Origin: a virus
Strand: one strand, 5' to 3'
Length of the DNA stretch: 36,230 nt
Virus record (IMG/VR): IMGVR_UViG_3300011116_000280
Coordinates: 1-36,230 of that record
Below, one piece after another: positions 1 to 36,230 of the stretch. Positions within the stretch are counted from its first letter, which is position 1. Every line of letters begins with the position of its first letter. The translations under genes and the position numbers were made by a program. The notes beneath the pieces were generated by a model. The model ran no database searches. It was not told the DNA's origin and saw nothing but the letters and a program-made list of their open reading frames with translations.

Positions 1-184
1 CTTCCAAGTAAAGGGGTGCAAGGACTTCGGTTACATTATCGATGCGTTCCACCTTTTGAAAAAGCCGGGGAAGCCGCGATGGGTGAAAGCCCTCGACGTA
101 GTTCTCGCCTCTCTGGTCTTCTTCGGGTGGTACGGTGCTCTGGGTTACTTGTTCGTGAAATTCATTCTCTGGTGTCATGGCTAA
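1..184 (+). CDS. Small single-span membrane protein (5'-truncated by the window edge)
   Basis: Partial copy of the 62-residue gene that is complete at 27982-28170; the ATG and part of the second codon lie outside the window. The frame runs from base 2 and stops at TAA 182-184. It differs from the complete copy by four bases, all synonymous, which indicates purifying selection on a real gene. The C-terminal half is strongly hydrophobic and ends in a Trp/Cys/His/Gly tail. Its stop overlaps the start of the tape-measure gene. No family is recognised; it may be a small tail-associated or membrane protein. Confidence 0.7.
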   Translation, partial: FQVKGCKDFGYIIDAFHLLKKPGKPRWVKALDVVLASLVFFGWYGALGYLFVKFILWCHG

Positions 185-1730
185 AAAGAAAGGTGAGGAC
201 GAGGTAGTCGTAAAGATTAAGGCTGACACAACAGCCCTTGACGATGCTTTCGAGGCCGCGGAAAAAGCCGTAGACAACCTAGGCAAAACCGGACAAGAAG
301 CAGTAGGAGCTCTTGACCGAGTGACGGGAGGGTTCGCCTCAAGTTTGGTAAAATCCGTAGCTGGAGCTAGAACCCTTGTTCAGTCAATGGGGCTTCTGAA
401 GGTAGCTCTGATTTCGACCGGTTTAGGAGCTATTGTAGTGGCTGTGGGTTCTTTGGCGGCTTACTTCATGCGTACGGCGGAAGGTGCCGATATGCTAGAG
501 AAAGCGATGAACGGACTTAAAGCCGTTTTCAACGTTGTTCTAGATAGGCTGGCGCAACTGGGAGGAGCGGTAGTTAAGTTCTTCCAAGGAGACTGGGCAG
601 CAGCTGCGGAGCAAGCTTCAGCGGCTATGAAGGGAATCGGCGATGAAATCGAAAGAGAGGTAGCTGTAATAGACAAGCTCACGGAGGCTACTCAAAGACT
701 CGGAGCGGCTCAGCGTTCGATTATCGTGGAGACGGCTAAGCAGCGTGCGGAGATTGAACGGCTGAAGATGGCTTCGGAAGACGTTACGCTGAGCATTGAC
801 GCGAGGATTAAAGCGGCCAAACAAGCGGCGGCGCTAGAGTCCGGATTACTTCGGGAGCGTACTAGGATAGCTCAAGAAGAGTTCAGGATCCGGAAGGAAC
901 AGCTTTCTACGACACACGCGACAAATGAGGAGCTCATGGAGCTTGCTCAGCTTGAGGCAGAGGTGTACAATCTCCGGCAAGAATCTACTTCAGTTCAAAC
1001 GAACCTCCAGAACAAGATTAACGCGCTGCAAGCCGAGCAAGCGGCGGCCGCTCTCGCGGCTCAAATGGCTATACACGACGCGGCACTTGCACAGGCTAAG
1101 ATTCTAAACGAAACGAACGATGCCCTACAAAAGGGATTGAAAGGGGTTGAGCAAATCTCAAACGACACAACCCGGACTATTATTAATAACAGCCAAAGGA
1201 TAAACGATAACGAAAACAACCTATACGCGGACTACACCCAAATTCAGCTCAAGAAACTCCAAGCCGTCGTGAACTTCGCAGAGGCTGGCATTAACCTCGT
1301 GGCAGCTCTCCAAGACGGGCAGGACAAAGACAACGAGAAGCGCGCAAAAAGGAACTTCAAGCTCTCGAAAAGTATCGCGATTGCGAACGCGATTATCAAT
1401 ACCGCAGAAGGCATCACCACGGCCCTCACGGACAAGACCACACCTTCCACTATCATGCGGATCATTCAGACCGCTACGGTAGCTGCGACGGGTGCAGCTC
1501 AAATCGCAACTATCGCCAAGTCTCAATTCGAGAGCCCGGGCCCTCCTCCTCCAGCTCCCGGACAAGGTGGCGGCGGTGGTGGTTCAACCGCGGGCCCTCC
1601 TCAACTCGACCTATCGTTCATGCAAGGTTCTCAAACGTCCGGCTTCCGTTCGTACGTCCTTGCTTCTGACGTGAATAATTCAATGCAGGCAAACCAAAAA
1701 CTCCGGGATCAGGCATCCCTCGTAGGCTAA
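177..1730 (+). CDS. Tape-measure-like tail protein, allele A (517 aa)
   Basis: Likely tail tape measure or tail-length protein. After a charged N-terminus there is a hydrophobic segment at about residues 73-97 (starting LLKVALISTG and ending LAAYF), which in this family follows an LKVAL..TGIGA pattern. It is followed by long Ala/Glu/Gln/Lys-rich helical or coiled-coil stretches (about 150-420). Near residue 460 comes a Pro-run/Gly-run hinge, then a C-terminal tail. At 517 residues it would specify a short tail. The start ATG overlaps the stop of the small membrane gene and the stop touches the protease start (TAATG). The copy at 28163-29704 is a diverged allele, yet the last 20-odd codons are identical. 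Family assignment is from sequence character and context; a minor tail protein is the main alternative. Confidence 0.72.
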   Translation: MAKKKGEDEVVVKIKADTTALDDAFEAAEKAVDNLGKTGQEAVGALDRVTGGFASSLVKSVAGARTLVQSMGLLKVALISTGLGAIVVAVGSLAAYFMRTAEGADMLEKAMNGLKAVFNVVLDRLAQLGGAVVKFFQGDWAAAAEQASAAMKGIGDEIEREVAVIDKLTEATQRLGAAQRSIIVETAKQRAEIERLKMASEDVTLSIDARIKAAKQAAALESGLLRERTRIAQEEFRIRKEQLSTTHATNEELMELAQLEAEVYNLRQESTSVQTNLQNKINALQAEQAAAALAAQMAIHDAALAQAKILNETNDALQKGLKGVEQISNDTTRTIINNSQRINDNENNLYADYTQIQLKKLQAVVNFAEAGINLVAALQDGQDKDNEKRAKRNFKLSKSIAIANAIINTAEGITTALTDKTTPSTIMRIIQTATVAATGAAQIATIAKSQFESPGPPPPAPGQGGGGGGSTAGPPQLDLSFMQGSQTSGFRSYVLASDVNNSMQANQKLRDQASLVG

Positions 1731-2335
1731 TGGAAATCTTTGAACTTGTAATCGACGAGGAAGCCGACACCTACGGCATCCAAGCTATCTCGCTGGTAGA
1801 AGAGCCCGCGATTGAGACGGACTGGGTAGCTCTTTCGGCTCAGTACAACTTCCAGACGGTAGACGCAGACCGCCGCATCCTCCTCGGTCCGGCCCTCATC
1901 CCGGATAAACCTATCTACCGTAAAAGGGGAGACGAGGAGTTCCACATCTTCTTCTCGAAAGAGACGGTAAGGAAAGCGATGGAGCTCTACTTCAAGGCAG
2001 GCAACCAGACACGCGCGACCCTCGAGCACGAAGTCCCTGTAAACGGAACTACGGTAATTGAGTCGTGGATAGTGGAAGGGGAGCAGGACAAGTCGCGTAT
2101 GTATTCCTTGAACGTCCCGGTAGGTACGTGGATGGTCTCGATGAAGGTGGACTCGGAAGCTATCTGGAACGAGTGGGTTAAAGAAGGGAAGGTGAAGGGC
2201 TTCAGTATCGAAGGATTCTTCACCCGGAAGGTGGACCTCTCGGCTATCCCCGAGCTTTCTGCGGAGACCTTCGTAGACGAGCTGGAGGCGATTATTTCGG
2301 AAGCTGTGTCAAAAATCAAAACGCTAAAAGGTTAA
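1730..2335 (+). CDS. Prohead maturation protease, XkdF-like
   Basis: Putative serine protease that processes the prohead, of the family related to PBSX XkdF. Visible signatures are the N-terminal SLVEEPAI motif (residues 21-28), GPALIPDKPIYR (53-64), a segment starting FFSKETV (about 74), ATLEH with His100, and ESWIV with Ser112, followed by GFSIEGFF (157-164). His100 and Ser112 are the candidate catalytic pair by analogy with phage prohead proteases. The 201-residue length suits the family. Its place directly before a scaffold-like gene and the capsid gene supports the role. The start overlaps the stop of the tape-measure gene. An identical copy lies at 29704-30309. Confidence 0.82.
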   Translation: MEIFELVIDEEADTYGIQAISLVEEPAIETDWVALSAQYNFQTVDADRRILLGPALIPDKPIYRKRGDEEFHIFFSKETVRKAMELYFKAGNQTRATLEHEVPVNGTTVIESWIVEGEQDKSRMYSLNVPVGTWMVSMKVDSEAIWNEWVKEGKVKGFSIEGFFTRKVDLSAIPELSAETFVDELEAIISEAVSKIKTLKG

Positions 2336-2353
2336 ACGTAAAACCCCATACTC

Positions 2354-2917
2354 ATGAATATTCAAGAACGAGTGGCGGCCCTGTTTAACAAGTACTCCGC
2401 GATGCTGGCGGAAGAGACTCCGGTCTCTTTGGCTACGGCGGTACTTCAGGGTGGCCAAGAAATCCAGACAGCCGCTGAAGAGTGGGCTATCGGTGTAGAT
2501 GTTTTCGTCGTCAATGACGAAGGCGAGCAAATCCCTCTTCCCGACGGCGAGTACACGCTCGAGGACGGAATCGAGTTTACCGTGGTAGACGGAAAGGTGA
2601 ACACGTGGGAGATGCCGGAAGCTCCGGTCGAAGAAGAAGCCAAGAAGGACGAGGAGAAGATGAGCGAAGATGTTCTGACCCGCGAGGAAGTGGCGCAAAT
2701 GATTCAGGACGCTGTAGAGGCTGCATCTACGACCCTCTCGAAGCAGTTCAAGAGCGAACTCGGAAAGAAAGACGCAGAAATCCAGAAGCTCGCGAAAGCT
2801 GCTACCCCGTCCCTCCCGAAGGCTCCGGCCCGCCGCGAACGTCAAGCCTTGAACCTCACGAACCTCTCCACGGACCAGCGCGTCGCCGCTATCCAGTCAC
2901 ACTTTATGAATCTCTAA
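2354..2917 (+). CDS. Probable capsid scaffolding protein
   Basis: This 187-residue protein sits between the protease and the major capsid gene, the classical place for a scaffold. It is acidic and low in aromatic residues, with a Glu/Lys-rich middle (about 95-115), a predicted amphipathic coiled coil (about 115-160, with heptad-like spacing around VAQMIQDAVEAAS and LGKKDAEIQKL) and a basic C-terminal tail rich in Arg and Asn. Such basic tails often contact the capsid shell. The sequence itself does not name a family, so the call is mainly by position and composition. The start ATG follows an 18-bp gap after the protease stop. An identical copy lies at 30328-30891. Confidence 0.6.
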   Translation: MNIQERVAALFNKYSAMLAEETPVSLATAVLQGGQEIQTAAEEWAIGVDVFVVNDEGEQIPLPDGEYTLEDGIEFTVVDGKVNTWEMPEAPVEEEAKKDEEKMSEDVLTREEVAQMIQDAVEAASTTLSKQFKSELGKKDAEIQKLAKAATPSLPKAPARRERQALNLTNLSTDQRVAAIQSHFMNL

Positions 2918-2927
2918 TTTCTCTGAA

Positions 2928-3872
2928 ATGTCTCAATTCATCAAACTCGCGGACGCTACGATCACGAGCAACTACGTAGGGAAACAAGCCCTGCCGTACG
3001 TCGCGCCCGCTATCCTCGCAGCCGACACGATTGCGAACAACTACGTAACGGTCCTGAACAACGTCCGGGGCCGCGCACAGCTGCGGAAGTTCTCTGGTTC
3101 GGCAATCGCTGCGGCTAGTTGCACCTTCACGACGGGAACGGCTCTGGCTTTGACGGATGTGGCCCTCTCTTTGACGGACCTCCAAATCAACGACCAAATC
3201 TGCAACAAAGACCTGCACATGGCGTGGGAGTCGGAGCAGATGATCGGTGCTGCGGCTACCGCCCCTGCGGATATGAAGGCTGCGGCTGGTCAATACGTCG
3301 CAAAGCGTGCGGCTGAATCTATCGAGTTCAACTTGTGGCAGGGTAACTACAACATCGACGCAGGTGTGGCTACGAGTGCTACTCACACGCTGTTCAACGG
3401 TCTGCTCCGCCAGATGGTTTTAGCTTCTCCGACCTACGAAGCGAACTTGACGGGTGCTCTGACTGCTGCCACCATCCTCAGCAAGCTGGAGGCATTGACT
3501 TCTACGCAGTGCCCGCCCGCAATTAAGGGAGACCCCGAGACGGTCATCTACATGAGCCGCTCCTCTCGCGCTCTGTACTTCTCTGCTCTCGCTGGTACAT
3601 ACAACATCCCTTACCTCGCAGAAGGAACGGCCAGCCAGTACGGAGGATACAAAGTCGTAGCTCCGGCCGGTTTCCCGAATGATACGCTTCTCATCTCGCG
3701 TCCGGATAACTTGTACGTAGGTACGAACCTCCTGACCGACTTGACGGAAGCCCGTGTACTCGACCTCATCGACGTAACCGGTGACGATGTTACCCGCGTT
3801 ATCATGAAGTTCGCGTTCGGTACGCAGGTTGTGGATCACGATTCTTACGGCTTGCTCCGCCGGACCACGTAA
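2928..3872 (+). CDS. Major capsid protein (probable)
   Basis: At 314 residues, and directly after protease and scaffold, this is the best major-capsid candidate. The N-terminus resembles HK97-fold capsid proteins of Bacteroidota phages, which typically start with a short helix and a series of Thr/Ala/Asn-rich segments. Further features are a central E-loop-like region around the LQINDQICNKDLHMAWESEQ stretch and a C-terminal TQVVDHDSYGLLRR end. I do not see a decisive motif. A stable hairpin follows the stop, as expected for a highly expressed gene with its own transcript end. The next gene starts 61 bp downstream. An identical copy lies at 30902-31846. Confidence 0.7.
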   Translation: MSQFIKLADATITSNYVGKQALPYVAPAILAADTIANNYVTVLNNVRGRAQLRKFSGSAIAAASCTFTTGTALALTDVALSLTDLQINDQICNKDLHMAWESEQMIGAAATAPADMKAAAGQYVAKRAAESIEFNLWQGNYNIDAGVATSATHTLFNGLLRQMVLASPTYEANLTGALTAATILSKLEALTSTQCPPAIKGDPETVIYMSRSSRALYFSALAGTYNIPYLAEGTASQYGGYKVVAPAGFPNDTLLISRPDNLYVGTNLLTDLTEARVLDLIDVTGDDVTRVIMKFAFGTQVVDHDSYGLLRRTT

Positions 3873-3886
3873 TAGAAACCCGGATT

Positions 3887-3914
3887 AAGGGGAGGGGCTT
3901 CGGCCCCTTCCTTT
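3887..3914 (+). terminator. Hairpin with UUCG loop after the capsid gene
   Basis: A stem of up to 12 pairs (core AGGGGC/GCCCCT, extended by G-U and A-U pairs) closes a TTCG tetraloop. It lies 15 bp after the capsid stop. The T-tract is short, so it may act as a partial terminator or as an RNA-stabilising 3' end that sets a high capsid-to-tail-tube ratio. Duplicated at 31861-31888. Confidence 0.65.
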
Positions 3915-3933
3915 CGTCCTTAAATTGAAACTC

Positions 3934-4458
3934 ATGGCTTGTTCTATCACAATTTCGGGACGGGGTTTCCCCTGTAAGGACGCTATCGGCGGCGTTCGCA
4001 AATTCTGGACTGCTCCGTTCGACGAGGACGGAAGCAAGTGGGCCGCATCTCCTACCGCTGGTGCTTTGTCGGGGGCTGCGGAAGCAATTACTTTCTACGG
4101 TTTCGAGCTTTCACGCGGGAACGCTTCGTTTACTCAAACTATCAACGCCTCGATGGAGAACGGCTCCGTCTTTTACGAGCAGGTTCTCGAGGTGACTATC
4201 CCGAAGATGGAAGCGGGAGTGAACGCTGAGCTTGCGGACCTCATGAAGCTGCGTCTCTTTATCATCGTGGAAACGATGAACGGAGAGAAGCTCCTGATGG
4301 GTTACAAGAACGGCGCGGAAGGAACCGGCGGAACGATTGTTACCGGTGCTGCTATGGGAGACCTCCACGGCTACACACTTACTTTCACCGCACGCGAGAA
4401 GGTTCCTTCGCCGGTTATTACGGCTACCACGAACCTCACGTACACGCAGGAGACTTAA
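3934..4458 (+). CDS. Tail-tube-like structural protein
   Basis: A 174-residue beta-rich protein beginning MACSITISGRGFPCKDAIGG. This resembles a family of Bacteroidota phage tail proteins with an N-terminal 'C.I...G...C.D..GG' pattern, a central 'QTI..S..NGSVFYEQ.L' strand pair and a C-terminal 'GG.IVTG.A.GDL.GYTLTF.A.E' segment. These features suit a tail tube or major tail protein. I chose ATG 3934 over the in-frame TTG at 3925 because the family-like sequence begins there. It is flanked on both sides by hairpins, consistent with separate control of an abundant virion protein. An identical copy lies at 31908-32432. Confidence 0.5.
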   Translation: MACSITISGRGFPCKDAIGGVRKFWTAPFDEDGSKWAASPTAGALSGAAEAITFYGFELSRGNASFTQTINASMENGSVFYEQVLEVTIPKMEAGVNAELADLMKLRLFIIVETMNGEKLLMGYKNGAEGTGGTIVTGAAMGDLHGYTLTFTAREKVPSPVITATTNLTYTQET

Positions 4459-4483
4459 GGGTTGGTTATCTTGGTTAGGAACG

Positions 4484-4512
4484 GGCCTCGCGTACTGCGG
4501 GGCCTTTTCTTT
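4484..4512 (+). terminator. Rho-independent terminator
   Basis: An 8-bp stem (GGCCTCGC with GCGGGGCC, one U-G pair), a 5-nt loop and a T-rich tail (TTTTCTTT) lie between the tail-tube-like gene and the first glycosyltransferase. This is the best-formed terminator in the structural region. It would reduce read-through into the glycosyltransferases. Duplicated at 32458-32486. Confidence 0.75.
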
Positions 4513-4517
4513 GCAGT

Positions 4518-5171
4518 ATGATTTACGCAGGTATGGCGATGCTCCCGGATAGGTTCCCGGGCTCGCTCCTTTCGGTCCAGAGCATCCTCCCGCAGGTGGA
4601 TCGTCTATTCCTTTGTTTGAACGGCTTCGACTCTATTCCCGAAGAGCTGGTACACGAGAAGATTGAGGTATGGCACTACGGGAAGAACCTCGGAGATCGG
4701 GGCAAGTTCTTCTGGCCCTTCGGAAACTACCGGGCTTTCCTCACGCTGGATGACGACCTCATCTACCCGCCTACCTACGTCGCAGATTTCGTGGCTACAT
4801 CCGAGCTATTTCGAGACGTGATTCTCACCCACCACGGGAAGATTGTTCCCGACCGGGTACGCGATTACTGGACCGACTGCAAGAACGTGGTTCACTGCCT
4901 ACGCAGGAACGAGGAAAACGTACGGGTAGATATCCCGGGCACAGGAGTAGCTTACTACCCCGAGGGGATATACAAGCAATTCGGAAAGAATAACGACTGG
5001 AACCGCGCCGACTTGTACGTTTACGGGCAGATGAAACGCCTCGACGTACGCGCCTACGCACTCCGGCATCCCGCGGACTACTTCGGGTATATCGCTCCTC
5101 CGCAGGGAACGACGATTTGGGAGCAGACACAGAGTGCAGATATGACCGCTATATTCCACTCCTACGCATGA
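4518..5171 (+). CDS. Glycosyltransferase, GT-A fold (family 2-like)
   Basis: A 217-residue protein with GT-A traits: an N-terminal beta-strand/helix start (MIYAGMAMLPDR, then SLLSVQSILPQVDRLFLCLN), a nucleotide-binding region with NLGDRGKF near residue 60, and the metal-binding acidic motif TLDDDLIYPP (about 75-85), the DxD equivalent. The sugar donor and acceptor cannot be read from the sequence. It overlaps the next glycosyltransferase by 4 bp (ATGA), so the two are translationally coupled. Their place between virion genes suggests modification of capsid or tail proteins, although modification of host surface or DNA is possible. An identical copy lies at 32492-33145. Confidence 0.72.
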   Translation: MIYAGMAMLPDRFPGSLLSVQSILPQVDRLFLCLNGFDSIPEELVHEKIEVWHYGKNLGDRGKFFWPFGNYRAFLTLDDDLIYPPTYVADFVATSELFRDVILTHHGKIVPDRVRDYWTDCKNVVHCLRRNEENVRVDIPGTGVAYYPEGIYKQFGKNNDWNRADLYVYGQMKRLDVRAYALRHPADYFGYIAPPQGTTIWEQTQSADMTAIFHSYA

Positions 5172-5854
5172 AGATAGCTCTACACATCCCGGTATGGCAG
5201 CGGCTCGAGCTCACGCGAGCCTGCTACGAAGGTCTCCGACGCATCCAGAAAGAATTCGCCGAAGGTGGCGCGGAGCTCATTCCCTATATCGCGGTTTCTG
5301 AGGACGAACACGAAGGACTCGCGCAAGAATACGGGTGGAATTACAAGTGGTTCGCGAACGAGCGTCTGGGGACGAAGAATAACGAGCTTCTGGACTGGAT
5401 GCGGGGGGCGGACTGGGACTTCATGCTTCAACTCGGTTCCGACGACTTTATTCTCCCGGGAGGTGGGACGCATATCCTCGAGCTCATGGCAGAACACGAG
5501 TTCGCAGGATCCAGAAACATCTATATGTTCCGCGCGGACACGCGAGAAGGAACCCTGTTTCGGGGTTACGCTTCGGGGGCCGGCCGCTTTATGAGCCGGA
5601 GGATAGTGGACAAGGTGCCTGTGATGTGGACGGACCGGCACGTAGGGCTAGACGGGTGTTCTCGGATGCACGTATGGGAGAAGACGAAGGTGGAACCTTT
5701 CTGGAGCCAGACCCCAACCGTCGCAGATGTAAAGAGTTCGGTCAATGTTAGCGCGTTTGCGCGTTATAAGTACAGCCCGGAGAACTACGACCTCGACGAG
5801 ATAGTTCCCGAAGCACACCTAATTCCTCGAGATGCTGTACTTAAACTCGAATAG
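5168..5854 (+). CDS. Second glycosyltransferase-like protein (GT-A/GT2-like)
   Basis: A 228-residue protein whose N-terminus (MKIALHIPVWQRLELTRACY) resembles family-2 glycosyltransferases that begin with a beta-strand and a PV.NR-type loop. A strand plus acidic motif (MLQLGSDDFILPGG, near residue 88) is the likely metal/nucleotide-sugar site. The C-terminal half contains a VDKVPVMW segment and an Asp/Cys-containing DGCSRMHVWEK acceptor-side stretch. I chose ATG 5168, which overlaps the upstream stop (ATGA), over more upstream in-frame starts. It probably works with the upstream transferase on a shared target. An identical copy lies at 33142-33828. Confidence 0.62.
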   Translation: MKIALHIPVWQRLELTRACYEGLRRIQKEFAEGGAELIPYIAVSEDEHEGLAQEYGWNYKWFANERLGTKNNELLDWMRGADWDFMLQLGSDDFILPGGGTHILELMAEHEFAGSRNIYMFRADTREGTLFRGYASGAGRFMSRRIVDKVPVMWTDRHVGLDGCSRMHVWEKTKVEPFWSQTPTVADVKSSVNVSAFARYKYSPENYDLDEIVPEAHLIPRDAVLKLE

Positions 5855-6230
5855 CGGTACCCAAAGTATCTACTTGACGCTTCAGGACGCGGCGAGGGAT
5901 TACACGTACACGCATTACCTGTTTAAGCTCGTCCACAGGATGAGCCAAGAGGACTTCTATTTCGTGGGGTACGTGATGAGCGACAACCCGCGGTACACCA
6001 AAATCGACGTAGCTACGAACGCCACCACGACGAACAACGTCCTCCTGACTGAATCGGGGGATTATGACTACTTCGTCTACGTCCAGAACTCCAGCACGAA
6101 CAAAGACCCTCTAAACGCTGCGGTGGTAGCTATGGTAGAACAGGGTACTTTGCGGGTTCCCGGCGCGGGAATTGTTTCCCTGCCTACTATCTCCCTTGAC
6201 GATAACGTGATTTTCTATGGCAACGAGTAA
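5832..6230 (+). CDS. Small beta-rich structural protein (unknown role)
   Basis: A 132-residue protein with alternating hydrophobic strands, no membrane span and a Thr/Asn/Ser-rich composition. It opens with MLYLNSNSGTQSIYLTL. Similar small proteins with an N-terminal 'L.LN.G..N.IY.T' pattern are encoded beside structural genes in Bacteroidota phages, where the function is undefined. It overlaps the upstream glycosyltransferase by 23 bp and the portal gene by 14 bp, so it belongs to the same transcript. A neck, head-decoration or tail protein is plausible, and it could be the protein modified by the neighbouring transferases. An identical copy lies at 33806-34204. Confidence 0.55.
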   Translation: MLYLNSNSGTQSIYLTLQDAARDYTYTHYLFKLVHRMSQEDFYFVGYVMSDNPRYTKIDVATNATTTNNVLLTESGDYDYFVYVQNSSTNKDPLNAAVVAMVEQGTLRVPGAGIVSLPTISLDDNVIFYGNE

Positions 6231-8229
6231 AAGAATAACAGCCCCTCGAAATCCGGGACGGGTAGAGTCCGTGAACCTCGCGAGCTACGTACCCAAATCC
6301 TACCGAGAGGGCACTCAAGGGGACTGGGTAAACTATGGGGACGACAATCTCTACCCGCAGTATCTGGTAGACCTCTACCACGCAAGCCCGACCCACAACG
6401 CGCTGTGCACGACTATTGCGATGATGATTTTCGGGGAAGGTTTCGAGCCCGCAGACCTCAACGCGAAGCTGCTCGCAGCACAGTGGGACCTCGACTCCGA
6501 ACTGCGGAAGTGCGCTATCGACCTCAAGATTCAGAACGGCTTCGCTCTGGAAGTGAACTGGAGCCTCGACCGGACCACAATCGCGAATATCTCTCACCTT
6601 CCTTTCGAGAACGTACGTTCGGGATTCTGCGACGAGAACGAGGTGGTGGACTGGTACTATTACTCGCGGGACTGGCTGGACAAGCGGGTGGAGCCGACTC
6701 CTATCGCGCGGTTCAACCCCGACACGAAGAACGAGTACCCGACGCAGATTCTGTACATGAAGCCGTTTTCGGTAGGTTCATACTACTACCCGAAGCCGGA
6801 CTATATCGGGGCTATCAATTACATCGAGCTCGAGAAGGAGATTTCGGTCTTCCACATCAACAACATCAAGAACGGCCTCTCTCCTTCGTTTGCTATCCAC
6901 TTCAAGAACGGCATTCCTTCCGACGAAGAGCGCCGCATGATTCGTAGGGATATCGAAAACCAAGCAGCCGGAGCGCAGAACGCGGGGAAGTTCTGGATGA
7001 CCTTCTCGGATGAACCCGACCGGGCCCCCACGATTGAGCCTTTCTCCCTTTCGGACGCAGACAAGCAGTACCAGTTCCTTTCAGAGGAGACCACCGCGAA
7101 GATTATGATCGGCCACCGGGTGACGAACCCGCAGATGTTCGGCGTGATGGTGGCGGGGAAGTTGGGAGGAGGAACCGAAATGGAGGCTTCTGCGGAGCTT
7201 TTCGACCAGCAAGTGGTACAACCGTTCCGAATGATTCTCGAAGATGCGGTAGAGACCCTTCTAAACGCTTCTGGAGCTACACCGACCCTGCTCGAAGAGG
7301 TCGAAGCAAAGAAGCTCAACCTTCGTTCTTATTCTGATTACCCGGATTCGGTAGCGAATAACGCAAAGAAGGGAATCGAGCTGAACGAAAAGAACGGCAA
7401 CCGATGCGCCACGCAGACCGGGAAGGTCCGGGCTCAGCAACTCGCGAATAAAGAGCCTATCTCGGAGGAGACGGTACAGCGGATGTACTCGTACCTCTCA
7501 CGGGCCAGCGAGTACTACAACCCTTCGGACACGGAAGCGTGCGGAACTATCTCCTACCTTCTGTGGGGAGGTCCTGCGGCTTTGATTTGGAGCCGCTCGA
7601 AACTCAAGGAAATCGGCAAGCTCAACCTCTCGGAAAACGTCAACCTCGACGGAGCTCTGGAGTACCTCGAGACCTGCGGGGAGGAGATGGGGGAAGACTG
7701 GATTCTCATTGACGAGCGCGAAGTGGACTACGACCGCGAAGAAGCGCACGACGCGCTGTGGAGCTTCGCTCGTGCTTTAAGGAATAACCCTTCGGCCAAA
7801 TCCTCGCAGGACAATGATATCGTGCGTGTACGGTACGCGTACGCTCCTACGACCCTCTCAGATTCGAAGAGCCGGGACTTTTGCCGTCGAATGATAGACG
7901 CGATGAAGGTCTACCGGAAGGAAGATATCGTGCAAGCCGGAAAACAAGAAGTAAATCCCGGATGGGGACCCGGAGGAGATAAGACGTACGATATCTGGCT
8001 CTACAAAGGAGGTGGTTCTTGCCGTCACTTCTGGATGCGCCAAACGTACCTGAAGAAAGACAACGGGCTGATCTCGGTAAACGAAGCCCAGAGGATTATC
8101 CGGTCTCTCCCTCCCGAAGAAAGGAAGGACAATAAGCTCGAAGAAAACGACCGCAAGGTGGCTCAACGTCCACGTGATATGAAGAACCGCGGGTTCCTGA
8201 AGCCTCGCAAATTCACAACCCCGAGATAA
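6217..8229 (+). CDS. Portal protein with C-terminal extension domains (670 aa)
   Basis: Portal dodecamer subunit through which DNA is packaged. Residues 1 to about 370 show portal-like character: YGDDNLYPQYLVDLY near the start, an N-terminal alpha/beta stem, and the GHRVTNPQMFGV and FDQQVVQPFRMILE helices near 300-345. At 670 residues it is longer than usual. Two extra blocks follow: about 372-467 (starts YSDYPDSVANNAKKGIELN, contains GKVRAQQLANKEPIS) and about 490-615 (ends with NPGWGPGG..TYDIWLYKGGGSC and HFWMRQTYL). I know these blocks from head-morphogenesis proteins of Bacteroidota phages, often beside XkdF-like proteases. The start overlaps the upstream gene; the stop overlaps the connector (TAATG). 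An identical copy lies at 34191-36203. Confidence 0.75.
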   Translation: MATSKRITAPRNPGRVESVNLASYVPKSYREGTQGDWVNYGDDNLYPQYLVDLYHASPTHNALCTTIAMMIFGEGFEPADLNAKLLAAQWDLDSELRKCAIDLKIQNGFALEVNWSLDRTTIANISHLPFENVRSGFCDENEVVDWYYYSRDWLDKRVEPTPIARFNPDTKNEYPTQILYMKPFSVGSYYYPKPDYIGAINYIELEKEISVFHINNIKNGLSPSFAIHFKNGIPSDEERRMIRRDIENQAAGAQNAGKFWMTFSDEPDRAPTIEPFSLSDADKQYQFLSEETTAKIMIGHRVTNPQMFGVMVAGKLGGGTEMEASAELFDQQVVQPFRMILEDAVETLLNASGATPTLLEEVEAKKLNLRSYSDYPDSVANNAKKGIELNEKNGNRCATQTGKVRAQQLANKEPISEETVQRMYSYLSRASEYYNPSDTEACGTISYLLWGGPAALIWSRSKLKEIGKLNLSENVNLDGALEYLETCGEEMGEDWILIDEREVDYDREEAHDALWSFARALRNNPSAKSSQDNDIVRVRYAYAPTTLSDSKSRDFCRRMIDAMKVYRKEDIVQAGKQEVNPGWGPGGDKTYDIWLYKGGGSCRHFWMRQTYLKKDNGLISVNEAQRIIRSLPPEERKDNKLEENDRKVAQRPRDMKNRGFLKPRKFTTPR

Positions 8230-8789
8230 TGGCAGAAGTACTATTCGTGAACCCGAACTACCTCAAGCGGGTGACACAACTCAACGGAGCGGTAGACGAG
8301 AACTACATCTCGCAGGCTGTGATTTTGGCGCAAGACAAGAACATCCAGATCTATCTCGGCTCCGACCTGTACGACGCTCTGCGCACGAAGATTTCCGGCG
8401 GAACCCTCGCAGGGAATTACCTCACGCTGGTAGAGAGCTACGTCCGCAAGGCTACCGCGTGGTGGACTATGGTGGAGTTGATGCCTACCCTCTACGTCAA
8501 AATCGATAACGGAGGTTTGGTGATTCGCTCTTCTGAAAATACGACGGCTATCTCTCAAACGGACTACCACCGGGAGCTCGAGCGGGTTCGCCAGAACGCG
8601 AATTTCTACACGAACCAGATGTACCGGTACTTGTGTCAGAATACAAGTCTCTTTCCCGAGTACACGACGAACCTCTATAACCGGATCTGCGCTCAGCCGT
8701 TCCGCTATTACCAGAGCGGGCTTTCTATCTCGGGGTCGTGGGACCGTCCTACGCTGACTCCGGAGTACGCGTACGCGATTAACCGATGA
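8229..8789 (+). CDS. Head-tail connector / head completion protein (DUF6712-like)
   Basis: A 186-residue, mostly helical protein. The N-terminus has the pattern of head-completion adaptors of Bacteroidota phages (residues 20-55: VDENYISQAVILAQDKNIQIY followed by LGSDLYDALRTKI), with a central Trp/Met-rich helix and a Tyr-rich C-terminal part. These adaptors sit on the portal and bridge to the tail. The gene immediately follows the portal (TAATG overlap), which fits. The ORF ends at TGA 8787-8789. The first 28 bases recur at 36203-36230, where the window ends. Confidence 0.68.
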   Translation: MAEVLFVNPNYLKRVTQLNGAVDENYISQAVILAQDKNIQIYLGSDLYDALRTKISGGTLAGNYLTLVESYVRKATAWWTMVELMPTLYVKIDNGGLVIRSSENTTAISQTDYHRELERVRQNANFYTNQMYRYLCQNTSLFPEYTTNLYNRICAQPFRYYQSGLSISGSWDRPTLTPEYAYAINR

Positions 8790-8834
8790 AGCAGGACCGA
8801 AGAACGAATATAGAACGGCTGAAAAAGTGGATAG

Positions 8835-9017
8835 ATGGCAACGCTGGACGAGGTAGTGGACGCGCTCGCGCGGATAGAGACGAAGCTCGACTTCCACAAG
8901 GAGAGCCTCGACCAGCACGAGGCCAAAATCCGCGACCTTGAGGTAAAGTGGTGGGGTAGTTTGGGCGGCGTTTTCGTTATCGTGGGTACTTGGGTAAAAT
9001 CTCTTTTCAATGCGTGA
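8835..9017 (+). CDS. XhlA-like holin-associated membrane protein
   Basis: A 60-residue protein with an N-terminal amphipathic coiled coil (residues 5-37: LDEVVDALARIETKLDFHKE, then a heptad-like LDQHEAKIRDLEVK) and one C-terminal membrane span (about 42-57, GGVFVIVGTWVKSLF). This is the arrangement of hemolysin XhlA-type lysis proteins that help holins permeabilise the membrane. It is the first gene of the lysis block and overlaps the amidase start by 8 bp. A 45-bp gap separates it from the connector stop. A 5' in-frame start was not evident. Confidence 0.62.
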   Translation: MATLDEVVDALARIETKLDFHKESLDQHEAKIRDLEVKWWGSLGGVFVIVGTWVKSLFNA

Positions 9018-9426
9018 CCTTGATTTCATCGTTCTTCATTGCTCTGCTACTCCGGTATCTATGGATATCGGGGCTAAAGAGATTAAAGCGTGGCACAAAG
9101 GGAAAGGGTGGAAGGATATAGGCTACCACTACGTGATCCGTCTAAACGGGAAGGTGGAGCTCGGTCGTCCGCTGGAGAAGATGGGTTCGCACGTGGTCGG
9201 ATATAACCGCGACTCTGTGGGGGTATGCTACGTCGGAGGCGTGGAGGACAAGAAGCCGAAGGACACGATGAACGCGGCGCAAGAAGCGGCGTGGAGAAAG
9301 CTCGTTTCTACATTACGGGCGCAATACGGGCCTCTCGAGGTTTTCGGTCATAACGATTTCACGGACCAGAAAGCCTGCCCTTCCTTCAAGGTAGGGGAGA
9401 AGTTCGCAGATATGAAGCTCAAATGA
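9010..9426 (+). CDS. N-acetylmuramoyl-L-alanine amidase (T7-lysozyme type endolysin)
   Basis: Zinc amidase that cleaves the bond between N-acetylmuramic acid and L-alanine in peptidoglycan. Amidase_2/PGRP signatures are complete: His10 in LHCSAT, Tyr39 in IGYHYVI, His61 in GSHVVGYN, His114 in GHNDF and the KACP motif with Lys121 and Cys123. By comparison with T7 lysozyme, His10, His114 and Cys123 bind zinc, and Tyr39 and Lys121 are catalytic. No signal peptide is seen, so release depends on the holin genes around it. It overlaps the phosphoesterase gene by 4 bp. Confidence 0.92.
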   Translation: MRDLDFIVLHCSATPVSMDIGAKEIKAWHKGKGWKDIGYHYVIRLNGKVELGRPLEKMGSHVVGYNRDSVGVCYVGGVEDKKPKDTMNAAQEAAWRKLVSTLRAQYGPLEVFGHNDFTDQKACPSFKVGEKFADMKLK

Positions 9427-10280
9427 AGCAACTCTACCCTACCGTCTACTGTGTCGAGCCGAGTTTAGTGGCAAGCGAACGGGCGCGGTACCTTTTCCTT
9501 TCGGATGTTCACTTCGACTCGGTCCACTGTGACCGGGCCCTCCTTACGAAACACCTCGACGAAGCACTCGCAATGAACGCGAGTGTTCTTGTTTTCGGGG
9601 ACTGGTTCGACCTCATGCAGGGGATGTACGACCCTCGCAGAAGCTACTCGGGATTAAGACCAGAGTACAAAAGCATCACGTACCTCGACGACGTGATAGA
9701 GGATTCTGCCGAGTACCTGAAGAAGTACAAGAGCCAGATGAAGTTCTTTGGTCGTGGCAACCATGAGACTAATATTGAAAAGAGGTTGAGTACCTCTCCT
9801 CTCGACCGGCTTACCGCGATACTCGGAGCAGGCCACGTAGGGAGTTACGCCGGGTGGATCTTCTTTCGGTTTACGGAGACCAACGGAAGGAAGCGAGCAG
9901 CGGACACTACCTACAAGCTACATTTTCACCACGGCTACGGAGGGAACGCGCCCCGGTCGAAAGGAGTTCTCGCGGTAGATATCGACCAGAAGGAATGGCC
10001 AGACGCCGATATGATAGTCAGCGGGCACACCCACCAGAAGTGGCACGTTCCGATAACCGTCGAAAGGATAAACAGTAGCGGGAGGATCCGGGACGGGGTA
10101 GTACACCACATCAAGCTCGGAAGCTACAAGCAGCTGGACCGGTTCGCGGGGTGGGAGGTAGAGAAGGGATTCCAGAAGCCGCGCCTCGGAGGATGGTGGG
10201 TGGAGCTGAAGCCTACACGCAAACAAGAACACGACGGCTACAACAGGAAGATAGAGGTCGTTATTAGGGAGGCTACTTAA
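9423..10280 (+). CDS. Calcineurin-like metallophosphoesterase
   Basis: A 285-residue protein with the full metallophosphoesterase motif set: DVH (Asp28/His30), GDWFD (59-63), GNHE (112-115), a His pair at about 169-170 and GHTH (201-204). These bind two metals and hydrolyse phosphodiester or phosphomonoester bonds; the substrate (nucleic acid, nucleotide, cyclic nucleotide or lipid) cannot be told from sequence. It overlaps the amidase stop (ATGA). Lying inside the lysis block is notable, since similar phage enzymes are often DNA repair or recombination phosphoesterases. It may act in host takeover or in degrading host signals rather than in lysis. Confidence 0.85.
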   Translation: MKQLYPTVYCVEPSLVASERARYLFLSDVHFDSVHCDRALLTKHLDEALAMNASVLVFGDWFDLMQGMYDPRRSYSGLRPEYKSITYLDDVIEDSAEYLKKYKSQMKFFGRGNHETNIEKRLSTSPLDRLTAILGAGHVGSYAGWIFFRFTETNGRKRAADTTYKLHFHHGYGGNAPRSKGVLAVDIDQKEWPDADMIVSGHTHQKWHVPITVERINSSGRIRDGVVHHIKLGSYKQLDRFAGWEVEKGFQKPRLGGWWVELKPTRKQEHDGYNRKIEVVIREAT

Positions 10281-10297
10281 TCACTAAACAAGGAAAC

Positions 10298-10456
10298 ATG
10301 TGGGACTTTTTCGCAGAAAACTGGGCAGAGCTTCTTCTGGCTCTCATCACCTTTTTGGGCACGTTTACGGCACTGACGGAAACCAAGAAGGACGACGCAA
10401 TTCTGGATATCGCGAAGAGAATCCTGAACGCGGTATTCTTGGGTCGCAACAAGTGA
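10298..10456 (+). CDS. Small single-span membrane protein (holin candidate)
   Basis: A 52-residue protein in the lysis block. It starts MWDFFAENWAELLLALITFL, has one membrane span (about residues 9-27) and a charged C-terminal tail ending in GRNK. Small proteins beginning WDF..ENWAELLL with this layout recur in Bacteroidota phages near endolysins. A holin or pinholin function is plausible but not shown. It starts 17 bp after the phosphoesterase stop and its TGA overlaps the GTG of the next gene. It is too short for many gene callers. Confidence 0.6.
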   Translation: MWDFFAENWAELLLALITFLGTFTALTETKKDDAILDIAKRILNAVFLGRNK

Positions 10457-10668
10457 ATCCTCTCCTAACGATTTTAAAGGGGTTAGATTTAACCGAAATC
10501 TTCAAGACCAAGGGAGACCTTCGGCGGTGGTCCGCGAAGCGAACCTTGGGCGGTCTAATTGCGTCTACGGCCTGTTACCAGATATTAGAGACGGGTGCTA
10601 CGTGGCCGCTGGTCGCTTTATGCGGTATTGCGGTCCTCCCTTTGTGCTTCTCCTTCTTTGGGGAGTAG
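10453..10668 (+). CDS. Small two-span membrane protein (holin candidate)
   Basis: A 71-residue protein read from GTG 10453, which overlaps the previous stop (GTGA). After a charged N-terminus (LTEIFKTKGDLRRWSAKR) come two hydrophobic segments: about 33-48 (GGLIASTACYQI) and 50-68 (WPLVALCGIAVLPLCFSFF). This matches small holin-like proteins. Its neighbourhood (amidase, XhlA-like protein, another tiny membrane protein) supports a lysis role. In-frame upstream sequence is the out-of-frame shadow of the preceding gene, so the GTG start is preferred. Confidence 0.62.
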   Translation: MNPLLTILKGLDLTEIFKTKGDLRRWSAKRTLGGLIASTACYQILETGATWPLVALCGIAVLPLCFSFFGE

Positions 10669-10708
10669 ATTCGCGCCGAACTATTCCGGTTCATCATTGT
10701 TGTTTGAT

Positions 10709-10744
10709 GGGGGCTGCTTCAAACGTGAGGCGGCCCTCTTTTTT
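10709..10744 (+). terminator. Rho-independent terminator of the lysis block
   Basis: A 7-9 bp stem (core GGGCTGC with GCGGCCC, extended outwards by G-U and G-C) with a 12-nt loop is followed by an uninterrupted T-run. It lies 41 bp after the last lysis gene and 30 bp before the first early promoter, so it separates late from early transcription. Confidence 0.8.
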
Positions 10745-10774
10745 GCCCTATTCCGAAAAATAATTCCGGATAAA

Positions 10775-10807
10775 TTTGGAGGAAAGAAGAAAGTTTCTTT
10801 ATCTTTG
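10775..10807 (+). promoter_or_regulatory. Bacteroidota-type promoter, early operon 1
   Basis: TTTG at 10775-10778, a 21-nt spacer and TATCTTTG at 10800-10807 match the primary-sigma promoter of Bacteroidota (TTTG, about 19-21 nt, TAnnTTTG). CAAACAAC follows at 10814-10821 and ATG at 10828, giving a short leader. The element is nearly identical to the one at 14506, including the 21-nt spacer and a shared AATTTGGAGGAAA start. It follows the lysis terminator directly. Confidence 0.85.
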
Positions 10808-10827
10808 AGCCATCAAACAACCGGAAA

Positions 10828-11028
10828 ATGAAAGACTTCGATTTCACACAGTACAGCGAGCAGATTGCGGACCTCATGGGATTCATTCAGGCTCGCGGCT
10901 TGACCTTCTCAACTCCTGAAGAGCTCAACCAGATCATGGTTGACTGGCTGAACCACGGAACCCGCGTTATCGCGCAGCTCCAACAGCCCGCAGTTATCGA
11001 CTCCATGTACCGCAAGATGTTCGCATAA
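10828..11028 (+). CDS. Small early protein, unknown function
   Basis: A 66-residue protein, the first gene downstream of promoter 10775. It is mostly helical with no membrane span, no Cys and a mixed charge pattern (a segment starting DFDFTQYSEQI, later TPEELNQIMVDWL). No family is recognised. The short leader and top position suggest very early, strong expression, as for host-takeover proteins, but this is inference from place only. A hairpin (11030-11043) lies right after its stop. Confidence 0.6.
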   Translation: MKDFDFTQYSEQIADLMGFIQARGLTFSTPEELNQIMVDWLNHGTRVIAQLQQPAVIDSMYRKMFA

Positions 11029-11029
11029 C

Positions 11030-11043
11030 GGGGCTTTGGCCCC
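11030..11043 (+). terminator. Possible attenuator hairpin
   Basis: GGGGC/GCCCC stem with a 4-nt TTTG loop two bases after the stop of the first early gene, followed by TCTATTTA. The T-tract is weak, so partial termination or mRNA stabilisation is more likely than a full stop. Confidence 0.4.
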
Positions 11044-11059
11044 TCTATTTATCTCAGCA

Positions 11060-11230
11060 ATGCAACGACCAGAATTCAAGCAGGACGTGAACGAGCTGTA
11101 CACGTTCTATCTCAAGCTCCTCGCAGAAGGGGAGCCCTACGGTATCGAATGGCACCTCCATAACGTGGACGTAGCTATCGACCACCTCAACAACTTCATC
11201 GAAAACCACCCTAAAACAAAGCAGTTATGA
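11060..11230 (+). CDS. Small early protein, unknown function
   Basis: A 56-residue protein, mainly helical, with the pattern FKQDVNELYTFYLKLLAEGE and a His/Asn-rich end. It carries no recognised domain. I chose ATG 11060; a more upstream in-frame GTG would start inside the hairpin region. It overlaps the next gene by 4 bp (ATGA), so it is part of the same early transcript. Confidence 0.55.
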   Translation: MQRPEFKQDVNELYTFYLKLLAEGEPYGIEWHLHNVDVAIDHLNNFIENHPKTKQL

Positions 11231-11589
11231 AGATTGCAGAGATTCAGCAGAGCGGAACGTGGGAGTCACAGTACGGACTCATGTACCGCATGGAAGTAAC
11301 TCTCGAGGACAACCGCGCCGGAGAGGTAAACGCCAAGAAGCCCGACGCGTGGAAGGTCGGGGACGAGGTAGAAATCGTGGACGCGAAGCCGAACCCGCGT
11401 GGCCTCACGAAATGGAAGCTCCAGCGTCTAGAGCAGAAGAGCTACGGAGCATCTCCGGACACACAGCGACGCATCGATGCAAGCTGGGCCGTAGGTCAAG
11501 CTATCGCTCTCGGATCTAAAAAGCCGGACGATATCGAATCCACAGCTCTCCTCCTTCTCGAGCTACGCGACAAAATCGCAAGCCGTTAA
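11227..11589 (+). CDS. OB-fold-like early protein (possible single-strand DNA binding)
   Basis: A 120-residue protein. The N-terminal part (MKIAEIQQSGTWESQYGLMY, then VTLEDNRAGEVNAKK, then VGDEVEI) has the strand pattern of small OB-fold proteins of Bacteroidota phages that may bind single-stranded DNA. The C-terminal part (IDASWAVGQAIALGSKKPDD and a Leu-rich helix) resembles a second helical domain seen in such proteins. No catalytic residues are evident. Its place in the replication operon fits a DNA-binding helper, but the assignment is inference by pattern. Confidence 0.5.
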   Translation: MKIAEIQQSGTWESQYGLMYRMEVTLEDNRAGEVNAKKPDAWKVGDEVEIVDAKPNPRGLTKWKLQRLEQKSYGASPDTQRRIDASWAVGQAIALGSKKPDDIESTALLLLELRDKIASR

Positions 11590-11762
11590 TGGCTCGACCC
11601 CTTGCAAAGGACAAAACAACTCAGACGGATTTGCGGGTGTACTGGAGGACCAGCCCGTTCGCAAACCTGTCTGGGTTGATGCGTCTCGGAAACCTAACCC
11701 GCGAAGAAGCGGAACAATTCATCGAACAATGCGAAACCACACCGAATTACAGAGAGTCTTGA
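11589..11762 (+). CDS. Small early protein, unknown function
   Basis: A 57-residue protein read from the TAATG overlap with the preceding gene. It starts MARPLAKDKTTQTDLRVYW and contains NLTREEAEQFIEQ, suggesting a short helical C-terminus. No domain is recognised. The start of the following HTH gene lies inside it in another frame (34 bp overlap). It was too short to be called automatically, but the tight overlap with both neighbours supports it. Confidence 0.5.
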   Translation: MARPLAKDKTTQTDLRVYWRTSPFANLSGLMRLGNLTREEAEQFIEQCETTPNYRES

Positions 11763-11950
11763 TATTTCATTTCGGGACCTTGACCAGAGCCGCGGCCTAC
11801 TTTGGAGTTACTGAAGCGTGTATCCATCACTGGGGCCGAAAGAACCCGGTCCCTTTCCTGAAACATATTCGGGAATTTCATCGATATTCGGGACTCTCTT
11901 ACGGCGAGATAGCAGAACTCGTAACCCGTACCGAGCAACAAATCGAATGA
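11729..11950 (+). CDS. Small helix-turn-helix DNA-binding protein
   Basis: A 73-residue protein with a clear HTH: LTRAAAYFGVTEACIHHWGR (residues about 18-37), where A-A-x-x-F-G-V-T is helix 2, the turn and helix 3. The rest (FLKHIREFHRYSG, then YGEIAELV) would be helical packing around it. This is typical of Cro/CI-size or excisionase-like regulators. It lies directly before the replication initiator (ATGA overlap at 11947), so it may be a regulator of the early or replication operon. No repressor/operator pair could be delimited. Confidence 0.6.
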   Translation: MRNHTELQRVLIFHFGTLTRAAAYFGVTEACIHHWGRKNPVPFLKHIREFHRYSGLSYGEIAELVTRTEQQIE

Positions 11951-12699
11951 ACCACGGTCTCTGGATACCTGAGCGCATTTTGTCGCTCCCTCTCTCTTGG
12001 CACGAACGTATCTTCTTGTCGGTGGTGCTTTCGTACACCGATACAGGTAAGGAATGCTTCGCTTCGGCTGAATTTCTGGCGGAGCGTTGCTACTGTTCTG
12101 AGGTGCAAATACGGAAGACTATCAAGAAGCTTTTGGAGCTTGGATACATCAAGCGAGAGGGCTACGCGTCCAGTCGGAAGTTGTTCATTTCGGAACTTGT
12201 TCCAAATGGAACTTGTTCCATATCGAACACCAGAAGTTCCAAACAGAACTTTCAGAAGTTCCAAATGGAACAACTAGATGTTCCAAATGGAACACATACT
12301 ATAAAGACTACTAAAAAGAGTACTAAAAAGCTTACTAGTAAAGACACGCGTGCGCGTGGTATGGTGGAGGAGGTTGTTCTTCCTTTCGATTCTTTGGAAT
12401 TTTGCGAGGCGTGGGACCGCTGGAAAGAGTACCGGGCGAAAGAGTTCGGGTTCAAGTACAAGTCCCACGTCTCTCAACAGACGGCTTTACATTCACTACA
12501 GAAACTCTCAAACAACAATGAGCGAACAGCAATCGGGATTATCGGCCAGAGCATCGCAGCCGGGTGGCGCGGTCTCTTTCCCCTCAAAGGCAACGGAGGC
12601 GTTAACCTTACGCGAGAGGGATTCGCAAGGCATTTTGAAGGTCGGGGAGCCGGAGGTAATCCACCGGCATGGACTGAGCGTTTCACGGGCGAAATCTGA
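11947..12699 (+). CDS. Replication initiator / replisome-organiser-like protein with internal iterons
   Basis: A 250-residue protein. Residues about 20-90 form a winged-helix (FLSVVLSYTDTGKECFASAE, then a VQIRKTIKKLLELGYIKRE recognition region). A low-complexity linker (about 90-140) is encoded by the iteron array. The C-terminal part (AWDRWKEYRAKEFGFKYK, then AIGIIGQSIAAGWRGLFPLK) resembles the C-terminal domain of phage replication initiators that recruit host helicase. I prefer ATG 11947, which overlaps the HTH stop (ATGA), to the upstream in-frame start at 11818, which would sit inside the HTH gene. The 3' end overlaps the next gene by 182 bp. Confidence 0.68.
   Translation: MNHGLWIPERILSLPLSWHERIFLSVVLSYTDTGKECFASAEFLAERCYCSEVQIRKTIKKLLELGYIKREGYASSRKLFISELVPNGTCSISNTRSSKQNFQKFQMEQLDVPNGTHTIKTTKKSTKKLTSKDTRARGMVEEVVLPFDSLEFCEAWDRWKEYRAKEFGFKYKSHVSQQTALHSLQKLSNNNERTAIGIIGQSIAAGWRGLFPLKGNGGVNLTREGFARHFEGRGAGGNPPAWTERFTGEI
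12199..12293. repeat. Array of five 14-bp palindromic iterons (candidate replication origin)
   Basis: Three exact copies of the dyad GTTCCAAATGGAAC (12199, 12258, 12280) and two variants: GTTCCATATCGAAC (12215) and GTTCCAAACAGAAC (12236). Starts are spaced 16, 21, 22 and 22 bp, so four of the five lie on about the same face of the helix. The repeats fall in different reading frames of the host gene, so selection acts on the DNA, not the protein. A run of five initiator-binding sites inside the initiator gene resembles the lambda O arrangement. Confidence 0.75.
12294..12345. other. AT-rich segment beside the iterons (possible DNA-unwinding element)
   Basis: Directly right of the iterons lies an AT-rich tract with the repeat ACTAAAAAG at 12310 and 12322 (12-bp step) and the related ACTAGTAAAG, in a genome that is otherwise rather GC-rich. 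A GC-rich near-palindrome (ACGCGTGCGCGT) follows. The layout iterons, then AT-rich repeats, is that of an origin with its unwinding element. Confidence 0.5.
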
Positions 12700-13165
12700 A
12701 GACCTCACCTACCTCCGGGCCCTCCTCGGGCGCGAGCTGGTCCAGCTCATGCGGGCGGTGAAGGTCAACAACACCTTCTCGAACGAGGAGGATATCTATA
12801 CAGCCGTCGACGATATCATCGAGGAGTTCAAAACTCTCAAGGTCGAGGAGGTGGTTCACGTCTTCGCCCAAATACGGCGCGGGAAAATCGAGATCTACGG
12901 GCGGCTGGATACCCCGACTATCTGTAAAGCTCTCCGAGACTACGACGTGAACGTGGCGTGCGAGTTCCGGGAGAAGCATTACAAGGAAGCTATCCAAGAG
13001 GAAGCCCTCTCATCACGGTCTTTTCAGGAGATTATCGACTCACTCCCGGAGGTTCGGCCTACATTCGCCGAAATCCTTTCACGCCGGCCGAAATTGAGCC
13101 CGCAGGAACGGGAAGAAATCAAAGCCAGAGACCGAGAAAGATGGCAACAAAGCGGGCAGCCCTAA
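12518..13165 (+). CDS. Replication-associated protein (DUF6633-like), unknown role
   Basis: A 215-residue protein. After a Ser/Gln-rich N-terminus comes a helical domain from about residue 60 (LTYLRALLGRELVQLMRAVK, then IYTAVDDIIEEFKTLKVEEV, then FAQIRRGKIEIYGRLDTPTI). This pattern I know from proteins placed after replication genes in Bacteroidota phages; the function is undefined. The C-terminal part is Arg/Glu-rich. ATG 12518 gives a 182-bp overlap with the initiator; a later start would trim the overlap but I see no better ATG, so the N-terminus is uncertain. It overlaps the NinG gene by 25 bp. Confidence 0.6.
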   Translation: MSEQQSGLSARASQPGGAVSFPSKATEALTLRERDSQGILKVGEPEVIHRHGLSVSRAKSEDLTYLRALLGRELVQLMRAVKVNNTFSNEEDIYTAVDDIIEEFKTLKVEEVVHVFAQIRRGKIEIYGRLDTPTICKALRDYDVNVACEFREKHYKEAIQEEALSSRSFQEIIDSLPEVRPTFAEILSRRPKLSPQEREEIKARDRERWQQSGQP

Positions 13166-13539
13166 TCGCAAAACTGGATAAGGTATTTTCTCAGTACGTA
13201 CGTCTGCGGGTGTGCGACGAGTACGGCTTCGCGGACTGCTTTACCTGCGGAACCCGGAGGCACTGGAAGGAAGTAGACGCGGGACACTTCATAACGCGAG
13301 CCAAATTCGCTACACGGTGGGATCCGGTGAACGTCCAGTTCCAGTGCAAGCGGTGTAACATGAACGGAGGGCAGCAATACGAGTTCTCCAAAAAGCTAAA
13401 TAGCACCTACGGAGAAGGGACCGCAGAGGAGATTTTTATCAAGTCTCAAAAGAGGGCCGGTTATAGCAACGAAGACCTACAGGGAATGATAGCCCTGTAC
13501 TCGAAAGAACTCCGTGAACTCGAAGGCTTCGTGGGATGA
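13141..13539 (+). CDS. ninG: NinG/Rap-family recombination nuclease
   Basis: A 132-residue zinc-binding nuclease of the NinG/Rap family, which acts on Holliday-junction or branched DNA in lambda-like phages. Signature: Cys33-x2-Cys36 (CFTC), GHFI with His49, and QCKRCN with Cys69 and Cys72 followed by Asn73, with NVQFQ ahead of it; the GHFI-15 to 20-NVQ.QC..CN pattern is diagnostic. The C-terminal helices carry YEFSKKLN and YSKELRELE. I use ATG 13141; the longer upstream in-frame reading lies inside the preceding gene. It overlaps the sigma-like gene by 26 bp. It would process recombination or replication intermediates, useful in making concatemers. Confidence 0.8.
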   Translation: MATKRAALIAKLDKVFSQYVRLRVCDEYGFADCFTCGTRRHWKEVDAGHFITRAKFATRWDPVNVQFQCKRCNMNGGQQYEFSKKLNSTYGEGTAEEIFIKSQKRAGYSNEDLQGMIALYSKELRELEGFVG

Positions 13540-14011
13540 ATTCGTCTCAAAGGAATACCGTTACCTGCTGAAAATCGCGGGAAGGTTCACGGCGGACAAG
13601 CACGACCTCGTGAACCACGTCTACCTCCGGGTGATAGACAAGCCTTTCCCCGAGAAGCCTATGGGGTACTTCTGTACCGCGATGTACATGGAAGCGACGA
13701 GAGGGAAGTTCAAGAGCCTCTACACGATTCAAGAGACCCCGGTAGGGAAGGAGCCGATATTCGAGCAAGGGTTCGAGCGAAGTCTCAAGCTCGAGCAGAT
13801 AGAGCTCTTCATCGACCGGCTCCCGTGGTTCGACAAGATGGTGATTCGGCTGTACCTCGACGGCCACAAGCTCTCGGAAGTAGCGCGGGAGGCAGAAATC
13901 AACCCGGCTACCCTTTATCAATCTTTGCACAGAACCAAGAAAATCCTCGCGAATGCTGTTCGTATCGCAAAACACAAGGGCCGCCCGTCTGGAGATATGC
14001 AAGGGCTGTGA
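13514..14011 (+). CDS. Sigma-factor-like protein (ECF/sigma-70 type)
   Basis: A 165-residue protein with the layout of a small sigma factor. Region 2-like sequence occupies residues about 20-65 (DLVNHVYLRVIDKPFPEKPM, GYFCTAMYMEATRGKFKSLY). A linker then leads to region 4 with an HTH at about 115-145 (VIRLYLDGHKLSEVAREAEI, then TLYQSLHRTKKIL). GTG 13514 gives the best start. If functional it would direct host RNA polymerase to phage promoters. The two promoters seen here are of primary host type, so this protein would serve other, probably late, promoters that I cannot define. It could also be a regulator that only resembles a sigma factor. Confidence 0.65.
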   Translation: MNSKASWDEFVSKEYRYLLKIAGRFTADKHDLVNHVYLRVIDKPFPEKPMGYFCTAMYMEATRGKFKSLYTIQETPVGKEPIFEQGFERSLKLEQIELFIDRLPWFDKMVIRLYLDGHKLSEVAREAEINPATLYQSLHRTKKILANAVRIAKHKGRPSGDMQGL

Positions 14012-14429
14012 GCACTTCAACAAGTCTACCCGATCCTGCGGAACCCTGCTCAAGAAAAAGAAGGTCAAAGGTGGGACCCTGTGCGGGTGCTTCATGCCCG
14101 CGAAGGCTTCGCTGAAGTCGGAAGCGTGCCCTATCGGGAAGTGGGGCCCGACCGTCAACCCTCAGGACCTTGCAGAGATTCGCGAGTTCGTGAACTCTCT
14201 GGAGAACTTCATCTCTCGAGACCAGAACGAGAAGCTGGTGGAGATGTACAACCGTACGTACGGCACGAACGAGGTGCCGAGCAACTGCTCCTCTTGCGTA
14301 CGTGGAATGATAGAGAACCTTAAAAAGACCGTCAATGCCGATACCGAAGCCTACATCCAGCGAGAAACGGAACGAGTTTATAGAGAACTTGATGAAGGAC
14401 CCCGTAATGGTGAAGCAGTTCCCGGATGA
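13953..14429 (+). CDS. Cys-rich zinc-ribbon protein, unknown function
   Basis: A 158-residue protein with a zinc-binding N-terminus: Cys16-x2-Cys19, Cys29, Cys44-x-Cys46 and Cys59 in a region ending CPIGKW. The spacing is that of small Zn proteins common in Bacteroidota phages (R...C..C..F, ...CG...K...CGC...CP..KW). A helical middle and a second CSSC pair follow. Its 5' end overlaps the sigma-like gene by 59 bp and its 3' end contains another gene in a different frame (14335-14505). A regulatory or RNA-polymerase-interacting role is plausible but unproven. Confidence 0.65.
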   Translation: MLFVSQNTRAARLEICKGCEHFNKSTRSCGTLLKKKKVKGGTLCGCFMPAKASLKSEACPIGKWGPTVNPQDLAEIREFVNSLENFISRDQNEKLVEMYNRTYGTNEVPSNCSSCVRGMIENLKKTVNADTEAYIQRETERVYRELDEGPRNGEAVPG

Positions 14430-14505
14430 AGTAGAACGCGAAGAAACCGCGAATTTGCTGTGTGATACGCTCTTACTGATGGACCGAATAAAATTCTCGG
14501 AATAA
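14335..14505 (+). CDS. Small protein with MPIPKP motif, overlapping reading frame
   Basis: A 56-residue protein starting MPIPKPTSSEKRNEFIENLM and continuing with KDPVMVKQFPDEVERE. This matches a short conserved module (MP.PKP..GE....F...CM.DP.M..EFP....R..VC) that I know from many phages, where it usually sits at the start of structural proteins or as a stand-alone small protein. Here Cys of the usual 'CM' is Leu, and the gene is out of frame with the Zn-ribbon gene, sharing 95 bp. Its stop (14503-14505) abuts promoter 14506. The motif match in an overlapping frame is unlikely by chance, so I regard it as real although its role is unknown. Confidence 0.62.
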   Translation: MPIPKPTSSEKRNEFIENLMKDPVMVKQFPDEVEREETANLLCDTLLLMDRIKFSE

Positions 14506-14538
14506 TTTGGAGGAAAAGAAAACTTTTCTCTATCTTTG
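14506..14538 (+). promoter_or_regulatory. Bacteroidota-type promoter, early operon 2
   Basis: TTTG at 14506-14509, a 21-nt spacer and TATCTTTG at 14531-14538. The spacer is close to that of promoter 10775, and CAAACAAC follows six bases after the -7 element in both. The expected start site lies near 14545 and the ATG at 14559. The duplicated design implies a shared regulon under host primary sigma. Confidence 0.85.
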
Positions 14539-14558
14539 GAAGGTCAAACAACAAGACA

Positions 14559-14741
14559 ATGGAACAGAAACTTTCTCCCGAGCAGCGCGAAGAGCTTCGC
14601 GAATTGTTCTTGCAGGCTCTCGTCCTGCACACAGAGTCCTACCATCACCTGATGGAGCACAACCTCACCGGGTACGACGCAGCACGCGACGATTTGTATG
14701 TGGTTCGGATGAAGTTTGACCGTCTGGTAGATTCACTGTGA
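14559..14741 (+). CDS. Small early protein, unknown function
   Basis: A 60-residue helical protein, first gene after promoter 14506. It has Glu/Leu-rich helices (LSPEQREELRELFLQALVLH) and a Tyr/Asp/Arg-rich end. No domain is recognised. Like the first gene of early operon 1, its proximity to a strong promoter suggests early, abundant expression. It overlaps the next gene at TGATG. Confidence 0.55.
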   Translation: MEQKLSPEQREELRELFLQALVLHTESYHHLMEHNLTGYDAARDDLYVVRMKFDRLVDSL

Positions 14742-14986
14742 TGCAAATCGATATTAAGACCCTGAGAATCCTCGAAGAAACATTCGGGGATTTTCAAGTG
14801 CGTATCACGAAGTGGGACGAGAACCAGCTCACCTTCCGCTTCGGATACTGGAGAGAGTGCGATGTAGAGCTTATGCGAAACATCCTCAAGGAAAACCACG
14901 TACAAGGCTACATGACCGAGAACTGGATTGAAGACGACGACTGCGGATACCAGTACTACTACGTTCTGAAGGATTTCAAACACTGA
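14741..14986 (+). CDS. Small early protein, unknown function
   Basis: An 81-residue protein with alternating aromatic residues and a C-terminal acidic/Tyr-rich tail (EDDDCGYQYYYVLKDF). The N-terminus (MQIDIKTLRILEETFGDFQV) looks like a strand-helix start. The pattern has no family I recognise. I chose ATG 14741, which overlaps the previous stop; a GTG three bases earlier is possible. Confidence 0.5.
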   Translation: MQIDIKTLRILEETFGDFQVRITKWDENQLTFRFGYWRECDVELMRNILKENHVQGYMTENWIEDDDCGYQYYYVLKDFKH

Positions 14987-14990
14987 ACCT

Positions 14991-15173
14991 ATGCCGAATA
15001 TTCAAAGCACCTCCTACCCCGAACGTCCCGCGAAGGACTTCAACGACTGGCAGGAAGACCTCCAGTGGGAACGCGACCTCGAGCGTCTGCTCGAAGACTT
15101 CAAGCGCTCAATCGGCCAAAGGATCCGGACGGCTTACTACGCTTCGAAAGATGAAAGCCACCCTCGAGTATAA
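14991..15173 (+). CDS. Small early protein, unknown function
   Basis: A 60-residue protein, highly charged and helical (DFNDWQEDLQWERDLERLLE followed by DFKRSIGQRIRTAY), lying 4 bp after the previous stop and overlapping the next gene by 23 bp. A small DNA-mimic or adaptor function is possible for such an acidic helix, but there is nothing specific to support it. Confidence 0.45.
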   Translation: MPNIQSTSYPERPAKDFNDWQEDLQWERDLERLLEDFKRSIGQRIRTAYYASKDESHPRV

Positions 15174-15375
15174 CCTCCCCGAAGAGTGGGAGGAGTACAA
15201 CCACGCTGTACACGGGCACGAGGTTGTAACCGCGCTACGCAGGTACCTGTACAACCTGCGGATGAAACTCAAGCACGAAATCCACGACGACGAAGAAGCC
15301 CGAATCGTGGAACGGTGCCGCGCGGAACTGTACGAATGCCTCGACGCTCAAGGAGTCACATACCTCATAAACTGA
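15151..15375 (+). CDS. Conserved small phage protein, unknown function
   Basis: A 74-residue protein beginning MKATLEYNLPEEWEEYNHAV. Its N-terminus (a strand, then 'LPE..EE...A..G', then a long helix ending in a C-terminal 'ECLDAQGV') matches a recurring small protein of Bacteroidota phages and prophages whose function is unknown. Its stop overlaps the next start (TGATG). The overlap with the previous gene and the recognisable family make it a confident gene. Confidence 0.65.
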   Translation: MKATLEYNLPEEWEEYNHAVHGHEVVTALRRYLYNLRMKLKHEIHDDEEARIVERCRAELYECLDAQGVTYLIN

Positions 15376-15599
15376 TGGAACTCTCCGAATGGGATATGCG
15401 GGTTGAGCTCTTGAGGCTTCAAGAAGGTTCTGTACTCTGGGACGACGCACCCACAGAGGATGCGATTCTCTACTCGGAGATGACAGAGGACCTTTACGAA
15501 CGTCTCAAGGCTCGACTCCTTACCCACCGGGCTCGACCCGATATGAGGGGAGTTTACAGTCAGACCGATATGGCACGATTTCTATCTTACGTCCTATAA
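15375..15599 (+). CDS. Small early protein, unknown function
   Basis: A 74-residue acidic protein (MELSEWDMRVELLRLQEGSV, then TEDAILYSEMTEDLYERLKA), probably helical, starting at the TGATG overlap and ending 9 bp before the next ATG. No domain recognised. Confidence 0.5.
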   Translation: MELSEWDMRVELLRLQEGSVLWDDAPTEDAILYSEMTEDLYERLKARLLTHRARPDMRGVYSQTDMARFLSYVL

Positions 15600-15608
15600 C
15601 ATCAAGCA

Positions 15609-15791
15609 ATGACACACGAAGGAATGCTCGCCTCAATTACGCGAGAGCTCGTAAAGACCGAGATTCAGATCCACGCCAAGAACCCGGAGATGGCTCTGGG
15701 TATGGCTATGGCCCGCAGGATTATGGAAAGGCAGTACGCGGAGAGACTCGCCGAAGGAACTGCTAAGGAACCCTTAGGGGTTGCACGCTGA
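15609..15791 (+). CDS. Small early protein, unknown function
   Basis: A 60-residue protein with a Met/Ala-rich helix (PEMALGMAMARRIMERQYAE). There is no membrane span or domain I recognise. A 34-bp gap follows before the next ATG, with no clear promoter. Confidence 0.5.
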   Translation: MTHEGMLASITRELVKTEIQIHAKNPEMALGMAMARRIMERQYAERLAEGTAKEPLGVAR

Positions 15792-15825
15792 ACGGTTGTA
15801 AAAACACATCACGATTTACAACAAG

Positions 15826-15975
15826 ATGAACAGTACTGAACTCATCGGACGAGCGCGAGACCGCTGGAACGAGATAGACCACGAGGGCCTCGACTGGTTT
15901 TCTTTCTTTAACGGCTGGCTCGAAGGCAGGGCAGATATTGTCTATACAAAGAAAGAAGCTGGTGACTATGGCTGA
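15826..15975 (+). CDS. Conserved small protein (DW-SF-NGWLEGRAD motif)
   Basis: A 49-residue protein: MNSTELIGRARDRWNEIDHE, then GLDWFSFFNGWLEGRADIVY. The core 'DW.SF.NG.LEGRAD' recurs in small proteins of Bacteroidota phages, so I regard it as a real gene although it is short. The function is unknown. Confidence 0.6.
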   Translation: MNSTELIGRARDRWNEIDHEGLDWFSFFNGWLEGRADIVYTKKEAGDYG

Positions 15976-16054
15976 ACTCTGGCTGGTGACTATTCACCTT
16001 TTTGGTGACGCTACCAAAATGGTACGACAGAGGGAAATGAGTTTCCTTCTGTGA
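15968..16054 (+). CDS. Possible 28-residue ORF
   Basis: ATG 15968 overlaps the previous stop (ATGGCTGA) and reads MAELWLVTIHLFGDATKMVR before stopping at 16052-16054. The first half looks protein-like and may be a decayed gene. The rest of the gap to 16095 is an A/C-rich leader with CAAACAAC at 16069-16076, as seen after the two early promoters, but I find no TAnnTTTG element at the right distance. Confidence 0.25.
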   Translation: MAELWLVTIHLFGDATKMVRQREMSFLL

Positions 16055-16094
16055 ACCTAAACAACACTCAAACAACCAACAACAAGCCTAAAAC

Positions 16095-16298
16095 ATGAAC
16101 TACCTCGACACTCCCCAAGTAGGAGGAGACCACTACCAGAAGCACGCGATTCAGCCGTGGGAATACGCAGAGATAAACAAGCTCTCTTTCCTCGAAGGGA
16201 ACGTGGTCAAGTACATCACCCGGTACAAAGACAAAGGAGGTAAAGAAGACCTCGAGAAAGCGAAGCACTGTATAGATCTACTTCTTGAGATGCTATGA
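16095..16298 (+). CDS. DUF3310 protein
   Basis: A 67-residue protein that matches DUF3310 well: GGDHYQKHAIQPWEYAEINK, then an EGNVVKYITRYKDKGG segment and DLEKAKHCIDLLLE. This family is widespread in phages, sometimes as a domain of nucleotide kinases; the function of the stand-alone form is unknown. It is preceded by an A/C-rich leader and overlaps the next gene by 4 bp (ATGA). Confidence 0.88.
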   Translation: MNYLDTPQVGGDHYQKHAIQPWEYAEINKLSFLEGNVVKYITRYKDKGGKEDLEKAKHCIDLLLEML

Positions 16299-16429
16299 GC
16301 GGCTTTATAGACACATGGAGCGTCTTCGACTTCACCGGATGGTACCTTTTTGTTTCACTCTTTTTCTTCGTCCTACGAGATGAGCTATACCAAAGCAGAA
16401 CGCGCGGAAATCGCGAAGAACATTCGTGA
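16295..16429 (+). CDS. Small membrane protein
   Basis: A 44-residue protein with one hydrophobic span (WYLFVSLFFFVLR, about residues 16-28) followed by a polar, Arg-rich tail. It starts at the ATGA overlap with DUF3310 and overlaps the next gene by 50 bp. It is too short to classify; superinfection exclusion or membrane signalling are possible roles for such early membrane proteins, without evidence here. Confidence 0.45.
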   Translation: MSGFIDTWSVFDFTGWYLFVSLFFFVLRDELYQSRTRGNREEHS

Positions 16430-16607
16430 TTACGCCAAAGAGCGACGTATCGAATACTGGAAGAACTACAACCTCAAAGACGACGAGGACACACGCTGCT
16501 TCACCAGATACGCCACGAACTACGATTACCTTTGGCTGCAAGCCGTCGCAGACGACGTACTCGGTAAAATCAGGCACGATGAATTCCACTGGATTGACAA
16601 GGGTTAA
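16380..16607 (+). CDS. Small early protein, unknown function
   Basis: A 75-residue charged helical protein (MSYTKAERAEIAKNIRDYAK, then RYATNYDYLWLQAVADDVLG). ATG 16380 is preferred over an upstream non-ATG start at 16350, which lies inside the small membrane gene. It overlaps the start of the methyltransferase by 29 bp. No domain is recognised. Confidence 0.5.
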   Translation: MSYTKAERAEIAKNIRDYAKERRIEYWKNYNLKDDEDTRCFTRYATNYDYLWLQAVADDVLGKIRHDEFHWIDKG

Positions 16608-17676
16608 GCTCTCCCAACTCAAGAGCAACCCAAACAACCCGCGAATAATCAAAGACGACAAGTTCCGGAAGCTGGTCCAGTCGATTCAGGACTTCCCGGA
16701 GATGCTCGAAGCCCGTCCGATTGTCTGTGATCCCGATGGGGTAGTTCTTGGGGGGAATATGAGGCTCAAAGCGTGCCGGGAAGCAGGGCTCAAGGAAGTA
16801 CCGGCCTACGTGGTGACGTGGGAGGAAGCCAAACAGCGGGAGTTTATTATCAAGGATAACGTAGGATACGGAGAATGGGACTGGGACGAACTTGCGAATA
16901 CGTGGGACCCTCTCGAACTGGACCGCTGGGGGCTCGATGTATGGCAGGAACCGAAAGAGGAAGAGGGGTTAACGAATCCAGACGAAGTTCCGCAAATTCC
17001 GGAGGAACCAAAGACACAACCCGGAGACCTTTACCTGCTCGGGGACCACCGTCTGCTGTGCGGGGACTCCACGAAAGCGGAGGACGTGGACAAGCTAATG
17101 AATGGGCAAAAGGCCGACACCCTTATAACAGACCCTCCTTTCGGCTTAGGTATAGATGGTCAAAAAGAAAGTAAAAACAAAAACCCAAAACATAACCGAA
17201 AGGCCCACGAATTTAGGGGATGGGATAATGAAAGACCCTCAGAGGGAACGTTTGAGTTAATAAGGAGCTACGCAGAAAATGCCATTATATGGGGCGGTAA
17301 TTATTTTGCAGACCTTTTGCCTGCAACCCGTGGATGGCTTGTTTGGGATAAAGGGCAAAAAGGCTTAACCATGAGCGATGGCGAGCTGGCTTGGAGCACG
17401 TCGGAAAAACCGCTGCGAATCTTTGTGGCGAATCGCGGCGAACTACAGGGAAGCGTACACCCTACGCAAAAGCCAGTTTCGCTTATTGAGTGGTGCGTTC
17501 AAATGAATGAAGGCAGCGTATTAGACCCCTTCCTCGGTTCAGGTACAACCCTAATAGCCGCAGAAAAAACCGGGCGCAAGTGTTACGGCATGGAACTGGA
17601 CCCGAAATACTGCGACGTAATCGTTAAAAGGTGGGAGGACTTCACAGGTAAAAAGGCAGAGCTAGTACGGGCATGA
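16579..17676 (+). CDS. ParB-like domain fused to a DNA methyltransferase
   Basis: A 365-residue two-domain protein. The N-terminus (about 5-80) is ParB/sulfiredoxin-like (KLSQLKSNPNNPR, then VVLGGNMRLKACREAGLKEV). Residues about 145-360 are an amino-methyltransferase: DPPF at 185-188 (catalytic motif IV), HPTQKP at 294-299, DPFLGSGTT at 316-324 (SAM-binding motif I) and GMELDPKYCD at 337-346. Motif IV before motif I indicates a beta-class N6-adenine or N4-cytosine enzyme. The segment from about 17140 to 17560 is AT-richer with different codon use than the N-terminal half, suggesting an imported catalytic/recognition part. The stop overlaps the small-terminase start. It likely protects phage DNA from restriction. 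Confidence 0.88.
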   Translation: MNSTGLTRVKLSQLKSNPNNPRIIKDDKFRKLVQSIQDFPEMLEARPIVCDPDGVVLGGNMRLKACREAGLKEVPAYVVTWEEAKQREFIIKDNVGYGEWDWDELANTWDPLELDRWGLDVWQEPKEEEGLTNPDEVPQIPEEPKTQPGDLYLLGDHRLLCGDSTKAEDVDKLMNGQKADTLITDPPFGLGIDGQKESKNKNPKHNRKAHEFRGWDNERPSEGTFELIRSYAENAIIWGGNYFADLLPATRGWLVWDKGQKGLTMSDGELAWSTSEKPLRIFVANRGELQGSVHPTQKPVSLIEWCVQMNEGSVLDPFLGSGTTLIAAEKTGRKCYGMELDPKYCDVIVKRWEDFTGKKAELVRA

Positions 17677-18005
17677 GTTTTACGGAATTGACACCTAAAA
17701 AGACCATGCTAGACGCTCTCGAGCGTTCACTCGGCATCGTGTCTACAGCTTGCGAGAAAGCAGGTATCAGCCGACAGACCCACTACAACTGGCTGAAGGA
17801 TGATCCCGAATACAAGGAAGCCGTGAGAGCTATCGAAGAGCGGACTATCGACTTCGCAGAATCGCACCTGCACGCACTCATCAAAGACAAGAACCCCGCC
17901 GCGACTATCTTCTTCCTCAAGACCAAAGGGAAGAACCGCGGATACGTAGAACGCCAAGAAATCGAAGTCAGCGAACCCAAACCTCTTTCGTGGTTTAAGG
18001 AATGA
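17673..18005 (+). CDS. Terminase small subunit (phBC6A51-like HTH)
   Basis: A 110-residue protein of the small-terminase HTH family: an N-terminal HTH (LERSLGIVSTACEKAGISRQ, then THYNWLKDDPEYKEAV), a central oligomerisation helix region and FFLKTKGKNRGYVER near the C-terminus, with the tail SWFKE. It recognises phage DNA for packaging. It overlaps the methyltransferase stop (ATGA) and the Mom-like start (ATGA), so the three genes form one transcript. The large subunit follows after the inserted Mom-like gene. Confidence 0.8.
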   Translation: MSFTELTPKKTMLDALERSLGIVSTACEKAGISRQTHYNWLKDDPEYKEAVRAIEERTIDFAESHLHALIKDKNPAATIFFLKTKGKNRGYVERQEIEVSEPKPLSWFKE

Positions 18006-18616
18006 GTGGAGCAGTCAAAGATATGTTTGGAGGAGTGATCGGCTGGAGGCATGGCAAGAAGCCGATAAGCATCCTTCGTGCTAAACAGAGCGATGTTGAG
18101 CCTATCATTAGAGCAAATCATTACAGCGGCAAGGCTTGCCAGAATTCATTTTGCTCGCTCTTAGTCTACCACGATGAGAAAGGAGTCACAGGAGCTGTGC
18201 AGATAGGTTATGGCATCCGACCAAAGAAGAAGCCAGAAGGACTTGTGGAGTTTGATAGGATGTGGCTTTCAGACGAACTGCCCAAGTTCAGTGAGACAAT
18301 TGTCCTCTCAATGGTAAACAAGTTCCTGTACCACGCCTATCCGCACATACATACACTTCGTAGCTACGCGGATACGAGTGTCGGCAATGACGGAACTATC
18401 TATCGCGCTGGGAACTATATAGAAACTAAACGTATTCGTGCTGACTTCTATATCATGCCAAGCGGAGAGCGGGTGCATCCCGTCACGATGTGGCACAGAT
18501 ATCGAACTCGATCGAAAGCATTTCTTGATGCCAACTTTCCGGGCTGGAAAAAAGCCGATGGCGAACAGATCTGTTTCGAGTATTATCTTCGCAAAGCAGA
18601 TACGCCATGCATGTAA
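18002..18616 (+). CDS. Mom-like DNA-modification protein (GNAT fold)
   Basis: A 204-residue protein resembling phage Mu Mom, which modifies adenine to N6-carbamoylmethyl-adenine and shields DNA from many restriction enzymes. Visible features: the beta-rich GNAT-like start (PISILRAKQSDVEPII), 'GAVQIGYGI', 'EFDRMWLSDELPKFSETIVL', 'LRSYADTSVGNDGTIYRAGN' and 'FYIMPSGERVHPVTMWHRY'. It is AT-richer than its neighbours, with different codon use, so it looks like an insertion between the terminase genes. Its 5' end overlaps the small terminase. By position it would modify DNA before packaging. The catalytic activity itself is inferred from family resemblance. Confidence 0.75.
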   Translation: MSGAVKDMFGGVIGWRHGKKPISILRAKQSDVEPIIRANHYSGKACQNSFCSLLVYHDEKGVTGAVQIGYGIRPKKKPEGLVEFDRMWLSDELPKFSETIVLSMVNKFLYHAYPHIHTLRSYADTSVGNDGTIYRAGNYIETKRIRADFYIMPSGERVHPVTMWHRYRTRSKAFLDANFPGWKKADGEQICFEYYLRKADTPCM

Positions 18617-18674
18617 ACGCACTGCCAATGTCTGTTGCACCTGAGCAAGTGCTTAAAAGGCTTCCCTTTTGGGA

Positions 18675-19820
18675 ATGACCCTCGCCAAATCTTACTACGA
18701 CTGCAAGAGCTCTACCGCACGCATCCAGATACATCAAGGAGGCACCCGGTCGGGTAAGACCTATTCTATCCTCCTCTGCTTAATCGAGTTTTGTTTTAAG
18801 AACCAGAACGCGGGAGCCGTCCTTACCGTAGCCCGGAAGACGTTCCCGGCTCTCAGAGCGTCTGTGATGCGGGACTTCTTCTCTATCCTCGAACGCGAGG
18901 AGATATACAACCCCGAACTCCACAACAAGAGCGACGCTACCTACCTCCTTTTCGGGAACCTCGTGGAGTTTATCTCGGTTGACCAGCCGCAGAAGGTGCG
19001 AGGAAGGAAGCGGGATGTACTTTTCATCAACGAAGCGAACGAGCTCTCTCTCGAGGACTGGAGGCAGCTCCTCCTGCGGACCACCCTCAAGACTATAATC
19101 GACTACAACCCCTCGGACGAGTTTCACTGGATCTACGACGAGGTAATACCCCGAGACGATGCGCAATTCTTCAAGACGACCTACCGAGACAACCCCTTCC
19201 TACCGGCGGAACTCGTCACCGAAATTGAACGGCTGCAAGTGGCCGACGCGAACTTCTGGAGGGTCTACGGACTCGGAGAGCGAGGAGCATCCCGAAGCAC
19301 CATCTTCACCCACTACACCACAGTAGATTCTATAGGCCCGGAGTGGAAGCTGGTAGCCTACGGCCTCGACTTCGGATACACGAACGACCCTACCGCAGTC
19401 ATAGGAGTCTACACGGACGGTCACGGCTTCCTGCTCGACGAGGTACTCTACCGGACCGGACTCTCGAACCGGGAGATATCGAAGCTCCTCGAGATAGGGA
19501 AGGCTCAGGTGATAGCCGATTCCGCGGAACCCAAATCTATCGACGAGCTCCACGGGTACGGGCTGAACGTCCACCACGCAAGGAAGGGTCCCGACTCCGT
19601 ACGGGCAGGGATACAGTTCCTCCAGTCTCGGCCCCTTGCGGTGACCTCAGGGAGCGTTAACCTGATTAAGGAGCTGAGGAACTACAAGTGGAAGGAAGAC
19701 AAGAACGGCAAGGTCTTAAACGAGGCTGTGGACGCGTTTAACCACGCTATCGACGCGGCCCGGTACGCTGCGATGTTCAACCAGTCGAATCCCAACTTCG
19801 GGAGGTATCGGATAGGCTAA
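18675..19820 (+). CDS. terL: Terminase large subunit
   Basis: A 381-residue packaging ATPase/nuclease. Walker A QGGTRSGKT (21-29), Walker B DVLFINE with Glu120 (114-120), and the nuclease domain from about 225: DFGYTNDPTA (Asp232), IADSAEPKS (Asp282) and FNHAIDAARY (Asp360). These are the RNase-H-like metal ligands. It is slightly shorter than most. I chose ATG 18675 over an in-frame TTG at 18669. A 23-codon ORF (18607-18678) overlaps its start. It works with the small subunit and portal to package the concatemer. Confidence 0.92.
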   Translation: MTLAKSYYDCKSSTARIQIHQGGTRSGKTYSILLCLIEFCFKNQNAGAVLTVARKTFPALRASVMRDFFSILEREEIYNPELHNKSDATYLLFGNLVEFISVDQPQKVRGRKRDVLFINEANELSLEDWRQLLLRTTLKTIIDYNPSDEFHWIYDEVIPRDDAQFFKTTYRDNPFLPAELVTEIERLQVADANFWRVYGLGERGASRSTIFTHYTTVDSIGPEWKLVAYGLDFGYTNDPTAVIGVYTDGHGFLLDEVLYRTGLSNREISKLLEIGKAQVIADSAEPKSIDELHGYGLNVHHARKGPDSVRAGIQFLQSRPLAVTSGSVNLIKELRNYKWKEDKNGKVLNEAVDAFNHAIDAARYAAMFNQSNPNFGRYRIG

Positions 19821-19825
19821 CTTTG
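19818..19825 (+). promoter_or_regulatory. Weak promoter candidate before the tail genes
   Basis: TAACTTTG fits the TAnnTTTG element, but no TTTG lies 19-21 nt upstream; the nearest is TTCG 18 nt upstream. It overlaps the terL stop, 31 bp before the tail chaperone ATG. Possibly a sigma-like-factor promoter or chance. Confidence 0.3.
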
Positions 19826-19856
19826 AGGAATCCACCCTCTTCCGTTATTCCTTCGT

Positions 19857-20530
19857 ATGAACACCCCTTACCGCTGGGCAGACCTCACGCTCGGAGACCT
19901 TCAGGTACTTATGTCGAACGCTCCAGACCTCGAGAAGGTCGGGCACGTATGCCGCCTCTCGAAAGAGGAAGTACTCAAGATGCCGATGGGGACCATACTC
20001 GACGCTCTCAACCGAATTAACCATATCCCCGAAGTAGCCCGGCACGAGCAGGTGATCACAATCGAAGGGAAGAAGTACGGCTTCGTAAAAGACTGGGACG
20101 AGTTCACCACCGGGGAGTGGATTGACTGCGAGAGCTACCAAGAAGACTTCTGGCCGAACGCTCACAAGATTATGGCCGTTCTCTACCGTCCTATGAAGTA
20201 CCACGTAGGCAAAGAATACAGCCTGAAGAAGTACACGGCCAAAGAGGACGCGGAGCCGTTCAAGGCTATGCCAGCCGACCTCTTTTCAGGTGCGCTGCTT
20301 TTTTTTTGGAATACAAGAATAACACGTCTGCAAACTTTGCAAGCGTCTTTACTGGAGGTGACGGAGCAAGTTCTCAATTCCACGAAAAGTGGAAGTGGTA
20401 CCCCATCCTCTACACCCTCGCGAATAACGACGTTCTCCAAATGGATAAAATCACGGAGCTCCCGGTTCACGTCGTACTTCAGCACCTCGCGTTCCTGAAG
20501 GACTTAGCTATAGAACAGAAGAAGAGATGA
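19857..20530 (+). CDS. Tail assembly chaperone made by -1 frameshift (probable)
   Basis: The 0-frame (from 19857) encodes a helical protein (starts MNTPYRWADLTLGDLQVLM; HKIMAVLYRP near residue 103). It reaches FSGALLFF at about residue 150, then continues in 0-frame to a stop at 20498 with a Ser/Thr-rich, non-protein-like tail. The -1 frame from TTG 20306 gives a proper C-terminus (LEYKNNTSANFASVFTGG, then a KWKWYPILYTLANNDVLQM segment and LPVHVVLQHLAFLKDLA). At the junction lies T-TTT-TTT, a -1 slippery heptamer. The joined product is about 224 residues. Many phages use such a frameshift for the gpG/gpGT tail chaperones. A missing T in a 9-T run (assembly error) is the alternative. The stop overlaps the next start (ATGA). 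Confidence 0.65.
20300..20306 (+). promoter_or_regulatory. Slippery heptamer T-TTT-TTT (-1 ribosomal frameshift site)
   Basis: In frame 0 the codons CTT|TTT|TTT|TGG place T TTT TTT exactly in X-XXY-YYZ phase. The run is nine T (20299-20307). Slipping back one base at TTT 20304-20306 leads to TTG GAA TAC and the continuing ORF. I did not find a strong downstream stem, which many sites need. Confidence 0.6.
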
Positions 20531-22884
20531 TCACACTAAACACGATTGTAAAGAGGTTCGAGGACTTCGCAGAGAACCACTTCTTCATCCGCTCCTTCTC
20601 GTTCGGAGGGCCGGAGGATGTGGACCTCGAGAAATTCGACCAGTACCCACTCCTTCACCTGATCTACACGGGAGCTACGTACGAGGACACCACAAAGACC
20701 CTCGACTTCGAGGTATATATCTTCGACCTTCCTTCGGCCTACGAGAACAAGAACGAACGCCAGAAGGAGGTAGTAAGCGACGCGGAACAATGCGCGGAGG
20801 ATATCCTCGCAGATATCGCGAACGGCCACAACATCTTCATCGACTCCGAAGATTACGAGGTAGCGAACGCCACAATCACACCCCTTCAGGAAGCGAACTC
20901 GAACGTACTTGCGGGCGTTCTTCTGGAGCTTTCTATCACCCTCCCCTACGACCGCTCTGCGTGCGACGCTCCGATTAACGGAGTACAGCCGGAAGGAGGC
21001 GGGTTCGTCTACCAGCGGCGCGGACTGCTCCGGGTTCTGACTCAGGACGGACTGGTGGACGTTCTTTCGGTGAACACGATTAAGGTCACGAACGGAACCC
21101 TCATAAACGAAGGGGGCGGAGTAGTATCTATCGACACGGGAGGAGGCGGAGCGGAATATCTCGACAGCCTCTTGGACGTAGTTATCACCGACCCTCTGGA
21201 TCACGACGCGCTCGTGTACGACGAGGTAACCGGGGACTGGATTAACGGAGCCCCGAAAGCTCTCGATATGCCGGTCTTTAACGGAAGCGGGGCTATCATT
21301 TCGAAGGGAGCACTCTGTAAAGCTATCGGCACTCAAGGAGACAAGGTTTCTGTGGGTCTCTTTGACCTCGACGTAGACGACCCCAAGGTTCTGGTAGGTC
21401 TGGCTACTACACAGCTCTCGATTGCAGGGACGGGCCACGTACGGACGTATGGAGAGCTTCGAGGATTAGCCACGAACGCCTACACGGTAGGAACGATTCT
21501 ATACGCTTCAGGGACTCCGGGAACCCTCTCCTCTACCGCAGGCTCTCCAGAGCTCGCGATTGCTATCGTGACGCGCTCTCAGCAAAATACCGGGCGGCTC
21601 TTTATTCGGTCGTGGACCCCGAACTCGGGGAAGGCATTCCGGTATATCACAGTAGGAGCCACGACTATCGAAGCCGAGAAGCAGGAAGACACGCTAACCC
21701 TCACGGCGGGAACGGGAATCTCTCTCACTCCAGACGCGGGTACCGACTCGGTAACGATTGCAAGCACAGTAACCGCCCCGAATACGTTCGGCACGATTTC
21801 GGTGGCGACGCAGTCGAACGTGGTGGCAGATAGCACAACCGATACCCTGACTTTCGCGGCGGCGGGTGGTATGACTATCACAACGAACGCCACCACCGAT
21901 ACTATCACGCTCGATTCCGCACGGCTTGACGACGACGACGTAACGCTCTCGGGGATTCGCGAAATCGACTTGAACGGGGAGAACTTAAATTTTAGAAGTT
22001 CAGGTTTTGATATACTGCTGGTTGAGGCGGATGGGGTTAGTATGACTGACCCGGTCATCCGCAACTACACCGGAGGAACGGGGGGAAAAATTACCCTCGC
22101 AGAGGCTACCACGAACGGGGGAAGCTCAATTGCAATCAAGGCACCGGATTCGCTCACAGTTAGCACCACCTACACCCTCCCTTCAGCGGACGGAACCAGC
22201 GGGCAGGTACTCGCGACGAACGCAGCGGGAGTTCTTTCGTGGACCACACGGGCGGCGAATAGCTTCGAGACCATCGCGGTAGCGGGGCAGTCCTCTATCG
22301 TGGCGGACACGCACATCGACACGCTCACGATTGCAGCAGGTACAGGTATCACGCTCACGACGAACGCTACCACAGACACTCTGACTATCACGAACAGCGT
22401 AACAGCTCCGAACACCTTCGGCACGATTGTAGTAAGTGGTTCAAGCAACGTCGTAGCTGATAGCTCAACAGACACTCTGACTCTCGTCGCCGGGAGTAAC
22501 ATGACCATAACGACCGACGCGAGCACCGATACTATAACTTTTGCATCAACGGGAGGAGGAGGCGGTAGTTCTTATAGCTCCGTACGTACACAGAGCGGAA
22601 CAAGCTACACGCTGGTTCTTGGAGATGCAGGGGACTACATCCAAACCACTAGCACCACAGCCGTAACGATTACCGTTCCCCTTCAGTCCTCCGTGGCATG
22701 GGTGGCAGACACCGAAATCTATTTCGAGCAGAACAACACTGGGCAAATCACAATCGCCGGAGCTTCGGGCGTGACTATAAACAGCAGCGAAACGCTCAAG
22801 AGCTTCGCGCGCTATTCGGTGCTGGCTCTCAAGCGGGTGGCATCCGACGTATGGACACTCACAGGTGAACGCGCACTGGTATGA
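20527..22884 (+). CDS. Tail fibre fusion: N-terminal tail-terminator-like domain plus repeat-rich fibre (785 aa)
   Basis: Residues 1 to about 150 (MITLNTIVKRFEDFAENHFF, then PLLHLIYTGATYEDTTKTLD and SDAEQCAEDILADIANG) match a separate small tail protein of Bacteroidota phages. The rest is a Thr/Ala/Gly-rich fibre with four copies of a roughly 40-residue unit (about 373-490 and 585-680) of the form 'F.TI.V..QS.VVAD...DTLTL.AG.G..I.T.A.TDTIT', then a C-terminal domain (from about 690: TLVLGDAGDYIQTTST, ALKRVASDVW). The repeats are beta-strand-like and probably trimeric. The gene overlaps the chaperone stop and the adhesin start. It may tie the tail end to a receptor-binding fibre. Confidence 0.7.
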   Translation: MITLNTIVKRFEDFAENHFFIRSFSFGGPEDVDLEKFDQYPLLHLIYTGATYEDTTKTLDFEVYIFDLPSAYENKNERQKEVVSDAEQCAEDILADIANGHNIFIDSEDYEVANATITPLQEANSNVLAGVLLELSITLPYDRSACDAPINGVQPEGGGFVYQRRGLLRVLTQDGLVDVLSVNTIKVTNGTLINEGGGVVSIDTGGGGAEYLDSLLDVVITDPLDHDALVYDEVTGDWINGAPKALDMPVFNGSGAIISKGALCKAIGTQGDKVSVGLFDLDVDDPKVLVGLATTQLSIAGTGHVRTYGELRGLATNAYTVGTILYASGTPGTLSSTAGSPELAIAIVTRSQQNTGRLFIRSWTPNSGKAFRYITVGATTIEAEKQEDTLTLTAGTGISLTPDAGTDSVTIASTVTAPNTFGTISVATQSNVVADSTTDTLTFAAAGGMTITTNATTDTITLDSARLDDDDVTLSGIREIDLNGENLNFRSSGFDILLVEADGVSMTDPVIRNYTGGTGGKITLAEATTNGGSSIAIKAPDSLTVSTTYTLPSADGTSGQVLATNAAGVLSWTTRAANSFETIAVAGQSSIVADTHIDTLTIAAGTGITLTTNATTDTLTITNSVTAPNTFGTIVVSGSSNVVADSSTDTLTLVAGSNMTITTDASTDTITFASTGGGGGSSYSSVRTQSGTSYTLVLGDAGDYIQTTSTTAVTITVPLQSSVAWVADTEIYFEQNNTGQITIAGASGVTINSSETLKSFARYSVLALKRVASDVWTLTGERALV

Positions 22885-23651
22885 TGTTCCTTAAAGCAGT
22901 AAGCGCAGGGAGGCGCATTTACCCGGTGGTCACGGATAAACTCAACCTGTATCTTGATGCGTACAACACGCGCAGCTACAACGGCACGGGATCTACATGG
23001 TACGACCTGTCAAATAGCGGCTATAACTTCACGAATAGCGGTAGTACATGGACTACTTCTGGCAGCTTGAGGTATTGGGAACTTGACGGCGTGAACGACC
23101 GTATCGAAGGCAACGCGAACACAACCATATTCAATTACGGAACAAACGGCTGGACGTGGTCTATTTGGGCAAATTACGTCACGGCTCCGGCGGCATTTGA
23201 TGTACTGATTTCCGCAGAGTTTGCTACCACAATTCCGTACTTTATAGACAACACAAACGCGGCAGGAACAACCGGTGCTGGATTTCGCGGTGGTGGTTTC
23301 CTGTCCTCACAAGGCAGAGCGTGGACCTTTAATGACGTAACAATAAGTACAAATGCTTGGAAACATTACTGCCTGACATTCACGTATACAAGTAGCACAC
23401 AAGGCACATTTAACTGGTATGTAGACGGTAGTTCCGTTTCAAGTTATAGTAAGACGCTATCGGGCGCTGGCATTACGTGGGCCTCATACGACAACAGCAA
23501 AAAGCCGGTAATTGGGGCTCTCCTATCTTCAGGAACTTACAGCCGATTTAACAACATCAAGGTCGGCGAGGTGCTAAACTACACAAAGACGCTAACGGCT
23601 ACTGAAGTGAGCAACAACTACAACGCCACCAAATCTAACTACGGGCTATGA
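22881..23651 (+). CDS. LamG/concanavalin-A-like adhesin, likely receptor binding
   Basis: A 256-residue protein with the pattern of laminin-G/ConA-like lectin domains: 'LNLYLDAYNTRSYNGTGSTW', 'YDLSNSG', 'ELDGVNDRIEGNANTTIF', 'WTWSIWANY', 'NAWKHYCLTFT', 'TFNWYVDG' and 'NIKVGEVLNYTKTLTATEV'. Such domains occur at tips of tail fibres and bind glycans. The gene directly follows the repeat fibre (overlap ATGATG) and is AT-richer than its neighbours, consistent with modular exchange of host-range genes. The receptor cannot be named. Confidence 0.7.
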   Translation: MMFLKAVSAGRRIYPVVTDKLNLYLDAYNTRSYNGTGSTWYDLSNSGYNFTNSGSTWTTSGSLRYWELDGVNDRIEGNANTTIFNYGTNGWTWSIWANYVTAPAAFDVLISAEFATTIPYFIDNTNAAGTTGAGFRGGGFLSSQGRAWTFNDVTISTNAWKHYCLTFTYTSSTQGTFNWYVDGSSVSSYSKTLSGAGITWASYDNSKKPVIGALLSSGTYSRFNNIKVGEVLNYTKTLTATEVSNNYNATKSNYGL

Positions 23652-23878
23652 ACTGGTACCACCTATATCAACGCTCTCAACTGGCTGCGGTGCCGTGGGA
23701 GCTTTTTAAGCAGACAATTCGCTGGAACTTGGAGGCCACCGAATTCATCCTTGAATACGTCAACGAGCCAGCCGACAAAACGGGGGTAATGAACAGGGAT
23801 GAAGCAGCGGCGTACACCAAAACAAGCGCATGGGACGACGGCGAACCATGGGCAAGCATGAACAATGGCGAAGGCTAA
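23648..23878 (+). CDS. Small unknown protein after the adhesin
   Basis: A 76-residue protein, Trp/Glu-rich (MNWYHLYQRSQLAAVPWELF), with no domain I recognise. It starts at the ATGA overlap with the adhesin and overlaps the next gene by 14 bp. It could be a tail-fibre chaperone, since such small genes often follow fibre genes, but nothing in the sequence shows this. Confidence 0.5.
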   Translation: MNWYHLYQRSQLAAVPWELFKQTIRWNLEATEFILEYVNEPADKTGVMNRDEAAAYTKTSAWDDGEPWASMNNGEG

Positions 23879-24005
23879 ACAGCAGGCGCAGCCAGTGCGC
23901 ATCGAACGCGACGTGAACCGCCCGGGCATTCACGCGAAGACCAAACAGAGCAAGATTAAGACCTCAAAGCTGTACAAGAAACCCTACAAGGGCCAAGGAA
24001 GATGA
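23865..24005 (+). CDS. Small basic protein (NRPGIHAKTKQSK..KKPYKGQGR)
   Basis: A 46-residue Lys/Arg-rich protein: RIERDVNRPGIHAKTKQSKI, then SKLYKKPYKGQGR. The motif 'RPG.HAK.K.SK...S..YKK.Y.GQGR' recurs in Bacteroidota phages directly before the tail-completion gene. The role is unknown; it may bind DNA or RNA or help tail assembly. It overlaps the next gene by 4 bp. Confidence 0.65.
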   Translation: MAKAKQQAQPVRIERDVNRPGIHAKTKQSKIKTSKLYKKPYKGQGR

Positions 24006-24580
24006 GCAAAGAAGCCGCGAAGCTGTGGGTGGAGTTCGCAGAGGAGATAGTCAACGCTTCGAAGCGCGAGCTGGGAACCAAACGTATCGGGAAGAACAAG
24101 AACTACGGAGTCGCTACGAGGACCCTCCAGCGGTCTCTCTCGTTCAAGTTCCGTTTCGGCAAGACCGGAGTTTCCGAGATACAGCTCTACGCAAAAGGTG
24201 CGGCTTCGAGTTACGCTTCTTTCATCCACTGGGGGGTGAATGGGACGCAGGTACGCCACGGCTCCCCTTTCTCGTACACTACGAAGCAACCGCCTACCGA
24301 AGCGGTACGGGCGTGGATGAAGGTGAAGCCGATTCGTCTCAGGGATCCGAAGACGGGAGCGTTCATCAAGCCCACAGAAGCGAAGCTGAACTCCGCTGCG
24401 TTCCTCATCGCTCGAGGCATCAAGCGTAAAGGAATCACACCCCTCCGTTATTTCATCAACGGGTACGACTGGGCTATCCGCCGCAAAGGTGACAAGCTCG
24501 CTCAAGCGGTAGGGGAGGATTTCGTTCGGAAACTCGTAGCCAAAGCAAGCCCGGTAACTCTTACTGTGAAGCCCAAATAA
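24002..24580 (+). CDS. Tail completion / head-tail joining protein (HK97 gp10-like)
   Basis: A 192-residue protein resembling HK97-gp10-like proteins. It contains YASFIHWGVNGTQ (about 74-86), typical of this family, preceded by a helical N-terminus (MSKEAAKLWVEFAEEIVNAS). The C-terminal part (PLRYFINGYDWAIRR, then LAQAVGEDFVRKLVAKA) is helical and basic. The proteins act at the head-tail junction or in tail completion. The start overlaps the small basic gene (ATGA). Confidence 0.62.
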   Translation: MSKEAAKLWVEFAEEIVNASKRELGTKRIGKNKNYGVATRTLQRSLSFKFRFGKTGVSEIQLYAKGAASSYASFIHWGVNGTQVRHGSPFSYTTKQPPTEAVRAWMKVKPIRLRDPKTGAFIKPTEAKLNSAAFLIARGIKRKGITPLRYFINGYDWAIRRKGDKLAQAVGEDFVRKLVAKASPVTLTVKPK

Positions 24581-24581
24581 G

Positions 24582-25823
24582 ATGGCAGCCTCTTTTACTT
24601 CGAACCCTACGGAGACCTTCTACCCGGCCGGGCAACCGCTCATCTACACGCTCCAAACGTCTGTAACGATTACCGACACGTTCGCGTTTATCGTGCAAGT
24701 AGAAGAGAACGCCGTCGAGATCGGGAAGTACTACCTCAAAGCGAACTCGAATAACCGCGCCCACTTCGACCTCTCTCGAGTTATCGAAGGACGCACTCGG
24801 GTGGATGCTTCGGCTTATTCCTCGACCACGTTCCTGCACGACTACAGCGCGAACTACTACCAGCGAGCAAACGGAGGGATAAACAAGTACACGGTAAAAA
24901 TCGGGGAGTACACGGGAACGGAGGCCCTGAATCAAGCCTCGAAGAACATCTACGTGGTAGACGGGTACGAGCAGGTTTCGGTCGGGCTGCATCCTTCGTT
25001 CTCGGATTACTTCGGAACCGCTTCCTCGAAGAAGTACTGGCTCACGGACCGCGCTCCGGTAAACAATATCATTACCATGTACGCGGCGGACGAGGACGAG
25101 GGATTCATGGCCCTGATAAACAAGGATTCAATCCACTCGAATACCGTCTCAGATGTTACGCGGCTCCAGTACGTGATTGTACGGCCCGGTACCTCCCCGC
25201 TTACCGTCCAGAAGGATTTGAACACCACGAACGGCGCACAGCTCCCGGGCGCTTCGACCCCTACGAACGGGTTCCTCGTTTACGCGGCGGTGATGCCCGC
25301 TCAGGTTCTGGCTTTGACGAGCGTAACCGCGTGGACGGAAATCGTGATCACCCCACAGAACGCTTCGGGGGTTCAGGAAGGGAACCAGCTCCAGATTTTG
25401 CCGAGCTGCCCGGGCACTCGAGGAAGCGGAGCTCAGGTAGCGTTCGCGAACTCTCGGGGAGGGTGGGACTTCCTGCGGTTCGACGGCTTCACGAGGAAAA
25501 CAATCCGGACGGAGGAGAAGAGTTACCGAGCAATCCTCGGCGACTACGCGGCCACGACGTACACGTTCAACTCGTACGCTCCCGAAACAATCGCGTACCA
25601 GAAGACCGCCGTTCAAGCGTACGCGCTCTCTGGGGTATTCGACCCCGCAGATGCTTACCTGATTCCCTACCTTCTACGAAGCAAGCAGGTATTCGCGAAA
25701 ATCGACGGGGTATGGAGCCCGGTTCGGGTGACAGATAGCTCCGCTCCGTACAAGACCACGCCCGATTCTCAGGTTACGCAGTTTACCTTGAACGTAGAAC
25801 TCGCCCAAACAATCCGATGCTAA
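24582..25823 (+). CDS. Tail/baseplate structural protein (413 aa)
   Basis: A 413-residue beta-rich protein, starting MAASFTSNPTETFYPAGQPL and continuing with ITDTFAFIVQVEENAVEIG. Aromatic-rich strands such as 'HDYSANYYQRANGGINKYTV' and the C-terminal 'TFNSYAPETIAYQKTAVQAY' are typical of tail or baseplate components of Bacteroidota phages. No catalytic motif is seen. It overlaps the next gene by 7 bp. The exact position in the tail cannot be told. Confidence 0.55.
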   Translation: MAASFTSNPTETFYPAGQPLIYTLQTSVTITDTFAFIVQVEENAVEIGKYYLKANSNNRAHFDLSRVIEGRTRVDASAYSSTTFLHDYSANYYQRANGGINKYTVKIGEYTGTEALNQASKNIYVVDGYEQVSVGLHPSFSDYFGTASSKKYWLTDRAPVNNIITMYAADEDEGFMALINKDSIHSNTVSDVTRLQYVIVRPGTSPLTVQKDLNTTNGAQLPGASTPTNGFLVYAAVMPAQVLALTSVTAWTEIVITPQNASGVQEGNQLQILPSCPGTRGSGAQVAFANSRGGWDFLRFDGFTRKTIRTEEKSYRAILGDYAATTYTFNSYAPETIAYQKTAVQAYALSGVFDPADAYLIPYLLRSKQVFAKIDGVWSPVRVTDSSAPYKTTPDSQVTQFTLNVELAQTIRC

Positions 25824-27985
25824 CCCTTCTCGCCTATCGGACTACGTGGAAGCCTATCGAGCTCTACGAGTTCGAGCCTGTGAACCTGAACTACTCGTTT
25901 ACGGATATCACGAAGGTAAATTCTCCTACCTCGAACTACTCGCAGACCTTCCGCGTACCGCTCACGAAGACGAACGAGGACGTATTCGGGCCGTACGACC
26001 TCTCACAGGTACCTTCCTACGACTTAAAAGCGAAGATACCTGCCCGGCTTATGGACGGAGGAGTAACGCTCATGACGGGCTTTATTCAGGTAAAGGGGTG
26101 GTACGTCCAGAAAGCGCGGTTCGTAGATGTAGAACTGGCGTTCTTCGGGGAGCAAGCCGACCTAGCGAAGAGCATCGGAGAGGACCTTCTTTCAGATTTA
26201 GACTGGAGCTCTTTCGACCATTCGCTTACCTATACCGCGGTGACTAATTCGTGGGCCGGAACGCTCCTTTCTGGTCAAATCCGGTACGGCATGGTGGACA
26301 AGTGGCGCAACTGGACCTCTACCACGACCCCGGCGACGAACAAGCTATACCCTGCAGATCTCACGCCGTTTATTCGGGTGAAAAGTGTATTAGATAAAAT
26401 CTTCACCACAGCCGGATTCACGTACGAGAGCACGCACTTCTCCAACTTGGAGACGACGCTGTACATGATGCTCCACAGCGGCGGGAAGTTCAATAAGTTC
26501 ACGACGAACTTCGACTTCAAATTCTGGGTAGGACGCACAACCGACCTCACGATTACAGCCCCGACGACCTTTACTGATGTAAACTTTGAAGAGAACGGAA
26601 ATTTCTATGACACAGGCGCTGATTTTGTGAGCCCTACGTGGACGGTTCCGCTCGAAGGGGTATACCAGCTCGACTTCTACTTCAACTTCACCCTCGCCAC
26701 AGCAGGAGCCACGGCCACCTTCCGCCTCACGAACGGGACAACCCACTACACGATTGCGAGCGGGTTAACCTCGCCTACTAATACATGGTTTTCCTTGCAG
26801 GTAACCCTTGCATCGACGAGCACATGGAAAGTTCAGGTACAGACCAGCGCGGGAAATATCACCCTCCTTCGAGGAGCTGCGAACGGTATCCTCGGACTTG
26901 GAGGCACTTCATGGAGGGTAGGATACGGAGGCTTCCTTTCTTCGATTACGCTGGATACTGCGAGGAACTTCCCGAAGATGCGGCAAATCGATTTTATCGC
27001 AGGGCTTCAAAAGTGTTTCAACCTCGTATTCATCCCGGACAAAGTCAACCCGAAGAAGATATACATCGAACCGTTCACGGACTACATGGCTACGGGAGAT
27101 GTGAAGAACTGGACGAGCAAAATCGACTTGAGCATGGACCTCTCCATCACACCTACCTCCGACCTGCAAAGGAAGCGGTACTTGTGGACGCACTCCAGCG
27201 GGGAGGACTTTATCAGCCAAGCGATACAAGCCTCGGAGCGCATTTACGGGCAGCACGAAATTCTGGATCCGGGGAACGATTTCGCTACGGGGGAAGAGCG
27301 GATAGAGAGCGGTTTCGCTCCCTTCTTTACCTCTTACATCCCCGGAACTGGGTATAACATCCACAGGCTTATTTCTTCCGATCCGGAAAAGCCAGAAATA
27401 GAAGAGGTGAAGCCGAGACTCGCTTTCTATAACGGGCAGCTTACCCTTCCTTTTTTGCTCGACAACGCAGGAACGGGGACCTCGAATAACTTCCCCTTCT
27501 TCGGGCAGTTTTACACCTCGAAAGAGGACGCAGACGTAGCCGACGACTCGCTTATGTTCGGGATTGAGCTTCCGTTCTTTGAGATTACCGCGAACCCCTA
27601 CGACACGCTGTATAACAAGTACTGGCAGCAATACGCGAACCAGCTCTATTCTTCCGACGCGCGACTCATTACCGCTCACTTCAAGCTCTCGACGCTCGAT
27701 ATCTCTACGTTCGAGTGGTCGGACAAAATCTACCTCTTCAACACGTACTGGAGGATTCTTGAAATCTCCGCATACGACCCCACTTCGGAAGGGACGGTAC
27801 AGGTAAAGCTCCTGAAGATTCTTGGCACGATTCGAGACTGTACCTACCTCCCCGCTACGGGAAGGACGGGAAGGATTGAGTTTACCACCTCGACGGGATC
27901 CGGAATCTTCACAGTCAACCGCACCTGCTGCGAGCGATACGGGTTCGTGTACGACAACACCACCGCCTACTGCTACCAGCCATGA
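25817..27985 (+). CDS. Large tail-tip/baseplate hub protein (722 aa)
   Basis: A 722-residue protein. The N-terminal domain starts MLTLLAYRTTWKPIELYEFE and contains 'NSPTSNYSQTFRVPLTKTN' (about 36-54). The middle has beta-rich, jelly-roll-like stretches (about 255-340) that may bind carbohydrate. Around 390-450 comes 'IDFIAGLQKCFNLVFIPDKV'-type sequence known from tail-hub proteins, and the C-terminus is Cys/Tyr-rich (CCERYGFVYDNTTAYCYQP). It overlaps the previous gene and ends in an ATGA overlap with the small membrane gene. A baseplate hub or receptor-interacting tip is the most likely role. Confidence 0.6.
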   Translation: MLTLLAYRTTWKPIELYEFEPVNLNYSFTDITKVNSPTSNYSQTFRVPLTKTNEDVFGPYDLSQVPSYDLKAKIPARLMDGGVTLMTGFIQVKGWYVQKARFVDVELAFFGEQADLAKSIGEDLLSDLDWSSFDHSLTYTAVTNSWAGTLLSGQIRYGMVDKWRNWTSTTTPATNKLYPADLTPFIRVKSVLDKIFTTAGFTYESTHFSNLETTLYMMLHSGGKFNKFTTNFDFKFWVGRTTDLTITAPTTFTDVNFEENGNFYDTGADFVSPTWTVPLEGVYQLDFYFNFTLATAGATATFRLTNGTTHYTIASGLTSPTNTWFSLQVTLASTSTWKVQVQTSAGNITLLRGAANGILGLGGTSWRVGYGGFLSSITLDTARNFPKMRQIDFIAGLQKCFNLVFIPDKVNPKKIYIEPFTDYMATGDVKNWTSKIDLSMDLSITPTSDLQRKRYLWTHSSGEDFISQAIQASERIYGQHEILDPGNDFATGEERIESGFAPFFTSYIPGTGYNIHRLISSDPEKPEIEEVKPRLAFYNGQLTLPFLLDNAGTGTSNNFPFFGQFYTSKEDADVADDSLMFGIELPFFEITANPYDTLYNKYWQQYANQLYSSDARLITAHFKLSTLDISTFEWSDKIYLFNTYWRILEISAYDPTSEGTVQVKLLKILGTIRDCTYLPATGRTGRIEFTTSTGSGIFTVNRTCCERYGFVYDNTTAYCYQP

Positions 27986-28170
27986 ACTTCCAAGTAAAGG
28001 GGTGCAAGGACTTCGGTTACATTATCGATGCGTTCCATCTTTTGAAAAAGCCGGGGAAGCCGCGATGGGTGAAAGCCCTCGACGTGGTTCTCGCCTCTCT
28101 GGTTTTCTTCGGGTGGTACGGCGCTCTGGGTTACTTGTTCGTGAAATTCATTCTCTGGTGTCATGGCTAA
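27982..28170 (+). CDS. Small single-span membrane protein (complete)
   Basis: The complete 62-residue gene (MNFQVKGCKDFGYIIDAFHL) with a C-terminal hydrophobic segment (LDVVLASLVFFGWYGALGYL, about 33-52, extended by FVKFILW). It starts at the ATGA overlap with the hub protein and its stop overlaps the tape-measure start. All four differences from the left, partial copy are synonymous. Its place before the tape measure suggests a tail-related role, perhaps in membrane passage of DNA, but no family is recognised. Confidence 0.7.
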   Translation: MNFQVKGCKDFGYIIDAFHLLKKPGKPRWVKALDVVLASLVFFGWYGALGYLFVKFILWCHG

Positions 28171-29704
28171 AAAGCAGGAGGTAGTAGTAGACGTAAAAGC
28201 GGACACGTCCAAACTAGACAAAGCTCTACAGGACGCGGAGAAGTCTATGGAGAACCTCGGCGATGCCGGGGAGAAAGCGCTAGGTGGTTTAGACAACCTC
28301 ACCGGAGGACTCGCTTCCGGCCTCGTTAAGTCGGTAGCTGGGGCCCGGTCTTTGGCTCAAGGGATGGGGCTCCTGAAGGTGGCTCTGATTTCTACGGGTA
28401 TCGGAGCAATCGTGGTGGCGGTAGGTTCTCTCGCTGCTTATTTCACGCAGACGGCCGACGGAGCCAAACTCCTCGAGCGCGGGGTAAACATCCTGACCAC
28501 TACGTTCAAGGTCCTTCTGGATCGGGTGGCGCAGGTAGGGAAAGCTATCGTGGAATTCTTTTCCGGCGATTTCCAGAAGGCATTCGAGACCGCTTCTGCG
28601 GCGGTGAAAGGAATCGGAGACGAAATCCGGGAGGAGACGAAAGCGGTAGACGGCCTCACGCAGGCTACCCAAAGGCTGCGAGCTTCACAGCGCGAGATTA
28701 TCGTGGAGACCGCCAAACAGCGCGCGGAAATCGAGCGGCTGAAGATGGCTTCGGACGACGTGAACCGAACCGTCGAGCAGAGGATTAAAGACGCAGAGCG
28801 GGCCGCGGCTCTCGAGAAGCGTCTCGTAAATGAGCGGAAGGCTATCGCACAGGAGGAGCTTCGGATTGCACGCGAAAAGGCGGCGATGACTCAAGCCACG
28901 GAGGAGGAGTTGATGCGGATTGCAGAACTGGAGGCGGAGGTCTACAACATCCAGCAGGAATCCACCACAATCCAGACCGAACTTCAAAATAAGGTCAACT
29001 CGTTGAGGGCAGAAGCTGCGGCCGCTGAATTAGAGGCACAGCAAGCCGCTCACGATGCGGTGATGGAGCAGGCCAAAGAGCTAAACGACACGAACAAAGC
29101 TCTTCAGGAAGGGGTACGCGGGTTGCAGCAGGTATCGAATGATAGCACCCGCACGATTATCGATAACAGCCGCCGCATTCAAGAATCGGAGGCAAATCTT
29201 TTAGCAGATTACACCAAGATTCAAGCGGACCGGGCGAGGGTGGCGGTGAACTTCGCTTCTGCGGCTATCGACCTTGTAACCGCACTCCAAGACGGCCAAG
29301 ACCAAGACAACGAGAAACGCGCGAAGCGGAACTTTCAGCTCTCGAAAAGTATCTCCCTCGCGAACGCTATCATCAACACGGCTGAAGGTATCACGACAGC
29401 CCTCACGGATAAGACACAGCCCTCCACAATCCTCCGAATAATCCAAACGGCTACCGTAGCGGCGGCTGGTGCTGCTCAAATCGCAGCTATCGCTAAATCC
29501 AAGTTCGAGAGCCCGGGCCCTCCTCCTCCCCCTCCTCCGGGTGGGGGTGGTGGTGGTTCAACCGCGGGACCTCCCCAACTCGACCTCTCGTTCATGCAAG
29601 GTTCGCAGACGTCCGGCTTCCGTTCGTACGTCCTTGCTTCGGACGTGAATAATTCAATGCAGGCAAACCAAAAACTCCGGGATCAGGCATCCCTCGTAGG
29701 CTAA
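28163..29704 (+). CDS. Tape-measure-like tail protein, allele B (513 aa)
   Basis: Second allele of the gene at 177-1730, about two thirds identical by eye. Conserved points: the LLKVALISTG hydrophobic segment, IIVETAKQRAEIERLKMAS and ITTALTDKT followed by IRIIQTATVA-type blocks. Differences are spread through residues 1-480 and include a four-residue-shorter reading and a different hinge: PPPPPPP then a Gly run, against PPPPAPGQ then a Gly run in allele A. The final 20-odd residues are identical. Tail-length difference between alleles would be negligible, so the change is more likely tied to partner fit (for example host membrane or other tail proteins). See findings. Confidence 0.72.
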   Translation: MAKKQEVVVDVKADTSKLDKALQDAEKSMENLGDAGEKALGGLDNLTGGLASGLVKSVAGARSLAQGMGLLKVALISTGIGAIVVAVGSLAAYFTQTADGAKLLERGVNILTTTFKVLLDRVAQVGKAIVEFFSGDFQKAFETASAAVKGIGDEIREETKAVDGLTQATQRLRASQREIIVETAKQRAEIERLKMASDDVNRTVEQRIKDAERAAALEKRLVNERKAIAQEELRIAREKAAMTQATEEELMRIAELEAEVYNIQQESTTIQTELQNKVNSLRAEAAAAELEAQQAAHDAVMEQAKELNDTNKALQEGVRGLQQVSNDSTRTIIDNSRRIQESEANLLADYTKIQADRARVAVNFASAAIDLVTALQDGQDQDNEKRAKRNFQLSKSISLANAIINTAEGITTALTDKTQPSTILRIIQTATVAAAGAAQIAAIAKSKFESPGPPPPPPPGGGGGGSTAGPPQLDLSFMQGSQTSGFRSYVLASDVNNSMQANQKLRDQASLVG

Positions 29705-30309
29705 TGGAAATCTTTGAACTTGTAATCGACGAGGAAGCCGACACCTACGGCATCCAAGCTATCTCGCTGGTAGAAGAGCCCGCGATTGAGACGGACTGGG
29801 TAGCTCTTTCGGCTCAGTACAACTTCCAGACGGTAGACGCAGACCGCCGCATCCTCCTCGGTCCGGCCCTCATCCCGGATAAACCTATCTACCGTAAAAG
29901 GGGAGACGAGGAGTTCCACATCTTCTTCTCGAAAGAGACGGTAAGGAAAGCGATGGAGCTCTACTTCAAGGCAGGCAACCAGACACGCGCGACCCTCGAG
30001 CACGAAGTCCCTGTAAACGGAACTACGGTAATTGAGTCGTGGATAGTGGAAGGGGAGCAGGACAAGTCGCGTATGTATTCCTTGAACGTCCCGGTAGGTA
30101 CGTGGATGGTCTCGATGAAGGTGGACTCGGAAGCTATCTGGAACGAGTGGGTTAAAGAAGGGAAGGTGAAGGGCTTCAGTATCGAAGGATTCTTCACCCG
30201 GAAGGTGGACCTCTCGGCTATCCCCGAGCTTTCTGCGGAGACCTTCGTAGACGAGCTGGAGGCGATTATTTCGGAAGCTGTGTCAAAAATCAAAACGCTA
30301 AAAGGTTAA
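29704..30309 (+). CDS. Prohead maturation protease, XkdF-like (second copy)
   Basis: Identical to the gene at 1730-2335, with the SLVEEPAI motif, His100 in ATLEH and Ser112 in ESWIV. It follows tape-measure allele B rather than A, so the protease sequence is unchanged while the adjoining tape measure differs. That contrast marks the recombination edge at the end of the tape-measure gene. Confidence 0.82.
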   Translation: MEIFELVIDEEADTYGIQAISLVEEPAIETDWVALSAQYNFQTVDADRRILLGPALIPDKPIYRKRGDEEFHIFFSKETVRKAMELYFKAGNQTRATLEHEVPVNGTTVIESWIVEGEQDKSRMYSLNVPVGTWMVSMKVDSEAIWNEWVKEGKVKGFSIEGFFTRKVDLSAIPELSAETFVDELEAIISEAVSKIKTLKG

Positions 30310-30327
30310 ACGTAAAACCCCATACTC

Positions 30328-30891
30328 ATGAATATTCAAGAACGAGTGGCGGCCCTGTTTAACAAGTACTCCGCGATGCTGGCGGAAGAGACTCCGGTCT
30401 CTTTGGCTACGGCGGTACTTCAGGGTGGCCAAGAAATCCAGACAGCCGCTGAAGAGTGGGCTATCGGTGTAGATGTTTTCGTCGTCAATGACGAAGGCGA
30501 GCAAATCCCTCTTCCCGACGGCGAGTACACGCTCGAGGACGGAATCGAGTTTACCGTGGTAGACGGAAAGGTGAACACGTGGGAGATGCCGGAAGCTCCG
30601 GTCGAAGAAGAAGCCAAGAAGGACGAGGAGAAGATGAGCGAAGATGTTCTGACCCGCGAGGAAGTGGCGCAAATGATTCAGGACGCTGTAGAGGCTGCAT
30701 CTACGACCCTCTCGAAGCAGTTCAAGAGCGAACTCGGAAAGAAAGACGCAGAAATCCAGAAGCTCGCGAAAGCTGCTACCCCGTCCCTCCCGAAGGCTCC
30801 GGCCCGCCGCGAACGTCAAGCCTTGAACCTCACGAACCTCTCCACGGACCAGCGCGTCGCCGCTATCCAGTCACACTTTATGAATCTCTAA
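30328..30891 (+). CDS. Probable capsid scaffolding protein (second copy)
   Basis: Identical to the gene at 2354-2917: acidic middle, coiled-coil segment and basic tail, between protease and capsid genes. Confidence 0.6.
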   Translation: MNIQERVAALFNKYSAMLAEETPVSLATAVLQGGQEIQTAAEEWAIGVDVFVVNDEGEQIPLPDGEYTLEDGIEFTVVDGKVNTWEMPEAPVEEEAKKDEEKMSEDVLTREEVAQMIQDAVEAASTTLSKQFKSELGKKDAEIQKLAKAATPSLPKAPARRERQALNLTNLSTDQRVAAIQSHFMNL

Positions 30892-30901
30892 TTTCTCTGA
30901 A

Positions 30902-31846
30902 ATGTCTCAATTCATCAAACTCGCGGACGCTACGATCACGAGCAACTACGTAGGGAAACAAGCCCTGCCGTACGTCGCGCCCGCTATCCTCGCAGCCGAC
31001 ACGATTGCGAACAACTACGTAACGGTCCTGAACAACGTCCGGGGCCGCGCACAGCTGCGGAAGTTCTCTGGTTCGGCAATCGCTGCGGCTAGTTGCACCT
31101 TCACGACGGGAACGGCTCTGGCTTTGACGGATGTGGCCCTCTCTTTGACGGACCTCCAAATCAACGACCAAATCTGCAACAAAGACCTGCACATGGCGTG
31201 GGAGTCGGAGCAGATGATCGGTGCTGCGGCTACCGCCCCTGCGGATATGAAGGCTGCGGCTGGTCAATACGTCGCAAAGCGTGCGGCTGAATCTATCGAG
31301 TTCAACTTGTGGCAGGGTAACTACAACATCGACGCAGGTGTGGCTACGAGTGCTACTCACACGCTGTTCAACGGTCTGCTCCGCCAGATGGTTTTAGCTT
31401 CTCCGACCTACGAAGCGAACTTGACGGGTGCTCTGACTGCTGCCACCATCCTCAGCAAGCTGGAGGCATTGACTTCTACGCAGTGCCCGCCCGCAATTAA
31501 GGGAGACCCCGAGACGGTCATCTACATGAGCCGCTCCTCTCGCGCTCTGTACTTCTCTGCTCTCGCTGGTACATACAACATCCCTTACCTCGCAGAAGGA
31601 ACGGCCAGCCAGTACGGAGGATACAAAGTCGTAGCTCCGGCCGGTTTCCCGAATGATACGCTTCTCATCTCGCGTCCGGATAACTTGTACGTAGGTACGA
31701 ACCTCCTGACCGACTTGACGGAAGCCCGTGTACTCGACCTCATCGACGTAACCGGTGACGATGTTACCCGCGTTATCATGAAGTTCGCGTTCGGTACGCA
31801 GGTTGTGGATCACGATTCTTACGGCTTGCTCCGCCGGACCACGTAA
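30902..31846 (+). CDS. Major capsid protein, probable (second copy)
   Basis: Identical to the gene at 2928-3872 and followed by the same UUCG hairpin (31861-31888). Confidence 0.7.
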   Translation: MSQFIKLADATITSNYVGKQALPYVAPAILAADTIANNYVTVLNNVRGRAQLRKFSGSAIAAASCTFTTGTALALTDVALSLTDLQINDQICNKDLHMAWESEQMIGAAATAPADMKAAAGQYVAKRAAESIEFNLWQGNYNIDAGVATSATHTLFNGLLRQMVLASPTYEANLTGALTAATILSKLEALTSTQCPPAIKGDPETVIYMSRSSRALYFSALAGTYNIPYLAEGTASQYGGYKVVAPAGFPNDTLLISRPDNLYVGTNLLTDLTEARVLDLIDVTGDDVTRVIMKFAFGTQVVDHDSYGLLRRTT

Positions 31847-31860
31847 TAGAAACCCGGATT

Positions 31861-31888
31861 AAGGGGAGGGGCTTCGGCCCCTTCCTTT
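31861..31888 (+). terminator. Hairpin with UUCG loop after the capsid gene (second copy)
   Basis: Same up to 12-pair stem and TTCG loop as at 3887-3914. Confidence 0.65.
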
Positions 31889-31907
31889 CGTCCTTAAATT
31901 GAAACTC

Positions 31908-32432
31908 ATGGCTTGTTCTATCACAATTTCGGGACGGGGTTTCCCCTGTAAGGACGCTATCGGCGGCGTTCGCAAATTCTGGACTGCTCCGTTCGACGAG
32001 GACGGAAGCAAGTGGGCCGCATCTCCTACCGCTGGTGCTTTGTCGGGGGCTGCGGAAGCAATTACTTTCTACGGTTTCGAGCTTTCACGCGGGAACGCTT
32101 CGTTTACTCAAACTATCAACGCCTCGATGGAGAACGGCTCCGTCTTTTACGAGCAGGTTCTCGAGGTGACTATCCCGAAGATGGAAGCGGGAGTGAACGC
32201 TGAGCTTGCGGACCTCATGAAGCTGCGTCTCTTTATCATCGTGGAAACGATGAACGGAGAGAAGCTCCTGATGGGTTACAAGAACGGCGCGGAAGGAACC
32301 GGCGGAACGATTGTTACCGGTGCTGCTATGGGAGACCTCCACGGCTACACACTTACTTTCACCGCACGCGAGAAGGTTCCTTCGCCGGTTATTACGGCTA
32401 CCACGAACCTCACGTACACGCAGGAGACTTAA
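31908..32432 (+). CDS. Tail-tube-like structural protein (second copy)
   Basis: Identical to the gene at 3934-4458. ATG 31908 is preferred to the in-frame TTG nine bases upstream, as in the left copy. Confidence 0.5.
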   Translation: MACSITISGRGFPCKDAIGGVRKFWTAPFDEDGSKWAASPTAGALSGAAEAITFYGFELSRGNASFTQTINASMENGSVFYEQVLEVTIPKMEAGVNAELADLMKLRLFIIVETMNGEKLLMGYKNGAEGTGGTIVTGAAMGDLHGYTLTFTAREKVPSPVITATTNLTYTQET

Positions 32433-32457
32433 GGGTTGGTTATCTTGGTTAGGAACG

Positions 32458-32486
32458 GGCCTCGCGTACTGCGGGGCCTTTTCTTT
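32458..32486 (+). terminator. Rho-independent terminator (second copy)
   Basis: Same 8-bp stem with T-rich tail as at 4484-4512. Confidence 0.75.
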
Positions 32487-32491
32487 GCAGT

Positions 32492-33145
32492 ATGATTTAC
32501 GCAGGTATGGCGATGCTCCCGGATAGGTTCCCGGGCTCGCTCCTTTCGGTCCAGAGCATCCTCCCGCAGGTGGATCGTCTATTCCTTTGTTTGAACGGCT
32601 TCGACTCTATTCCCGAAGAGCTGGTACACGAGAAGATTGAGGTATGGCACTACGGGAAGAACCTCGGAGATCGGGGCAAGTTCTTCTGGCCCTTCGGAAA
32701 CTACCGGGCTTTCCTCACGCTGGATGACGACCTCATCTACCCGCCTACCTACGTCGCAGATTTCGTGGCTACATCCGAGCTATTTCGAGACGTGATTCTC
32801 ACCCACCACGGGAAGATTGTTCCCGACCGGGTACGCGATTACTGGACCGACTGCAAGAACGTGGTTCACTGCCTACGCAGGAACGAGGAAAACGTACGGG
32901 TAGATATCCCGGGCACAGGAGTAGCTTACTACCCCGAGGGGATATACAAGCAATTCGGAAAGAATAACGACTGGAACCGCGCCGACTTGTACGTTTACGG
33001 GCAGATGAAACGCCTCGACGTACGCGCCTACGCACTCCGGCATCCCGCGGACTACTTCGGGTATATCGCTCCTCCGCAGGGAACGACGATTTGGGAGCAG
33101 ACACAGAGTGCAGATATGACCGCTATATTCCACTCCTACGCATGA
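32492..33145 (+). CDS. Glycosyltransferase, GT-A fold (second copy)
   Basis: Identical to the gene at 4518-5171, including the TLDDDLIYPP metal-site motif. Confidence 0.72.
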   Translation: MIYAGMAMLPDRFPGSLLSVQSILPQVDRLFLCLNGFDSIPEELVHEKIEVWHYGKNLGDRGKFFWPFGNYRAFLTLDDDLIYPPTYVADFVATSELFRDVILTHHGKIVPDRVRDYWTDCKNVVHCLRRNEENVRVDIPGTGVAYYPEGIYKQFGKNNDWNRADLYVYGQMKRLDVRAYALRHPADYFGYIAPPQGTTIWEQTQSADMTAIFHSYA

Positions 33146-33828
33146 AGATAGCTCTACACATCCCGGTATGGCAGCGGCTCGAGCTCACGCGAGCCTGCTA
33201 CGAAGGTCTCCGACGCATCCAGAAAGAATTCGCCGAAGGTGGCGCGGAGCTCATTCCCTATATCGCGGTTTCTGAGGACGAACACGAAGGACTCGCGCAA
33301 GAATACGGGTGGAATTACAAGTGGTTCGCGAACGAGCGTCTGGGGACGAAGAATAACGAGCTTCTGGACTGGATGCGGGGGGCGGACTGGGACTTCATGC
33401 TTCAACTCGGTTCCGACGACTTTATTCTCCCGGGAGGTGGGACGCATATCCTCGAGCTCATGGCAGAACACGAGTTCGCAGGATCCAGAAACATCTATAT
33501 GTTCCGCGCGGACACGCGAGAAGGAACCCTGTTTCGGGGTTACGCTTCGGGGGCCGGCCGCTTTATGAGCCGGAGGATAGTGGACAAGGTGCCTGTGATG
33601 TGGACGGACCGGCACGTAGGGCTAGACGGGTGTTCTCGGATGCACGTATGGGAGAAGACGAAGGTGGAACCTTTCTGGAGCCAGACCCCAACCGTCGCAG
33701 ATGTAAAGAGTTCGGTCAATGTTAGCGCGTTTGCGCGTTATAAGTACAGCCCGGAGAACTACGACCTCGACGAGATAGTTCCCGAAGCACACCTAATTCC
33801 TCGAGATGCTGTACTTAAACTCGAATAG
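33142..33828 (+). CDS. Second glycosyltransferase-like protein (second copy)
   Basis: Identical to the gene at 5168-5854, including the MLQLGSDDFILPGG motif and the ATGA overlap with the first transferase. Confidence 0.62.
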   Translation: MKIALHIPVWQRLELTRACYEGLRRIQKEFAEGGAELIPYIAVSEDEHEGLAQEYGWNYKWFANERLGTKNNELLDWMRGADWDFMLQLGSDDFILPGGGTHILELMAEHEFAGSRNIYMFRADTREGTLFRGYASGAGRFMSRRIVDKVPVMWTDRHVGLDGCSRMHVWEKTKVEPFWSQTPTVADVKSSVNVSAFARYKYSPENYDLDEIVPEAHLIPRDAVLKLE

Positions 33829-34204
33829 CGGTACCCAAAGTATCTACTTGACGCTTCAGGACGCGGCGAGGGATTACACGTACACGCATTACCTGTTTAA
33901 GCTCGTCCACAGGATGAGCCAAGAGGACTTCTATTTCGTGGGGTACGTGATGAGCGACAACCCGCGGTACACCAAAATCGACGTAGCTACGAACGCCACC
34001 ACGACGAACAACGTCCTCCTGACTGAATCGGGGGATTATGACTACTTCGTCTACGTCCAGAACTCCAGCACGAACAAAGACCCTCTAAACGCTGCGGTGG
34101 TAGCTATGGTAGAACAGGGTACTTTGCGGGTTCCCGGCGCGGGAATTGTTTCCCTGCCTACTATCTCCCTTGACGATAACGTGATTTTCTATGGCAACGA
34201 GTAA
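33806..34204 (+). CDS. Small beta-rich structural protein (second copy)
   Basis: Identical to the gene at 5832-6230, overlapping both neighbours in the same way. Confidence 0.55.
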   Translation: MLYLNSNSGTQSIYLTLQDAARDYTYTHYLFKLVHRMSQEDFYFVGYVMSDNPRYTKIDVATNATTTNNVLLTESGDYDYFVYVQNSSTNKDPLNAAVVAMVEQGTLRVPGAGIVSLPTISLDDNVIFYGNE

Positions 34205-36203
34205 AAGAATAACAGCCCCTCGAAATCCGGGACGGGTAGAGTCCGTGAACCTCGCGAGCTACGTACCCAAATCCTACCGAGAGGGCACTCAAGGGGACTG
34301 GGTAAACTATGGGGACGACAATCTCTACCCGCAGTATCTGGTAGACCTCTACCACGCAAGCCCGACCCACAACGCGCTGTGCACGACTATTGCGATGATG
34401 ATTTTCGGGGAAGGTTTCGAGCCCGCAGACCTCAACGCGAAGCTGCTCGCAGCACAGTGGGACCTCGACTCCGAACTGCGGAAGTGCGCTATCGACCTCA
34501 AGATTCAGAACGGCTTCGCTCTGGAAGTGAACTGGAGCCTCGACCGGACCACAATCGCGAATATCTCTCACCTTCCTTTCGAGAACGTACGTTCGGGATT
34601 CTGCGACGAGAACGAGGTGGTGGACTGGTACTATTACTCGCGGGACTGGCTGGACAAGCGGGTGGAGCCGACTCCTATCGCGCGGTTCAACCCCGACACG
34701 AAGAACGAGTACCCGACGCAGATTCTGTACATGAAGCCGTTTTCGGTAGGTTCATACTACTACCCGAAGCCGGACTATATCGGGGCTATCAATTACATCG
34801 AGCTCGAGAAGGAGATTTCGGTCTTCCACATCAACAACATCAAGAACGGCCTCTCTCCTTCGTTTGCTATCCACTTCAAGAACGGCATTCCTTCCGACGA
34901 AGAGCGCCGCATGATTCGTAGGGATATCGAAAACCAAGCAGCCGGAGCGCAGAACGCGGGGAAGTTCTGGATGACCTTCTCGGATGAACCCGACCGGGCC
35001 CCCACGATTGAGCCTTTCTCCCTTTCGGACGCAGACAAGCAGTACCAGTTCCTTTCAGAGGAGACCACCGCGAAGATTATGATCGGCCACCGGGTGACGA
35101 ACCCGCAGATGTTCGGCGTGATGGTGGCGGGGAAGTTGGGAGGAGGAACCGAAATGGAGGCTTCTGCGGAGCTTTTCGACCAGCAAGTGGTACAACCGTT
35201 CCGAATGATTCTCGAAGATGCGGTAGAGACCCTTCTAAACGCTTCTGGAGCTACACCGACCCTGCTCGAAGAGGTCGAAGCAAAGAAGCTCAACCTTCGT
35301 TCTTATTCTGATTACCCGGATTCGGTAGCGAATAACGCAAAGAAGGGAATCGAGCTGAACGAAAAGAACGGCAACCGATGCGCCACGCAGACCGGGAAGG
35401 TCCGGGCTCAGCAACTCGCGAATAAAGAGCCTATCTCGGAGGAGACGGTACAGCGGATGTACTCGTACCTCTCACGGGCCAGCGAGTACTACAACCCTTC
35501 GGACACGGAAGCGTGCGGAACTATCTCCTACCTTCTGTGGGGAGGTCCTGCGGCTTTGATTTGGAGCCGCTCGAAACTCAAGGAAATCGGCAAGCTCAAC
35601 CTCTCGGAAAACGTCAACCTCGACGGAGCTCTGGAGTACCTCGAGACCTGCGGGGAGGAGATGGGGGAAGACTGGATTCTCATTGACGAGCGCGAAGTGG
35701 ACTACGACCGCGAAGAAGCGCACGACGCGCTGTGGAGCTTCGCTCGTGCTTTAAGGAATAACCCTTCGGCCAAATCCTCGCAGGACAATGATATCGTGCG
35801 TGTACGGTACGCGTACGCTCCTACGACCCTCTCAGATTCGAAGAGCCGGGACTTTTGCCGTCGAATGATAGACGCGATGAAGGTCTACCGGAAGGAAGAT
35901 ATCGTGCAAGCCGGAAAACAAGAAGTAAATCCCGGATGGGGACCCGGAGGAGATAAGACGTACGATATCTGGCTCTACAAAGGAGGTGGTTCTTGCCGTC
36001 ACTTCTGGATGCGCCAAACGTACCTGAAGAAAGACAACGGGCTGATCTCGGTAAACGAAGCCCAGAGGATTATCCGGTCTCTCCCTCCCGAAGAAAGGAA
36101 GGACAATAAGCTCGAAGAAAACGACCGCAAGGTGGCTCAACGTCCACGTGATATGAAGAACCGCGGGTTCCTGAAGCCTCGCAAATTCACAACCCCGAGA
36201 TAA
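34191..36203 (+). CDS. Portal protein with C-terminal extension domains (second copy)
   Basis: Identical to the gene at 6217-8229 over all 670 residues, including both C-terminal blocks. Confidence 0.75.
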   Translation: MATSKRITAPRNPGRVESVNLASYVPKSYREGTQGDWVNYGDDNLYPQYLVDLYHASPTHNALCTTIAMMIFGEGFEPADLNAKLLAAQWDLDSELRKCAIDLKIQNGFALEVNWSLDRTTIANISHLPFENVRSGFCDENEVVDWYYYSRDWLDKRVEPTPIARFNPDTKNEYPTQILYMKPFSVGSYYYPKPDYIGAINYIELEKEISVFHINNIKNGLSPSFAIHFKNGIPSDEERRMIRRDIENQAAGAQNAGKFWMTFSDEPDRAPTIEPFSLSDADKQYQFLSEETTAKIMIGHRVTNPQMFGVMVAGKLGGGTEMEASAELFDQQVVQPFRMILEDAVETLLNASGATPTLLEEVEAKKLNLRSYSDYPDSVANNAKKGIELNEKNGNRCATQTGKVRAQQLANKEPISEETVQRMYSYLSRASEYYNPSDTEACGTISYLLWGGPAALIWSRSKLKEIGKLNLSENVNLDGALEYLETCGEEMGEDWILIDEREVDYDREEAHDALWSFARALRNNPSAKSSQDNDIVRVRYAYAPTTLSDSKSRDFCRRMIDAMKVYRKEDIVQAGKQEVNPGWGPGGDKTYDIWLYKGGGSCRHFWMRQTYLKKDNGLISVNEAQRIIRSLPPEERKDNKLEENDRKVAQRPRDMKNRGFLKPRKFTTPR

Positions 36204-36230
36204 TGGCAGAAGTACTATTCGTGAACCCGA
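36203..36230 (+). CDS. Head-tail connector, 3'-truncated by the window end (second copy)
   Basis: First nine codons (MAEVLFVNP) of the gene complete at 8229-8789; the window ends here. Confidence 0.7.

What the first reader, a model, noticed from the sequence alone, without database searches (positions are those of the whole stretch)
1..1730. Two diverged tape-measure alleles flanked by (near-)identical DNA
The window repeats 8.2 kb at its ends. Upstream of the tape-measure gene there are four synonymous differences in about 176 bp, and downstream (from 1668) the copies are identical for 6.6 kb, yet the tape-measure gene itself differs in roughly a third of residues and by 12 bp. The switch back to identity is sharp, inside the last 21-22 codons. 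This looks like allele swapping of one tail gene within an otherwise clonal phage population, or a chimeric concatemer of two variants. Tape-measure proteins contact host membrane proteins during DNA entry, so an allele swap could reflect host-factor adaptation. Assembly of two strains into one contig is the conservative explanation.
Basis: partly seen in the sequence, partly recalled or inferred. Interest (0 to 1): 0.75.

Follow-up and report, generated by a model that had tools for sequence, protein, structure and literature searches.

The report
Two tape-measure alleles, over-circularised phage contig
The contig runs about 1.3 times around one small 28-kb phage genome and passes through two different but genuine versions of the tail tape-measure gene; such gene-version swapping between near-identical phages is already known, and the duplicated ends are most likely an assembly effect.

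Summary
Copy 1 (1-8256) and copy 2 (27987-36230) differ by 4 synonymous SNPs upstream, by about 31% of nucleotides (29% of residues, 12 bp) in the tape-measure gene (TMP), and by nothing in the last 6,589 bp. The map closes at about 28 kb and no tandem genome is needed. In four of six longer relatives (26-28 kb) the contig ends overlap, three of them imperfectly, as expected when an assembler walks round a circular map through strain variants. Both alleles are genuine and old. Allele A's relatives are in independent contigs (L012-L014, 92% aa), and so are allele B's (L003-L006, 92-95% aa). Within-class synonymous divergence matches that of flanking genes, while A versus B is near saturation. 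The gene is also mosaic: N-part (aa 1 to ~345) and C-part (~350-470) classes occur in all four combinations, and trees reject one shared history (AU p<1e-70). TMP is one of several such islands. This is ordinary phage allele exchange ("metaviromic islands"), already reported for TMP, displayed in one contig by assembly. The 6.6 kb of perfect identity may be forced by collapsing the shared path, so "otherwise clonal" is not shown. Host-factor adaptation is plausible but untested.

The parts
1..176 (+). Left flank of allele A (most of the 62-aa gene); 4 synonymous SNPs against 27987-28162
177..1730 (+). Tape-measure gene, allele A (517 aa)
   Evidence: PHROG tape-measure families E 8.9e-10; relatives L012-L014 at 92% aa
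177..1226 (+). N-part of allele A (class A; shared with L012-L014)
   Evidence: boundary approximate
1227..1667 (+). C-part of allele A (class A; shared with L007, L008, L015), ending at the last A/B difference
1668..8256 (+). Copy 1 of the 6,589-bp block identical in both copies (TMP 3' end, XkdF-type protease, scaffold-like, capsid-like, portal genes)
8257..27986 (+). Single-copy remainder of the about 28-kb genome (replication, NinG, methyltransferase, terminase, tail genes)
27982..28170 (+). 62-aa gene upstream of allele B, with one hydrophobic segment; in copy 1 its start lies before the window
28163..29704 (+). Tape-measure gene, allele B (513 aa)
   Evidence: relatives L003-L006 at 92-95% aa
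29642..36230 (+). Copy 2 of the identical 6,589-bp block; contig ends 27 bp after the portal stop codon

Best explanation
The window is one metagenome contig of a circularly mapping, about 28-kb tailed phage (probably infecting Bacteroidota), walked about 1.3 times round. Two strains in the sample carry different old TMP alleles. The assembler entered through allele A, went round the shared genome, came back through allele B, and re-used the shared downstream path until it stopped at 36230. The alleles themselves arose by ordinary homologous recombination: the divergent TMP is exchanged by crossovers in conserved sequence at the TMP start codon and in or after its conserved 3' end, and also inside the gene near codon 347. 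Shown: the sequence pattern, both allele classes in independent contigs, all four N/C combinations, and imperfect end overlaps in relatives. Inferred: the assembly path, and that both strains were in one sample.
For: Repeat geometry and exact boundaries. Closed gene content at about 28 kb, with no integrase or host gene found among the ORFs scanned. Relatives of 26-28 kb show end overlaps: G003 exact 127 bp, G034 141 bp at 97.9%, G047 139 bp at 98.6%, G004 196 bp at 99.5%. CheckV authors report IMG/VR contigs repeating one genome and call them probable assembly artefacts (PMC8116208). Allele A kin L012-L014 and allele B kin L003-L006. Four N/C combinations: winA A/A, winB and L003-L006 B/B, L007/L008/L015 B/A, L012-L014 A/B; TMP_N clade winA+L012-14 100/100, TMP_C clade winA+L007/8/15 98/100 with L029 in the set and 93/90 without it, swapped clades rejected with p-AU 4e-97 and 2e-73. 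N-part dS within a class, window to kin, is 0.40-0.71 and flank dS is 0.26-0.68; A/B pS is 0.67-0.74, near saturation. The same left boundary (28176, 13 nt into TMP) and right boundaries near 29203 or 29474 recur between other contigs, e.g. L005/L014, with a 5.9-kb downstream flank at 97.7% and an identical MCP.
Against: No reads were available. Contig ends in MCP-anchored relatives are not visibly concentrated in TMP (rough count from the match starts). The first A/B difference (base 52) does not fit a simple bubble edge at a common k-mer size, so the exact assembler path is unknown. Records closest to the window are withheld from the searches (searches found not even the window itself), so neither allele was seen in a second near-identical contig.
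Confidence: 0.85

Rival explanations
1. A real molecule: a recombinant concatemer, tandem prophage or over-long packaged genome carrying both alleles about 28 kb apart.
For: The contig as written has this order.
Against: No integrase or host DNA was found. A terminal repeat of 8.2 kb is 29% of the unit, far beyond the few per cent usual for headful packaging (general knowledge), and true terminal redundancy would be identical rather than 31% divergent at TMP. Relatives' end overlaps are 127-196 bp.
Confidence: 0.05
2. Chimera of two less-related strains: allele A belongs to a strain whose own downstream region differs, and the join at the conserved TMP 3' end is artificial.
For: The left flank already differs by 2.3% while the right shows zero differences in 6.6 kb, as expected if one shared path was used twice. 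The join region is conserved in most relatives.
Against: The left flank of A (97.7% to B) is far closer to the window than to any other relative (87-88%), so A's genome is a close strain. This changes only how clonal the pair is, not that two alleles exist.
Confidence: 0.35
3. The alleles are maintained by selection at the DNA-injection step (different inner-membrane entry factors, or escape from defences that bind the tape-measure protein).
For: In E. coli phages TMP type tracks ManYZ dependence and sensitivity to the SNIPE nuclease, and escape mutations lie in TMP (PMC13190303). Both classes persist across lineages about as diverged as their flanks.
Against: Several genes show the same pattern: g722, portal C-terminus, capsid centre, tail fibre. 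dN/dS between alleles is about 0.1. The hydrophobic segment is well conserved. No host data.
Confidence: 0.3

Closest known systems
Flexible-gene / metagenomic islands in cryoconite phages (Bellas et al. 2020, PMC7468147)
   Same: Near-identical core genomes with exchanged homologous genes, including tape-measure variants at 78-81% identity; several variants of an island co-present in one metagenome; recombination inferred
   Different: Different phages; here both alleles sit in one contig, and the gene is seen to exchange in two halves
Metaviromic islands in marine phages (Mizuno et al. 2014, PMC3909814)
   Same: Single-gene variable islands between otherwise close phages; tape-measure protein is listed among island genes (3 of 390)
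   Different: Defined there by read recruitment, not tested here
IMG/VR contigs containing the genome more than once (CheckV, PMC8116208)
   Same: Contig longer than one genome unit; authors consider assembly artefact likely
   Different: Here 1.29 units, with a diverged segment inside the repeat
Nonlabens phages P12024S/P12024L
   Same: Nearest isolates by portal (36% aa); also weak TMP similarity (32% over 25%)
   Different: 35.7-kb genomes, distant; used only as a hint to a Bacteroidota host

Membership tests
Phage tail tape-measure protein | Profile similarity to known tape-measure families | tested here: met
   A: phrog_24676 E 8.9e-10, phrog_3336 1.1e-6; B: 1.2e-6 and 7.3e-6. Weak similarity to annotated Cellulophaga TMPs
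Phage tail tape-measure protein | Long helical protein with a hydrophobic segment, in the tail/morphogenesis gene cluster | tested here: inconclusive
   Hydrophobic segment about aa 70-97 and late-gene position seen directly; structure not predicted
Phage tail tape-measure protein | Sets tail length | not testable with these tools
   Needs electron microscopy or mutants
Flexible-gene (metaviromic) island | Highly diverged homologous gene between near-identical flanks | tested here: met
   Left flank 97.7%, right 100% over 6.6 kb, TMP about 69% nt; right-flank identity may be assembly-forced. L005/L014: 97.7% over 5.9 kb downstream with a different TMP N-part
Flexible-gene (metaviromic) island | Variants recombine in different combinations | tested here: met
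   Four N/C combinations; swapped clades rejected
Flexible-gene (metaviromic) island | Several variants co-present in one sample by read recruitment | not testable with these tools
   No reads; co-presence inferred from one contig
Assembly-made concatenated contig | Contig longer than one genome unit, with the unit size supported by relatives | tested here: met
   36,230 bp against a unit of about 27,974; relatives with end overlaps are 26.4-27.9 kb
Assembly-made concatenated contig | Read depth shows one unit | not testable with these tools
   No reads
Tandem (double) prophage | Integrase, attachment sites or host flank | tested here: not met
   No integrase hit among scanned ORFs; small ORFs not all scanned, attachment sites not searched for

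The most novel reading that the evidence does not exclude
The tape-measure gene of this freely recombining phage group is a two-module (N-part and C-part) ancient polymorphism shared across phage lineages and kept by selection at the DNA-injection step, each module answering a different host entry factor or defence.
Probability: 0.15. Interest if true: 0.55.

Novelty: new member of a known kind. Interest (0 to 1): 0.22.

Why it matters
It shows how a contig that overshoots its circular map can present population alleles as a tandem repeat, and how perfect identity in such repeats can be an assembly effect rather than clonality. The family also gives a clean natural data set of tape-measure modules exchanged across lineages, useful for testing whether injection-stage host factors or defences such as SNIPE drive tape-measure diversity.

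Tried and rejected
Enrichment of contig ends inside TMP as a sign of allele-broken assemblies: a rough count per kb from the match starts gave no excess. Reading the assembler k-mer size from the first A/B difference (base 52): it fits no common k. Exact 26-mers from allele A, allele B and the shared block in viral contigs: no match, not even the window, so near records are withheld. A host through genome contigs with a capsid alignment: no relative. DNA-level search of isolate phages: no match. One search used an arbitrary test pattern and carries no information. Papers on trans-species polymorphism in phages: nothing relevant among those listed. No structure prediction was run, since fold would not separate the hypotheses.

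Full report
What is there. The window is a virus record of 36,230 bp. Its first 8,256 bp and last 8,244 bp are two copies of the same genome stretch. From the left: 176 bp with four synonymous SNPs; the tape-measure gene, where the copies differ at about 31% of nucleotides and 29% of residues with a 9-bp and a 3-bp indel; then 6,589 bp without one difference to the window end.

Genome unit. The distance between copies is 27,974-27,986 bp. Within one unit lie replication initiation, NinG, sigma-like, methyltransferase, terminase, tail, tape-measure, XkdF-type protease, capsid-position and portal genes, with no integrase among the ORFs scanned. The nearest isolates are distant Bacteroidota phages (Nonlabens P12024S/L: portal 36% aa), so a Bacteroidota host is a guess from similarity. 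Of six longer relatives (26-28 kb) four have overlapping ends: one exact 127-bp overlap (a common assembler k), and three imperfect ones of 139-196 bp at 97.9-99.5%. Circular maps with strain-mixed ends are thus usual in this group. The CheckV authors report IMG/VR contigs that repeat one genome and judge them probable assembly artefacts (PMC8116208).

The alleles are real. Allele A relatives occur in L012, L013, L014 (92% aa) and allele B relatives in L003-L006 (92-95% aa), all separate contigs. A sliding comparison shows two class boundaries inside the gene. N-part to about codon 345: class A in winA and L012-L014, class B in winB and L003-L011. C-part, codons ~350-470: class A in winA, L007, L008, L015; class B in winB, L003-L006, L009-L014 (L010 and L011 are truncated at one end). 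All four combinations exist, the four-gamete sign of recombination. L015's N-part call rests on 41 codons. Trees agree: winA groups with L012-14 in the N-part (100/100) and with L007/8/15 in the C-part (98/100, or 93/90 when the long L029 is left out); forcing the swapped groupings is rejected with p-AU 4e-97 and 2e-73.

Age. Between the window and other lineages, within-class N-part dS is 0.40 (A, to L012) and 0.49-0.71 (B, to L003-L006), and flank genes give 0.26-0.68. A against B is near saturation (pS 0.735 N-part, 0.67 C-part) with dN/dS about 0.1. Both alleles therefore look as old as, or older than, the split of these lineages and are under purifying selection. This is consistent with a shared old polymorphism; repeated import from unsampled donors would look similar.

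Exchange in other contigs. L005 and L014 are 97.7% identical over 5.9 kb downstream (identical capsid gene) but carry different N-parts, with the left boundary at 28176, 13 nt into TMP, the same place as in the window. TMP is not alone: g722 (26131-27700), the capsid middle (3331-3731), portal C-terminus (~7300-7700), tail fibre (21331-23700) and the methyltransferase/Mom region (16931-18531) vary in the same patchy way.

How it works. Most likely, two co-existing strains carry different TMP alleles acquired by homologous recombination in conserved flanks, and the assembler passed once through each allele and twice through the shared downstream path. If so, the 6.6 kb identity is automatic and says nothing about clonality; the 2.3% difference on the left is the only direct measure of distance between the strains. 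The steps shown are the sequence pattern, the classes and the recombination. The assembly path and co-presence in one sample are inferred; no reads were available, and records nearest the window are withheld from the searches.

Known or new. Exchange of tape-measure variants between near-identical phages, with several variants of an island co-present per metagenome, is published (PMC7468147), and TMP is listed among metaviromic-island genes (PMC3909814). A driver at DNA injection is plausible because TMP type tracks ManYZ dependence and SNIPE sensitivity in E. coli phages (PMC13190303), but nothing here tests it, and the hydrophobic segment is conserved between the alleles. The finding is a well-documented new case of a known kind.

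Noticed in passing
18002-18616 and 16426-17676: Mom-family DNA-modification gene (PF25680, E 2.5e-29) close to a ParB_N + N6/N4 methyltransferase gene, in a stretch that is patchy or missing in relatives.
   Followed up: no
4518-5171 and 5117-5854: Two overlapping ORFs that look glycosyltransferase-like by eye, between capsid and portal genes; no PHROG hit for either, no Pfam hit for the first.
   Followed up: no
26131-27700 (gene 25817-27985): A second two-class gene: about 95% aa in L004-L008 and L010, 73-75% in L003, L009, L012 and L013, shuffled with respect to TMP class.
   Followed up: partly
3331-3731, 7300-7700, 21331-23700: Further multi-allelic islands: capsid centre, portal C-terminus, tail-fibre region.
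   Followed up: no
L006 and L010: 100% identical over 13,122 bp in two metagenome records; L010 ends at the TMP 3' convergence point (window 29630) and L006's ends overlap in the same place.
   Followed up: partly
L028 (record G021:5630-7123): TMP match with one in-frame TAG; real nonsense, recoding or assembly error not determined.
   Followed up: no
10753-10807 and 14484-14538: A 55-57-bp direct repeat at 82% identity within the early region.
   Followed up: no

Follow-up and report, generated by a model that had tools for sequence, protein, structure and literature searches.

Replication origins that lie inside the genes of their own initiators are established in lambda, Stx phages, SPP1 and RepA_N plasmids. 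The O genes of lambda and Stx phages carry four or six iterons, with six in Stx phages (PMC7466680). SPP1 oriL lies within gene 38, where direct repeats and an AT-rich unwinding element occupy the gene of the origin-binding protein, and this phage encodes its own loader and helicase (PMC6316719). The plasmid pSK41 follows a related plan, in which the winged-helix N-terminal domain of Rep binds boxes located centrally in its own gene and the origin-encoded linker can be dispensed with; pPR9 Rep is an HTH_36 (pfam13730) chimera whose differences from pSK41 are confined to the N-terminal domain and the origin (PMC5703833).

Here we describe a locus of this kind in a 36,230-nucleotide stretch of viral DNA (called the window). 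Sequence comparisons make it highly probable that the region is a theta-replication origin located within its own initiator gene, where protein dimers would bind a set of dyads, the resulting array would melt adjoining AT-rich repeats and a helicase would be loaded.

The initiator gene and its dyads

The features of the locus are as follows.
11947–12699, + strand: initiator gene, 250 amino acids (Pfam HTH_36, PHROG 678 O-like, AlphaFold model)
Domains of its protein (AlphaFold model): winged helix, approximately residues 9–81; disordered linker, 87–140; C-terminal helical domain, 150–205
12091–12141, + strand: residues 49–65, start and body of the recognition helix (modelled helix 52–65)
12183–12196, + strand: dyad 1, GTTCATTTCGGAAC
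12199–12212, + strand: dyad 2, GTTCCAAATGGAAC
12215–12228, + strand: dyad 3, GTTCCATATCGAAC
12236–12249, + strand: dyad 4, GTTCCAAACAGAAC
12258–12271, + strand: dyad 5, GTTCCAAATGGAAC
12280–12293, + strand: dyad 6, GTTCCAAATGGAAC
12294–12341, + strand: 12-bp direct repeats of the TACTAWARA type forming an AT-rich tract, a probable DNA unwinding element (GC minimum, lag-12 periodicity)

A sequence-only reading had assigned the gene to a winged-helix replication protein, and two profile matches agree with this assignment: Pfam HTH_36 (E 5e-10) and the PHROG 678 profile ‘replication initiation O-like’, which covers residues 25–244 (E 4e-16). Neither Phage_rep_O, the N-terminal domain of lambda O, nor RepA_N is among the Pfam matches to the protein at E values up to 1. 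The AlphaFold model has low confidence outside the winged helix and the C-terminal domain, the latter comprising three confident helices. The protein resembles the initiator entries 4pql, 4pta, 4pt7 and 5kbj, presumed here to be RepA_N proteins, only to the extent that winged helices resemble one another. No structure of lambda O came up among the structure-search matches, which says nothing either way.

Within the gene, six GTTC-N6-GAAC dyads span positions 12183–12293, in the coding sequence for the last part of the wing and for the linker. Each is 14 bp long, with two 5-bp half-sites (GTTCC/GGAAC) flanking 4 bp, and start-to-start spacings are 16, 16, 21, 22 and 22. The sequence-only reading had listed five dyads, three of them exact; those at 12199, 12215, 12236, 12258 and 12280 stand, but the count does not, as a sixth at 12183 had been overlooked. 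Searched within one mismatch, the whole 36-kb record yields only the three exact dyads, all at the initiator locus. The six occupy reading-frame positions 2, 0, 1, 1, 2 and 0, so that all three frames are used and a repeated peptide offers no explanation for them.

The array also exceeds what chance or coding produces. With up to three mismatches allowed, 10 dyad matches are observed, compared with a mean of 2.4 and a maximum of 7 in whole-window shuffles, and no 250-bp stretch elsewhere in the window approaches the count at the initiator locus. When the same protein was recoded by synonymous codon resampling according to phage codon usage, six sites arose in none of 20,000 trials (maximum 4). 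Permuting the codons of the initiator gene itself likewise gave six sites in 0 of 20,000 trials (maximum 5).

The AT-rich tract

The predicted AT-rich tract with 12-bp direct repeats is borne out by both composition and periodicity. It directly adjoins the dyad array and contains the lowest-GC 46 bp of the whole window (12296–12341, 24% GC), and 27 of 36 positions match at a 12-bp lag, compared with 12.3 in shuffles. Immediately after the tract, 15 bp of alternating purines and pyrimidines (ACACGCGTGCGCGTG, 12344–12358) are identical in the group of relatives typified by L007; this alternation could favour left-handed DNA or could simply be coding.

The 12-mer tract alone was tried and rejected as an origin marker. 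A blind scan of viral contigs returned many Lys/Thr-coding repeats in unrelated genes, and thus the tract by itself is not diagnostic. A large share of the matches were marine O-like initiators, but the periodicity of their tracts is not independent evidence because the search pattern was built from the window’s own family. Some of these marine genes (L065, L066, L067, L072, L078, L082, L090 and similar) carry possible dyads, such as GGGTC-N4-GACCC, before NTKEDTKDNTKD-coding repeats.

Site layout and half-sites in related phages

Five close relatives with a complete gene (L007–L011) share roughly 81% protein identity with the window initiator and carry six sites at the same offsets, although GTTCC/GGAAC has become GTTCA/TGAAC in nearly every copy (for example, window GTTCCAAATGGAAC versus the L007-type GTTCAAATCTGAAC). 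Along with this half-site change, the linker peptide is altered, and the recognition helix begins with DTSEVQ instead of the window’s YCSEVQ, a replacement of YC by DT. Initiator residues 49, 50 and 53 vary between phages that have different dyads. Linker dN/dS is about 0.8, indicating relaxed amino-acid constraint.

These comparisons uphold two earlier expectations: that the dyads, lying in different frames, are conserved as DNA, and that related phages preserve spacing while codons change. The outcome is the opposite of repeats being lost while the linker protein is kept, as it is the position and symmetry of the repeats that persist and the linker peptide that differs.

More distant clades extend the pattern. 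In a second clade (L028, L032, L034), five GTTCC sites are clear and keep the register of the window. In a third (L019, L033, L036), at 26–36% protein identity, GTTCC sites follow a 16, 16, 21, 22 layout, though the left half is partly degenerate at sites 4 and 5, and position alone identifies site 6; the C-terminal domains of this clade vary while the N-terminal half and the sites stay. A fourth clade (L059, L105–L124) carries GCAAC-N4-GTTGC sites, spaced 16, 16, 21, 21–22 and 21–22 in L105–L123, and at one or both of the clade’s first two sites a half of the GTTCC type is combined with GCAAC, giving hybrids (GCAAC-N4-GGAAC, present in L105–L113). Thus, the layout is conserved even where the sites are not, as distant clades keep the spacing with either GTTCC or GCAAC half-sites. 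A fifth group (L046–L048) has an initiator almost identical to that of L032, with its sites rewritten as 22-bp direct repeats. Shared ancestry means that these relatives do not offer independent tests when conserved features are counted, and few half-site types were seen.

At about position 3235, the contig of one relative (L013) jumps from the initiator gene into portal-gene sequence in the opposite direction, which is probably a chimeric assembly.

Divergence of the winged helix

Comparison of the window with L007, whose sites differ, reveals excess divergence in the winged helix relative to the flanking genes. Synonymous divergence is 0.52 in the winged helix and 0.31 in the flanks (p=0.003), and nonsynonymous divergence is 0.127 and 0.036, respectively (p=2.8e-6). 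These values count codons without the overlapping-gene region, and the window–L007 pair is the only one to reach significance. Pairs with the same sites (L007–L008, L007–L011 and L032–L028) exhibit no amino-acid change in the winged helix, L046 and L047 differ there by a few residues, and same-site pairs have winged-helix synonymous divergence no higher than that of the flanks. For L032 and L046, between which the repeat has been rewritten, there are only four nonsynonymous winged-helix changes, and the excess divergence follows the same trend without being significant. On the simplest reading of these sequences, the winged helix was exchanged together with its sites as one block.

Gene neighbourhood, host and record

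Two genes follow the initiator.
12518–13162, + strand: gene that overlaps the initiator and is placed as lambda P is, a candidate partner for helicase loading (conserved beside the initiator in the clades checked; 98% identical to L007)
13138–13539, + strand: NinG/Rap-like endonuclease gene (gene order as in the lambda O-P-nin region)

The first overlaps the 3′ end of the initiator gene, as lambda P overlaps the end of O, and its homologues directly follow the initiator in the clades checked. With iterons and then an AT-rich tract in an O-like gene, an overlapping downstream gene and NinG, the locus fits the lambda-O-like logic that had been proposed for it, by analogy, as an initiator carrying its own origin. 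The model of the 12518–13162 protein has no convincing fold match in the PDB, so a helicase-loader role suggested by gene position stays a guess; a search of phage records with this protein also gave no match. Among the window genes scanned, none was recognised as a replicative helicase or polymerase. A small sigma-factor-like protein is encoded after NinG (13514–14011), with similar proteins at the same place in L007, L032 and apparently L019. Elsewhere, a Mom-like DNA modification protein (18002–18616) is encoded near a fusion of a ParB domain and a DNA methyltransferase (16426–17676).

Many Flavobacterium phages, at roughly 41% identity, are among the best terminase matches listed. Cellular genomes yielded no relatives in a search with whole initiators and a single match in a search with the C-terminal domain, in Lutibacter litoralis. 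Together, the terminase and C-terminal-domain matches make a Bacteroidota host likely.

The ends of the record (1–8256 and 27974–36230) repeat each other. The copies are 100% identical after about position 1680 and, before it, only approximately 63–76% identical in most 500-bp bins, across a tape-measure gene. The genome itself probably measures about 28 kb and is either circular or terminally redundant; the assembler would have joined it to a strain variant at one end.

Proposed function and alternative explanations

We infer origin activity for the dyad and AT-rich locus. In the mechanism we propose, dimers of the winged-helix N-terminal domain would bind each 14-bp dyad, and six bound dimers on sites 16 or 21–22 bp apart would form a compact nucleoprotein array. 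This array would strain the DNA and melt the neighbouring 12-bp AT repeats, whereupon the C-terminal domain, perhaps with the 12518–13162 product, would bring in the host helicase. Binding of the dyads by the initiator receives indirect support from the co-inheritance of winged helix and sites, while melting and helicase loading are modelled on lambda, SPP1 and pSK41. GC skew gives no origin signal in the window, where it is uninformative since almost every gene has the same orientation.

Recognition of dyads by a winged-helix dimer is a typical trait of repressors, and many MarR, MntR and LexA chains appear among the structure-search matches. The sites might therefore be operators only, through which the protein damps its own transcription while replication starts elsewhere. 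We consider this improbable, as the six sites lie deep within the coding region with the window’s AT-rich minimum immediately after them, the initiator matches an O-like family, and a similar anatomy adjoins a helicase gene in Pseudomonas phage HU1. Winged-helix centromere binders (AspA and TubR) are likewise among the Foldseek matches, and the ParB-like domain fused to a methyltransferase could hint at partition. However, a centromere in place of an origin would not account for the AT-rich element or the O-like C-terminal domain, replication and nin genes lie alongside, and no ParA or TubZ was noticed among the window genes examined; we give this explanation very little credence.

Equally hard to credit is a reading in which the dyads act as RNA hairpins, or simply follow from a repeated (VPNGT-like) peptide, rather than being protein-binding DNA. 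The strand does fold better than its shuffles (z −5.8), and 5-bp stems with 4-nt loops could form in the mRNA. Yet the arms are near-identical across copies and change together between phages, neither of which pairing alone requires, and the hybrid sites of the fourth clade break pairing. The use of three frames argues against a peptide origin, and synonymous recoding does not produce the dyads. By comparison, the anatomy, the excess over chance, the conservation as DNA and the co-inheritance are what an origin read by its own product should look like.

Beyond the origin assignment, we tentatively suggest, with rather less than even confidence, that the locus is a layout-locked, re-keyable cassette. 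Six-site spacing would be kept over large protein divergence, while the half-site (GTTCC, GTTCA or GCAAC) would be rewritten in step with a few residues where the recognition helix begins. The route would be hybrid sites and block exchange of the winged helix with its sites, and each related phage would end up with replication private to itself. Six sites in a fixed layout, with interchangeable half-sites and with hybrids among them, did not appear in the limited open-licence literature searched, although this absence is weak evidence.

How a protein and six of its own binding sites, locked into one gene and three frames, can shift specificity together is poorly understood. The closely related natural pairs described here differ in half-site and a few helix residues at a fixed layout, making the initiator–iteron code directly testable, and viruses that swap all their landing sites along with the DNA-reading part offer a useful natural experiment. 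The anatomy of initiator-borne dyads and an AT tract also provides a sequence rule for locating origins in uncultured phages.

Comparison with known systems

Several named isolates carry comparable repeats. Oceanospirillum phage GJ44 has three 23-bp repeats in a homologous gene. In related winged-helix genes, HU1 has three repeats 22–23 bp apart, with a helicase gene next, and Lysinibacillus phage vB_LspM-01 has repeats 21–22 bp apart followed directly by three 12-bp repeats. The HU1 and LspM-01 proteins can be aligned only over their N-terminal ~70 residues, at 28–30% identity to a protein of the GCAAC clade; their iteron sequences differ from those of the window, and the repeats are not annotated as origins. 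The gene for Leptospira LE1 Orf5, a similar winged helix, holds no comparable repeats, and a search of plasmids gave no match.

The plasmid replicons pSK41 and pPR9 differ from the window in kind, and the RepA_N domain was not detected in the window protein, but pPR9 Rep shares HTH_36 (pfam13730) with it. SPP1 oriL resembles the window in placing repeats and an AT-rich element inside the gene of the origin-binding protein; it differs in host group and repeat sequence, and no second origin was found in the window. The lambda origin is likewise a set of imperfect-dyad iterons followed by an AT-rich tract in the middle of an initiator gene that the next gene overlaps. Lambda has four iterons 20–24 bp apart, whereas the window has six at 16, 16, 21, 22 and 22 bp, built as 14-bp dyads with 5-bp arms and accompanied by HTH_36 rather than Phage_rep_O, a different C-terminal domain and a different partner gene. 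Sharing the logic of lambda O, SPP1 gp38 and pSK41 Rep, the window locus joins an established kind of initiator-borne origin.
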